From: Gracilibacillus oryzae
GTDB taxonomy: Bacteria; Bacillota; Bacilli; Bacillales; Amphibacillaceae
Reading direction: 5' to 3'
Length of the DNA stretch: 49,198 nt
Assembly: GCF_009498735.1 (NCBI RefSeq)
Contig: NZ_ML762437.1
Span: forward strand, 1-49,198
The notes under the pieces: model-generated
What the model saw: only the letters and a program-made list of their open reading frames with translations
Database searches by the model: none
Told to the model about the DNA's origin: nothing
Shown here: one piece after another, positions 1-49,198 of the stretch
How positions within the stretch are numbered: position 1 is the stretch's first letter
How the letters are laid out: the number at the start of each line of letters is the position of its first letter
Program-made: the position numbers and the translations under genes

Positions 1-25
1 TTATCGTGGTTGAAAACATTGTATC

Positions 26-190
26 ATGAGGAAAGCTATAATGGCTTTTCTTTTTACACAATTATACTGGCTTAACCGAAAAAATTTCGTGAAGGCATTC
101 AGAAGGAGTCTGAGTGCCATGAGATTCGGAAAAAGTTTCGCCAAGGCATTCGAATACTCTCTCAATTCCATGACACAGCAAAAAATCACA
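26..190. repeat. degenerate ~51-nt repeat pair (array R0)
   Basis: Two related units are seen. The segment around 78-122 and the segment around 129-173 both contain a run of A, then TTTCG, then AAGGCATTC, and end near CCATGA; the TTTCG landmarks are 51 nt apart. The first unit holds the near-palindrome GGCATTCAG/CTGAGTGCC. Short overlapping open frames on both strands are by-products of the repeat. The spacing resembles the 52-nt arrays elsewhere in the window, so this may be a decayed or truncated member. Confidence 0.4.
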
Positions 191-209
191 GCTCATGGTA
201 TTCAGCATG

Positions 210-239
210 TTAACATTTCCTCATTTTTAGTGATATGAT
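210..239 (+). promoter_or_regulatory. putative sigma-A promoter of the AraC-type regulator
   Basis: TTAACA (210-215) and TATGAT (234-239) are separated by 18 bp. They lie about 50 bp upstream of the ATG at 291. The match is good but unsupported by any other evidence. Confidence 0.4.
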
Positions 240-290
240 GGAGACAAATACACGGAAAAAAGAAAGATCTGCAAAAAAGGAGATAATGTC

Positions 291-1145
291 ATGAATACCC
301 TTACACTCAAAAGTTATGAAATTGATCATGAGCTTTTTCGGATAAGGTATGTGAATGAGATGATGTTTAACAAAATGAATAAAACTCATTTTCATACAGG
401 TTATGAATTGTATTATCTGCTGGCAGGTGAGAAGCTTTTTTTCATCAATGATGAGTTGTTTTCCGCAAAAAAAGGCGATATGGTTGTGATCCATCCCTAT
501 GATCTGCACAAAACATCGAGTGTCAAAGGGGTAAAAGCAGAGCGAATTGTTGTTAATTTTAAGTGGAGCTTTATTAAGCAGCATGCCGACATAGAAGATA
601 TGGAAGAAGGTCAGTTCCAACAGATGCCTAACAAGCTGGGGATATCTGTAAAAGAACAATTGCAGGTAGAACGTATTCTGCATGAAATGGTGCGCGAGTG
701 TGAAGGTAAACCGCAGCAATACCGAGCATTCATTCAATCTTTGTTAATGATGCTATTGATCATTATTAACAGAAACAAAGTGAATGAAGGCACTGCCAGT
801 AAGGGTACGGCAAGCATGACAGACAACAAAATGTTAGAGGTGGCGTCTTATATCAGCAAAAATTATCAGCACAACCTTACATTGAAAGAGATTGCCAATC
901 AATATTATTTGAGTCCGAGTTATTTGAGCAGGACTTTTAAAAAAGTTACTGGCTTTAATGTGAGCGAATACATTCAGCTTGTCAGAATAAGAGAAGCTCA
1001 GAAATTGTTACGGGACACAGACCTGAAAATTATTGAGATTGCTGATTTCGTTGGTTTTGCGCAAATCGCCCATTTTAATAAAGTGTTTAAGAAGTTGACC
1101 AATACTTCTCCATTGAAATTCAGGCAGGCGGAGAAAACAAAATAA
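291..1145 (+). CDS. AraC family transcriptional regulator
   Basis: This 284-aa protein has the usual two-domain AraC build. Residues about 15-110 look like a cupin-type effector-binding domain (HFHTGYELYYLLAGE near the start). Residues about 185-280 form two helix-turn-helix motifs (LTLKEIANQYYLSPSYLSRTFKK and a second near IIEIADFVGFAQIAHFNKVF). The ATG at 291 follows a good AAGGAGA ribosome binding site. The gene downstream encodes a sugar-type solute-binding lipoprotein, and AraC regulators often control neighbouring sugar uptake genes, so that is the most likely target. This is an inference; the ligand cannot be read from the sequence. Confidence 0.9.
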   Translation: MNTLTLKSYEIDHELFRIRYVNEMMFNKMNKTHFHTGYELYYLLAGEKLFFINDELFSAKKGDMVVIHPYDLHKTSSVKGVKAERIVVNFKWSFIKQHADIEDMEEGQFQQMPNKLGISVKEQLQVERILHEMVRECEGKPQQYRAFIQSLLMMLLIIINRNKVNEGTASKGTASMTDNKMLEVASYISKNYQHNLTLKEIANQYYLSPSYLSRTFKKVTGFNVSEYIQLVRIREAQKLLRDTDLKIIEIADFVGFAQIAHFNKVFKKLTNTSPLKFRQAEKTK

Positions 1146-1148
1146 GAC

Positions 1149-1181
1149 AAAAAACACAAGCAAACCTGTTTGTGTTTTTTT
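1149..1181 (+). terminator. intrinsic terminator after the AraC-type gene
   Basis: The arms AAAAAACACAA and TTGTGTTTTTT enclose a short loop and run into a T tract. Confidence 0.8.
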
Positions 1182-1210
1182 AATGACAGATAAGAAAGCA
1201 TAAACGGAGA

Positions 1211-1329
1211 TGTCTAGCTCCAAGCGCCTGCCCCTCGAGGTCTTAAGCGATCCTGCTATGTGGCAAAGATCGCCACGTCGCAGTTTCGCTTAAGCTTGTC
1301 GGGGCAGAACGGGCGCTTTGCGCTTTTCT
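1211..1329. repeat. Bacillaceae-type structured palindromic repeat element
   Basis: The element folds back on itself through several nested arms: GCGCC (1224-1228) with GGGCGC (1311-1316), CTGCCCC (1228-1234) with GGGGCAG (1301-1307), and CTTAAGCGA (1242-1250) with TCGCTTAAG (1286-1294), plus an inner TGGC/GCCA pair. It starts with TGTCTAGCTCCA, which I recall as the start of a high-copy intergenic repeat in Bacillus and relatives. There is no coding content. Whether it acts as an RNA or as a small mobile element is unknown. Confidence 0.75.
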
Positions 1330-1413
1330 AAACAGGTGCAAAATAAGCAAAGGTACTCAGAATAGAGCATGATCGTATAAAGAATTATGAAGAAAGCTTT
1401 TATAAAATAAACT

Positions 1414-1427
1414 TGTAAACGCTTTCT
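1414..1427 (+). promoter_or_regulatory. cre box (CcpA operator)
   Basis: TGTAAACGCTTTCT matches the Bacillus cre consensus TGWAARCGYTWWCW at every position. It lies just downstream of a TATAAAAT -10-like box (1401-1408), near the expected transcription start and about 50 bp before the lipoprotein gene. That position implies carbon catabolite repression. Confidence 0.75.
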
Positions 1428-1474
1428 GAGAAAAGCTGATTAGAGAAATGAAAAACAAAAAAGGGTGTGAATGC

Positions 1475-2998
1475 ATGAGAAAATTAGTGTTTTTTCTATT
1501 TGTAAGTGTGTTTTGTTTGTTTTTGGTGGGGTGTAATGAAGAATCAGCATCCAATAACAGCGGGGAAGAAGCAGGTGGTGAAACAGAAACAGAAACAAAT
1601 GAATCAGGACAGTCAGAAGAACAGGAAGAACCTTTTGAATTATCTGTTATGTTAAATTTGCATACACCAGAAGTCCCGACTGACAAATTGGAAGTGCTGT
1701 TAGAAGAGGGATCAAATACAGAGCTGGATATTCAGTGGATTCCGGACGGCAACTATGAAGAAAGAGTGAATACAGCATTTTCTACCAATACATTGCCACA
1801 AGCATTTTTAGTTAAAACCGCTCAATTTGTACAATTTAAAGATGCAATCAGAGATGACCAGTTTTGGGAGATTGGCCCGTATTTAGAGGAATTCGAAAAC
1901 TTAAGTAAATTAAGAGAAGGAACATTGAAAAATTCGGAAGTGGATGGCAAATTATATTCCTTATACATGGGCCGTCCATTATCCAGATCAGGGCTGATTT
2001 ACCGTAAAGACTGGGCAGATAATTTAGGATTGGAGGCGCCAACAACAACGGATGAGTTTTATGAAATGCTGCGTGCCTTCACGGAAGATGACCCTGATGG
2101 AAACGGACAGGATGATACGATTGGATTAACGGACAGAGGAAATCTAGGCACATTTAACACAGTATCAACATGGTTTGGTACACCAAACAGATGGGGAGAA
2201 AAAGATGGCGAGCTCCTGCCTGAATTCATGTTCCCTGAATATAAACAAACATTGGATTTCTTCCGCGACATTCACAGCAATGGTTATATGAACAAAGATG
2301 CGCCTGTAACGAGTAAAACAGATCAGCAGGAAATGATGAAAAACGGAAAAGCTGGTGTCTATATTGGATCAATGCAGGACGTTCTTGGTATCAATAAAGA
2401 TGCAGAAGTCATTAATCCTGATGTGGAATTTGATGTGCACAACAATGTCGCAGGTCCGCATGGTGAATTTGGCGTCCGCTCGATCCCTGGTTATGGAAGT
2501 TTGATTATGTTCCCGAAAGCTGCGATTAAATCAGAAGAAGAATTAAAAAATGTATTATCATTTTTTGATTATCTGATGTCTCCAGAAGGTGCAAATCTAT
2601 TAATCTGGGGTGTGGAAGGCGAGCATTATGAAGTAGTCGACGGGAAAGCAAAAATATTGGATGAGGATAAACACGATCAGGAAATTAAGCCATATACTTC
2701 ATTCGAAATTGGAGAACCATCAACCAATGGCCGATATGAAGCATTTTATGATTATGCCCCAGCACAAAAAGCGATTGATCTATACAAAGATAATGATAAT
2801 TATGTAGTAGACGATCCAACCGTAGGACGTGAATCGGAAACATATACACAAAATGCAGGATCGCTTGACCAGATTATCACAGATGCAACGTATCAATATA
2901 TTCTTAGGGAAATTGACGAAGCAGGCTTTGATGCAGCGATTGAGGACTGGAAAGAAGCAGGCGGGAATGACGTGATTGAAGAGTATAATAATCAATAG
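1475..2998 (+). CDS. extracellular solute-binding lipoprotein (family 1, LplA-like)
   Basis: The product is a lipid-anchored substrate-binding protein of the ABC sugar/oligosaccharide importer type, about 507 aa. I prefer the ATG at 1475 over the in-frame ATG at 1448 because AAGGGTG precedes it at good spacing and it gives a clean signal peptide ending in the lipobox LVGC (Cys20). An acidic, Ser/Glu-rich linker follows, then the large two-lobed binding domain. The DDPDGNGQDDTIGLT segment resembles the EF-hand-like calcium loop common in LplA-type proteins. The permease and ATPase genes that normally accompany such proteins are absent, and a terminator follows directly. The cre box upstream predicts repression by preferred sugars. 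Confidence 0.85.
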   Translation: MRKLVFFLFVSVFCLFLVGCNEESASNNSGEEAGGETETETNESGQSEEQEEPFELSVMLNLHTPEVPTDKLEVLLEEGSNTELDIQWIPDGNYEERVNTAFSTNTLPQAFLVKTAQFVQFKDAIRDDQFWEIGPYLEEFENLSKLREGTLKNSEVDGKLYSLYMGRPLSRSGLIYRKDWADNLGLEAPTTTDEFYEMLRAFTEDDPDGNGQDDTIGLTDRGNLGTFNTVSTWFGTPNRWGEKDGELLPEFMFPEYKQTLDFFRDIHSNGYMNKDAPVTSKTDQQEMMKNGKAGVYIGSMQDVLGINKDAEVINPDVEFDVHNNVAGPHGEFGVRSIPGYGSLIMFPKAAIKSEEELKNVLSFFDYLMSPEGANLLIWGVEGEHYEVVDGKAKILDEDKHDQEIKPYTSFEIGEPSTNGRYEAFYDYAPAQKAIDLYKDNDNYVVDDPTVGRESETYTQNAGSLDQIITDATYQYILREIDEAGFDAAIEDWKEAGGNDVIEEYNNQ

Positions 2999-3040
2999 AT
3001 AGTTTGGAATAGTTCACATGGATTAGAGCTGTATTCCAAG

Positions 3041-3090
3041 ACAGAAAAGCTGGTCAGCCCTCACTAAGGGAAGATCAGCTTTTTTCTGTT
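3041..3090 (+). terminator. intrinsic terminator after the solute-binding protein gene
   Basis: ACAGAAAAGCTGGTC (3041-3055) pairs with GATCAGCTTTTTTCTGT (3073-3089), with an embedded T run. Confidence 0.75.
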
Positions 3091-3260
3091 ACCTTTTTAG
3101 TGGGAAAAATGGCTTCAAAATCCCCGCATGATGCGGAAAAAGACAAACTGTAACAAATTTCAAAAAAAATCTACTAAAATCTACTATTATCTTTCTATTT
3201 GAAGAAAAATATAGTAAAATTAAATCAGTTAATCATTTTAGAGAAAAGAAAGGGAAACGA

Positions 3261-4433
3261 ATGCGATATTCAGAGAAATACGCAAATCTAGCAAACGAAG
3301 AAAAACGAACAACTATCTGGTTTTTGTGGTTGTTTTACGGAATTTTCTTTCTTTATGATTTCTTTTATTTTTATCTATCAGTACATTTTACAGATAGCCT
3401 TTATAATGGGGAGAAGAGTAGTTTTCCAGTTTACATCGTCTTACTAATTTTAATTCCAATTATGATCTATCTCATTCGTAATGGCAAAACACAAAAGGTA
3501 AAATACTTACTTTTCTTTGTATTTACCACTGTGAATATTATTACAGAGATAATTTATTATTCGGGTAACGATGTTACATACAGAAGTGGAAATATAGCAG
3601 AAATTGTTATTGTTTTATTTTCTCCTATTTTTGTCAATATATCTTTCTTCTATCTGGTGTCAATAGGGACTCTAGTGAAGTATTTTATCGTTGGCCTGTT
3701 TTTATGGGAACCTGTAGCTATTTTGCCTGCTATCGTTACCATTATTTTGGTGATTGTGGCAAGTATTATTCTTTACCGCTTTATCGCATATGTAAGAGCA
3801 ATTGAAAAATCCTATGATAACCAGTTAGAAGGAATTGTAAAAGGGGTAATTGCAACACTGGAATTGAAGGACCCCTACACAAAAGGACATAGCGAGAGAG
3901 TCGCAGGATATGCAAGGTTACTAGCGAATTCTACCAAGCAATTTAAAGAGGAAGAATTAAAATCATTTTACTATGCATGTCTTTTACACGATGTTGGGAA
4001 AGTGCATATTCCTGATCATATTTTGACAAAAAAAGGCAGACTGACAGAAGAAGAATTTGAGATCATTAAAGAACATCCGACTGTCGGTGCAGAAGCTGTG
4101 CAAAATGTGGAAGGAATTGCTGAATATATAGATGTAATAGAGCATCACCACGAACGATGGGATGGCAATGGTTATCCCCACCGTTTACAAGGTGAACAAA
4201 TATCATTATTAACAAGGATTACTTCAGTGGCAGATGCGTTTGACGCGATGACATCCTCCAGATCTTATCGTGCAGCATTGCCATTAGAGGTGGCCTATCA
4301 ACGAATTGTTGATGGTAGCGGTACTCAATTTGACCCTGACATAGTAAAACAGTTTGTAGAAATCTATCCACAATGGGTCGAGTTTCATAATAAATATAAT
4401 AAGGATAGAGGTGAACTTAATGAAAATTCGTAA
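3261..4433 (+). CDS. membrane HD-GYP domain protein (putative cyclic-di-GMP phosphodiesterase)
   Basis: This 390-aa protein has about five or six hydrophobic segments (residues about 18-40, 55-72, 81-100, 112-133, 137-148 and 152-175), a short linker, and a cytoplasmic HD-GYP domain from about residue 185. The HD pair is at 243-244 (LLHDVGKVHIP), followed by HHERWDGNGYP with the GYP signature at 304-306 and the DAFDAM helix near 325. HD-GYP enzymes hydrolyse cyclic di-GMP. No known sensory domain is apparent, so the membrane part may itself sense a ligand. The last 14 nt overlap the start of a small peptide gene, which suggests translational coupling and a functional link to the peptide and the M50 protease downstream. 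Confidence 0.88.
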   Translation: MRYSEKYANLANEEKRTTIWFLWLFYGIFFLYDFFYFYLSVHFTDSLYNGEKSSFPVYIVLLILIPIMIYLIRNGKTQKVKYLLFFVFTTVNIITEIIYYSGNDVTYRSGNIAEIVIVLFSPIFVNISFFYLVSIGTLVKYFIVGLFLWEPVAILPAIVTIILVIVASIILYRFIAYVRAIEKSYDNQLEGIVKGVIATLELKDPYTKGHSERVAGYARLLANSTKQFKEEELKSFYYACLLHDVGKVHIPDHILTKKGRLTEEEFEIIKEHPTVGAEAVQNVEGIAEYIDVIEHHHERWDGNGYPHRLQGEQISLLTRITSVADAFDAMTSSRSYRAALPLEVAYQRIVDGSGTQFDPDIVKQFVEIYPQWVEFHNKYNKDRGELNENS

Positions 4434-4488
4434 ATTAAAAAAGACAAAGACAACTTGCTGGTGGTGCATTTTCGGAAGCTGGAAATAA
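4420..4488 (+). CDS. small basic peptide with CWWC core (candidate RiPP or pheromone precursor)
   Basis: This is a 22-codon gene with an excellent ribosome binding site (AGAGGTGA, about 6 nt before the ATG), overlapping the end of the HD-GYP gene in another frame. The first ten residues carry six Lys/Arg; the rest reads TTCWWCIFGSWK, with two Cys and three Trp. It has no hydrophobic signal peptide. The next gene encodes a PqqD-like domain fused to a membrane M50 protease, and PqqD-type domains bind leader peptides of ribosomally made, modified peptides. I infer that this peptide is the substrate. The alternative is that it is an attenuator leader peptide, because a hairpin follows 9 nt after its stop codon. 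I do not recognise the family. Confidence 0.6.
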   Translation: MKIRKLKKTKTTCWWCIFGSWK

Positions 4489-4497
4489 GTTGTCGCA

Positions 4498-4522
4498 GGT
4501 AGTTTCCGAACTACCTTTTTTT
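4498..4522 (+). terminator. terminator or attenuator between peptide and M50 protease genes
   Basis: GGTAGTT (4498-4504) and AACTACC (4509-4515) form a perfect stem with loop TCCG, followed by seven T. It sits between the peptide stop codon and the protease gene, so it would set the ratio of peptide to protease transcript. TTCCGAA (4504-4510), within the hairpin, can instead pair with TTCGGAA (4471-4477) inside the peptide gene. Confidence 0.8.
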
Positions 4523-4548
4523 ATGCAAATAATCAGTAGGTGATACAA

Positions 4549-5730
4549 ATGATTTCACATAATTCTAATATAACCCTCTATCCACTCACAATACGACAAG
4601 ACAAAAAGCATTATATTGTAGAAGACAAAACTTCTGGTGAATTTTTCGAAATGCCGAAAATTTGTATTGATGCCATTGAATTAATCAATGACAAGGTGCC
4701 GCTAGAGGAAATCGAAAAAACACTTCAGGCGAAGTATCCGGAAGAAGAAGTGGATATTCTGGAATTTGCCGAACAGCTGCTTGATTTTGGTTTGGTAAAA
4801 GAGATTGACGGAGAAGAAGTGAAACAAGAGAAATCCAATGCTGCTGCCCAAGGGTTTTCCTGGCTGCCGGCAAATGTTGGACGCTTCTTTTTTCATCGTG
4901 GAACAAAGATCATCCTATTTCTTGTTATTTTAATGAATATATTTTATATGATCATGAAGCCGGACTTTTTCCCGAACTACCAGGATATATTTGTTTTTGA
5001 CTCGATTGTCTTGAGTGTACTTTTTTATATGTTTATTTCTCTGTTCCTCATTCTCATCCACGAATTTGGGCATATTCTCGCAATAAGGGCACACAACCTT
5101 CCGACAAAATTAGAGGTGGGCCATCGTCTTTATTTGCTGGTAGTGTTTGAGACAGATATGACTGCTGGCTGGAAGCTGAAGCCAAAAGAGCGCAACCTTT
5201 TATATTTAGGCGGCATTTATTTTGACCAGTGGATTGTAGCCATTGTCCTTACTCTGAAATTCTTCCTGCCGATAGATGGGACGTTTGTTGATGCTGTTTT
5301 ATCGCTTATTGTGCTGGACATTTTTATCAAAACAATCTATCAATGCTGTTTTTATATGAAAACAGATTTATATTATCTGTTTGAAAATATCACAGGCTGC
5401 TATAACATTATGGAAAATAGCCAGCGCTTATTCAGCAGATGGCTGCCATTTGTGAAAACAGACAATAAGACAGAAGCATATGAAGAAGAAAAAGTATACG
5501 TCCGATTATATGCCGTATTCTACGTATTAGGGATCTCCGTTACACTGGCCTTATTCGCTTTTTATATGGTACCACAATTCTTTTTTGTCTTTTCCAGACT
5601 GATTCCTGCACTGATCTCACCATCTGGAAACCCGTACTTCTGGGATGCAGTTGTCTTTTTATTGCAACTATTAATTATGATTGGATTATTGCTGTATACA
5701 TGGACGAAATCGCATAGCAATAAGGAATAA
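4549..5730 (+). CDS. PqqD-like domain fused to membrane M50 (site-2-type) metalloprotease
   Basis: I choose the ATG at 4549 (393 aa) because AGGTGAT lies 6 nt upstream; an in-frame GTG at 4540 is the alternative. Residues about 5-95 resemble PqqD, a small winged-helix domain that binds precursor peptides. Several membrane segments follow, with the zinc motif HEFGH at 171-175 inside a hydrophobic helix and a later MKTDLYYLFEN segment whose Asp273 is the likely third ligand. The fold resembles YydH-type M50 proteases found beside modified-peptide genes. I infer that it processes and/or exports the upstream CWWC peptide. No radical SAM or other modifying enzyme is adjacent, and a strong terminator follows. 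Confidence 0.8.
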   Translation: MISHNSNITLYPLTIRQDKKHYIVEDKTSGEFFEMPKICIDAIELINDKVPLEEIEKTLQAKYPEEEVDILEFAEQLLDFGLVKEIDGEEVKQEKSNAAAQGFSWLPANVGRFFFHRGTKIILFLVILMNIFYMIMKPDFFPNYQDIFVFDSIVLSVLFYMFISLFLILIHEFGHILAIRAHNLPTKLEVGHRLYLLVVFETDMTAGWKLKPKERNLLYLGGIYFDQWIVAIVLTLKFFLPIDGTFVDAVLSLIVLDIFIKTIYQCCFYMKTDLYYLFENITGCYNIMENSQRLFSRWLPFVKTDNKTEAYEEEKVYVRLYAVFYVLGISVTLALFAFYMVPQFFFVFSRLIPALISPSGNPYFWDAVVFLLQLLIMIGLLLYTWTKSHSNKE

Positions 5731-5736
5731 TTCATT

Positions 5737-5779
5737 AACAAAATGCTTTGCAGAGCGACTTCTGCAAGGCATTTTTGTT
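5737..5779 (+). terminator. intrinsic terminator after the M50 protease gene
   Basis: AACAAAATGCTTTGCAG pairs with CTGCAAGGCATTTTTGTT (one bulge or mismatch), giving a long stem that ends in a T-rich arm. Confidence 0.85.
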
Positions 5780-5821
5780 ATCAAAATGAAACCTAACTTG
5801 GCTCTGTTCGTCTATAGAAGT

Positions 5822-5971
5822 GAGTGTTCAAAAAATCAGCAAATTTGAAGCAAGAAGGTCGAGGCGGTGCAGTGAGGAGCATCGGAACGTATTGTTTGAA
5901 TACGTGAGAAGCGGACTCACAAACCAACGAAGAGATTCGCTGCTTATCATTTGGTGACTTTTTGAACATCC
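5822..5971. repeat. dispersed inverted-repeat element, full copy (A)
   Basis: A ~150-nt non-coding element. Its ends are inverted copies: GTGTTCAAAAAATCAGCAAAT at the left and ATTTGGTGACTTTTTGAACA at the right. The interior includes AACGTATT/AATACGT pairing. A much shorter relative sits at 25053-25097. I recall similar elements scattered in Bacillaceae genomes. It looks like a small non-autonomous mobile element or a structured RNA; nothing in the window identifies a transposase for it. Confidence 0.7.
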
Positions 5972-6002
5972 TTTTTAAGTAAAGATAATAAAGGATGATA
6001 AT

Positions 6003-6794
6003 ATGAAAAAATTCCTGACAATATTGGGCATCATGCTATTTCTAACAGCTTGTGGAACAAGTGAAAATACTCCGGCAATTGATCAAGAGGAAGCTTACCA
6101 ATTTCATCATCAAGAGGATGGAATGGAGCTTACGGCGGAGATTACAGTTGGTGAAACAATCAAGGTAAGTGCAGCCTTGGAGAATGTAAGTGATCAGCCA
6201 ATCATTTATAATGGAAGGTGCGGCATACCTTTTCAGATTTTTGTGCAAATGAATGGCAGCAATGCAACGCTTCAAAATAAGAAGCAAACCGCACCAAAAG
6301 AATGTACAGATATCTTTGATCCTAATGATTTAGAAGAATTTGCGGCAGGTGAGACAATAGAGAAGAATGTTTCCTATATTAGAAAATTTTCACTTCATGG
6401 GGAAAATCTCCAGGCTCACAACGGAGAGTATAAGATCCATTTTTTCTTCCATTCCCATGATGGAGATAACATCACAGCTGACTATCCATTTACATTAATA
6501 AACCAGGATGAGCCGGATATCTTAACAATCGAACAAGCGAAAGCAATGGCATTAGAATATGAAAAAACAGCAGAGTGGTATGAAAAACAGCAAGAAAAAG
6601 GATTAACGATAAAAGCAGAGGAAGCGATTTTGTCATCAAGCGGCTGGCATCTGCCATTTCAGGCGATGGATGATACATTTGTTCACAGAGTCATTGTTGG
6701 CGTCAATTATGAATCTGGTAAAATTGTAGATTATCATACCGAAAAGATAGAACGAAAATATTGGGAGGATGCGACAAGCACAACCCAGGATTAA
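6003..6794 (+). CDS. lipoprotein with BsuPI-like beta domain and PepSY-like C-terminus
   Basis: This 263-aa protein begins with a signal peptide and lipobox LTAC (Cys17), so it should be anchored outside the membrane. Residues about 30-170 form a beta-rich region with LENVSDQPIIYNGRCG, similar in style to BsuPI/immunoglobulin-like proteinase inhibitor domains. The C-terminal part (LTIEQAKAMALEYEKT, then a GVNYESGKIVDY segment) resembles a PepSY-like module. Both domain calls are by eye. It is followed by the helicase gene after 29 nt, and no function is evident. Confidence 0.7.
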   Translation: MKKFLTILGIMLFLTACGTSENTPAIDQEEAYQFHHQEDGMELTAEITVGETIKVSAALENVSDQPIIYNGRCGIPFQIFVQMNGSNATLQNKKQTAPKECTDIFDPNDLEEFAAGETIEKNVSYIRKFSLHGENLQAHNGEYKIHFFFHSHDGDNITADYPFTLINQDEPDILTIEQAKAMALEYEKTAEWYEKQQEKGLTIKAEEAILSSSGWHLPFQAMDDTFVHRVIVGVNYESGKIVDYHTEKIERKYWEDATSTTQD

Positions 6795-6823
6795 AACAGC
6801 TGGCTAGAAAGTGAGGTTTTCCA

Positions 6824-9490
6824 ATGAAAGGTTTCCCTGAAGGCATTCAATTTTGTTTCCCGTGGCGCAGTTATCAGGCAGAGGTACTGCGCCATCTGGA
6901 CAAACATTTAGCAAATCAGCACTTGCACCTTGTAGCCCCGCCAGGTTCGGGGAAAACGGTTCTAGGTTTGGAAGTGATCAGAAGGCTCAATAAACCAACC
7001 TTGATCGTTGCCCCGACGCTTGCGATCCGCAATCAGTGGGCCGATCGTTTTACAGCGCTTTTTCTACAGCAAAAGGAACAGCCTGACTGGATTTCAACAG
7101 ATATAAAGAACCCATCTTTCCTAACGATTACAACATACCAAGGCTTATATGCTCTGTTTCAAGATACCTTGGAGCAGCAGGAAGAATCAGAGCTTGATGA
7201 TCTGGAAGAAGAAGAAATGCCTCTCGAAAATGATGCAAAACAGAAAGCAATCGAACGGCTTTTTCAGCAAAACTTCCAGACACTTGTATTAGATGAAGCC
7301 CATCATCTGCGCACAAATTGGTGGAAAACAACGATACATATCCGAAATCAGTTGGAAAATCCCAGCATTATTGCCCTAACCGCAACCCCGCCTTATGATG
7401 TCGGAAAGGCAGAGTGGGATAAGTATATGGAGTTGTGTGGTCCAATTGATGAAGAAATCGAAATAGCGGCACTAGTGAAAGAAGGGGATTTATGCCCGCA
7501 TCAGGACTATGTCTGGATGTCTGCCCCTGCGCCAAAGGAACAGGAACCGATCGATACTTTTCACAAAGAAGCCGAGCAGATCAGAACAGAACTATTGGAA
7601 AACAAGGCCTTCCAATCATTAGTGGATAATCATCCTTGGATAGCATCAGAGGCGTTCGTTGAGGAGAAACTGGCAAACTATCGCTATTTTATCAGTATGA
7701 TTGTTTATTTGAAGGAAATTGGCAGTCCTGCCTGGGAAAAACCATTTGAAGTAATGGAAGAAAAAGCAGCGGCACTTCCTTCCTTTGACCTGGAATGGAC
7801 AGAGGAACTGTTAAGTTTCTTCATTTATCAGGATAAACATACAGATCCGAAAGAAGAGCCGATCGAATCAATAAAAAAGCAGTTAACTGCGATAAGGGCA
7901 ATTGAACGAAGAAGAGTGAAGCTGATTGCGACACGATCGATGCAACGAAAATTATTACAAAGCAGTTCGAAGCTGGATAGTATTGCAGACATCGTAAGGC
8001 TGGAAAAAAAGGCACAAAAAGAGAAGCTGCGCCTAGTAGTGTTAGCAGATTATATTTATAAAGAAGATCTGCCTCAAGCTGGCGAAGAAAATAAACCGCT
8101 GATTCGCTTAGGTGTTGTGCCGATTTTTGAAAAACTAAGAAGAAATGTTGCTAATCAATGCCGTCTAGGTGTTCTGACAGGATCTGTCGTCATTGTTCCC
8201 AACCAGGCCATTTCCTTATTGGAAAAGTCTGCATTGGAATTCACTGCTGAAAAACTGGAACATGATGATCGTTACAGCTTGATTAGATGGAAAGGTACAT
8301 CACGGCAGGAAATGGTAAAAGTGATGACAGACATTTTCGATCATGGCGAAATTGATGTGTTAATCGGAACAACGGCCTTACTTGGAGAAGGATGGGATGC
8401 ACCTTGTGTGAACACACTCATTCTTGCTTCCTATGTTGGCAGCTTTATGTTAACAAACCAAATGCGTGGACGTGCCATCAGATCAGAGCAGGGTAATCAG
8501 GACAAGGCAGCAAATATCTGGCACCTTGTTTGTGTGGATACTTACGCATTGGATGGCGGCTATGATTATCAGTCATTATCACGCCGCTTTCAGTCACTGA
8601 CAGGAGTGGATGCAGAGCTTCCTGTGATTCAATCAGGCATCGACAGATTACGAATGGCCAAACCTCTCTTTAGACAAAAAACAATCCTTGAAACGAATCA
8701 GCTGATGGCCGAGAGAGCGACAGAAAGAACAAGACTTCACGAGCGATGGCAGGAAGCTGTCCAAAAAGGGGAAAAGAAAAGAGAAGAGATCGAAGTCAGC
8801 ACGAGCCAACTGCCGCCGATTTTTATGTTCCGTAATACACTGAAATCATTACTCCTTATTTGTGGTGCCATTTTTCTCAACGTGCTGTATGCTGTTGGTG
8901 AATATGGCTATTATTACGAATCATTCGCCGCCATCCGCTCAGCATTGATCTGGGGTTTTGTGATAGGTGTTGTTATTTCAAGCCCTTTCTGGTGGCGGGC
9001 ATTACGAATTTTCCTGTTCCATTCCTCGCTTGAATCAAGGCTGAAGCAAGTAACAGAAATTGTCTACAAAACCATGTTCGAAATCGGCTTATTAGAGACA
9101 CCCCTGAAAGAAAACAAGATTATCATCAATAAAGGGGGAGGAGGCAGTTTGTACGGTTATCTGGAGAATGGCAGCACAGAAGAACAAAAACTTTTCCTCC
9201 AGGCAGTGCAGCAATTGCTCGATCCGATCGATAATCCAAGATACTTACTTCATCGTCAGTCAGGCAAGCGTTTGTGGGTGCGCCATGACTATCATGCAGT
9301 TCCAGAAGAAATCGGCCGCAAAAAAGAATATGCAGAGATTTTTGCGAAAAAATGGAACAAACGAATGGGAAAAGCTGAAATGATTTTTACCAGAACTCCT
9401 GAAGGAAGAAAAGTACTGTTAAAAGCAAGATTGCGTGCGATGTCTGCTAAGTTTATGAAGCGGTCAGAGCGGAGGAGTGTTTGGAAGTGA
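6824..9490 (+). CDS. DEAD/DEAH-box superfamily 2 helicase with C-terminal membrane segments
   Basis: This 888-aa protein has a superfamily 2 helicase core. Walker A APPGSGKT lies at about residues 38-45, the Walker B box DEAH is followed by HHLR near 157-163, motif III-like ALTATPP follows, and the C-terminal lobe has GTTALLGEGWDAP and the arginine-finger region MRGRAIRSEQG. Unusually, two strongly hydrophobic stretches lie near residues 672-690 and 703-720 (LLLICGAIFLNVLYAV and SALIWGFVIGVVIS), followed by about 160 soluble residues, so the protein may be membrane-bound. The start follows a GTGAGG-type site. The substrate is unknown; genome defence or RNA/DNA handling at the membrane are both possible. 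Confidence 0.8.
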   Translation: MKGFPEGIQFCFPWRSYQAEVLRHLDKHLANQHLHLVAPPGSGKTVLGLEVIRRLNKPTLIVAPTLAIRNQWADRFTALFLQQKEQPDWISTDIKNPSFLTITTYQGLYALFQDTLEQQEESELDDLEEEEMPLENDAKQKAIERLFQQNFQTLVLDEAHHLRTNWWKTTIHIRNQLENPSIIALTATPPYDVGKAEWDKYMELCGPIDEEIEIAALVKEGDLCPHQDYVWMSAPAPKEQEPIDTFHKEAEQIRTELLENKAFQSLVDNHPWIASEAFVEEKLANYRYFISMIVYLKEIGSPAWEKPFEVMEEKAAALPSFDLEWTEELLSFFIYQDKHTDPKEEPIESIKKQLTAIRAIERRRVKLIATRSMQRKLLQSSSKLDSIADIVRLEKKAQKEKLRLVVLADYIYKEDLPQAGEENKPLIRLGVVPIFEKLRRNVANQCRLGVLTGSVVIVPNQAISLLEKSALEFTAEKLEHDDRYSLIRWKGTSRQEMVKVMTDIFDHGEIDVLIGTTALLGEGWDAPCVNTLILASYVGSFMLTNQMRGRAIRSEQGNQDKAANIWHLVCVDTYALDGGYDYQSLSRRFQSLTGVDAELPVIQSGIDRLRMAKPLFRQKTILETNQLMAERATERTRLHERWQEAVQKGEKKREEIEVSTSQLPPIFMFRNTLKSLLLICGAIFLNVLYAVGEYGYYYESFAAIRSALIWGFVIGVVISSPFWWRALRIFLFHSSLESRLKQVTEIVYKTMFEIGLLETPLKENKIIINKGGGGSLYGYLENGSTEEQKLFLQAVQQLLDPIDNPRYLLHRQSGKRLWVRHDYHAVPEEIGRKKEYAEIFAKKWNKRMGKAEMIFTRTPEGRKVLLKARLRAMSAKFMKRSERRSVWK

Positions 9491-9606
9491 GTGCTAACTC
9501 GAGTTAATAAAGCTTCGTGTATTCTATTATTTTTGTTTACCAAACCAAAAAAAGGGAAATGTTTTATATAGCAACATTTCAAATGAAGAAAGGATTGGAT
9601 ATCAAG

Positions 9607-11034
9607 ATGTATAACTACACGAAACATTTTATAAATGGTGAATGGGTTGAGTCAACAGGCAGTGAAACAATTGATGTCATCAATCCAGCGACAGAAGAAA
9701 AAATCGGCGAAATCAGTTCAGGTACAGAAGAAGATGTAGATAGAGCTGTCAAAGCAGCAAGAGCGGCTTTTCCTTCCTTTTCACAAACATCAAAAGAGGA
9801 AAGAGTCCAACTATTAGAAAATATTGCGAATGAATATGAAAAACGAAAAGACGATTTTATTAAAATTATCACAGCAGAGCTTGGTTCTCCTGTAACATTT
9901 ACAGAAGAAGTACAATATACGATGGGGTTAAATCACTTTAAAGCCGCAGCCAAAATACTTCGTGATTTCGAATTTACGGAAAGAAGAGAAAATTCCTATA
10001 TTCAAAAGGATGCGATTGGTGTCGCGGGATTAATCACACCATGGAATTTCCCGACAAATCAGATTTCCACTAAACTGGCAAGTGCCCTTGCATCAGGCAG
10101 TACGGTCGTTTTCAAACCTGCATCCAAAACACCAATTGCTTCTGTTTTACTTACAGAAGTAATGGAAAAAGCAGGTGTACCAAAAGGTGTCGTCAACTTG
10201 GTAAATGGGAAAGGTTCAGAAGTTGGGGATGCGATTAGTTCCCACCCTGATATTGACTTTGTATCGTTCACGGGTTCTGGCGCAGTCGGTAAAAAGTTGA
10301 TGCAAAATGCGGCAGAAGATATTAAAAAAGTTGCACTTGAGCTAGGCGGCAAATCTCCAATAGTTGTACTTGATGATACCGAGGTGGAGACAGCTGCCAG
10401 AACGGCGATTTCCAAAGTGGCGTCAAATACAGGGCAAATCTGTTCAACAGGTACACGAATTTTTATTCCAAAAGCTATGCACGATGATTTTGTGGAAGCC
10501 GTCAAAAAACTGGTGGATGAATATCCTATCGGTGATCCGCAAGATAAAAATACCTTCACAGGCCCGCAGGTTTCAAAAGACCAGTGGGAAAAGGTGCAGG
10601 ATTATATCCAGCAGGGCATTGACAGCGGAGCGGAATTAATCGTCGGCGGAAAAGGCAAACCAGAAGGACTAGACAAAGGTTATTATTCACGCATCACGAT
10701 GTTCACAAATGTGGATCACAACAGTAAGATCGCCCAGGAAGAAATTTTCGGACCTGTCATGACAGTGTTCACATATGAAACAATCGATGAAGCAATCGAA
10801 CTTGCGAACGATGTTATCTATGGACTGGCTGGCTTTGTTGTCGGAAAAGATCCTGACAAGCTGGCAAAAGTGGCTAAAAGCATCCGCGCAGGCCGAATTA
10901 CCATTAACGACAGTGCCCCTGACTTTACAGCACCATTCGGCGGATTCAAACAGTCAGGTATCGGCCGCGAGTGGGGCGACTACGGTATCGAAGAATTCTT
11001 AGAACCGAAGACGATTTTAGGAATGCCAAAATAG
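9607..11034 (+). CDS. aldehyde dehydrogenase family protein
   Basis: This NAD(P)-dependent aldehyde dehydrogenase is 475 aa from the ATG at 9607, which matches the usual start of the family (YTKHFINGEW). Longer frames from upstream starts lack family similarity. Motifs seen are PWNFP, the nucleotide-binding FTGSGAVGKK, the catalytic Glu in LELGGKSP, the catalytic Cys in NTGQICSTGTR, and the C-terminal GGFKQSGIGREWG. The substrate cannot be assigned. It appears monocistronic, with a hairpin just after the stop codon and a 52-nt repeat array beyond. Confidence 0.92.
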   Translation: MYNYTKHFINGEWVESTGSETIDVINPATEEKIGEISSGTEEDVDRAVKAARAAFPSFSQTSKEERVQLLENIANEYEKRKDDFIKIITAELGSPVTFTEEVQYTMGLNHFKAAAKILRDFEFTERRENSYIQKDAIGVAGLITPWNFPTNQISTKLASALASGSTVVFKPASKTPIASVLLTEVMEKAGVPKGVVNLVNGKGSEVGDAISSHPDIDFVSFTGSGAVGKKLMQNAAEDIKKVALELGGKSPIVVLDDTEVETAARTAISKVASNTGQICSTGTRIFIPKAMHDDFVEAVKKLVDEYPIGDPQDKNTFTGPQVSKDQWEKVQDYIQQGIDSGAELIVGGKGKPEGLDKGYYSRITMFTNVDHNSKIAQEEIFGPVMTVFTYETIDEAIELANDVIYGLAGFVVGKDPDKLAKVAKSIRAGRITINDSAPDFTAPFGGFKQSGIGREWGDYGIEEFLEPKTILGMPK

Positions 11035-11043
11035 TGAGATGAT

Positions 11044-11078
11044 GGGTGTATGGAGTGTTGCTCTGTACACCTTTTTTT
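11044..11078 (+). terminator. probable terminator after the aldehyde dehydrogenase gene
   Basis: GGTGTA and TACACC arms with a 15-nt loop are followed by a run of seven T. Confidence 0.55.
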
Positions 11079-11138
11079 GTTGAAGATGGAAAAGAAGGGC
11101 AGAGGAAGTTTAATAAACAAAACACAGAATTTTTGGCG

Positions 11139-11420
11139 GATATTTGTCGATAAAGTGGAGATAATCGACAAATCATGGAGGGGTTAATGGAAGATTTGTC
11201 GATTAAATGAAGATAAAGAACAAATCTCAGTGGAGTGGAGGGAAGATTTGTCGATTAAATGAAGATAAAGAACAAATCCCAGAGGAGTATAGGGAAGATT
11301 TGTCGATTAAATGAAGATAAAGAACAAATCCCTGTGGAGTAGAGGACAGATTTGTTGATAAAACAAAGATAAAGGACAAATCATCGTGTGTAAGAGAAAG
11401 ATTTGTTCATAAAAATTGCG
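11139..11420. repeat. 52-nt tandem repeat array R1
   Basis: Five full units and a partial sixth are seen. Unit starts (GATTTGT or equivalent) fall at 11141, 11193, 11245, 11297, 11349 and 11400. Each unit has arms GATTTGT (unit positions 1-7) and ACAAATC (28-34) around an AT-rich middle, then an 18-nt purine-rich spacer. The array occupies the gap between the converging aldehyde dehydrogenase and codA genes. No open frame or conserved protein is seen. Confidence 0.9.
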
Positions 11421-11471
11421 CCCCTCCAACCATCAACTCTGATCATCTTTTCAAAAAACATAATCCTCCGA

Positions 11472-11503
11472 ACAAAAAAAGATAGAGCCTCAGGCCCTAT
11501 CTC
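11472..11503 (-). terminator. intrinsic terminator of codBA
   Basis: On the minus strand AGATAGGGCC and GGCTCTATCT form a stem with a 3-nt loop, followed by a T run. It overlaps the codA stop codon. Confidence 0.75.
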
Positions 11504-12756
11504 TCGAAATCAATCACTTCTTCTTGATCACTAATCATTATCTGTGTTTCTCTTGGCTTCGAATCAACGATTTTCTTCCCATTGCGATAGGAAGCAAGTA
11601 CTTCTGCCTGTTTGCGAACGGCGTCATACTCATTCGTTGCATTTAAGACAATAAAATTCGCCGGCTTGCCGACTTCGATGCCGTATTGATCCTGAATATT
11701 CAGCGTAATCGCACTATTTTTCGTAATAAAATCAAACGAATCGATAATCTGGTTATAGCCCATTAATTGGGTCACATGGATTCCCATATGAAGAACCTGC
11801 AGCATGTTGCCTGTTCCAAGTGGATACCATGGATCAAAGATGTCGTCATGCCCGAAACATACATTCAATCCAGCTTCGCTCAATTCCTTCACGCGTGTAA
11901 TCCCGCGACGTTTCGGATAATCATCAAAGCGGCCCTGCAAATGAATGTTTACCAATGGATTTGCGACAAAGTTAATCTGAGACAATCCAAGCAGCTTCAT
12001 TAACTTAGAAACATAGGCACTGTTATAAGAATGCATCGCCGTTGTATGGCTTGCCGTTACTTTGCTGCCTAATCCGCGTTTATAAGCTTCCGCTGCTACC
12101 ACTTCGACAAAGCGGGACTGCTCGTCATCAATTTCATCACAGTGAATGTCAACTAAGCGGTCATATTTTTCAGCTAAATCAAAGGCAATTTTCATTGATT
12201 CCACACCATCTTCGCGAGTGAATTCAAAGTGCGGGATCCCGCCAACAACGTCTGCGCCCATTTTCAACGCTTCTTCCACTAACGAAGCGCCATTTGGAAA
12301 AGATAAGTATCCGTCTTGAGGAAATGCGACTAATTGCAGATCAACATAATCCTTTAATTCTTCCTTCACTTCCAACCATGCTTTCATCGCAGTAAGGGAA
12401 GGGTCACAGACATCAACATGTGTGCGGACATGCTGAATCCCTTGTGCAATCTGCCATTTCAATGCTTTTGTTGCACGGGTTTTGACATCTTCTACTGTTA
12501 AAGACTTTTTGCGTTCTGCCCAAGTAGAGATTCCTTCAAATAACGTTCCACTTTCGTTCCATTTCGGTTCACCGGCTGTCAATGTTGTATCAAGGTGAAC
12601 ATGTGGTTCAATGAAAGGTGCGCTGACTAATTTCCCTTTTACATCGATTGCACCATCGACAGCTTGTGCTTTTTCTATTTTGGTAAAAACGCCATTTTCA
12701 ATATGAATGTTGAAGAGACCTTCTTGTTTTGCTAGTGATGCGTTTTGTATTATCAA
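11497..12756 (-). CDS. codA: cytosine deaminase
   Basis: The enzyme converts cytosine to uracil and ammonia for pyrimidine salvage. This 419-aa amidohydrolase shows the metal-binding HVHLD near residue 52, HCDEIDDEQ near 203, HTTAMHS near 237, and [18 protein letters not shown] near 310, a signature of CodA-type deaminases. It lies 3 nt downstream of the permease gene codB in one transcription unit, and the pair is governed by a PyrR attenuator. Isoguanine or creatinine deaminase activity occurs in relatives, but the permease and PyrR context favour cytosine. Confidence 0.93.
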
Positions 12757-12759
12757 ACT

Positions 12760-14013
12760 TTATACCTCTTTTCCCAGCTCCAGGCTTTTTTCTGTTGCGG
12801 GCACTCTATCTGTAAGAAGTGCCAACACTACATATATCACAACAGCGCCGATAATTCCATTCAAAGGGGCGATCCCTGGTAAAAATTGTGCTGCAGCAAA
12901 TCCGCCTGCCCATGCCAGAATTGCCGGCCAGCGTACTGCCTGGAAGCTCATTTCTTCAAGCTTAGAATAGTTTCCTTTTTTCATAATAAAGTAATCTGCT
13001 AATAAAATTGCGCCAATTGGAGGCAATGCTCCGCCTAAAAGTGTTAACCAGCTGACAAAGTTGTTGTATAACCACATTGCCAGGATTGTTCCGACAATTC
13101 CATTAAAGATAACTACTTTGCTTTTTTTGATTTTTGTAATATTGGAAAAACCCAAGCCTGATGCATATAACGAGTTGTCATTGGTTGTCCAGATGTTCAA
13201 TCCAAGCACGATAATCGCTGGTACAATCAATCCCTGCATGAACATCACTTCTGAGATGTCGCCGAGTCCAGTTGAAATTGCGCCAACTGCTCCGAACAGG
13301 AACATTAGTGAGTTTCCGATAAAAAAGGCGATCAATGTTGTAATAACGGCTGTTTTCTTTGTTTTTGCAAAACGGGCAAAGTCAGGAGTTAATGTTCCGC
13401 CACTGGCAAATGACCCGACACAGATTGTTAAAGCTGCTGCCAAGCCAATCGTTGCTTCCGGCTCATATGCGAATAATCCGGACAAACCGCCAAGGTCGTC
13501 TACCGCAATTCCTACTGAAATACTTCCCAAAATCGCAATTGCTGGTACGGCGATAAAACTCAAGATAGCTAGTGCCTTCATTCCGAAAAATGCCGAGCAT
13601 GTCATCACAATCCCTGACACGATAATTAATGTTGTCATATCAATGCCAGTTACTTTGTTGACTGGGACTGCGAACATCGCCAATCCTACACCAAACCAGC
13701 CGACTTGTGTTGCCCCTAACAAGAATGAAGCAAGATAAGAGCCTTTTTCCCCGAATGCATAGCGTGCTAACAAGTGTGTGGACAAGCCTGTTTTTGCAGC
13801 AACATAAGCGAGGCCCCCAGTATATAATCCTAAAATTAAGTTACCAAGTAACACCATCCAGATGATTTCCTGCATGGAGAGGCCAAGTCCCAATTCTCCG
13901 CCTGATAGCATACTTGCAGAGAAGAATGTAAAACCTAACATAACAACAAACATCTTCCAAAAACCATTTCTATGTGATTGCGGTACTGCTTGCAGTGAAA
14001 ATTCTTTATCCAT
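12760..14013 (-). CDS. codB: cytosine permease (NCS1 family)
   Basis: This 417-aa integral membrane protein has about twelve hydrophobic segments. It carries NCS1/CodB features such as GFTFFSASMLSGGELGLGL near the N-terminus, GATQVGWFGVGLAMFAVPV, and the LNIWTTNDNSLYASGLGFSN stretch around residue 275. It imports cytosine for the deaminase encoded directly downstream. A long leader (14014-14264) separates the promoter from the start codon and holds the PyrR-responsive attenuator. Confidence 0.93.
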   Translation of the reverse strand: MDKEFSLQAVPQSHRNGFWKMFVVMLGFTFFSASMLSGGELGLGLSMQEIIWMVLLGNLILGLYTGGLAYVAAKTGLSTHLLARYAFGEKGSYLASFLLGATQVGWFGVGLAMFAVPVNKVTGIDMTTLIIVSGIVMTCSAFFGMKALAILSFIAVPAIAILGSISVGIAVDDLGGLSGLFAYEPEATIGLAAALTICVGSFASGGTLTPDFARFAKTKKTAVITTLIAFFIGNSLMFLFGAVGAISTGLGDISEVMFMQGLIVPAIIVLGLNIWTTNDNSLYASGLGFSNITKIKKSKVVIFNGIVGTILAMWLYNNFVSWLTLLGGALPPIGAILLADYFIMKKGNYSKLEEMSFQAVRWPAILAWAGGFAAAQFLPGIAPLNGIIGAVVIYVVLALLTDRVPATEKSLELGKEV

Positions 14014-14127
14014 CTGTATTTCCCCCTTGTCGTTTAACTGGCACCTGTGTTGAGCAAGTTAATTTTATTGTAGGGTGTTTTGCGAGATTTCCCCAACAGG
14101 TTGTCAGGGAAGCTAACATCAAACAAT

Positions 14128-14159
14128 AAAAAAGGCTCCTTGCCCAACTGACAAGAAGC
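14128..14159 (-). terminator. PyrR-regulated attenuator terminator in the codBA leader
   Basis: On the minus strand GCTTCTTG and CAAGGAGC pair (one G-U) around a 9-nt loop and are followed by CTTTTTT. The alternative antiterminator uses CTGACAAG, overlapping the PyrR site (14214-14221), pairing perfectly with CTTGTCAG (14148-14155), which removes the 5' arm of the terminator. Confidence 0.85.
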
Positions 14160-14219
14160 TTTAGACAAAAGGGTGCAGATGTGCATACACCTGCCCTTTT
14201 GAAAAACGTTGTCCTTGTC

Positions 14220-14233
14220 AGCCTCACGGGACT
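14220..14233 (-). promoter_or_regulatory. PyrR RNA-binding site in the codBA leader
   Basis: On the minus strand the leader reads AGTCCCGTGAGGCT, which matches the conserved PyrR binding loop (AGUCCNGNGAGGCU). UMP/UTP-bound PyrR is known to stabilise this anti-antiterminator and so favour termination. High pyrimidine levels should therefore shut off cytosine uptake and deamination. Confidence 0.88.
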
Positions 14234-14264
14234 GAATTAAAGGTACCAATATTGAATTGAGATT

Positions 14265-14293
14265 ATTATCTCAGCATGGTGCGAGTTTGTCAA
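14265..14293 (-). promoter_or_regulatory. sigma-A promoter of codBA
   Basis: On the minus strand a perfect -35 TTGACA (14288-14293) and a -10 GATAAT (14265-14270) are separated by exactly 17 bp. They lie just upstream of the PyrR leader. Confidence 0.85.
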
Positions 14294-14439
14294 TATATTT
14301 TCAGCTCTCAAAATCTTCCACAAGACATAGGGAGCTGTGATAAGAAACAGCATCCTTTTAAGCTCACTTTCTGCCTATTCTATTATTCATAGTCCCTATT
14401 CCTTTTTCATAGTTATAGAAAAGAAGGGGGCTTGTTCAA

Positions 14440-14916
14440 ATGGGATTATTTCATGAGTTTCGTCAGTTTACCTTGCGGGGCAGTGCAATTGACATGGGGG
14501 TGGGGGTCGTTCTGGGTGCAGCGTTAAGCAGTTTTATCGATTCCCTTGTTCGGGATATTTTGCTTCCGCCGATTGGCTTGTTGTATTCCAGAATGAATAT
14601 CGAGAACTTATATATTACACTAAGTGGAAAAACATATGCTTCTTTAACAGAGGCAAAGGAAGCCGGCGCAATTACGATTAATTATGGCATGTTTATTTCC
14701 ACATCAATAAGATTTGTGATCATTTTATTTGTTGTTTTCCTTGTAGTAAGACAAATGAACCGCTGGAAAAAGCCGCATCAGCATCCACTGGACTCGATGA
14801 CGAAGAAAGAATGCCCGTATTGCTGTCTGTCCATTCCTTACAGAGCGGTAATGTGCCCGCATTGTTCCTCCTCCCTTGAAGAAAGACCTGCATACCCGAA
14901 GTTGAGAATAAAATAG
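14440..14916 (+). CDS. mscL: large-conductance mechanosensitive channel MscL with C-terminal zinc ribbon
   Basis: This membrane channel opens under hypo-osmotic shock. It is 158 aa. The N-terminal FRQFTLRGSAIDMGVGVVLG helix and first membrane span, then a periplasmic loop, a second span (IRFVIILFVVFLVVRQMNRW), and a cytoplasmic tail fit MscL. The tail carries two CxxC pairs (ECPYC and CPHC), a zinc-ribbon variant known in some MscL proteins that makes it longer than E. coli MscL. The ATG follows a strong GAAGGGGG site. It fits an organism exposed to osmotic change. Confidence 0.92.
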   Translation: MGLFHEFRQFTLRGSAIDMGVGVVLGAALSSFIDSLVRDILLPPIGLLYSRMNIENLYITLSGKTYASLTEAKEAGAITINYGMFISTSIRFVIILFVVFLVVRQMNRWKKPHQHPLDSMTKKECPYCCLSIPYRAVMCPHCSSSLEERPAYPKLRIK

Positions 14917-15004
14917 CTAGGATTATCCCCTCGACTAATTTACATAAATTGGGTCTGTGTGATAGGATAAAAGTGTTCTGTTCATTAAAACAGAGGTGTG
15001 ATTA

Positions 15005-15271
15005 GTGAGCGAGAAGCCATGGAAAAGTTATATTTTTCTAGCGTTAAGTTTGATTGTAAGCCTGTCATTAATTGTCTTTTTCGTTATGGGATTCGGTGGT
15101 GCCAATCAATTACTATTACAATTCATGTTTTATATGTTTTTAGTATTAGGAATAGCATCTATCATTTTTGGCGTTTGGAGTTTCTTTTCTAAAACAGTGT
15201 CGATTGGTCTCAATATTGTTGCTTCCATCTTAACTATCGCCCATATATTAGTATTCTTCTTTTCTATCTAA
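15005..15271 (+). CDS. small membrane protein of unknown function
   Basis: This 88-aa protein has three hydrophobic segments (about residues 8-28, 35-56 and 64-87) and little else. I choose the GTG at 15005 because AGAGGTG lies 6 nt upstream. It precedes a SUKH-domain gene by 25 nt and probably shares a transcript with two immunity-type genes, so a membrane-bound immunity role is conceivable, but there is no direct evidence. Confidence 0.75.
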   Translation: MSEKPWKSYIFLALSLIVSLSLIVFFVMGFGGANQLLLQFMFYMFLVLGIASIIFGVWSFFSKTVSIGLNIVASILTIAHILVFFFSI

Positions 15272-15296
15272 TCGAGTAAATAAGGAGGCAGTTTTA

Positions 15297-15728
15297 ATGA
15301 CAGCATTTGATTTTTTGAAAAATGGAAAGCATCAATTCTATGAATTACAAGAAAACGATATAATAAATGCGGAAGAGAGGCTCGGATTTCCTTTCCCTGC
15401 AGAACTAAGAGATTTTTACATAAAGATTGGCTATGGATTTATAAGCAGCAATAGTAATGCTTTTAATAGAGTAATGGATCCGGATACAGTCGCTGATATT
15501 ACATTAAGAGAAGGTATTTACGAGTTTGATCCCGATTTGGATGGAATCTATGAGGAAGAAGATCAGTTAGTTTTTTATGAAGTGAACGAGGGAGTCTATA
15601 TAACTCTTGATTTAACTGACACTACATCGACATCAGTCTATTATTTTGAGACGAAAATCGCTGATTCGTTGGAGGAATTTTTAAGAAAAGTGGATGAGGA
15701 TCCCGCGTATTTTTTTGATATGGATTGA
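15297..15728 (+). CDS. SMI1/KNR4 (SUKH) family protein
   Basis: This 143-aa protein has the SUKH fold pattern: an N-terminal helix, AEERLGFPFPAELRDFYIKIGYG (conserved Pro-x-x-hydrophobic-Arg-x-hydrophobic-Tyr/Phe), a beta hairpin, and a C-terminal LEEFLRKV helix. SUKH proteins are best known as immunity proteins against secreted nuclease toxins. No toxin gene is nearby, so this may be an orphan immunity gene protecting against neighbours. It lies in a cluster with an Imm22-like gene after a 21-nt gap. Confidence 0.85.
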   Translation: MTAFDFLKNGKHQFYELQENDIINAEERLGFPFPAELRDFYIKIGYGFISSNSNAFNRVMDPDTVADITLREGIYEFDPDLDGIYEEEDQLVFYEVNEGVYITLDLTDTTSTSVYYFETKIADSLEEFLRKVDEDPAYFFDMD

Positions 15729-15749
15729 ATTTTTCAGGGAGGCATTTTT

Positions 15750-16145
15750 ATGGAAAAAAGCGGTTATGTTTCTATTTGGTTCGGAAACATCAATGATTCG
15801 ATAGAGGAGATAGAGGAGTATGTTGATTTAACATATGACGAGGACGGCGATTCTGTTCCGTCTGAATTTTTTAACGATTTTCATATTGATAGTGGGGAAA
15901 CCGATGAGGATACAATTGAAAAAGAAGTCTATGAAAGTACCAGCAGCGACATTTCTATTTTGTTAAAAGGATGTTCCTATGAAGAAGTAATTATTCCGAG
16001 ATTAAAATCTATCTATTTGGAAAAATCCTATAATGCGATCATTCTTGTATATAACTTTGCCTATGATCGGGATATTGCCTCAGCTAATGGGTTTGATTTT
16101 ATCGCGGTAACAGAATATGAAGATGAAGTGTCCAGCCTTTATTGA
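15750..16145 (+). CDS. Imm22-like immunity family protein
   Basis: This acidic 131-aa protein starts MEKSGYVSIWFGN, a pattern I associate with immunity protein 22, and continues with acidic helices and an AIILVYNFAYD strand. It has a good AGGGAGG site and directly follows the SUKH gene. The family call rests on recalled similarity and its position. As with SUKH, no toxin accompanies it. Confidence 0.65.
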   Translation: MEKSGYVSIWFGNINDSIEEIEEYVDLTYDEDGDSVPSEFFNDFHIDSGETDEDTIEKEVYESTSSDISILLKGCSYEEVIIPRLKSIYLEKSYNAIILVYNFAYDRDIASANGFDFIAVTEYEDEVSSLY

Positions 16146-16223
16146 AGTTCCTGCCCTATTTTGACCTTCCATTTTATTTATACTATACTTGTTACAAAAA
16201 TGAATTCTTTTGAGGTGTTAATC

Positions 16224-16817
16224 GTGGGAGCAAGAGGTAGAAAAAAAGGATCAGATGGTGAGCGGAGCAGGAAACTGATGCTTCAAATCGCTGCAGAGGA
16301 ATTTGCCCAAAATGGCTTCTATCATACCAAAGTTGGTACAATCGTAAGCCGGGCCGGTGTTTCTCAACCTGCCTTTTATTTATATTTTTCCAGCAAAGAA
16401 GCAATCTATCAGGAATTAATCGATCAATTTAATATAAAATTAGAAGAGCTTGTCGGCAACAGCAGATTAGATTCAGACATTGAACCGTCTTCCCTGTCTG
16501 AACGGATTGAAGTAGGATTAAGAGCAATCTTTACCTTTTTTGAAAAAAATCAATACATAACAAAAATCGCCTTCATCCACTCTGATCAAGCATACAAAAT
16601 TAAGGAAGGGCTTACAGCGAAAATTGAAGGAAACTTACGAGTAGAACAGGAGTACGGCTACTTTCGGGCTGACATAGATTTGAGCATTGCAGCTGAAATA
16701 GTAATAAGTTCAATAGAACGCCTAACCATCACGCAACTATGGACAGGCAAGAGTACTGCTGAGGACATCACAAAAGATATGGTCCAGATTATATTAAATG
16801 GGATTGTAAAGAAATAG
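16224..16817 (+). CDS. TetR/AcrR family transcriptional regulator
   Basis: This 197-aa regulator begins at the GTG at 16224, preceded by GAGGTG; the open frame extends upstream to 16161 without a better start. The N-terminal helix-turn-helix is clear: LMLQIAAEEFAQNGFYHTKV, then VSRAGVSQPAFYLYFSSKEAIYQEL. The C-terminal half is the ligand-binding and dimerisation domain. The target is not evident; such regulators often control efflux pumps, but none is adjacent. A strong terminator follows. Confidence 0.88.
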   Translation: MGARGRKKGSDGERSRKLMLQIAAEEFAQNGFYHTKVGTIVSRAGVSQPAFYLYFSSKEAIYQELIDQFNIKLEELVGNSRLDSDIEPSSLSERIEVGLRAIFTFFEKNQYITKIAFIHSDQAYKIKEGLTAKIEGNLRVEQEYGYFRADIDLSIAAEIVISSIERLTITQLWTGKSTAEDITKDMVQIILNGIVKK

Positions 16818-16835
16818 TGCAGCTTATAGCGAGAA

Positions 16836-16865
16836 GACTAGATGTTGAGCGCATCTAGTCTTTTT
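16836..16865 (+). terminator. intrinsic terminator after the TetR-type gene
   Basis: AGACTAGATG and CATCTAGTC(T) form a near-perfect stem with a 7-nt loop, followed by five T. Confidence 0.88.
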
Positions 16866-16883
16866 CAATTATTAGAAAAATAG

Positions 16884-17334
16884 TGGGAAGTCGCAAGAAG
16901 GGAGCGGGAAGTCGCAAGAAGCGGGCGGGAAGTCGCAAGAAAGAGCGTGGAAGTCGCAAGAAAGAGCGTGGAAGTCGCAAGAAGAGCATGGAAGTCGCAA
17001 GAAGAGCATGGAAGTCGCAAGAAAGAGCATGGAAGTCGCAAGAAGCGGGCGGGAAGTCGCAAGAAGGAGCATGGAGGTCGCAAGAAAGCGCGTGGAAGTC
17101 GCAAGAAAGAGCATGGAAGTCGCAAGAAAGAGCATGGAAGTCGCAAGAAAGAGCATGGAAGTCGCAAGAAAGCGCGTGGAAGTCGCAAGAAAGGAGCGGG
17201 AAGTCGCAAGAAAGAGCAGTAGCTGCAAATAAAATGAGGAAACTGCAAATAAAAAGCAGAAGCTGCAAATAAAATGAGGAAACTGCAAAGAAAGAGCAGA
17301 AGCTGCAAATAAAATAGTAAACTTGCAAATAAAC
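16884..17334. repeat. 20-21-nt tandem repeat array R2
   Basis: About sixteen units of GAAGTCGCAAGAAAGAGCATG or close variants run from about 16888 to 17222, mostly with 21-nt period and some 20. A second set built on CTGCAAATAAAAxxxxAGAA follows to about 17334. The 21-nt period leaves open frames on both strands that encode only heptad-like low-complexity peptides, so I do not call these as genes. It sits between the TetR-type terminator and the sigma-factor gene. Confidence 0.92.
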
Positions 17335-17576
17335 CAGCGGAGAGATCCTCACGCCACGCCAAATTCAAGCACAATGTCACATTTCATACGATATTTCTCT
17401 TAGCCCCCTCCATTCTCGCGATTTTCTATTTGTTTCACGCCAAAAATGCACCAAATCTCGGAATTTCCACACTACCTATGGAAATAGCGGCATTCGTCAT
17501 CTGCAAATTCCTTTTATATGATGAATTCACCGGCGGAATTTATGATAAGTGCTTATCCTTTGGGAGTATTGGAAAA

Positions 17577-18068
17577 GTGCAATTTGAAGAGGTGCTGAAG
17601 GATCATGAACGAGTGATTCATCACTTAATTAACAAATATGGAATCAGGGATATGGAAGGGGAATTTTTTCAAGAAGGGATGATTGCGATTTGGGAAGCAC
17701 TCAGAACGTTTGATCAATCTAAATCAAAATTGTCTACCTATATTTACAGCTGTGTTTCCAGGAGGTTTCTGAACAAAATCAAAAAAGAAAGTCGTGAGCA
17801 GGACAATTTAGATTCATGGCTTGAGCGTGTGAGGATAGATGATTTGCTGATGGAGGATAAGCCGGCTTTTGACAGGCAGCTTTTATCCGACATCCGTGAA
17901 AAACTCTCAGACAAACAATGGTGCTGGTTCGTTCATGCTGTGATAAAGGACCAGACGATCAGCGAGATTGCAGATACTTATGCAGTTACTGCGCCTGCAG
18001 TGAAGAGCTGGAGAAGAAGTGCCAAGTCAAAAATCAGGCAGCTGCTGCAGCAAAATCATATGGAATAA
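17577..18068 (+). CDS. small sigma-70 family RNA polymerase sigma factor
   Basis: This 163-aa protein from the GTG at 17577 (GGGAG about 10 nt upstream) has a region 2-like part (VIHHLINKYGIRDMEGEFFQEGMIAIWEA then FDQSKSKLSTYIYSCVSRRF) and a region 4-like helix-turn-helix (TISEIADTYAVTAPAVKSWRRSAK). Upstream residues of the longer frame (ATG 17430) look unlike the family and border the repeat array, so I leave them out. The layout recalls small ComX/SigH-type or Xpf-like sigma factors. No anti-sigma gene is adjacent, and the next gene is interrupted. Confidence 0.8.
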   Translation: MQFEEVLKDHERVIHHLINKYGIRDMEGEFFQEGMIAIWEALRTFDQSKSKLSTYIYSCVSRRFLNKIKKESREQDNLDSWLERVRIDDLLMEDKPAFDRQLLSDIREKLSDKQWCWFVHAVIKDQTISEIADTYAVTAPAVKSWRRSAKSKIRQLLQQNHME

Positions 18069-18090
18069 ATTATGATACTGTTTATCTCCT

Positions 18091-18114
18091 CACTGACCAA
18101 AGTCTCACTTTATC
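18091..18114 (+). repeat. dispersed CACTGAtCAAAGTCTCACTTTAT motif, copy 1
   Basis: A 24-nt sequence that recurs at 36894 and 43489 with few changes. It lies in the gap after the small sigma-factor gene. Confidence 0.6.
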
Positions 18115-18194
18115 CATTACTAGAAAATTAATGAAAAAGTTGTAGAAATATGGCGACAAAATAAGTATAATGAAAGAAGAATTGGGAAAATGGA

Positions 18195-19079
18195 ATGATA
18201 AAAGATAAGGATGGGCATGTAATTATGACTACTTTTAGAACGGCTGATATGATAGGTTCAATCCCTAATAATGGAATGTATGTACAATCGAATAAAAAGA
18301 GTTCTGCTGAAGTACAGACGAGCTCAGCGAATGAATGGAAACTTGTGTTAGGCGATGAAGCTAGAAAGATCAATCCATTATTTGATGTGAAAATTCAGCG
18401 CAATTAATTAATTCAGCAATCGATTGTTCAGGATGACTGGTCCCGCTACAATGCTTTTGAAGCAAAGCAGCATCCCGCATGGTACGAAGAAGTGAACGGT
18501 GTATTTGAGAAGAACAAAATTTATTATGGGAATCTGATCGAATCCAAATTGAATGCAATTAAGGATGCGGAAGCAGAAGGTGATCAGGACAAAGTGGAAC
18601 TGTGGGAAAACAGCCTTCAGGATGCGATTGAAGACTTTAATCAGGCACCAGGCATTGTGCCATATATTGTCGGATTAAATCATAATGCTGACATGGCGGC
18701 AAAATATGGTGTAGAAGAACCGGCAGATGACTTTTTCGACAGCAAATATAATGCAGCAATGGTATTGGATCAGGGTAAATTTGAAGCGAATCATTGGTCT
18801 GAGAATGCGATTTTTCAGGAAGATGAGGAATTGAAAGCTCATGTCCAAAACCTTGTCGCAGATAAATTTGAAGATTCAGAGCAGACGGTGAATGAAACGG
18901 TACAAGTAGCAGCAGAGCAAGAAGCAGAACCGGCAGCTGCTGAGGAAAAAGTAACGGCAAGCTCTCTGACAGAAAATGCTAATAAAGAACTTAGTCTGCA
19001 CCAATATGTATGGGATAATCTGAAAGAGTCGATTAAGCCGAACATTTTTGAAGTAATCGATAAATATAAATTGGGATAA
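18195..19079 (+). pseudogene. unknown protein gene interrupted by an in-frame stop codon
   Basis: An open frame from 18195 ends in TAA at 18405-18407, and the same frame stays open immediately afterwards to 19079, about 294 codons in all. The codon stream after the stop (beginning LIQQSIVQDDWSRYNAFEAK) looks protein-like and has no ribosome binding site of its own until a weak GTG at 18492. The simplest reading is one gene broken by a nonsense change at CAATTAATTAATT, perhaps a small TTAA duplication or a substitution. The C-terminal part is acidic with an Ala/Glu-rich linker, then LSLHQYVWDNLKESIKPNIFE. I do not recognise the family. Two separate genes remain possible. Confidence 0.6.
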
Positions 19080-19080
19080 G

Positions 19081-19115
19081 AAAAAATGCCTCCAGAAGTG
19101 GGAGGCATTTTTTTG
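19081..19115. terminator. bidirectional terminator between convergent genes
   Basis: AAAAAATGCCTCC and GGAGGCATTTTTTT form a strong stem with T tracts in both directions. It serves the interrupted gene and possibly the minus-strand acyltransferase gene. Confidence 0.88.
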
Positions 19116-19167
19116 TGCATTATTTTTTATCACAGACGCTAAGCATCCTGATAAGTATCGCTAATGA

Positions 19168-20301
19168 TCAGTGTTTCTCTTTCTCTTTATAAGGTATCTT
19201 CTTCGGTGTTGCACCAAACAGTATCCAGCTGTATTTGTAGCGGGTTACGATTCCTACAATCAGCCATGACAGTGCGAGAACGATGATAAATCCGCCAAAA
19301 CTTTTCAGATGATAGAGTAATGAATCACCTGGCATTGGCACATATTTCTGGTACAGATTTAAAATCAGTAAGTGGATCAAATATACACCAAATGAGACAA
19401 CCCCAAGGTGGATTAGCACATTGTTAAGCTTCGTGCTCCAGTTTTTGTAAATATAGAAGGAAGCTTGCAATAACACTAACGCAGAGAAGAAGGTATGGCC
19501 ATTCCACAAAGCTTCATATACAAGGTTCTCTGCCCATTGCCCTGTTGTTCTTGTCCAAACCCAGATGAGCGCATGAGCAATAGAGAAAATCGCCCATATT
19601 ATCCAAATGAAACCTGATAATAACTTTTCCTTCCATTTAAACTCAAAAGAAAAGAAGTTCGAAAATTTGTCAAAATTCACTCCTAAATAGATCCCAAAGA
19701 AGTAATAACTAAAATAGGATAAGGAAACAATTCCTTTATTCATAATCAAACCATACTGATGATTCAGGAAGACGAATGCCCACTGGATCACAAAGCCCAG
19801 AATGATAGAATATTTTACTAGACCTGGCCACTTTTTAAAGGCGAATAACAGAAGCGGAAATAATAGATAAAACTGGATACTGATAAACACGAAATACAAG
19901 TGTGATGCCGTGCTTCCAGTTAATAACTGATTAAAAAAAGTACTGACCAATTCTCTGGTTGTAAACACACTGGAATAGTATTCATAGTTGTACATAAAGT
20001 AAATGACGGAAAAAATAATGTACGGCAAGATAATATAGAGCAATCTTTTTTTGTAAAAACCTAGTATCAATTGACTTGTTAACGGCCTGTGATAGTAGGA
20101 ATAAAATAAAACAAAACTACTTAAAAAAATGAAGGTAGGTGTACCAAACCGGAAGAACGTGTTAAGAAAACTGTACGCCTCAAACGTAAATGTGTTTGGA
20201 TCATATTGCGACACGGGAAAGGATGTGGCATGGACAATCAGCACACCCATGATTGCAAGGGCCCTTGTCACATAAATTTCATTAATATATCTTTTATTCA
20301 A
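19168..20301 (-). CDS. acyltransferase 3 family membrane protein
   Basis: This 377-aa protein has about ten membrane segments and an N-terminal EIYVTRALAIMGVLIVHATS, the Arg-His pattern of acyltransferase 3 proteins, which transfer acetyl or other acyl groups to sugars and cell-surface polymers. It has no extra SGNH domain, unlike the second acyltransferase at 22838. It is divergent from the FAD oxidoreductase gene. The acceptor is unknown; wall polysaccharide or exopolysaccharide is likely. Confidence 0.85.
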   Translation of the reverse strand: MNKRYINEIYVTRALAIMGVLIVHATSFPVSQYDPNTFTFEAYSFLNTFFRFGTPTFIFLSSFVLFYSYYHRPLTSQLILGFYKKRLLYIILPYIIFSVIYFMYNYEYYSSVFTTRELVSTFFNQLLTGSTASHLYFVFISIQFYLLFPLLLFAFKKWPGLVKYSIILGFVIQWAFVFLNHQYGLIMNKGIVSLSYFSYYFFGIYLGVNFDKFSNFFSFEFKWKEKLLSGFIWIIWAIFSIAHALIWVWTRTTGQWAENLVYEALWNGHTFFSALVLLQASFYIYKNWSTKLNNVLIHLGVVSFGVYLIHLLILNLYQKYVPMPGDSLLYHLKSFGGFIIVLALSWLIVGIVTRYKYSWILFGATPKKIPYKEKEKH

Positions 20302-20415
20302 AAAATCACTCTTTTCTATTATTGATAGACTTTTGGTGGAAGTTGAATGGTAACAAAGATAATGATAAAATAACCTTATCTATGTGTCAATATTGCATAA
20401 TAACTAGGAGGAAGT

Positions 20416-22329
20416 ATGAAAAAAGTATATATTTGGGGATTTTTGATCGTTATTGTAATTGCTATTGGTATTGGGGTAACATTGTTGAATTTAAATGTCG
20501 GGGAAGAAGAAGCGACAGATAATGAAACAACAGATACAAATACCGCTGACGCACAAACACTTGTCGAACAATATGAGAAGCCGGTAGCACAGGAAACTTT
20601 CGAAGAAGAATATGATGTTATTGTCATTGGCGGGGAGCCTGAAGGGGTAGCGGCAGCTGTCTCAGCGGCAAGAAACGGCCAGAAGACATTATTAATTGAA
20701 AAACGGGAAGAACTTGGCGGTCTCTTTACATACGGAATGTTAAACTTTCTTGATATTCCGCAAGGGGAAGGCGGTAAAAATGTCAGTGAAGGTATTTTCA
20801 AAGAATGGCATGAATTAGTTGGTGTTGGAAATGCATTTGGAATTGAGGAAGCTCATGCTGCATTTAAACATCTCGTAGATAATGAAGAAAACTTAACGTT
20901 AACATCTGAAACAGAAGTAACAGATGTGGTGAAAGATGATACAAACACGATTACATCCATCAACATATCAAATGAGCATGGTGAATTTGAAGTGGCGGCA
21001 GGAGCTTTCATTGATGCAACACAGGATGCTGATTTTGCTGTGATGGCGGATGCTCCTTACTTTACTGGTGGAGAAGATATCGGGATCGCTGACAAAAGAA
21101 TGGCTGTAACATTAATGATCCATTTAAAAGGCGTTGACTGGGATGGAATCAGAACAGCAGTAGAAGAGGAAACATTCGGAACGTCAGCAATGAATGACCA
21201 TGTGGCATGGGGCTTTGGTGACCTTCATTATGACTATAAACCAGTGCAGGAAAATACGAGACTCAGAGGTTTGAATTTAGCAAAAGTCGGTGATGAATAT
21301 TTCATCAATGCACTGCAGATTTTTGGCATCAACGGTTTGGATGAAGAATCGAAACAAAAAGCAATTGATATGGGGAAAGAAGAGACAGAACATATTGTCG
21401 AATTTTTGCGTGCAGAATTCCCAGGATTTGAAAACGCAGAAATTGCGAGTTTCCCTGAAGAATTATATGTTCGTGAAACACGCCACGTGCTGGCAGAGTA
21501 CCAGCTTCCAATGTCTGATGTTTGGACAAACAAAGACCACTGGGACAGCATTGCACTTGGAGCTTACCCTGTAGATGTCCAGGCACAGACAACCGAAGAT
21601 TATGGATACGTAATTGCGGATCCTATCCAATATGCGATTCCGTTCCGCTCGATTGTACCGAAAGAAGTAAATGGTCTGTTAGTTGTCGGCAGATCAGCAG
21701 GTTTCTCTTCACTGGCAGCAGGAAGTGCCCGTATCGTTCCGACTGGAATGGCAGTTGGAGAAGGAGCAGGGGTAGCAGCAGCTGTTTCGAATGAAGAAGA
21801 AATGACGTTCAGAGATATGACGGAAAATGAGGATATCATTTCCCAAGTAAGAACTAAGTTGGATGAGCAAGGCGCATTTGTTGATCACTTCGATGTAGGC
21901 TATCCATATCAGGATGAATGGTATGATGAATCCATTCAGAAATTGATCAATTATGGTGTAGTTGTGGCAAGTTATACAAATGAACTGCCGGTAGATGATC
22001 AGGCATCCAATCAGGCGCTCGTTAATGTACTGAACAGTGCGGTTCAACGTGCCAATGGTTCATTCTATGATTTGAACAGTGCGGCAATGCAAGAAATGTA
22101 CAGTATGGCATTTGAAGGAGAAGCACAGGACTTAACAAAAGAAATGTTCTTAAATATGGTTGCCGGAATTTTTGCACAGGATGCTTCTGAAGCAAACTGG
22201 GATGCATTAATCGAAAAAGGCGTCGTAACAGCAGATAGTGTAGAGCAGATACCAGATGAAAATGTACAGTACAAACATATCTACGCAATTGCGGCAGATA
22301 TAGTAACCTATTTGGAAATGCAAGCATAA
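20416..22329 (+). CDS. membrane-anchored FAD-dependent oxidoreductase
   Basis: This 637-aa protein has an N-terminal hydrophobic helix (residues about 4-26), then an acidic Thr-rich linker, so the enzyme domain is probably outside the membrane. The dinucleotide-binding motif is YDVIVIGGEPEGVAAAVSAARNG, followed by GGLFTYGMLNF, as in the FAD_oxidored family. GLLVVGRSAGFSSLAAGSARIVPTGMAVGEGAG near the end of the flavin domain completes the fold. The last ~150 residues are a separate alpha-helical region that weakly resembles SLH repeats (DEWYDESIQKLINYGVVV). The substrate is unknown. AGGAGG precedes the ATG, and a terminator follows. Confidence 0.85.
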   Translation: MKKVYIWGFLIVIVIAIGIGVTLLNLNVGEEEATDNETTDTNTADAQTLVEQYEKPVAQETFEEEYDVIVIGGEPEGVAAAVSAARNGQKTLLIEKREELGGLFTYGMLNFLDIPQGEGGKNVSEGIFKEWHELVGVGNAFGIEEAHAAFKHLVDNEENLTLTSETEVTDVVKDDTNTITSINISNEHGEFEVAAGAFIDATQDADFAVMADAPYFTGGEDIGIADKRMAVTLMIHLKGVDWDGIRTAVEEETFGTSAMNDHVAWGFGDLHYDYKPVQENTRLRGLNLAKVGDEYFINALQIFGINGLDEESKQKAIDMGKEETEHIVEFLRAEFPGFENAEIASFPEELYVRETRHVLAEYQLPMSDVWTNKDHWDSIALGAYPVDVQAQTTEDYGYVIADPIQYAIPFRSIVPKEVNGLLVVGRSAGFSSLAAGSARIVPTGMAVGEGAGVAAAVSNEEEMTFRDMTENEDIISQVRTKLDEQGAFVDHFDVGYPYQDEWYDESIQKLINYGVVVASYTNELPVDDQASNQALVNVLNSAVQRANGSFYDLNSAAMQEMYSMAFEGEAQDLTKEMFLNMVAGIFAQDASEANWDALIEKGVVTADSVEQIPDENVQYKHIYAIAADIVTYLEMQA

Positions 22330-22333
22330 AGAC

Positions 22334-22378
22334 GAGACTTATAAAAAGTGGGAGACCGCTTTTTATGAGTCTTTTTTT
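22334..22378 (+). terminator. intrinsic terminator after the FAD oxidoreductase gene
   Basis: AGACTTATAAAAAGTGG pairs with CCGCTTTTTATGAGTCT and is followed by a T run. Confidence 0.85.
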
Positions 22379-22433
22379 GTACTGAAACAAGTGGTCTGGA
22401 TTAATAAGAAGAAATCTTTTGGGCCCAGGTTAG

Positions 22434-22640
22434 GATGTGTGTATAAGCTTAAGAATAAGAACAAATCTTAGGGGGAAAGTTCAAGATTTGTTGTTAAAAT
22501 GAAAATAATGAACAAATCCCAAGGAAGAGAGGGAAGATTTGTTGTTAAAATGAAAATAATGAACAAATCTCATAGCAGAAAAAAAAAGATTTGTTCATTA
22601 TCGCAAGAAATAAACACAAATCTCATTGTTAGTGCCCAAG
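22434..22640. repeat. ~52-nt tandem repeat array R3
   Basis: Units start with GATTTGTT at 22485, 22536 and 22588, and a degenerate unit precedes them. Spacings are 51 and 52 nt. Arms are GATTTGT and ACAAATC as in R1. The array lies between the converging FAD oxidoreductase and OatA-like genes; 22640-22780 holds nothing I recognise. Confidence 0.85.
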
Positions 22641-22783
22641 ACGTTCCTAATCCTGATATTAAAACAAAATCCCACCCTCGACCTAAGTATTCCGCTTTCC
22701 CCCCCCACTATGACTGAAAAGTGTCTATACTCCAATCGTATGTATTGCTATCCCAAAGTTACCAGCTCACACTGCCATTGCCG

Positions 22784-22828
22784 CAAAAAACCCCTGCCAA
22801 AGCTCCTAACATAGCGCACTGGCAAGGG
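22784..22828 (-). terminator. intrinsic terminator of the OatA-like gene
   Basis: On the minus strand CCCTTGCCA and TGGCAGGGG pair with one wobble around a 20-nt loop, then six T follow. Confidence 0.7.
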
Positions 22829-22837
22829 TCACACAAC

Positions 22838-24868
22838 TTATTCTAGTGTATCAATCACAGCTTCCAATTCCTCTTTAAATGGTTCTGTTAATGTTTTTGC
22901 AAAGGTTGTGGTGATATGGTTGCTATCACGGTAGATAATGATATTATTTAAAACCGAATAACATGTCTCATCATCACAGAAATAGTCGCTGAAATCGACA
23001 AGGTGCACGTTATCAGGTATTTCTGTTTCAGTGTCCGTAATTTTCCCTTCATCCACCATGCCTTCACGGTCGACGTGACATTCACTTATTCCTTTGTCTT
23101 CCACACATGTAGGGATCTCGTATGGGAATTTAGGTGTATCTCTTATTGCAATAATTTGGGTAAGATCCTCATATTGCTGCCATTTATCAAGGTAAGCTTG
23201 AGGTATTTCGATAGATCCTGCAACAGTTGCTGTTGTAAAAATCATATCAGGCATATTTTCTGCCAAAACATCCTCCAGTTCTTCATTCCAGTCCATACAT
23301 GTTTCATCTAATCCGCCGCCAAAATCATCTGCACTGAATCGGCAGGCATCTTTATAATAAAGCTGCAGCTCGATTCCCATTTCAGAAGCTGCTTCGACTA
23401 GTGGAGGGAACCAGTGGCCGGAATGGGATCCGCCGACTAATGCCAACGTATACTCCGGATTTTCGGTTTCACCGTAGGAACAAGTTTTAACACCTTCTCC
23501 AGCCATTGTTGTGTAACACTGAGTGTCCTCGTAAAATGCAGGCAAGTCTTTTGTCACACTGATAAAGTCTGGTATAACTTCTTCATCTTCATCATTGGAA
23601 TAATATTCTTCAGGCAAAACTTCTAAATTAACATAATTCTCTTGTTCTTCTATAAGGGCCGTGTCCACATCTGTATCAATATCCCCTAATAACTGCTGTC
23701 CATAAACATTCCAGCTGATCGCAACAGCTGCGACAGGGATAAGAAAGGCCATCGCGATCCCGACAATTTTCTTCTTTGCCTCACGCGGGGATAATCTTTG
23801 AATCGGCTTTTCAATCAATTTCGACGTGATTAATGAGATTCCGAATGCGACAAGGATGATACCTATACCTGCTGGGATCGAAACATTGTCAACATCGAAA
23901 TAGGCCAGGTAAAAAATATACAATGGCCAGTGCCATAAGTAAAACGCATAGGACACGCTGCCAAGGAATAGAAATAATTTTGTACCAAGTAATTTCTGTA
24001 CACCAAAGGCACTCGCATTTTCCGCTGCCACAATAACAAAAATAACACCGAATATTGGCAGCAATGCAGCATACCCTGGGAACACATCAGAGACAGGTAA
24101 TACCATACCCGTAAATGCGATGATACAAAACCCGAGCCAACCGATAATAAAGGCAACAGCTTTCGGCATTTTCAGATATGGTAAAAGCAATGCCAAAATC
24201 CCGCCAAGACTGAACTCCCAAACACGGGCAAATGTGTCAAAATACGCCCATGGCTGGTTGACTGCTGTAATATAAACAGAATAGCTTAATGATGCTGCAA
24301 ACATCACGATCAAAACAGTCAGCAATGTTTTCCTTAATGGTGTTTTAAAAAGTTTCTTTGCCAGGAAATAGGCAAGAAAGATAATAACAGGCCATGTGAT
24401 ATAAAACTGTCCTTGAAGCGACAATGCCCAGAAATGCTGAAACGGACTTGCGTTCACATTCTGTGCTAAATAGTCGACAGAATTAAAGGCCAACTGCCAG
24501 TTTTCATAATAAAAGATCGATGATAATGCTTCAGGTACAATTGAAATCCAGCGTGATGCCGGGAATATAAAATAAGAAGCAGCGATCGAAAACAAGATAA
24601 CAGTTAACGCTAACGGCCACAATCTCCTTACAAGTCCTAAGTAGTATTCGGTTAAATTAATGGTTCCATGTCTGGCAACTCTTGAAAGTAAAGAGGTTGT
24701 AATCAAATATCCGGAAACAATAAAGAATACATCTACTCCGCCTGAGACTTTTCCAAACCAGATGTGATAGACTGCTACAAGAAATGCTGCAAGCACTCGT
24801 ACCCCTTCGAGTTCGGGTCTGAACCGTTTCTCAGGAACGATTAAATCTTTCATTGAATTCATCTCCAT
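22838..24868 (-). CDS. OatA-like O-acetyltransferase (acyltransferase 3 plus SGNH domain)
   Basis: This 676-aa protein has an N-terminal acyltransferase 3 domain with about ten or eleven membrane segments (RFRPELEGVRVLAAFLVAVYH at the start, Arg/His pattern). After a linker comes an extracytoplasmic SGNH hydrolase-like domain from about residue 430, with the nucleophile motif LVGGSHSGHW and the C-terminal RDSNHIT Asp/His pair. This two-domain build is that of peptidoglycan O-acetyltransferase OatA and of polysaccharide acetylases. Three of four SGNH blocks are visible, so it should be active. Acetylation of peptidoglycan or a secondary wall polymer is the expected role. Confidence 0.9.
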   Translation of the reverse strand: MEMNSMKDLIVPEKRFRPELEGVRVLAAFLVAVYHIWFGKVSGGVDVFFIVSGYLITTSLLSRVARHGTINLTEYYLGLVRRLWPLALTVILFSIAASYFIFPASRWISIVPEALSSIFYYENWQLAFNSVDYLAQNVNASPFQHFWALSLQGQFYITWPVIIFLAYFLAKKLFKTPLRKTLLTVLIVMFAASLSYSVYITAVNQPWAYFDTFARVWEFSLGGILALLLPYLKMPKAVAFIIGWLGFCIIAFTGMVLPVSDVFPGYAALLPIFGVIFVIVAAENASAFGVQKLLGTKLFLFLGSVSYAFYLWHWPLYIFYLAYFDVDNVSIPAGIGIILVAFGISLITSKLIEKPIQRLSPREAKKKIVGIAMAFLIPVAAVAISWNVYGQQLLGDIDTDVDTALIEEQENYVNLEVLPEEYYSNDEDEEVIPDFISVTKDLPAFYEDTQCYTTMAGEGVKTCSYGETENPEYTLALVGGSHSGHWFPPLVEAASEMGIELQLYYKDACRFSADDFGGGLDETCMDWNEELEDVLAENMPDMIFTTATVAGSIEIPQAYLDKWQQYEDLTQIIAIRDTPKFPYEIPTCVEDKGISECHVDREGMVDEGKITDTETEIPDNVHLVDFSDYFCDDETCYSVLNNIIIYRDSNHITTTFAKTLTEPFKEELEAVIDTLE

Positions 24869-25052
24869 AATTCCTTTTTAATTAGTGTTCTTTAAAGGCT
24901 TGTTGTTCATACACCTAATAAATAATAACATTTCTATGTTGGAAAAAGAAGTTATTGGAGAAAAAAATCAAATCTCTTCGTTAGATCAGTTTGTCGATCC
25001 CTTTTGGAAATACCTTGAAATTTCACTGTTTTTGTCATAATCTAGTAAAGTG

Positions 25053-25097
25053 CGTGTTCAAAGAGCCGCTAATCATTTGGTGACTTTTTGAACATCC
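25053..25097. repeat. dispersed inverted-repeat element, internally deleted copy (B)
   Basis: It has the same ends as copy A at 5822-5971 (GTGTTCAAA at the left; ATCATTTGGTGACTTTTTGAACATCC at the right), but only about 45 nt remain, so some 100 nt of the interior are gone. It lies just upstream of the ketoacyl synthase operon, close to where its promoter should be. Confidence 0.75.
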
Positions 25098-25138
25098 TCT
25101 TAAAATAGTTATTATAAAATAAGAGAGCAGGATGTAAT

Positions 25139-26119
25139 GTGCGTAAAGTAAAAATAACAGGAATGGGAAAATACTTGCCAAAAGCAATCGTCCATTCTGA
25201 TGAGATTGATAGATTACTAGCAGTAGAACCAGGATGGACGAAAAAGAAATCTGGTGTCGAAAAAAGACATTATGCGAAAAGCGAAACAGCATCTGATATG
25301 GGAGCAGAAGCAGTAAAAAAAGCGCTCCAAAATGCTGACACTACATTGGACGAAATCGATGCGATTATCTGCACAAGCGGGACAATGGAACAGCCAATCC
25401 CATGCACAGCTTCCCTTATTCATAAAAAACTGGCACCAGCCCGGCCAATTCCAGCATTTGATATTAATTCGACATGCTTAAGTTTTGTGACAGGATTCGA
25501 CTTAATCTCACATGCAGTCGCCAACGGTACCTATAAAAAAGTGGTCATCGTCGCAAGCGAAATCGCATCAGTCGGGTTAAATCGGGAACAAAAAGAAAGC
25601 TACGTACTGTTTGGTGACGCAGCGGCCGCCTGTGTTGTCGAAACAGCAGATGAGGAAACAACAGGAATCCTCGCAGCGAAAATGGAAACATACAGTGAAG
25701 GTGCCCATTTAACAGAAATACGCGGTGGCGGAACAAAATATCACCCCAATTTTCACCATAACGAGCAGGATTTTTTATTCGATATGGATGGCCAGAAAGT
25801 TTTCCGGATGAGTTCCAAAGTAATCAATCCTTTTGTTGATGAATTATTACAAGAAGCAGACCTCTCCATCAAGGATCTCAAAGCAGTTGTTCCACATCAG
25901 GCGAGCGGGATGGCGATGCGATTGTTACAGAAAAAGTTAGGGATCCCATCATCACAATTCATTAATGTAATAGAAAACTATGGCAATACCATCGCTGCAT
26001 CGATTCCATTAGCATTATGTGACGCAATTGAATCAGGAAAAATTCAGCGCGGAGATCATGTGATGCTGCTCGGAACTTCAGCAGGGCTCTCGCTTGGAGG
26101 AATGATCTTTGTCTATTAA
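25139..26119 (+). CDS. ketoacyl-ACP synthase III-like (FabH/OleA superfamily) enzyme
   Basis: This 326-aa thiolase-fold condensing enzyme carries the full triad: Cys113 (NSTCLSF), His253 (VPHQASG) and Asn283 (NYGNTIAAS). It starts at a GTG preceded by AGGAT. FabH-type enzymes join an acyl-CoA to malonyl-ACP; OleA-type relatives join two acyl chains. The setting is not the fab locus but a six-gene operon with reductase and ligase genes, so a role in a specialised acyl-derived metabolite is more likely than housekeeping fatty acid synthesis. Its end overlaps the next start by 11 nt. Confidence 0.88.
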   Translation: MRKVKITGMGKYLPKAIVHSDEIDRLLAVEPGWTKKKSGVEKRHYAKSETASDMGAEAVKKALQNADTTLDEIDAIICTSGTMEQPIPCTASLIHKKLAPARPIPAFDINSTCLSFVTGFDLISHAVANGTYKKVVIVASEIASVGLNREQKESYVLFGDAAAACVVETADEETTGILAAKMETYSEGAHLTEIRGGGTKYHPNFHHNEQDFLFDMDGQKVFRMSSKVINPFVDELLQEADLSIKDLKAVVPHQASGMAMRLLQKKLGIPSSQFINVIENYGNTIAASIPLALCDAIESGKIQRGDHVMLLGTSAGLSLGGMIFVY

Positions 26120-27245
26120 AAGAATTCTCCTGACAGGAGCAAGAGCACCAGCCACACTCGATCTCGCCAGAATTTTTGCGAAAAATGGATATGAGGTACA
26201 TGCGGCTGATTCGGTCGCTTGTGCCTTAACATTTTCCAGCAAAGCAGTTCACAGCACTCATATAGTAGCCTCACCAAAAATGGCAACAGCGAGATTCATG
26301 GAACAGTTAATGGATATAATCAAACGAGAACAGATTGACATAATAATCCCGACATGTGAAGAGATTTTTTACCTTGCTTCCTATAAAAAGCAAATTGAAA
26401 CCTATTGCCAGCTGTTTGCCGAAGATATCGGTCGATTAGCAGCATTACATAATAAACACCAGTTTCCGCTCATCGCAGAACAATATCAATTACCTGTACC
26501 ATCGACAACACTTTGTCAAAATATCGACGATTGGAAAAGTGCCACAAGTATGATGGACAAAAAAATCGGCAAGCCTGTTTTCAGCCGCTTTTCGAATCAA
26601 TTGTATTTTTTACCGGAAGATCGGGAGAAGCCGATTGACATATCAGAACAAAAGCAGTGGGTTGTCCAGGATTATATTGATGGTGAGCATTATTGTTCTT
26701 ATAGTGTAGCCCATAATGGCCGGATTCTTGCACATATTGTGTATCAGAGTAAGTTTCGAGTCGGCGATGGGGCCACGATTCATTTTCAGACAATCCATGA
26801 ACCGTCTGTTGATAATTGGGTCAAAAAATTTGTAGAATCCTATCAGTTTACAGGCCAGATTGGGTTTGATTTTATTAAAGATAAAGCAGGAACAGTGTAC
26901 GCCATTGAATGCAATCCGCGCTTAACGAGCGGCATTCATCTGTTCGACAGATTGCCTGTCCATGAAGCATTTTTAGGGACAACCACAGAGACCATTACAC
27001 CACAAAATTCCTCCAGAATGTTAACAGCGGCAATGCTGACATATGCCCTTCCGAACATAAAGCAGCACGGTATGAAGCAGACGATGAATGCGATAGCTGC
27101 TGCTAATGATATCGTGTGGGACTGGCATGATCCTGCTCCATTTTTCAAACAAATGCAAAGTCTCTTGTATTTTTGGCAGCTAAGCCGAGGGCAGAAAATC
27201 AATCTGACAGAAGCAACGACATTTGATATTTCATGGGATGGGTGA
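26109..27245 (+). CDS. ATP-grasp domain protein
   Basis: This 378-aa protein begins at a TTG inside the end of the synthase gene. It has an N-terminal Rossmann-like segment (RILLTGARAPATLDLARIF), then the ATP-grasp core with WVVQDYIDGEHYC, FRVGDGATIHFQ and the metal-binding TVYAIECNPRLTSGI near residue 275. ATP-grasp enzymes ligate a carboxylate to an amine or thiol through an acyl phosphate. In this operon it could amidate or otherwise couple the acyl product. It overlaps the next frame slightly. The substrate is unknown. Confidence 0.85.
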   Translation: MSIKRILLTGARAPATLDLARIFAKNGYEVHAADSVACALTFSSKAVHSTHIVASPKMATARFMEQLMDIIKREQIDIIIPTCEEIFYLASYKKQIETYCQLFAEDIGRLAALHNKHQFPLIAEQYQLPVPSTTLCQNIDDWKSATSMMDKKIGKPVFSRFSNQLYFLPEDREKPIDISEQKQWVVQDYIDGEHYCSYSVAHNGRILAHIVYQSKFRVGDGATIHFQTIHEPSVDNWVKKFVESYQFTGQIGFDFIKDKAGTVYAIECNPRLTSGIHLFDRLPVHEAFLGTTTETITPQNSSRMLTAAMLTYALPNIKQHGMKQTMNAIAAANDIVWDWHDPAPFFKQMQSLLYFWQLSRGQKINLTEATTFDISWDG

Positions 27246-27250
27246 AAAAA

Positions 27251-28252
27251 ATGAAAATACTGATAACCGGCGGGACTGGATTTTTAGGCCAGAAGCTTGC
27301 GCGAAGATTGAATGGCATGGATCACCAGGTAACAGTGATCGGCAGAAATGAGCAAATTGGTGCAGAGCTTGAAACAGAAGGGATCACATTTCTGAAGGCA
27401 GATTTAACCGATTGTGAGTCGATTCACCGTGCCCATTTTGACAAAGAGATCGTGTTCCATTGCGGCGCATTATCCGCGCCTTGGGGGAGATATGAGGACT
27501 TTTATCAAACCAATGTGATCGGAACAGAGAATGTGGTCAATGCCTGTATTGCAAATGATGTCAAACGTCTGATTCATGTTTCGACACCAAGCATCTATTT
27601 TGATAAAAACGAACGAACAAATGTGAGCGAAACCGATGCCATATCGTCAAAATTTTTAAACCATTATGCGACAACAAAATTTTTGGCAGAGCGTGTTGTG
27701 GACAAAGCATTCGACAATGGCTTGCCAGTAGTGACATTGCGGCCGAGAGCTATCTTCGGACCTGGTGATAATGCGATCATTCCGCGCCTGATCCAGACAA
27801 ATGAAGATAAGTTCATTCCTTTCATCAATCATGGCAGAGCGGTCATTGATCTGGTTTATGTCGAGAATGTGGTCGATGCGATGGTATTAGAAATGAATGC
27901 CGATCAGAAAACACTTGGACAAAAATATAATATTTCAAATGGGGAGCGGTGGATTCTTGCAGATGTGCTGAAAAAGTTGTTCCAGACAATGGACGTTCCT
28001 TTCCGCTATCGCAAGCTTCCCTATCCGCTTGTCTATTCGATGGCAGCAATCTTAGAGTGGCTTTCGAGGAATTTCCAGAATTATCAAGAACCTGTCCTTA
28101 ACCGTTATACAGTAACAGTTTTATCGAAATCACAAACAATCTCGATTGATAAAGCAAGAGCAGAACTAGGCTACACGCCAAGAGTCAGTGTGGAAGATGG
28201 AATTCACTTATTTGCAGAATGGTGGCGAGACAATGAAAAAAGTAAAGCATGA
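27251..28252 (+). CDS. NAD(P)-dependent epimerase/dehydratase (extended SDR, 3-beta-HSD-like)
   Basis: This 333-aa protein from the ATG at 27251 has the nucleotide-binding GGTGFLGQKL at the N-terminus, STPSIYF in the Ser position, and the active pair Tyr-x-x-x-Lys in HYATTKFLAERV. RPRAIFGPGDNAIIPRL is typical of the 3-beta-hydroxysteroid dehydrogenase/OleD branch, which reduces beta-keto acyl products. Sitting two genes after a ketoacyl synthase, such reduction is a reasonable inference. It overlaps the next gene by 20 nt. Confidence 0.87.
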   Translation: MKILITGGTGFLGQKLARRLNGMDHQVTVIGRNEQIGAELETEGITFLKADLTDCESIHRAHFDKEIVFHCGALSAPWGRYEDFYQTNVIGTENVVNACIANDVKRLIHVSTPSIYFDKNERTNVSETDAISSKFLNHYATTKFLAERVVDKAFDNGLPVVTLRPRAIFGPGDNAIIPRLIQTNEDKFIPFINHGRAVIDLVYVENVVDAMVLEMNADQKTLGQKYNISNGERWILADVLKKLFQTMDVPFRYRKLPYPLVYSMAAILEWLSRNFQNYQEPVLNRYTVTVLSKSQTISIDKARAELGYTPRVSVEDGIHLFAEWWRDNEKSKA

Positions 28253-29069
28253 ACTGCGAACAGCAGGCAGCTGTAAACAGATCGAGAAAATAACCAATAC
28301 AAAAAAGCCGCTTCGGTCGGTATTTTTCCCTGCCCATTTTTCGATTATTGTTCATCCGGATCATGGCTTGATTCTCGTAGATACAGGCTATGCCGAACAT
28401 TTTGACAATGCTGCGAAAAAGTTTCCTTACTCACTTTATAAAAAAGTCACCCCAATTACGTTTGCACAGGAAGACAGTGCCAAAGCACAACTTGAGAGGG
28501 AAGGCTTTAGCTGTGAGGATGTTGCTTACATTATTATTACCCATTTTCACGCGGACCATATTGCCGGGCTGAAGGATTTCCCGAATGCCAAGTTTATTTG
28601 TATAAAAAAGGCGTACAACCATATCGACGGCAAAAGCGGCTGGAAAGCATTGATGAGCGGCTTTTTACCAGATCTAATGCCGTCAGATTTTAGGGAAAGA
28701 GTTCAATTTATTGACGAAAATTATGTCCCGGGAAATAACGCGAACGAACTCGATCGGTTTGGGACAATTTATGATATTTTTTCTGATCAAAGCATCTATG
28801 CTGTCGAGTTACCAGGCCATGCATGCGGACAAATCGGCTTATTTTTCGAGACAGAAGGCCAGAAGCGTTTTCTGATTGCTGATGCTGCCTGGGACAGTGA
28901 TGCTTATCGGTATCACCAGCCCGCAAGTCCGCTCGCTGGACTGATTTTAGACAGCTTCTCAAGCTTTCAAACAACATTAGAAAAACTGCATCATTTTCAT
29001 AAGGATCATCCTGATGTGCAGATGATTCCGTCTCATTGCAGAGAATTTACAGGAGGTGAGAGCAAATGA
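28233..29069 (+). CDS. metallo-beta-lactamase-fold hydrolase
   Basis: This 278-aa protein from the ATG at 28233 shows the zinc signature THFHADHIAGL, an upstream LILVDTGY strand, and later ELPGHACGQIGLF and LIADAAWDSDAY with metal-ligand His and Asp. Lactonases and thioesterase-like hydrolases share this build. In the operon it may hydrolyse a lactone or thioester intermediate. It overlaps genes on both sides (20 nt upstream, ATGA downstream), which indicates strong translational coupling. Confidence 0.86.
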   Translation: MKKVKHELRTAGSCKQIEKITNTKKPLRSVFFPAHFSIIVHPDHGLILVDTGYAEHFDNAAKKFPYSLYKKVTPITFAQEDSAKAQLEREGFSCEDVAYIIITHFHADHIAGLKDFPNAKFICIKKAYNHIDGKSGWKALMSGFLPDLMPSDFRERVQFIDENYVPGNNANELDRFGTIYDIFSDQSIYAVELPGHACGQIGLFFETEGQKRFLIADAAWDSDAYRYHQPASPLAGLILDSFSSFQTTLEKLHHFHKDHPDVQMIPSHCREFTGGESK

Positions 29070-29893
29070 GAGTTGCCTTGATTACTGGTGCAAACAGCGG
29101 CTTCGGCTTATTGGCAGCACTGGAACTAGTCAAACAAGACTATCAGGTGATCGCAACAATGCGAAATTTGCAGAATCAACAGCAGCTGTGTGAAGAAGCG
29201 GAAAAGCTCGGTTTACGGAATCGGATCGAGATACAGCAGCTAGATGTGACTAATTTGGCGGAAATTCAGAAAGTGCAGCAGGAGATTTTACATACATATG
29301 GAAAGTTAGATGTGCTGATTAATAATGCAGGCTATTGCCAAGGCGGTTTTGTTGCAGATCTTACCATTGACCAGTGGCAAAACCAGTTTGATGTCAATGT
29401 GCATGGGGTTTTGAGGGTAACGACGGAAATGCTCTCATTATTGCGAATGTCAGCAGACCGAGCGAATATTATAAATATCAGCAGTGTCAGCGGCTATTTC
29501 GGTTTTCCGGGAATGTCGCCATATTGCTCGTCAAAGTTTGCATTAGAGGGTTTTAGTGAAAGCCTGCGCTTGGAGTTATTGCAGGAGAACATATTTGTTT
29601 CCCTTATCGAGCCGGCATCCTATCAAACGAAGATCTGGGAAAAAGGCCTGGCAAGCATTGAAATTGATCAGATGAAGGAAGACAAGTTAAAGGAGTCTGT
29701 TTTAACATATGCCAAAAAATCGGCCCAATCAGGTGCTGATCCAATTGAAGTGGCCCAGTTAATCGCCCGGATTTGTGAGAAAAGAAAGCCGAAGTTCCGT
29801 TATCCGATCGGCAAAGGAGCCAAAGTCCTATCCCTGGCAAAACGTTTGCTGCCATGGGGACTGGTAGAAAAAGTAGTCATTCGAAATTTATAA
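29066..29893 (+). CDS. short-chain dehydrogenase/reductase (classical SDR)
   Basis: This 275-aa protein starts within ATGA shared with the previous stop codon. It has the cofactor motif TGANSGFG near residue 7, LDVLINNAG, the catalytic Ser in NISSVSG, and YCSSK (Tyr-x-x-x-Lys). It reduces or oxidises a carbonyl or alcohol with NAD(P)H. This is the second reductase of the operon. The substrate is unknown. Confidence 0.9.
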   Translation: MRVALITGANSGFGLLAALELVKQDYQVIATMRNLQNQQQLCEEAEKLGLRNRIEIQQLDVTNLAEIQKVQQEILHTYGKLDVLINNAGYCQGGFVADLTIDQWQNQFDVNVHGVLRVTTEMLSLLRMSADRANIINISSVSGYFGFPGMSPYCSSKFALEGFSESLRLELLQENIFVSLIEPASYQTKIWEKGLASIEIDQMKEDKLKESVLTYAKKSAQSGADPIEVAQLIARICEKRKPKFRYPIGKGAKVLSLAKRLLPWGLVEKVVIRNL

Positions 29894-29906
29894 GGTGGGG
29901 ACAGAG

Positions 29907-31217
29907 ATGCCAAGTAAAATTCAGGTAGTCAAAGCGTATATACAAACCAAATACCGAAAAAAGTGGCGCTCACGAACGGAATTGGAATCGTGGCAGGAGA
30001 AACAGTTACGTAAGCATTTTGCGTTTTTGCGTCGGCATTCTCCATATTTTAAAGAGAGATTAAAGGCCACTGGTTATTCGTTGCATGATCTGAGGCAGAT
30101 TCCGCTGATGGATAAAAAGGTGATGATGGAACATTTTGACGAAATGAATACAGCTGGCATTATTAGGGAAGCGGCCATGAATGTAGCATTACAAGCAGAG
30201 AGGACAAGAGATTTCCAGCCAATGATCGGCACAATTACTGTCGGAATGTCATCAGGAACATCAGGAAACCGCGGCATTTTTCTAGTATCAGAAGAAGAGA
30301 GAAGTGAATGGGCCGGCACAATTTTAGCGAAACTGCTCCCTGGTGGGCTGCTGCATAAAGAACGGATCGCCTTTTTTCTCCGTGCAAACAGTAACTTATA
30401 CGAATCAGTGGGATCAAAACAAATCTCATTCGACTTTTTTGATTTGATGGAAGAACTGGATCAGCATATCATACGGTTGAACAATATTCAGCCAACGATC
30501 ATTGTCGCACCTTCGTCTATGCTGCGAATGCTTGCAGATGCGAAGAAAAACGGGGAATTGCATATTTCGCCAGCAAAGGTGATTTCCGTTGCAGAAGTGC
30601 TTGATCCAAATGACAAAAAATATATTGAAGCGACTTTTGATCAGACTGTTGATCAGGTTTACCAGGCTACAGAAGGCTTCCTTGCACAAACTTGCTCACA
30701 TGGCACCCTCCATTTAAATGAAGATATTGTGATCATTGAAAAGGATTTCATTTATGAAAGCAAGTCCAGATTTTCACCAATCATCACCGATTTCAGAAGA
30801 AAAACCCAGCCAATTATCCGCTATCAACTGAACGATATTCTGACATTGAAGAAATCACCATGTCCATGCGGCTCTGTGATGACAGCATTAGAGCAGATTG
30901 AGGGAAGATGTGATGATCTTTTCTATTTTCCGAGGGAAGGGAAGCTTGTGCAGGTTTTTCCGGATTATATAAGAAGAGCGGTGATCACAGCATCTGAGGA
31001 GATAGAACAATACCGTGTGATCCAGCACTCGCCTGAAAAAGTAGAAGTGCAGTTGCTGACAAATGAGCAGGAAGCTGTTCAGGGGTTAGTGAAGCAAAGT
31101 ATGGCAGAATATCTTTTGAAACAGAAACTGGAGGTTCCAGAAATTATCTTTGGGCCATATCAGCCGCAAGATCGATTGCAGAAGTTGAAGCGAGTGGAGC
31201 AGAGAATGGGGAGGTGA
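29907..31217 (+). CDS. F390 synthetase-related adenylate-forming enzyme (PaaK-like)
   Basis: This 436-aa protein starts at the ATG at 29907 behind AAGGTGGGG. It has the adenylate-forming core: VGMSSGTSGNRG for the phosphate-binding loop, YQATEGFLAQTC, then ITDFRRKTQPIIRYQLNDI and a CPCG motif near residue 315. These features are typical of coenzyme F390 synthetase-related and phenylacetate-CoA ligase-like proteins. It probably activates a carboxylate as an acyl-AMP. It is the last gene of the operon; no clear terminator is seen before repeat array R4. Confidence 0.85.
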   Translation: MPSKIQVVKAYIQTKYRKKWRSRTELESWQEKQLRKHFAFLRRHSPYFKERLKATGYSLHDLRQIPLMDKKVMMEHFDEMNTAGIIREAAMNVALQAERTRDFQPMIGTITVGMSSGTSGNRGIFLVSEEERSEWAGTILAKLLPGGLLHKERIAFFLRANSNLYESVGSKQISFDFFDLMEELDQHIIRLNNIQPTIIVAPSSMLRMLADAKKNGELHISPAKVISVAEVLDPNDKKYIEATFDQTVDQVYQATEGFLAQTCSHGTLHLNEDIVIIEKDFIYESKSRFSPIITDFRRKTQPIIRYQLNDILTLKKSPCPCGSVMTALEQIEGRCDDLFYFPREGKLVQVFPDYIRRAVITASEEIEQYRVIQHSPEKVEVQLLTNEQEAVQGLVKQSMAEYLLKQKLEVPEIIFGPYQPQDRLQKLKRVEQRMGR

Positions 31218-31221
31218 ATTG

Positions 31222-31720
31222 TTCTTCCTATCAAAACTCCCGGGCGGGATTCACGATGATAGTTAAAAGACATTATCCTATTAAATCTCGAGAGGATAGG
31301 TCACGAAATGATAGGAAGAAAGTCTTTTCCTATCAAAACTCCCGGGTGGGAACCACGATATGATAGTTAAAACGTATTATCCTATCAAAACTCGAGGGGG
31401 TAGGTCACGAAATGATAGGAAAACCGTCTTTTCCTATCAAAACTCCCGGGTGGGAACCACGATATGATAGTTAAAACGTATTATCCTATCAAAACTCTAT
31501 GGGCGAGGTCACGAAATGATAGGAAAACCGTCTTTTCCTATCAAAACTCCCGGGTGGGAACCACGGTATGATAGTTAAAAGGCATTATCCTATCAAAACT
31601 CGAGGGGGTAGGTCACGAAATGATAGGAAAACCGTCTTTTCCTATCAAAACTCCCGGGTGGGAACCACGATATGATAGTTAAAACGCATTATCCTATCAA
31701 ATCTCCCAGCCTAGAGCCGC
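31222..31720. repeat. 52-nt tandem repeat array R4 (alternating subtypes)
   Basis: Ten units with CCTATC landmarks at 31228, 31278, 31329, 31381, 31433, 31485, 31537, 31589, 31641 and 31693: the first two intervals are 50 and 51 nt, then 52 nt throughout. Two unit subtypes alternate, giving a 104-nt higher-order period. Each unit has GATAG and CTATC arms spanning 25 nt, then AAAACTC and a GC-rich linker. The array fills the gap between the converging adenylating-enzyme and HlyD-type genes. Confidence 0.92.
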
Positions 31721-31764
31721 GATTTGGCCAATAAAACCCAGCCCCATCCGTCCAAAAGCATAAA

Positions 31765-31799
31765 CAAAAAATACCGAACGAGTTCTCTAACTCGTCCGG
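31765..31799 (-). terminator. intrinsic terminator of the HlyD/Yip1 operon
   Basis: On the minus strand CCGGACGAGTT and AACTCGTTCGG pair (one G-U) around a 4-nt loop and are followed by a T-rich tract. Confidence 0.85.
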
Positions 31800-31824
31800 C
31801 ACTAAAAAATCCAACCTCTTACCC

Positions 31825-33057
31825 TTACCGCACAAACAGTCCCATCACTAGATGTTCCTGCCAGTTCGCGTTATCTGGCTTTACATTTTTCCATGTGACT
31901 TTATCCAGATCTAATGGTGTGGTAAATGGTGTCAGGTTTCTGAATTGGGAAAAATCCCCATATGCGATAACTTGCTCTTCGGATAAACCTGTCACGACTT
32001 CCACAAAGTCGTCTGATTTTATTCCTTGTTCAATTAACTGTCTTTCCATAATTCCATTTGATTGCATAATCCAGACCGAATATTCGTCGATCTGCTCTTC
32101 TTCGACAACAACCGCACTCAAAGATTCTTTCAGAGTAATGTTCAGATCGACATGGTAGCCTGGCAGAACTTCCTCTAAGGTCTGGTCTTCATTAAATTCA
32201 ATATCAACAGGATAAATGCTGTGTTTATTGACAGAAAGTGATTCTGGTGCTTCATGAACCTTTGTGACAGAGCCTTCCCATACTTCTCCTGTTTCTTCCA
32301 TCAAAATTTCTGCATCCATTCCTTCTGTTACTTGCTGCCGTTCTTCTTCCATTAATTCTGCTTCGACATATAAGCTGTCATCCATTATCGTGAGAAAGGG
32401 ATCTTCCAGTGAATACGCAAGATGGCTGACAACCCCCTCATACGGGCTTGTGATTGTAATCGTATCACCAGTTGTTTCCAGTTCTACAAGTTGATTCTCC
32501 AGTCTGTCTCTTTCTGCATTTTTTTCCGCTAATTCTTTTTCTTTTTCCAGAATAAATTGCTGTTTCTGCAGTTCAGACTGTATGCTTGCTGTCTGATCGT
32601 CTGGTAAGTTTAACTCATATTCGGTATTATCGACAGAAAAAGTGGAGGAGGAGCTTGAGTTCGTGCTTGGAATGGTATAGCTCTCCATCTCCATAATGAT
32701 ACTTTCCAATGAGGAGATTTCCTGATCTAACATCTCGATATTATTGCTGATATTCTGCCATGTTGTGTGAAAATCATTGACCATATACGTGTAGAGCGGG
32801 TCAGATACATTGACTCTGTCTCCCTCTTCGACAAGGAATTGCTGGAAACTGCCAACAGTTTTGTCAAAATATAATGGATTTTCTCTGCCTGAAATGATTG
32901 CGTCTTTTTCCATTTGTTCTTTCATATCCATCGTAATCGGTTCTGTCCATTCTTTTACATGGGAGATTCGGTCAATTTTTCCATCATCCACGATCAGTAA
33001 AACAATATTGATGAGAATAAAGGTGATGGCGCTTATCCGGATAATTTTTTTCTTCAT
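31825..33057 (-). CDS. HlyD-type membrane fusion protein (YknX-like)
   Basis: This 410-aa protein has one N-terminal membrane helix (IIRISAITFILINIVLLIV), a beta/lipoyl half near residue 70, a long coiled coil (residues about 95-200, rich in Glu/Lys/Gln with a Ser-rich interruption), the second lipoyl half ITSPYEGVVSHL, and a beta-barrel tail. That is the build of an efflux adaptor. With the Yip1-type gene 3 nt upstream it matches the YknW-YknX pair of Bacillus, which works with ABC subunits YknYZ against a toxic peptide. The ABC genes are not present here. Confidence 0.8.
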   Translation of the reverse strand: MKKKIIRISAITFILINIVLLIVDDGKIDRISHVKEWTEPITMDMKEQMEKDAIISGRENPLYFDKTVGSFQQFLVEEGDRVNVSDPLYTYMVNDFHTTWQNISNNIEMLDQEISSLESIIMEMESYTIPSTNSSSSSTFSVDNTEYELNLPDDQTASIQSELQKQQFILEKEKELAEKNAERDRLENQLVELETTGDTITITSPYEGVVSHLAYSLEDPFLTIMDDSLYVEAELMEEERQQVTEGMDAEILMEETGEVWEGSVTKVHEAPESLSVNKHSIYPVDIEFNEDQTLEEVLPGYHVDLNITLKESLSAVVVEEEQIDEYSVWIMQSNGIMERQLIEQGIKSDDFVEVVTGLSEEQVIAYGDFSQFRNLTPFTTPLDLDKVTWKNVKPDNANWQEHLVMGLFVR

Positions 33058-33060
33058 CTA

Positions 33061-33738
33061 TTAAAACCACCAATCCATCAGATTCTTATCAAAGTAAGTT
33101 AATAGTGTTACAAGTACATAACTGAACAGGTGAAGGAGGATGATGGCAATCCACACCTTATATTTTTCCAAAATCGATAACTTTAACAGGAACTTGGCCT
33201 GGAAGTAAATAATCCATAACTGAAATAAGGATATCGAACCGAAGAATGCTTCAATCCAATGTATGTCAGTGAAAAATGATGCGATTATTCCAAATGAGAA
33301 TGGTGAGACATACCAGTCCAGACCGACATATGTATAAAGCGGAATCCAGATAATTCTCTCGACAAGCATCATCATGAACACGACTTGCTGCATCAGCACT
33401 AATTTGCGGTAAGGCAGTTCTGTTACAAGATAAAAATAGTAGCTTATCAGAAAAAGAATGATAATAGCAAAAATCAGGCCAAAAATCGCTCTTCCTATCA
33501 CAAACCAAAATTTGTCCGTATTGTATTCCAGACTGGATACATCCGTTATCGATGGTGAGATGAGTGCAGATCCCATGCCGATTCCGGCCATCCAGCCATA
33601 GATCAGGAAACTGGCCAAGATTAAGAGAATCGTAGTCCGCCATATGTTTCCAACATGTTCAGCATGCTTGACTCTTTCTAAGTGGGTATCTGGTTTGATG
33701 ACCCAATCTAATAGTGTATTCCTTTTCATCGACTTCAT
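33061..33738 (-). CDS. Yip1 domain membrane protein (YknW-like)
   Basis: This 225-aa protein has about five hydrophobic segments and a soluble N-terminus with WVIKPDTHLERVKH, as in bacterial Yip1-family proteins that assist assembly of ABC efflux complexes such as YknWXYZ. Met4 is an alternative start. It heads a two-gene minus-strand operon behind a good promoter whose -10 box lies in a palindrome. Family assignment is by pattern and neighbour, not by alignment. Confidence 0.7.
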   Translation of the reverse strand: MKSMKRNTLLDWVIKPDTHLERVKHAEHVGNIWRTTILLILASFLIYGWMAGIGMGSALISPSITDVSSLEYNTDKFWFVIGRAIFGLIFAIIILFLISYYFYLVTELPYRKLVLMQQVVFMMMLVERIIWIPLYTYVGLDWYVSPFSFGIIASFFTDIHWIEAFFGSISLFQLWIIYFQAKFLLKLSILEKYKVWIAIILLHLFSYVLVTLLTYFDKNLMDWWF

Positions 33739-33742
33739 CCTT

Positions 33743-33774
33743 CTATTACAATGTCATATCTCATATTGTAATAG
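33743..33774. promoter_or_regulatory. putative operator palindrome upstream of the YknW-like gene
   Basis: CTATTACAAT (33743-33752) and ATTGTAATAG (33765-33774) are perfect 10-bp inverted repeats with a 12-bp spacer. The distal arm covers the -10 box of the minus-strand promoter, so a bound dimer would block transcription. The regulator is not identified. Confidence 0.6.
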
Positions 33775-33793
33775 AATTTTTTCCAACTGTCAT
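33765..33793 (-). promoter_or_regulatory. putative promoter of the YknW/YknX-like operon
   Basis: On the minus strand ATGACA (33788-33793) and TACAAT (33765-33770) are separated by 17 bp. Confidence 0.6.
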
Positions 33794-33879
33794 ATTATTT
33801 CCTAAATATATTGTTAATATTTGAAATTATTTGCACTTTGGTGGAAAATAAATACGAGTAGTTGAGAGGAGGAGCGCTT

Positions 33880-34761
33880 GTGGACAAGGCTGTAATTATC
33901 TTAAATCCAAGTTCAGGTACAGAAGAAAGTATGGTATATAAAGATCATGTTGAACAAATTTTAATAAAAAATAATTACAATGTGGAAGTAAAACAGACGG
34001 AGAAAGAGAATGATGCCAAAACTTTTGCAGAGGATGCCTGTTTGCGGGCAATGGATCTTATTGTGGTAATGGGCGGGGATGGTACCATCAATGAAGTTAT
34101 CAATCAGACCCACCGTCCTGTACTGCAAATCATCCCGTTAGGCACGGTAAACAATTTCGCCCGTGCATTGGAAGTTCCTCTGCATCCGGAAGAGGCAGTT
34201 CTTCTGCTCGAAAATGGTGTGACAAGACAAGTGGACATCGGGGAAGTAAATCAGCATCATTTTATGAATCTAGTAAATATCGGAGCAATCGCTGAAGCTA
34301 CGTATCAGGTGACAGCAGAACAAAAGTCGAAATTTGGCTCCTTGGCTTATTTTTTTGAAGGATTAAAGAAGTTTCGGGAAAAAGATGTCTTCAAGGTAAC
34401 GATTGAAACACCTGAGGAAACAGTAGAATCAGAGGCGATGCTTGTTCTGATTGCCGTGACAGATACGTTTGCCAGCTGGAAAAATATGATCAAAGAGGCA
34501 GAGATCGATGATGGTTTTCTCCATATCTTTGTCATTAAACCATTAACAAATCTGGAAGGTGTGGCTATTTTGCCAAAAATCATCAGCGGTACATTAAAGG
34601 ATCAGGAACAGGTTGAATACTTTAAAGTAAAAGAAGCAAAAATTTCGACAAATGAAACGAAGATCGCAAATGTTGACGGTGATGAAGGAAGCACAACACC
34701 ATTATATTTCTCCGTTCTGCCGAGACATATCAGCGTTTTAACACAAAATAATAAAAGGTAA
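33880..34761 (+). CDS. diacylglycerol kinase-like lipid kinase (YegS/DgkB family)
   Basis: This protein is about 293 aa from the GTG at 33880, which follows AGAGGAGG; a TTG at 33862 lies inside that site. The motif MGGDGTINEVIN near residue 65 is the nucleotide-binding signature, followed by IPLGTVNNFARAL and NIGAIAEATY. Such kinases phosphorylate diacylglycerol or related lipids at the membrane. It stands alone, divergent from the YknW-like gene. Confidence 0.9.
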   Translation: MDKAVIILNPSSGTEESMVYKDHVEQILIKNNYNVEVKQTEKENDAKTFAEDACLRAMDLIVVMGGDGTINEVINQTHRPVLQIIPLGTVNNFARALEVPLHPEEAVLLLENGVTRQVDIGEVNQHHFMNLVNIGAIAEATYQVTAEQKSKFGSLAYFFEGLKKFREKDVFKVTIETPEETVESEAMLVLIAVTDTFASWKNMIKEAEIDDGFLHIFVIKPLTNLEGVAILPKIISGTLKDQEQVEYFKVKEAKISTNETKIANVDGDEGSTTPLYFSVLPRHISVLTQNNKR

Positions 34762-34871
34762 TATTACCTTTGCTCACTTAATCTTCCAAAAAGTTAACTT
34801 TTTTCTAGCTTAATAGTGGAAAAATATAGTATGATAGATATGTACGAAAATTTTTGTTAGGAGGAGATTTT

Positions 34872-36110
34872 TTGAAGCGTTTAGTTATCAGTATGATGCT
34901 TGCTGCATGTTTGTTCATGGCTGTATCACCATTTCAGGCATTAGCAGCAGAGAAAGAAGTTTCAGTAGTAATTGATGGAGAGACAGTTGATTTTAAAGAT
35001 GTTGATCCTTACATTGCTCAAGACCGTGTACTAGTACCGGTACGTGGAGTTTTCGAAAATTTAGGACTTGAAATTACATGGAATGCAGAAACAGAAACAG
35101 CTACTCTTGTAAAAGATGATGTGACAATGGAAATGACAATTGATGCAACTTCTGTTTTAGTAAACGGTGAAGTTGTTCAAATTGATGCACCTTTATCAGT
35201 TGAAAATGCAAGAATGTTTGTACCATTAAGCTTCGTTATGGAAAATGTTGGAGCTGATGTAGCATGGGATCACGAAAACAAAGTAGTAACAATCACAACA
35301 GGAGAAACTTCTAATGAATTAGATGCAGAAGCTAAAGAATTGTTAGCAAAAATTTCTGAAGTTCCAATGGACAGCTTCTCTGCAGATATGAAACTTGACC
35401 AGACTATGACAATGTTCGGTGAAGAAATCAGCATGAACATGGATATCCAGATGGATTCTGTACTTGATCCATTCGGTACGCACCAGGCACTGACTTTATC
35501 AATGAAAGAATTAGGAGAAGATCTTTCTCTTGAAACTTACATGACAGAAGACGGCTACTATGAGTATGACTCAACAACTGATCAGTGGATCACATATGGC
35601 GAAGAGTTAACAGGAGATCTTTCTGAACTTTCAGATCTTTCTAACTACCAATTAGATCCAGCTGCACAATTAGAATTAATGGAACGTTTCTATGAAGATG
35701 TAAAAGTAGTAGAAAACGAAGATACTTATGAACTATACATCAGTGTTTCTGGTGATGGATTCAAAGATTTATTAAACGAAATACTTAGCATGCCTGAATT
35801 AGGTCTAGGACAAGAACTTGAAGGTATGGAAGAAGCGCTTGAACAATTAAATATCCAAATTAACAAATTGGAAATTGTAACAGTATACGATAAAGAAACA
35901 CTTTACCCAGTTTCTGATAAAATGGAGACTGACATGGTAATTTCTATGGAAGGCGAAGAAATCTCAATCGTTCAAAACATGGAAAATACTTACTCTAACG
36001 TAAACGCAATTGATGAAATCACAATTCCACAAGAAGTTATCGACAGTGCTGTACCTTTCGAGGAAGTATACGGTGACCTTGAAGATTTCGAATTAGATCC
36101 AGCTATGTAA
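34872..36110 (+). CDS. exported stalk-domain protein with LolA-like (DUF6612-type) region
   Basis: This secreted protein is 412 aa from the TTG at 34872, which follows AGGAGGA. It has a signal peptide ending at LAA, then a copper amine oxidase N-terminal/stalk domain (residues about 28-140): RVLVPVRGVFENLGLEITW, then RMFVPLSFVMENVGADVAW. The remainder (Met- and Asp/Glu-rich, ISEVPMDSFSADMKLDQTM) resembles a LolA/LppX-like lipid- or wall-binding domain. It is very acidic, as expected of a surface protein in a salt-tolerant bacterium. A strong terminator follows. Confidence 0.82.
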   Translation: MKRLVISMMLAACLFMAVSPFQALAAEKEVSVVIDGETVDFKDVDPYIAQDRVLVPVRGVFENLGLEITWNAETETATLVKDDVTMEMTIDATSVLVNGEVVQIDAPLSVENARMFVPLSFVMENVGADVAWDHENKVVTITTGETSNELDAEAKELLAKISEVPMDSFSADMKLDQTMTMFGEEISMNMDIQMDSVLDPFGTHQALTLSMKELGEDLSLETYMTEDGYYEYDSTTDQWITYGEELTGDLSELSDLSNYQLDPAAQLELMERFYEDVKVVENEDTYELYISVSGDGFKDLLNEILSMPELGLGQELEGMEEALEQLNIQINKLEIVTVYDKETLYPVSDKMETDMVISMEGEEISIVQNMENTYSNVNAIDEITIPQEVIDSAVPFEEVYGDLEDFELDPAM

Positions 36111-36116
36111 TAGAGT

Positions 36117-36154
36117 AAAAACACTGCTGCCCGGTTGGGAGCAGTGTTTTTTTT
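36117..36154 (+). terminator. intrinsic terminator after the stalk-domain gene
   Basis: AAAACACTGCT and AGCAGTGTTTT form a strong stem, followed by more T. Confidence 0.9.
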
Positions 36155-36168
36155 GGGAAGCTAACACA

Positions 36169-36720
36169 ACATGGGGCTGGTTGGTGAGTTCATAGCATCA
36201 AAACAAAGGAGCTGTCGTGAAGTTTTGCAGTTATGAAGGGGTCATAGCGTCAAAACAAAGGAGCAGTGGTGAAGTTTTGCAGTTATGAAGGAGTCATAGC
36301 GTCAAAACATGTGAGCTGTCGTGAAGTTATGCAGTTATGAAGCGTTCATAGCGTCAAAACAAAGGAGCAGTGGTGAAGTTTTGCAGTTATGAAGCGTTCA
36401 TACCATCAAAACAATGTAGAGGTGGTAGAGTTATGCAGTCAAGAAGCCTTCATACCATCAAAACATTCATGCTGCCGACGAGTTATGATAGGAAAAATCG
36501 ATCTACCTATCAAAACGGCCACCTGTCACCAAAGATTTGATAGGAAAAAGCTGTCTACCTATCAAAACGCCCACCTGTCACCAAAGATTTGATAGGAAAA
36601 AGCTGTCTACCTATCAAAACGCCCACCTGTCTCAAGAGATTTGGTAGGAAAAATCTATCTACCTATCAAAAGTTCACCTGTCACTAAAGATCTGATAGGA
36701 AAGCCCAAAAATCAGAAAAT
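36169..36720. repeat. 52-nt tandem repeat array R5/R6 that changes sequence in phase
   Basis: The first part has AGTTNTGCAGT-type units at 36221, 36273, 36325, 36377 and 36429, with a partial unit in phase at 36169. At 36481 the unit starts AGTTATG but continues as GATAGGAAAAA, and the GATAGG units then run at 36487, 36539, 36591, 36643 and 36694. All spacings are 52 nt except the last (51). The second type has GATAGG and CCTATC arms at unit positions 1-6 and 20-25, followed by AAAAC. No credible gene is present. Confidence 0.92.
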
Positions 36721-36846
36721 CACTTACCTCCGCCAATGCTCAACTTCAACGATAACTCCCCTCACGCAGTCATCACCACTCACGATTTTAAAATTGTTGT
36801 AATATTCTTGTAATAATAGGGTAATATAATAGTAGAGTCGATTAAT

Positions 36847-36916
36847 CACAGCGCTAACGTTTCGCTAATGATCCGTGGGGCACCCAAAATCCCCACTGAT
36901 CAAGGTCTCACTTTAT
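36847..36916. repeat. dispersed motif element with hairpin, copy 2
   Basis: The segment contains CGCTAATGATCCGTGGGG, an A-rich loop, then CCCCACTGATCAAGGTCTCACTTTAT; GATCCGTGGGG and CCCCACTGATC are near-perfect inverted arms. The right half matches copies at 18091 and 43489; the left half resembles 19158-19174 near the acyltransferase gene. It lies directly upstream of the CAP-domain gene and may be in its leader. Confidence 0.6.
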
Positions 36917-36936
36917 AAAGAAATGAGGTGTTCGTA

Positions 36937-38328
36937 ATGTTCCAGGATTTTCGTAAAGGAATATATGCTCTTCTATTTTTATGTTGCATCCTGCCAGTTA
37001 CCAATATATCTGCAGCCGAACTGGATTTTTTAAATAAAGAAGAAATTAAGAGATTAGCACAGGAAGTCGAAAACATTGACAGTAATCAAATATATGAGGT
37101 CGAACCGAAAGTAACCTATCCATATAAACTGGGAAAAGTTGATCAAAGCTTAATAGATCAGGCGTTATTAGGAACAAATTTTGTCAGAAAGTTAGCAGGA
37201 CTGCCTGGGGATGTCGTCCTTGATCCTCAATTGAATGACAAAGCACAGCATGGTGCCATGTTATTGGCAGTATCTGATGACTTTACACACACTCCCCGGA
37301 AACCGGAAAAAATGAGTCAAAAACTGTACGAGAAAGGCTATCAATCTACTTCGTCCAGTAATATATCTTATGGAAGGGACAATTTGTGGGAGAATATTAA
37401 AGAAGGTTATATGCCTGACACAGGTCATAATATCAATCAGTTAGGACATCGCCGCTGGATTTTAAACCCATCATTGAAAAAGACTGGTTTTGGGCTTGTG
37501 GATCTTAACGGCACAATGCAAGTGTTTGATCAAAGCCGCAAAGATTCGGTCAACTATGATTATATCGCATGGCCTGTAGCGAATTTTCCATCTGAACTGT
37601 TTAAAGGGGATCATCCATGGTCCGTTTCCTTAAATCCGGAAAAATATCAGGCACCTGACATCAGCAAGGTGGAAGTTGTTTTAACAAGAGAGAAGGATCA
37701 GAAACAGTGGACTTTTAATCAAAACAGTGATAATCGCAACTATTTTAATGTGGACAATCAGAATTTCGGCATCAATAATGCGATTATCTTTCGGCCAAAA
37801 GGAATTTCCCTGTATGAAGGAAAATATCATGTGAAAGTGACCGGGATCCAGAACCTGAAGGGTGAGCCAGTTTCGATCGAGTATGAAACAGACTTTTTTG
37901 CGATGGATCATTTTTTCTCTAAAGGGGAAAAAGAGTTAATTAAAATGGGGATGATTCTTAACCCTGATTATGCTTATCTGTTTAACGAAGAGGAACAAAT
38001 TGAGTTATATGAGGAAAAACCGTTTATTTATCAAGGCCGGACAATGGTTCCATTACGATTGATCAGTGAATATTTGAAAATGGATGTGAGCTGGGATCCG
38101 GAAAGCGGTGAAATAACTATTACAGAAAAAGATACGATCATCACATTGCAGGAAAACTCAGACAAGGCTTATATTAATGACACCATCTATCATCTTGATG
38201 CAAAACCACAGATTATCGATGGGGTTACTTTTGTCCCAGTTCGGTTTATTTCCGAAGGGTTAGGGGCGAAAGTGAACTGGAGCTCAAAAGAAAATAAAGT
38301 GTCAATCAGCAGGGTGTATGTCCACTGA
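36937..38328 (+). CDS. secreted CAP (SCP/PR1) domain protein with C-terminal stalk domain
   Basis: This protein is 463 aa from the ATG at 36937 (GAGGTG 6 nt upstream). A signal peptide ends near NISAAE. The CAP domain spans residues about 75-200, with LDPQLNDKAQHGAML, DDFTHTPRKP, and SYGRDNLWENI then NQLGHRRWILNP. A beta-rich middle follows, and a copper amine oxidase N-like stalk domain closes it (RTMVPLRLISEYLKMDVSW, then VTFVPVRFISEGLGAKVNW). CAP proteins are often secreted, with varied or unknown roles. It shares the stalk fold with the product of the gene at 34872. Confidence 0.87.
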   Translation: MFQDFRKGIYALLFLCCILPVTNISAAELDFLNKEEIKRLAQEVENIDSNQIYEVEPKVTYPYKLGKVDQSLIDQALLGTNFVRKLAGLPGDVVLDPQLNDKAQHGAMLLAVSDDFTHTPRKPEKMSQKLYEKGYQSTSSSNISYGRDNLWENIKEGYMPDTGHNINQLGHRRWILNPSLKKTGFGLVDLNGTMQVFDQSRKDSVNYDYIAWPVANFPSELFKGDHPWSVSLNPEKYQAPDISKVEVVLTREKDQKQWTFNQNSDNRNYFNVDNQNFGINNAIIFRPKGISLYEGKYHVKVTGIQNLKGEPVSIEYETDFFAMDHFFSKGEKELIKMGMILNPDYAYLFNEEEQIELYEEKPFIYQGRTMVPLRLISEYLKMDVSWDPESGEITITEKDTIITLQENSDKAYINDTIYHLDAKPQIIDGVTFVPVRFISEGLGAKVNWSSKENKVSISRVYVH

Positions 38329-38481
38329 TTGAAATAGAAATTCTCCCAATCTTATAGTGGGGGAATTTTTTTAATACAGGAATAAATACCTAATTTATCC
38401 AAATTTCGAAAAAAATCTATTAATTACAGTTTAATAGGTTTATAATTGGGAGGATGACAACATAAGAAGGAGAGTTATGAA

Positions 38482-40218
38482 GTGAAGCATCAGGGGAAGA
38501 GAATTTTAAGCAGTTTGATAGTTTTGGTCGTTTTAGCATTAGTTTTTGAGCCAATGGTAAGAGTGAGTGCTGCCACAGTTAAAGAACAGTTTTCTGTAGC
38601 ACAAGGGGTGACGTATACAGATATCCGATTGTCTGACGGCAGTACAAAACAAGCGGTAAGAGTCATGGGGATTTACATGCCGGATGATACCAGCCATATC
38701 GAAGTTGGTGTACCTGTTGCACTGAATTCATTAGAGCGGACAAGCTCCCAGGCAAAACGAAACACATCAGATGGTCATTATGTTGTTGGTGCCATTAACG
38801 CATCCTTTTTCCATTTAGGAACGGCAATGAACCTAGTCTCAAAGGATAATAAATTGATCCATGCCGGTGAGATTTTTCCAGGTTCTGATAAGTATGTGAA
38901 TCAGCCGATTGCATTTGGTGTCAACAAAAGCGGGAGAGGAATTATCGATTATTACAATATTGATATGACTTATACCCATAATGGAAATACATATGATATC
39001 ACAAGTACAAACAAGCTTCGATATGAAAATGAAACGATTTTATATACACCAGATTTTACGAGCAACTATACTGATACAAACCAATATGGTAAAGAGATTG
39101 TCGTAACAGTTCCGGAAAAACCTACATATGAATTTGGTACAACTGTTACAGGAACAATTTCTAAAGTCCGCGAAAAAGGCAGCACAACCAACACCGCTAT
39201 CCCTGAAAATGGCTTTGTCATCTCAGGCATTGGGACAGGTGTCGATGATTTAAAAAATGTGAAAGTCGGCGATCCGATTACATTATCAATTGATGTTGAC
39301 GATAAATGGAAAAATTCACAGTTTATGCTTGCAAGTGGACCAATGCTCGTAAAAGACGGCAGAGTCTCGATGACAATGGATCCAAACAGTCTTAATGCGA
39401 GAATCAGAGCACCAAGAACAGCAGTTGCGATTGACAAAACAGGGGATCGTGTTTATTACATTACAGTCGACGGCCGCCAGAGCGGTTATAGTACAGGTAT
39501 GAGTTTAAGTGAGTTTGCCAGATACCTTGTTGATTTAGGTGTAGACACAGCATTGAACCTTGATGGCGGTGGATCGACCTCTATGGCAGTAAGATATCCA
39601 GGCAGCCAATTAGCGACACTTGCGAATTCGCCATCAGATGGTTATGAGCGTGCAGTATCGACAACATTACTAGCTGTTTCATCAATACCGCCTGAATCTT
39701 TTAAAGATGTAAGATATAATTTCTGGGCATATGATTCAATTGAAAGTCTAGTAGATAATGGAACAATCACAGGTTATCCTGACAAAACATTCCGACCGGA
39801 AAAAGAAATTACGAGAACACAAGCGGCGATCATGTTAACTAGACAGCTAGACTTGAATGTTGTCAATGTTACAGATCCAGGCTTCAAAGATGTAAAGCCA
39901 TCTGACCGTTATTATAAATACATTGCCGCAGCAGCGAATGCAGGGTTATTATCAGGTAAAGGCAATGGATATTTTGAAAAAGACGAACAATTAACAAGAG
40001 CGGAAATGGCTGTTCTGCTGCAAAAGGCATTTGAAATCCAGATGGCAGACAAAGGCTACTTCCCTGATGTGAAGAAAGATCACTGGGGTTATGATTATGT
40101 CAATGCACTAGCTGCCAGCGGATTAGCAACAGGTTACGAAGACGGAACATTCCGTCCAGACCGCTCCGTATCACGAGCAGAATTTACATCATTTTTATAT
40201 CGAGCAATTAATCAGTAG
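38482..40218 (+). CDS. S-layer-anchored phosphodiester glycosidase family protein
   Basis: This 578-aa secreted protein begins at a GTG behind AAGGAGAG. After the signal peptide, residues about 35-400 form a phosphodiester glycosidase (NAGPA-like) domain: GAINASFFHLG near residue 107, FMLASGPMLVKDGRV, RAPRTAVAIDKTGDRVYYITVDGRQSG, and ALNLDGGGSTSMAV. Three SLH repeats end it (FKDVRYNFWAYDSIESLVDNG..., FKDVKPSDRYYKYI..., FPDVKKDHWGYDYVNALAASG...), which bind pyruvylated secondary wall polymer. The enzyme should therefore act at the wall surface, perhaps on phosphodiester-linked sugars such as wall teichoic acid precursors. Confidence 0.9.
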   Translation: MKHQGKRILSSLIVLVVLALVFEPMVRVSAATVKEQFSVAQGVTYTDIRLSDGSTKQAVRVMGIYMPDDTSHIEVGVPVALNSLERTSSQAKRNTSDGHYVVGAINASFFHLGTAMNLVSKDNKLIHAGEIFPGSDKYVNQPIAFGVNKSGRGIIDYYNIDMTYTHNGNTYDITSTNKLRYENETILYTPDFTSNYTDTNQYGKEIVVTVPEKPTYEFGTTVTGTISKVREKGSTTNTAIPENGFVISGIGTGVDDLKNVKVGDPITLSIDVDDKWKNSQFMLASGPMLVKDGRVSMTMDPNSLNARIRAPRTAVAIDKTGDRVYYITVDGRQSGYSTGMSLSEFARYLVDLGVDTALNLDGGGSTSMAVRYPGSQLATLANSPSDGYERAVSTTLLAVSSIPPESFKDVRYNFWAYDSIESLVDNGTITGYPDKTFRPEKEITRTQAAIMLTRQLDLNVVNVTDPGFKDVKPSDRYYKYIAAAANAGLLSGKGNGYFEKDEQLTRAEMAVLLQKAFEIQMADKGYFPDVKKDHWGYDYVNALAASGLATGYEDGTFRPDRSVSRAEFTSFLYRAINQ

Positions 40219-40336
40219 GAGAGAGGCGATGAGCCCTCTTCTTTTTTTTATTTATGAGAAAAGATGAGGAGCGGGACGGTCGAGATTATGGATTTATTTT
40301 TATATAAAATGAAAAGTGATGGATGGTGGCAAGAAG

Positions 40337-40910
40337 GATTCGTTTTTAATCTTCTTTTAAAGAGGAAATCTTTTGCCTGGGCGAGGAAGATTTCCCGTTA
40401 ATTTGAAGGTAAAGAGGAAATCTGCTGCCCGAGCCGTATAGATTTCCCGTTAATCAGCAGATAAAAAGGAAATCCGCTGCCCGAGCCGTATAGATTTCCC
40501 GTTAATCCTAAGATAAAAGGGAAATCCGGCGCTATGGTCCGATAGATTTCCCGTTAATCCGCAGATAAAGAGGAAATCCGCTGCTAGGACCGTATAGATT
40601 TCCCGTTAATCCGCAGATAAAGAGGAAAACCGCTGCTATGGTCCGATAGATTTCCCGTTAATCCGCAGATAAAGAGGAAATCCCACGCCCGAGCCGTATA
40701 GATTTCCCGTTAATCCGCAGAAAAAGAGGAAATCCGCTGCTATGGTCCGATAGATTTCCCGTTAATCCGCAGAAAAAGAGGAAATCCGCAGCCCGAGCCC
40801 GATGGATTTCCCGTTAATCCGCAGATAAAGCGGAAATCCACTTCCCAGTCCGTATAGATTTCCCGTTAATCCAAACATAAAACAGAAATCACATCCAAAG
40901 CACCAACATA
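40337..40910. repeat. 52-nt tandem repeat array R7
   Basis: Eleven units start at 40337, 40389, 40441, 40493, 40545, 40597, 40649, 40701, 40753, 40805 and 40857; every interval is exactly 52 nt. The unit has GATTTCC at positions 1-7 and GGAAATC at 28-34 with CGTTAATCCGCAGATAAAGA between, then a GC-rich 18-nt linker that alternates between two forms. It lies between the SLH protein gene and the MBOAT gene, which point the same way. Confidence 0.95.
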
Positions 40911-41025
40911 TCCCGTAAAAATCATTCCTCCATCACTTAATGATAAATTTTTCCAATGCATGACAAGAATTAGCATTTATAGTATGATTGTTTATGATTA
41001 TAGTTTAATGAAGGAGTTCGTCTTT

Positions 41026-42414
41026 ATGCTGTTCAACTCGTTTGAATTTATTTTTGTATTTTTACCTGTCATGTTTTTCGGTTATTTCCTATTTAATAAG
41101 ATCCATCCAACGATCGGTAAAGCATGGCTTTTGGTCGGCTCCTTATTTTTCTACAGCTGGTGGAATCCGGTTTATTTATGGCTGTTACTCGCATCCATTC
41201 TGGTTAATTACGGACTGGGAAGTATACTCTTGAAAAAGACAACCAGACGAAAAGCTGTACTCATTGTCGGGATTATTTTCAATGTCAGTCTGCTCGGCTT
41301 TTTTAAATATTTTGATTTCTTTATTGGCAATATCAACTTTCTATTAGATACAAGCTATAATTTTCTATACTTGATTTTACCATTAGCAATAAGCTTCTAT
41401 ACATTCCAGCAGATTGCGTACCTTGTTGATGTGTACAAAAATAAAGTGGAGGAAAACAGTTTTCTTCACTATGCATTATTTATTTCCTTTTTCCCGCAGC
41501 TGATCGCGGGTCCGATTGTGCACCATAAGGAAGTGATGGGCCAATATTTGGACAAAACAAACAAGCGGATGAATGGGGAAAATATCGCCAAAGGATTATT
41601 TCTGTTCTCGCTTGGGTTATTCAAAAAAGTGGCGATTGCTGACAGTTTCGCTGTCTGGGCGAATGAAGGCTTTGCAAATTCAGCAACTTTATCATTCGCG
41701 GATGGCTGGATTACATCGCTTTCCTACACGCTTCAGCTCTATTTTGATTTTAGTGGTTATTCCGATATGGCGATTGGTTTAGCATTATTATTTAACATCA
41801 GACTGCCAATTAACTTCGATTCGCCATATAAAGCAGTCAGTATTCAGGATTTCTGGCGCAGATGGCATATTACATTGTCACGTTTTCTGACAAGCTATAT
41901 TTATATTCCGCTTGGAGGCAACAGGGTTTCAATCGGCAGAACGTACATACATATTTTTATCGTTTTCTTTGTCAGCGGATTCTGGCATGGGGCTGGCTGG
42001 ACATTTATTGCCTGGGGCGTGATGCACGGTGTTGCGATGATGATTCACCGTCTTTGGAAAAGTCTCGGGCTCAGGCTCCCGGCAATTCTGGGCTGGTTTA
42101 TCACATTCCAGTTTATTAATGCCACTTGGGTTTTCTTCCGTGCACCTGATTTCTCGACAGCGATGCAAGTACTGAGCGCAATGGTCCACTATGAATCATG
42201 GAATCTTACACTTGAGCTATTTATCGAGAACAGTGACAAGCTGTTGATTTATCTGGCAGGCGCATTACTGATTGCCTTTTTTATCAAAAATTCAACAAAA
42301 TGGATGGAATCATTGCGTCCCAATCCTGTTTATGCTGCGTTTGCGGCAGGTTTGTTTATCTATGCTGCACTGAGATTGCAGCAAGTTTCAGAGTTTCTCT
42401 ATTTTAATTTTTAA
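41026..42414 (+). CDS. MBOAT family O-acyltransferase (DltB/AlgI-like)
   Basis: This protein is 462 aa from the ATG at 41026, chosen because AAGGAG lies 8 nt upstream and the family begins MLFNSFEFIF. It has about ten membrane segments, the conserved QDFWRRWHITLSRFLTSYIYIPLGG block, and the catalytic His in SGFWHGAGWTFIAWGVMHG. MBOAT proteins move acyl groups across the membrane onto surface polymers. The next gene, 14 nt away, encodes an SGNH-like partner, as in AlgI-AlgJ/X and DltB-DltD pairs. The dlt ligase and carrier genes are absent, so polysaccharide acetylation is more likely than D-alanylation. Confidence 0.9.
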   Translation: MLFNSFEFIFVFLPVMFFGYFLFNKIHPTIGKAWLLVGSLFFYSWWNPVYLWLLLASILVNYGLGSILLKKTTRRKAVLIVGIIFNVSLLGFFKYFDFFIGNINFLLDTSYNFLYLILPLAISFYTFQQIAYLVDVYKNKVEENSFLHYALFISFFPQLIAGPIVHHKEVMGQYLDKTNKRMNGENIAKGLFLFSLGLFKKVAIADSFAVWANEGFANSATLSFADGWITSLSYTLQLYFDFSGYSDMAIGLALLFNIRLPINFDSPYKAVSIQDFWRRWHITLSRFLTSYIYIPLGGNRVSIGRTYIHIFIVFFVSGFWHGAGWTFIAWGVMHGVAMMIHRLWKSLGLRLPAILGWFITFQFINATWVFFRAPDFSTAMQVLSAMVHYESWNLTLELFIENSDKLLIYLAGALLIAFFIKNSTKWMESLRPNPVYAAFAAGLFIYAALRLQQVSEFLYFNF

Positions 42415-42428
42415 TTAGGAGATTTTTT

Positions 42429-43409
42429 ATGTCATATAAACTCTTTACAACGGTATTTCTTTTTATCACAATGGCTGTTTTGTTAACGATTGGTGCCTTT
42501 AATTTCTGGATTGATCCGCTCTGGACATTCAGCCATGCCCATGAAAAAAATGATGTGCAAGTGGTAATCGATGAACGCCAGCAAAAGGTAAATCAGCTTT
42601 ATTTCGGTGATGAAGATTATGACACATTGCTGATCGGCAGCAGCCGCACAACGTACATCCCGGCAAGTGAGTTTGTCGGCTGGGATGTTTTTAACTTTGC
42701 CGCAAGTGACCTGGCTTTTCAGGAGTATAAAGGGATGATCGATTTCGCCAAAGAGCAAAAAGGGGAATTTGATCGGATTATTATCGGTGTTGATTTTTTT
42801 AAAAGCAGTGTGAAAGAAAGTGAAGATCCTGTTTCCTTAGAGCCTTATGTGGAAAAAGTGAAAGAGCCGTTCTACCGCTGGAAGAACCTGCTTTCCCTTG
42901 ATGTGCTTGATTACTCCAGAAAAAATTACCGCATCTCGGAGAACGACCAAATTGTAGAACTCCGCAATTATAACCGTCATAATACGGCCTTTGCAAAACA
43001 TTTTGAGCAGGGGACGATTGAGGAAGAAACAAAAGCGAAAGTGTACAAATTCCGCCAGCAGTTTTTTGGCGATAACTATCAATATAATGAAAAGATGAAA
43101 ACTGTGATGCAGCAATTAAAAGACGAAAATCCGAATACAGAGTTCATTATTTATACTACGCCAATCTCGGCACCATTGTATAATGCCATGATCGAAGAGG
43201 GGAACGAGGAAGATTATGACCGCTGGCTGAGTGATCTAGTCGATGTTTTCGGCGGTGTGTATCACTTTATGTATCCTAACTCAGTGACAAAAGATTTATC
43301 CAATTATTTTGATGGCCATCATTTCTATCCAAATGTCGGCGAGAAAATTGCCAGGACGATTAGTACAGGAGAATTTACTGGGGATTTTGGGGTGTATTTG
43401 GAAAACTAA
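42429..43409 (+). CDS. membrane-anchored SGNH-like acyltransferase partner (DltD/AlgJ-like)
   Basis: This 326-aa protein has one N-terminal membrane helix (LFTTVFLFITMAVLLTIGAFNF), the nucleophile-type motif LLIGSSRTTYIP near residue 75, and a C-terminal FDGHHFYPNVG Asp/His pair. It therefore has the SGNH hydrolase-like layout on the outside of the cell. It follows the MBOAT gene after 14 nt with AGGAG in the gap, and the two probably complete one acyl transfer reaction on a surface polymer. Confidence 0.82.
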   Translation: MSYKLFTTVFLFITMAVLLTIGAFNFWIDPLWTFSHAHEKNDVQVVIDERQQKVNQLYFGDEDYDTLLIGSSRTTYIPASEFVGWDVFNFAASDLAFQEYKGMIDFAKEQKGEFDRIIIGVDFFKSSVKESEDPVSLEPYVEKVKEPFYRWKNLLSLDVLDYSRKNYRISENDQIVELRNYNRHNTAFAKHFEQGTIEEETKAKVYKFRQQFFGDNYQYNEKMKTVMQQLKDENPNTEFIIYTTPISAPLYNAMIEEGNEEDYDRWLSDLVDVFGGVYHFMYPNSVTKDLSNYFDGHHFYPNVGEKIARTISTGEFTGDFGVYLEN

Positions 43410-43443
43410 TCATAAATATACCGATTCACAATGGTGAAAAACT

Positions 43444-43474
43444 GTGTTCCTTAGAATGAGGAGCACTTTTTTTC
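43444..43474 (+). terminator. intrinsic terminator after the MBOAT/SGNH pair
   Basis: GTGTTCCT (43444-43451) pairs with AGGAGCAC (43459-43466), followed by seven T. Confidence 0.75.
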
Positions 43475-43488
43475 ATAGATCTAACCTT

Positions 43489-43512
43489 CACTGATCAAAG
43501 TCTCACTTTATC
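43489..43512 (+). repeat. dispersed CACTGATCAAAGTCTCACTTTATC motif, copy 3
   Basis: Nearly identical to the copies at 18091 and 36894. It sits between a terminator and array R8. Confidence 0.6.
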
Positions 43513-43541
43513 GTCCTAAGAATCCCGTTTATTGAAGCAGC

Positions 43542-43695
43542 ATGATAGGAAAAAGTGATTTTGCTATCAAAACACCTTCCAAACCCGGGAGATTTGATAG
43601 GAAAAAGCGATTTAACTATCAAAACGCCTCGCTCCCCCGGGAGATTTGATAGGAAAACGCCGCCGAACTATCAAGACGCCCTCCTTGCCAAAAGT
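43542..43695. repeat. 52-nt tandem repeat array R8
   Basis: Three units begin with GATAGGAAAA at 43542, 43594 and 43646. Arms GATAG and CTATC span 25 nt and are followed by AAAACNCC, as in R4 and R6. It fills the gap between the converging SGNH and DUF2207 genes. Confidence 0.88.
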
Positions 43696-43706
43696 TATGG
43701 CTAAAC

Positions 43707-43740
43707 AAAAAAGTGATGCCTAAAAACCGCATCACTTTTT
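43707..43740. terminator. bidirectional terminator (DUF2207 gene)
   Basis: AAAAAAGTGATGC and GCATCACTTTTT form a strong stem with a 9-nt loop and T tracts both ways. It lies about 48 nt past the DUF2207 gene end. Confidence 0.85.
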
Positions 43741-43787
43741 AAAAAATCCTCTTTCATCTTCAAAGCCAGGAGATCTGCGTCACTCCG

Positions 43788-45491
43788 TTAAAACGCACCC
43801 GAACCTCCTCCACCGCCACCAACTCCGGTTCCTCCGCCAGATCCCCCTCCACTGTTGGCAGTGGTAGTGGCAGATACGGTTGAATCGGCTTTGTCAAATT
43901 GATTGTGCAGTGTACTTGCTATCAGTATTAACATCACGGTATCATTTGTTTGCATACTCGTATCATGTGTAAACGAAGGCGAAAGATTCTTGCTCAGGAA
44001 TTCGCTTTTTTCCTGCATCGACTTGTTGCCAGTACCGATCGCATAGATAAATGCCTGCATTTGTTGATCACTCATCCACTCATTCCACTCTTTTTCACTG
44101 ATTTGATCATATTGGGAACTGAGTTGCTCCCACTGCTGTCTAATTCTTAGCCCTTCGACTGTTCTCGGTTGATAGATAATCGCAAACAGGATGAAGGCTA
44201 AACTTAGAAAAATGGTGAAAGACATCCACATGTAAAGCGAATGAATACCTAACATGATACTAAACCCGATAAGCAGAAGACCAGCTGCTGCAGTTGTCCA
44301 GCGCAAGCCTTTTTGTTTATCGTACAAGTCATGATTTTTCGTTTCATCTTTTACAGCTTGGATCCATTTGTGATAATCACTGTAATAGGTCGAATGATTC
44401 TTTTTGTCTTTTGTGTATGCTTCCAGATCTGATAAAGTGAATACACCATTTTCGCCTATTTTGTAAAATAACCAGTTGATCAGGATACTTTCATGTTGAT
44501 AGTCTGTGTTCGAATCTGTGATAATAAATGTACTTTCTCCATCTCGTTTGGCATACCCTTTTCGAACAAGGTCCAATAGAGCGGCAGTTAGTAATTCACT
44601 GTTTGCAGCCATATTTTTCATATAAAGAATGACAGCGGACAAACTCATCTTCTGTTCTGGTATTGATAGGAATGAGGAAGTGCTGCGTTCTGCTTCCCAC
44701 AGTCTCCTGTTCTTCCTGTTCCGTGCCATAATAAATAATGCAACTAAAAAGATTGCAGAACCACCAACAATATATGGAGAAATACGGCTTAACAGTTCCT
44801 GTCTATCCTCAAAGGCAGCTGCTTCTGCTTCCAATCGAGCCTTATCTGCTGTAATCTCCTCACGAATCGATTTGTCTGCTAATAGACTGGCCGCAGGAAA
44901 TAGAGAAGCATCATAAGCTACCCGGATATCTCCTTTTGTTCCATCTTCTACTTCACCCATGGCAAAATGAACCGTACCATCAGAAGTGATATTCGATGTA
45001 TCATAAGCTTGATCATAACCAAGGGCAAGCACCTCTTCCGTTGGTTGAGGCGGATGGACATAAATATTCGTGTTGTGATAAGTAGACTCAGTGCTGGTGT
45101 CGAAAAAAGGCCAGTAAAATTGCGCAAGGTCAGTGTAAACTTGCACACCATTTACAATCGAATAAGAAAGTTCAACATTGACTTCTTCATCTGAACCACT
45201 TCGATAAACTTTGTAAAGATCTTCTTCCTGTTCCACATCTAAATTCTGGTTGTTTTCAGATGCTTGGAAATCTATTATTTGCGTCTGGTCTTTCGTTATA
45301 AGTGTGCGGCTGATTCCGTTAAAATCCCCATCAAATTGATAGGTGTGTTCCTCTGTCACATGCACATCACCATTCTCTTGTAAGTATGCATTAATTTCGG
45401 TATTCTCGATAGAAAAGTCAACGGCAAACACATTTTTTGGATATAAAAAGAATACTAAAGCAAAAGTAAGCAGTATCGTGATTTTTTTCAT
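43788..45491 (-). CDS. DUF2207 domain-containing membrane protein
   Basis: This 567-aa protein has a signal peptide, an extracytoplasmic beta-rich DUF2207 domain (residues about 24-215, FSIENTEINAYLQENGDVHVTEE), a membrane helix near residue 240, a cytoplasmic stretch, two further helices near 405-445, and a tail ending in a Gly-rich segment (GGGSGGGTGVGGGGG). This is the standard layout of the DUF2207 family, whose function is unknown. It is transcribed alone from the minus strand. Confidence 0.88.
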   Translation of the reverse strand: MKKITILLTFALVFFLYPKNVFAVDFSIENTEINAYLQENGDVHVTEEHTYQFDGDFNGISRTLITKDQTQIIDFQASENNQNLDVEQEEDLYKVYRSGSDEEVNVELSYSIVNGVQVYTDLAQFYWPFFDTSTESTYHNTNIYVHPPQPTEEVLALGYDQAYDTSNITSDGTVHFAMGEVEDGTKGDIRVAYDASLFPAASLLADKSIREEITADKARLEAEAAAFEDRQELLSRISPYIVGGSAIFLVALFIMARNRKNRRLWEAERSTSSFLSIPEQKMSLSAVILYMKNMAANSELLTAALLDLVRKGYAKRDGESTFIITDSNTDYQHESILINWLFYKIGENGVFTLSDLEAYTKDKKNHSTYYSDYHKWIQAVKDETKNHDLYDKQKGLRWTTAAAGLLLIGFSIMLGIHSLYMWMSFTIFLSLAFILFAIIYQPRTVEGLRIRQQWEQLSSQYDQISEKEWNEWMSDQQMQAFIYAIGTGNKSMQEKSEFLSKNLSPSFTHDTSMQTNDTVMLILIASTLHNQFDKADSTVSATTTANSGGGSGGGTGVGGGGGGSGAF

Positions 45492-45647
45492 GCGTTTTAG
45501 CTCCTCTCCCTATTACATACGAATGGAAAGGGTAAAAGGTTTCATCTGCTAGGCCGAACTAGGAAATCAGCCAGTTTCTATATAAATAATAAGGAGAGCA
45601 AAAGATGCGAATGTTCTCTTTCCAGCATCAATAAATTTCGTGAAAAT

Positions 45648-45676
45648 TGTAATATTAGCAGAAGTGATTTCGTCTG
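45648..45676 (+). promoter_or_regulatory. possible ECF-type promoter of the sigma/anti-sigma operon
   Basis: TGTAAT (45648-45653) and CGTCTG (45671-45676) are 17 bp apart. This resembles the -35/-10 pattern of ECF sigma factors, which often control their own genes. The -35 match is imperfect. Confidence 0.3.
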
Positions 45677-45709
45677 TTTAGTGAAAAAAGTAAGGAGGGG
45701 GGAAGGGAG

Positions 45710-46285
45710 ATGGACAATAACCTGACAATAGAAGAATTGTTTCAACAATATAAACAAGATGTAAACAACTTCCTTTTATATTATTTGAGAACGACTGATG
45801 TGGATGACCCATTTCAAGAAACATTTATACGTGCTTATAAAGCATTAAATCAAGGTTCTTCCATTACAAATCCGCGTTCCTGGTTAATATCCATTGCCAG
45901 AAATGCAGCAAATGATTACATACGTAAGGAAAAAAGTTATCTAAAGAAACTCATGCATTTTTCTAAGCAGCAAATTCAGCCGGAACAACAGACAGTTGAG
46001 GACAAAATGGAATTAGATGAGCAGAATAGAGTATTGTTACAAGGGATTTACCGAATGAAAAAGTCTTATCAGGAAGTTGTTCTATTACGAGGGATTAAAG
46101 ATTTTAATGTGACGGAAACAGCTGCGATATTAAACTGGAGCGAAAATAAGGTAAGAGTCACCTATCATAGAGCTTTAAACAAATTAAATAACGTACTAAA
46201 CAAAGGAGGAGAACTTGGTGAATTTGAAGGAAGAGCTGAAACGCCTGCCAAAAGAAACAGAGATTTCAATGGAACTGGAAAATAA
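45710..46285 (+). CDS. ECF-type RNA polymerase sigma factor
   Basis: This 191-aa protein has sigma region 2 (YLRTTDVDDPFQETFIRAYKAL, then NPRSWLISIARNAANDYIRKEK) and region 4 (YQEVVLLRGIKDFNVTETAAILNWSENKVRVTYHRALNKL). The ATG follows a strong GGAGGGGGGAAGGGAG stretch. Its last 68 nt overlap the start of the gene for a membrane anti-sigma protein in another frame, so the two are co-translated. The signal it answers is not evident. Confidence 0.9.
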   Translation: MDNNLTIEELFQQYKQDVNNFLLYYLRTTDVDDPFQETFIRAYKALNQGSSITNPRSWLISIARNAANDYIRKEKSYLKKLMHFSKQQIQPEQQTVEDKMELDEQNRVLLQGIYRMKKSYQEVVLLRGIKDFNVTETAAILNWSENKVRVTYHRALNKLNNVLNKGGELGEFEGRAETPAKRNRDFNGTGK

Positions 46286-46868
46286 AGTATTAGCATCTTT
46301 AAAAAACGTTGATCAAAATTTTAGCAAAGCGAAACACAACAAAAGGAGAAAATTTACCAATGTAGTTCCCTATCTGGCATTGATAGCTTGTTTAGCGATA
46401 CTCATTCCACTGGGATTAAATCAGTTCTCAGATATAACAGAAAAAGTGCCGTCTAAAAATGGTGACATGTTTATAGTTGATCAAGCAACAATTAAACAAC
46501 AATTGCAGCAGCTGAATGGTGAGTTTCCCTTTCAATTGCCAGCAAGTCTACCGTTTGAGATGGAAAATGTACAAACAGGACAACACCAGACAAATGAACA
46601 AATCATCAGTATTCAGTTTCATGGTGATGGAGGCGAGCTTTTATCACTTGAAATAATAAACTCTAAAAACACCTATAACGGAAGTAATATGACTGAGCAA
46701 GTAGAAATAGGAGATATAAAGGGATTATTTACGGAAAACGGTCAAAAGGTAAAAACGCTAATCTGGGAACAAAACGGTATACAATATCATTTGTCATCGA
46801 TAGTAACCACCACTCACCAAGGATACACGAAGGATGAATTGATTAGCATTGCTAAGACTTTTGAATAG
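46218..46868 (+). CDS. membrane anti-sigma factor
   Basis: This protein is about 216 aa from the GTG at 46218 (GGAGGAG 6 nt upstream; a TTG at 46215 is adjacent). A cytoplasmic N-terminus of about 48 residues (LKEELKRLPKETEISMELENKVL) should hold the sigma factor. One membrane helix follows (VVPYLALIACLAILIPLGL), and then an outer domain of about 145 residues that likely senses stress. The assignment rests on operon position and topology; the outer domain is not recognised. Confidence 0.8.
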   Translation: MNLKEELKRLPKETEISMELENKVLASLKNVDQNFSKAKHNKRRKFTNVVPYLALIACLAILIPLGLNQFSDITEKVPSKNGDMFIVDQATIKQQLQQLNGEFPFQLPASLPFEMENVQTGQHQTNEQIISIQFHGDGGELLSLEIINSKNTYNGSNMTEQVEIGDIKGLFTENGQKVKTLIWEQNGIQYHLSSIVTTTHQGYTKDELISIAKTFE

Positions 46869-47038
46869 AAGATGGGATAGATGGTAGAAAAAGCTGTCCG
46901 TTAATACAACGAACAGAATTGTTTCATATCAGAAAATAACTCTTCTTAATTGGATATTTATGCTAAAATAATGTTGAAGAAGGAATATTTGTCCAATTGG
47001 GAGTAGGGCAGCTTATAAAAACCTAAGGTGGTATGGAT

Positions 47039-47317
47039 GTGTATTATTCTATCATTTTATTTTCTTTCATGATTTCCACAATCATTTCTGTTCTCTTTTT
47101 GAAAAAGAAAAGCAGGAAGTTATGGAGTATGTTGATTGCTTTTGGGTTGAACACCGTCATCTTAGCATTTGCCACATGGCTTTCTTACTATATCGATGAG
47201 GAAGAAAGGATATCCGGTATAGGTCAATCGATGATACTGATATTTGCTATTCCTATAGTAACATGGGTGAATTTTTTCGTCCTTACGTTTGTGAAGAGTA
47301 AGGGGATAAAGGTATAG
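47039..47317 (+). CDS. small membrane protein of unknown function
   Basis: This protein is 92 aa from the GTG at 47039, which has AAGGTGG at good spacing; the ATG at 47033 is only 2 nt from that site. Three hydrophobic segments are visible (residues about 3-20, 30-48 and 62-84) with basic KKKSRK after the first. It has no recognisable family and precedes the DinB gene by 44 nt. Confidence 0.7.
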   Translation: MYYSIILFSFMISTIISVLFLKKKSRKLWSMLIAFGLNTVILAFATWLSYYIDEEERISGIGQSMILIFAIPIVTWVNFFVLTFVKSKGIKV

Positions 47318-47361
47318 AACCTATTCTTTAATTTTAAACTTTTTGAAAGCGGTGAATTGAA

Positions 47362-47814
47362 TTGAATAAAACTCTAAGTCAATTTGAAAAAATGGTTGAT
47401 AGAGTTACAGAATTAAAAGCAATACCTGAAGAAAAACTAAGCGATCCTGTCAAAGAAGGAAAATGGTCAATCATGCAAATTGTGGGGCACCTCTATTATT
47501 GGGATAAATTCAATCTTGAAAACATGGTCCCAAATATGACTGATGATGGCGATTTACCACAGTTCCCAGACCATGATCAACATAATGAAGAAGCTATGTC
47601 CGTTATTAAAGAGTATTCAGTTGAATCACTTATTGATAGTTTTGTAATCACCCGAAAAGAACTTATTGAAAGAATATCAGAGGTTGGTAAAGATGTCAGA
47701 TTCACTATTGGTGGAGGGAAACGGAAATTCTCTGCAGAAGCTTTTATAAAAATATTCATTAAGCATGATGCACACCATTTAAAACAAATCGATGAGAAAT
47801 TACAGGATAATTAG
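47362..47814 (+). CDS. DinB superfamily protein
   Basis: This 150-aa protein, TTG start after GCGGTGA, has the four-helix DinB fold. The metal-type histidines are in GKWSIMQIVGHLYYWDKFN (first His near residue 39) and the C-terminal IKHDAHHLKQIDE, with a middle REL helix. DinB_2-type proteins are putative metal-dependent transferases, some using bacillithiol. The exact activity cannot be told. Confidence 0.85.
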   Translation: MNKTLSQFEKMVDRVTELKAIPEEKLSDPVKEGKWSIMQIVGHLYYWDKFNLENMVPNMTDDGDLPQFPDHDQHNEEAMSVIKEYSVESLIDSFVITRKELIERISEVGKDVRFTIGGGKRKFSAEAFIKIFIKHDAHHLKQIDEKLQDN

Positions 47815-47860
47815 ACTAGTTTTGGGTTGTTCATAAGGATATTGTAAAAGGAGCTTTATT

Positions 47861-47908
47861 ATGAAACTAGTGAGTGCATACAGTACTTATTTTCTAGATG
47901 CCTGTTGA
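47861..47908 (+). CDS. very short open frame with strong ribosome binding site (possible gene remnant)
   Basis: ATG at 47861 opens 15 codons (MKLVSAYSTYFLDAC) ending in TGA. AAAAGGAG lies 8 nt upstream, a better site than many real genes here have. The following 80 nt contain further stops. It could be the surviving start of a decayed gene or a leader frame before the HIT gene; I see nothing that decides it. Confidence 0.25.
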   Translation: MKLVSAYSTYFLDAC

Positions 47909-47987
47909 TTGGTAAAAAGAGCATTTATTCAAGTTAGCATATGTAAAAAGGTAGTTATATTTTAAAGTTAAAGGATGAAAAAACTAG

Positions 47988-48326
47988 ATGGATTGTATAT
48001 TTTGCAAGATTGTTAACAGAAAAGCATCAGCAGAAGTAATATATGAGGATAAAGATGTGATTTCTTTTTACGGGTTGCATTTTGCTGCTCCTGTTCATGC
48101 GTTAATCATTCCTAAAAAGCATATAGAAAATATAATGGACATAAGCGAAGCGGATAAAGAAATTATATACAGTATTCACCATGGCATACAAGAAGTCGCC
48201 AAAATACTAGGGGTACATAATGATGGTTTCAGAGTAATTACGAACACGGGAAACCATGGTCAACAAGAGGTCTGCCATATGCACTATCATATTATTGGTG
48301 GCCGTCAATTGAAGTGGGAGATGTAA
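47988..48326 (+). CDS. HIT family nucleotide hydrolase/transferase
   Basis: This 112-aa protein is complete for the Hint-type HIT branch: CIFCKIVNRKASAEVIYEDKD at the N-terminus, HALIIPKKHI, and the histidine triad EVCHMHYHIIGG (His97, 99, 101). It hydrolyses purine nucleotide phosphoramidates. The CxxC at residues 3-6 normally pairs with downstream His/Cys ligands in zinc-binding members. Confidence 0.92.
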   Translation: MDCIFCKIVNRKASAEVIYEDKDVISFYGLHFAAPVHALIIPKKHIENIMDISEADKEIIYSIHHGIQEVAKILGVHNDGFRVITNTGNHGQQEVCHMHYHIIGGRQLKWEM

Positions 48327-48349
48327 ATTATCGTAATGGAGGTCAGAAA

Positions 48350-48790
48350 ATGAAGTCAATAATAATGGCAGGCTATGAATTAGAAATAGATGATAACAAG
48401 ACTTTATCCTATTATAAAAACCTCCCTTTTATCGGTGAAGAAGAACACTGTCCATGTATGTATTGTAAAAATTATGCACTCACGATTGCTGGTTTCCCAA
48501 AGAGCGTACAAAACCAGTTAAGGGAGATGGGGATAGATCCTGCAAAAGGTGCAGAAGTTAGCCACTTTTACCAGTCGAAAAATAGTAAACATATGTATGT
48601 TGCCGAATATAAGGCTTTTGGGAAGCTGGTAAAGAAACCAAATGAAGAAGTCATTGATATTTATCGTAACAATGAGGAAGATTATTTTAGCATTGGTTTT
48701 GGAAATACCCACTTTAATAATGAGGAAATGGTTTTTGGTATTCTGATTGATGCATTTTTACCTTGGCTGTTAGAAGAAAATCCTGAATAA
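48350..48790 (+). CDS. conserved-looking protein of unknown function
   Basis: This 146-aa protein starts at the ATG at 48350, which has GGAGG 7 nt upstream; the frame extends back to 48314. It has HCPCMYCKNYALTIAGFP near residue 35 (three Cys and a His, a possible metal site), then a helical and beta region ending FGILIDAFLPWLLEEN. I do not recognise a family. It lies 23 nt after the HIT gene and probably shares its transcript. Confidence 0.75.
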   Translation: MKSIIMAGYELEIDDNKTLSYYKNLPFIGEEEHCPCMYCKNYALTIAGFPKSVQNQLREMGIDPAKGAEVSHFYQSKNSKHMYVAEYKAFGKLVKKPNEEVIDIYRNNEEDYFSIGFGNTHFNNEEMVFGILIDAFLPWLLEENPE

Positions 48791-49119
48791 ATGCTGGTCA
48801 ACTAACTACAGGAAGGAGCTGTCGATCTGGCAGTCCCTCAGCTTTAGTAGATCAGCCTACCCCTTAACCACCATTCCTAATTTACTTCATAGAGCGCTAG
48901 ATATCATATAAACACATGAAGCCAGAAATTATGTTGAATACTCATACTCCCACCTAAACAATCCATATTTTCTAACATATTATAAAGAAAATAAAGCTCT
49001 GTAAAATGATTCGGAGACTTTCACCTTGTTAACATATAAAACTAGTCAAACTGTTTACATACAGAAGGGCACATCCTTTTGGGTAAACGGACTTTTTTCT
49101 GGTGGAAAGGAGGATTTCT
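48791..49119. other. gene-free stretch, nothing recognised
   Basis: This 329-nt AT-rich gap has no open frame with a credible start, no strong hairpin with a T tract, and no match to the repeats elsewhere in the window. Confidence 0.6.
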
Positions 49120-49198
49120 ATGGCGGAAAAGGGGGAGGACTTCACAAAAAGTAAGAAACCTATTATTATCGTGAAGATTAATCAATGCTGTGACTGGC
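49120..49198 (+). CDS. 5' end of a gene cut by the window edge
   Basis: The ATG at 49120 follows a near-perfect AAAGGAGG site. The visible 26 codons begin MAEKGEDFTKSKKPIIIVK and continue INQCCDW, open to the window end. The segment is too short to assign; it is hydrophilic, then beta-like, without a signal peptide. Confidence 0.6.
   Translation, partial: MAEKGEDFTKSKKPIIIVKINQCCDW

Follow-up and report, generated by a model that had tools for sequence, protein, structure and literature searches.

A CWWC peptide gene linked to a MASE12-HD-GYP protein and an RRE-M50 protease in Bacillales: a candidate peptide-signalling cassette

A very short gene, encoding a basic peptide with a Cys-Trp-Trp-Cys (CWWC) core, lies between the same two neighbours in dozens of Bacillus-like species: upstream, a gene for a membrane HD-GYP protein with the sensor domain MASE12, and downstream, a gene whose product is predicted to join a PqqD-like RRE domain to an M50 membrane metalloprotease. 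We regard it as practically certain that this three-gene cassette is real and coding. With about even confidence, we further propose that it constitutes a self-contained peptide-signalling cassette, comprising a precursor, an RRE-guided intramembrane protease, and a membrane phosphodiesterase that would serve as the sensor.

Layout, occurrence and linkage of the cassette

The window, by which we mean the whole stretch of DNA analysed, comprises 49,198 nucleotides (contig NZ_ML762437.1) of the 4.63 Mb genome of Gracilibacillus oryzae. The cassette occupies the following positions:

3261..4433, plus strand: gene for the MASE12-HD-GYP protein (390 aa; six predicted helices, the last continuing into the HD-GYP domain)
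4420..4488, plus strand: gene for the CWWC precursor peptide (22 codons, 69 nt with the stop)
4497..4522, plus strand: hairpin and T-run 3' of the peptide stop, AGGTAGTT-TCCG-AACTACCT-TTTTTT
4549..5730, plus strand: gene for the RRE (PqqD-like)-M50 membrane metalloprotease (ATG start; alternative GTG at 4540)

The small gene had been proposed in a first-pass annotation of this DNA; both the ORF and its 14-nt overlap with the HD-GYP ORF (4420-4433) are confirmed. Its product, MKIRKLKKTKTTCWWCIFGSWK, is composed of a basic leader (MKIRKLKKTKTT), the CWWC core, and the tail IFGSWK, and the sequence upstream of the start is AGAGGTGAACTTA, with AGAGGTG ahead of the ORF. An Rfam search of positions 1-14000 of the window returned no family at gathering score, and sigma-70-like promoters occur at chance level (12 found vs. 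10.9 expected). The closest named protease match is from Gracilibacillus ureilyticus (73% in the protease).

The first searches used the protease as the query, against 61 relatives (21 matched) and then against the GTDB species collection, which gave 35 named loci in 15 genera. A micro-ORF of the form MKIRKLxKxKxT-CWWC-tail stands directly before the protease gene in all 35 (the core being CFWC at L042 and CYWC at L045), and all three genes occur together at 36 of 36 loci when the window is included, with an HD-GYP-to-peptide distance of -29 to +35 nt. Two loci from the search of 61 relatives do not have the micro-ORF: the protease is a distant relative at L019 (25% identity) and a fragment at L021.

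Because these loci were found through the protease, two independent searches were made in 397 genomes of the window's order, Bacillales (the order sample). A stringent peptide pattern at the DNA level matched 41 of the 397 genomes, and its reversed control a single one; 40 of these 41 carry a protease ortholog, and the other match (G419, reading CCWC) looks like chance. A protease profile, for which up to four first-look candidates were scored per genome, matched in 60 genomes that form two groups, 43 at 389 bits or more (the orthologs) and 17 at 55-262 bits. The three ortholog genomes missed by the pattern proved, when read directly, to encode the peptide with small differences in the leader; thus, every one of the 43 genomes with a protease ortholog has the peptide as well. 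The HD-GYP gene precedes the peptide gene in all 43, and a scripted scan recovered HD-GYP before and M50 after the peptide in 41; for G319 and G056 the script detected HD-GYP only, and the profile search places the M50 gene where expected. By pattern, there is one peptide copy per genome in the order sample. The annotation had predicted a conserved CWWC frame near PqqD-M50 genes as well as co-occurrence of an HD-GYP gene, and both predictions are borne out by these counts. Loci with PqqD-M50 and no such frame, which it held would speak against the system, are absent among the 43 orthologs, but frame-free relatives do exist, as the separate group at 55-262 bits.

Beyond the order, three genomes of a class sample (329 genomes) encode protease orthologs, all with the peptide, and a protease search of a phylum sample (329 genomes) at E 1e-30 gave no match except the window itself. 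A phage search gave no match, a plasmid search matched 27 records (below 30% identity among the matches listed), and PHROG has no match for the protease; for the HD-GYP protein, PHROGs and PADLOC gave weak HD-domain matches only. In one relative (G001) the parts are broken jointly, with the HD-GYP gene in three pieces, the peptide without the usual leader, and the protease in fragments.

A survey of neighbouring ORFs (at least 90 aa, up to 6 kb either side, 36 loci) identified HD-GYP and M50 as the only families that recur at every locus. The next commonest are two families at 8 of 36 loci each: a family with a small membrane GGDEF protein among its members, mostly encoded immediately before the HD-GYP gene, and a family that includes an ABC-type ATPase, in scattered positions. 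In 6 of the 35 loci read, the gene immediately preceding HD-GYP carries a GGDEF motif. Families for immunity, transport or peptide modification, if any, reach at most 8 of the 36 loci in this survey, in agreement with the earlier remark that the usual modifying enzyme is missing; the core may still carry a disulfide or be modified by an enzyme acting in trans. Across the same loci and ORFs, there is no conserved radical SAM epimerase beside the precursor, no conserved set of daptide partners (decarboxylase, aminotransferase, methyltransferase, DUF-RRE), and, judged from the recurring neighbour families, no conserved AgrB- or ComQ-type maturase.

Conservation of the peptide, hairpin and protease

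Selection on the peptide was analysed in 35 of the 36 sequences (L033 was dropped for a two-residue insertion). The pN/pS ratio is 0.147 for core codons 2-16 and 0.76 for tail codons 17-20, and mean entropy in the 16 core codons is 0.33, 0.19, and 0.89 bits at codon positions 1, 2, and 3, such that variation is mostly at the third position. K2, L6, and T12 occur in 35 of 35 sequences, and I3, K5, and K10 in 34. Judged by these codon statistics, the leader and CWWC are under strong purifying selection, and the tail hardly so. A larger set comprises 67 distinct sequences, of which 65 have the core CWWC, one CFWC, and one CYWC; both Cys and the second Trp are fixed by the pattern used to obtain it. 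Thr precedes the core in 64 of the 67, the leader has a net charge of +3 to +6, and the tail has 2-9 residues in a whole peptide of 18-25. The tails are rich in Phe, Trp, Pro, Gly, Ile, and Arg/Lys. NCBIfam has no model matching the two peptides tested.

Between the peptide and protease genes, GGATGC/GCATCC arms follow the peptide stop in 59 of the 67 distinct sequences, and 63 can be aligned to the hairpin (at least 9 of 12 arm letters). Changes that preserve pairing are seen at pair 3 (A-T 54, G-T 6, G-C 3) and pair 6 (C-G 54, T-G 6, T-A 3), and in the window and its nearest relative both arms are changed (GGTAGTT with AACTACC or GACTACC). The distance from stop codon to hairpin ranges from 1 to 75 nt. 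The sequence after the stem is T-rich (median 5 of 8), which suggests a terminator, and a partial terminator between the peptide and protease genes is the likely function. The hairpin region of the window folds slightly better than shuffled sequences (z -1.65; 13 of 200 shuffles fold as well). In a scan of 12 genomes, the long form of the motif was at the cassette locus in 4 and elsewhere in 2; it is thus almost specific to this locus and not a common repeat. The stem sequence itself is retained from genus to genus.

For the window protease, Pfam scores are below the cut-offs both for M50 (16.8 vs. 27.2 bits) and for PqqD (PF05402; 13.0 vs. 23.4 bits, E 0.13), and PF05402 matches at E<=1 in 6 of 27 protease members (best 4.9e-4). 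The predicted fold, a winged-helix PqqD/RRE domain plus a site-2 protease, nevertheless supports both assignments; the PqqD-M50 fusion of the annotation models as a leader-binding RRE domain joined to an M50 protease. The HExxH motif and Asp zinc ligand of M50 site-2 proteases are present in membrane helices (HEFGH at residues 171-175; conserved Asp273), and each of 73 distinct orthologs and 20 distant relatives has H171, E172, H175, and D273. E25, Q76, M270, E279, and Y285 mark the orthologs (71-73 of 73). A PDB sequence search gave nothing credible. In a modelled read-through fusion, leader residues 1-10 are predicted as a strand with mean pLDDT 78, and residues 15-42 are below 50.

Two further features of the protease were considered and rejected. 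Cys266-Cys267, beside Asp273, is not an invariant, clade-specific thiol-exchange pair, the two residues being present in 59 and 63 of 73 orthologs; the pair had seemed invariant in 27 sequences because YQCCFYMK was among the patterns used to fetch those loci. Charge complementarity between leader and RRE domain is not specific.

Among the distant protease relatives, each of 17 loci read (L094-L110) encodes a protein of ~380 aa, which by eye adjoins the protease or stands one to two genes away, and which is E1/ThiF-MoeB-like in 6 of 6 tested. A scan of these 17 loci for CWWC peptides found none.

MASE12 proteins and the role of the peptide

The product of the first gene in the window matches MASE12 (116.8 bits) and HD_5 (HD-GYP; 126.1 bits) in Pfam, well above cut-off, and has the HD and GYP motifs with metal-binding His/Asp residues as well as a predicted HD-GYP fold. 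A MASE12 search of the order sample, with up to eight first-look candidates scored per genome, identified the domain in 52 of 397 genomes: 42 of the 43 with the cassette, and 10 of the 354 others. In the cassette genome that gave no match (G099), the HD-GYP gene is cut off by the start of the contig. All 10 peptide-free genomes were read, and by motif their MASE12 proteins are histidine kinases, with no HD-GYP protein among them; thus, in this sample MASE12-HD-GYP was observed only together with the peptide, and MASE12 itself is not limited to the CWWC peptide.

A second MASE12 gene lies within ~3 kb in 23 of the 42 cassette genomes. All 23 were read, and 22 encode histidine kinases by motif (G199, G374, G119, G055, G148, G158, G175, G185, G257, G272, G279, G382, G383, G394, G413, L048, G401, G421, G362, G249, G313, and G224); in G086, the second gene encodes a tandem second HD-GYP protein. 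Gracilibacillus oryzae itself has a single MASE12 kinase, encoded on a different contig from the cassette. Two different outputs on one sensor domain around a peptide gene are what a receptor would look like. A MASE12 tree does not divide cleanly into HD-GYP and kinase forms: its best split has all 70 HD-GYP forms and 14 of 26 kinases on one side. A fold search gave no match to the MASE12 helices among the matches listed, where HD-GYP matches dominate, and is not evidence of a new fold.

In the mechanism that we propose, the micro-ORF would make a precursor whose basic leader (MKIRKLxKxKxT) is held as a β-strand by the RRE domain of the protease. The membrane protease would then cut near the Thr-Cys junction, within the membrane, and set free a short peptide of CWWC plus 2-9 residues, which probably leaves on the outer side and may contain a Cys-Cys disulfide. 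This product would be sensed by the six-helix MASE12 domain of the HD-GYP protein encoded with it, which would alter c-di-GMP breakdown (we infer both this receptor role and the sign of the response), and the nearby MASE12 histidine kinases of many species may also sense it. The hairpin probably keeps peptide transcripts above protease transcripts. This scheme is favoured by the strict linkage, the distribution of MASE12, and the nearby MASE12 kinases; by the constrained leader and CWWC, the nearly free tail, and the Thr before the core; and by the predicted RRE and site-2 protease fold, the leader strand in the fusion model, and the GGDEF gene upstream. It is quite probable that the peptide is the substrate of the protease; we give even chances to its acting, once mature, as a signal to MASE12-HD-GYP.

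The alternatives concern what the peptide does. In trp leader peptides, Trp codons lie ahead of a terminator-type hairpin, and the WW codons of the cassette, followed by a hairpin with a T-run, could similarly form an attenuator in which tandem Trp (or Cys) codons ahead of the hairpin would control protease expression through ribosome stalling, the peptide itself being inert. Such an attenuator is very improbable, however, given that conservation spans the whole leader from K2 to T12, beyond the Trp codons, that the first Trp is replaced by Phe or Tyr in 2 of 67 sequences, and that the spacing from stop to hairpin is so variable. A role inside the cell is harder to set aside: the full-length peptide may bind and control MASE12-HD-GYP in the cytoplasm or membrane and be switched off through degradation by the RRE-M50 protease, as regulated intramembrane proteolysis, with no secreted signal. 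The same linkage data fit, the peptide has no secretion signal by eye, no transporter family occurs at more than 8 of 36 loci, and the HD-GYP form of MASE12 is seen only with the peptide in the 397 order genomes. We nonetheless consider this rather unlikely, since the near-free drift of the tail is more like that of a specificity tail than of a fixed binding surface, and the RRE domain of the protease resembles, by analogy with the daptide protease (available text of PMC10036551), a device for maturation and not for degradation.

The peptide could instead be an antimicrobial or a peptide-derived cofactor that is matured by the protease, with HD-GYP merely regulating its production. It is Trp-rich and basic, and M50 proteases mature epipeptide, pearlins, and daptide, according to the available portions of PMC10885120 and PMC10036551. 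This reading appears improbable in view of four observations: immunity, transporter and modifying families are limited to at most 8 of 36 loci (among ORFs of at least 90 aa), the pattern finds a single copy per genome, CWWC is kept in 65 of 67 sequences across genera (in a set whose pattern fixes both Cys and the second Trp), and MASE12 kinases cluster at the locus.

If the signalling model is correct, Bacillales would gain a peptide channel into c-di-GMP, the orphan membrane sensor domain MASE12 would gain a ligand class, and the cassette would represent a minimal form of peptide maturation in which an RRE works without a modifying enzyme beside it. More tentatively, and with less than even expectation, the cassette could be the first case in which a membrane c-di-GMP phosphodiesterase directly senses a secreted ribosomal peptide. 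MASE12 would then be a new peptide-sensing membrane domain common to HD-GYP enzymes and histidine kinases, such that one pheromone would set both c-di-GMP and a phosphorelay. Gene callers likely miss so short a peptide, and a widespread gene may therefore be unannotated. A synthetic peptide of ~ten residues would allow each step of the model to be tested directly.

Comparison with known systems

In RpfG-type HD-GYP signalling, a fatty-acid signal acts through a separate kinase. The CWWC cassette likewise links a candidate cell-cell signal to c-di-GMP breakdown by HD-GYP, but its sensor helices and HD-GYP domain form one protein, and the adjoining gene encodes a peptide. In the ComX-ComQ-ComP and AgrD-AgrB-AgrC systems, one locus encodes a tiny precursor, conserved in its processing part and variable in its tail, together with the membrane maturase and a multi-helix membrane receptor. 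The cassette has the same arrangement of precursor, candidate maturase and candidate receptor; it differs in that the candidate maturase is an RRE-metalloprotease and the output of the candidate receptor is an HD-GYP phosphodiesterase, not a histidine kinase alone. AgrB is also treated in the available part of PMC10885120.

The epipeptide YydF/EpeX of Bacillus subtilis, which the M50 protease YydH/EpeP is thought to cut and release (PMC7026026 and PMC10885120, as far as their available text goes), is similar in pairing a short Bacillales precursor with a membrane M50 protease, whereas the CWWC loci have no conserved radical SAM epimerase and do have an HD-GYP partner and a CWWC core. The daptide protease MpaP/DapP (RRE-peptidase, PF02163) has an RRE fused to an intramembrane peptidase and removes the leader (available text of PMC10036551). 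The window protease shares this RRE-peptidase fusion and matches the corresponding NCBIfam model, NF041824, but at 21.9 bits against a cut-off of 300; moreover, the daptide aminotransferase, decarboxylase, methyltransferase, and DUF-RRE partners are not conserved at CWWC loci, and the daptide precursor is by eye unlike the CWWC peptide. Neither an HD-GYP partner nor a CWWC precursor appears in the available portions of the daptide and epipeptide accounts (PMC10036551, PMC10885120, PMC7026026), and no published description of a CWWC, MASE12 or HD-GYP-PqqD-M50 peptide system was found in the open PMC literature.

The closest sequence relatives found are the RRE-E1(ThiF/MoeB-like)-M50 sets of Bacilli, which have the same RRE + HExxH + Asp architecture. 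They are distinguished by their scores (164-262 bits for full-length matches, vs. at least 389 for the CWWC-linked orthologs), by other residues at positions 25, 76, 270, 279, and 285, by a nearby E1-like protein (6 of 6 tested), and by the lack of a CWWC peptide at the 17 loci read. Set beside these systems, the CWWC cassette looks like an undescribed peptide-signalling system, and there is a fair chance that it represents a new kind.

Hairpin, dispersed repeat and gene run in the window

4497-4522: hairpin; relatives likewise have one after the stop codon of the peptide gene
About 5822-5990 (core 5874-5891): dispersed repeat, GAGGAGCATCGGAACGTA
25139-31217: same-strand gene run, by eye

The hairpin stem is kept across genera, with arms GGATGC/GCATCC in 59 of the 67 distinct cassette sequences, and its sequence is nearly unique to the cassette locus; this combination of cross-genus conservation and near locus-specificity is unusual for a plain terminator. 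In the window's own clade, both arms are switched. The repeat GAGGAGCATCGGAACGTA has 27 copies in the window's own genome at no more than one mismatch (reversed control, 0), some of them spaced about 159 bases apart. The genes at 25139-31217, assigned by eye as ketoacyl-synthase-III-like, ATP-grasp-like, epimerase-like, metallo-hydrolase-like, short-chain dehydrogenase-like, and adenylate-forming-like, look like a small biosynthetic cluster.

Variants of the cassette

At six loci (L032, L037, L038, L039, L047, and L053), a small GGDEF protein (213-227 aa) is encoded just upstream of the HD-GYP gene, and the two genes may form a synthesis/breakdown pair for c-di-GMP. On contig C52 of genome G001 (L020/L022), the HD-GYP gene is split, the protease is in fragments, and the peptide is without its usual leader; here the cassette has decayed as one unit. 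A further locus (L169; G086:C1:618500-624500) encodes one CWWC peptide and protease, preceded by two tandem MASE12-HD-GYP genes.

Relatives of the cassette proteins

L162 (G360:C56), L112 (G000:C6, the window's own genome), and L151-L160: MASE12 histidine kinases
L094-L110: second-group RRE-M50 proteases, in genomes G141, G198, G125, G071, G248, G265, G378, G371, G112, G221, G323, G073, G053, G366, G291, and G178

The MASE12 histidine kinases are single or tandem, and occur in genomes both with and without the peptide. Near the second-group proteases are RRE-E1 proteins (ThiF/MoeB-like in 6/6 tested) and, at several loci, HTH regulators (by eye). This second group resembles another peptide system, as yet uncharacterised and with no recognised precursor.
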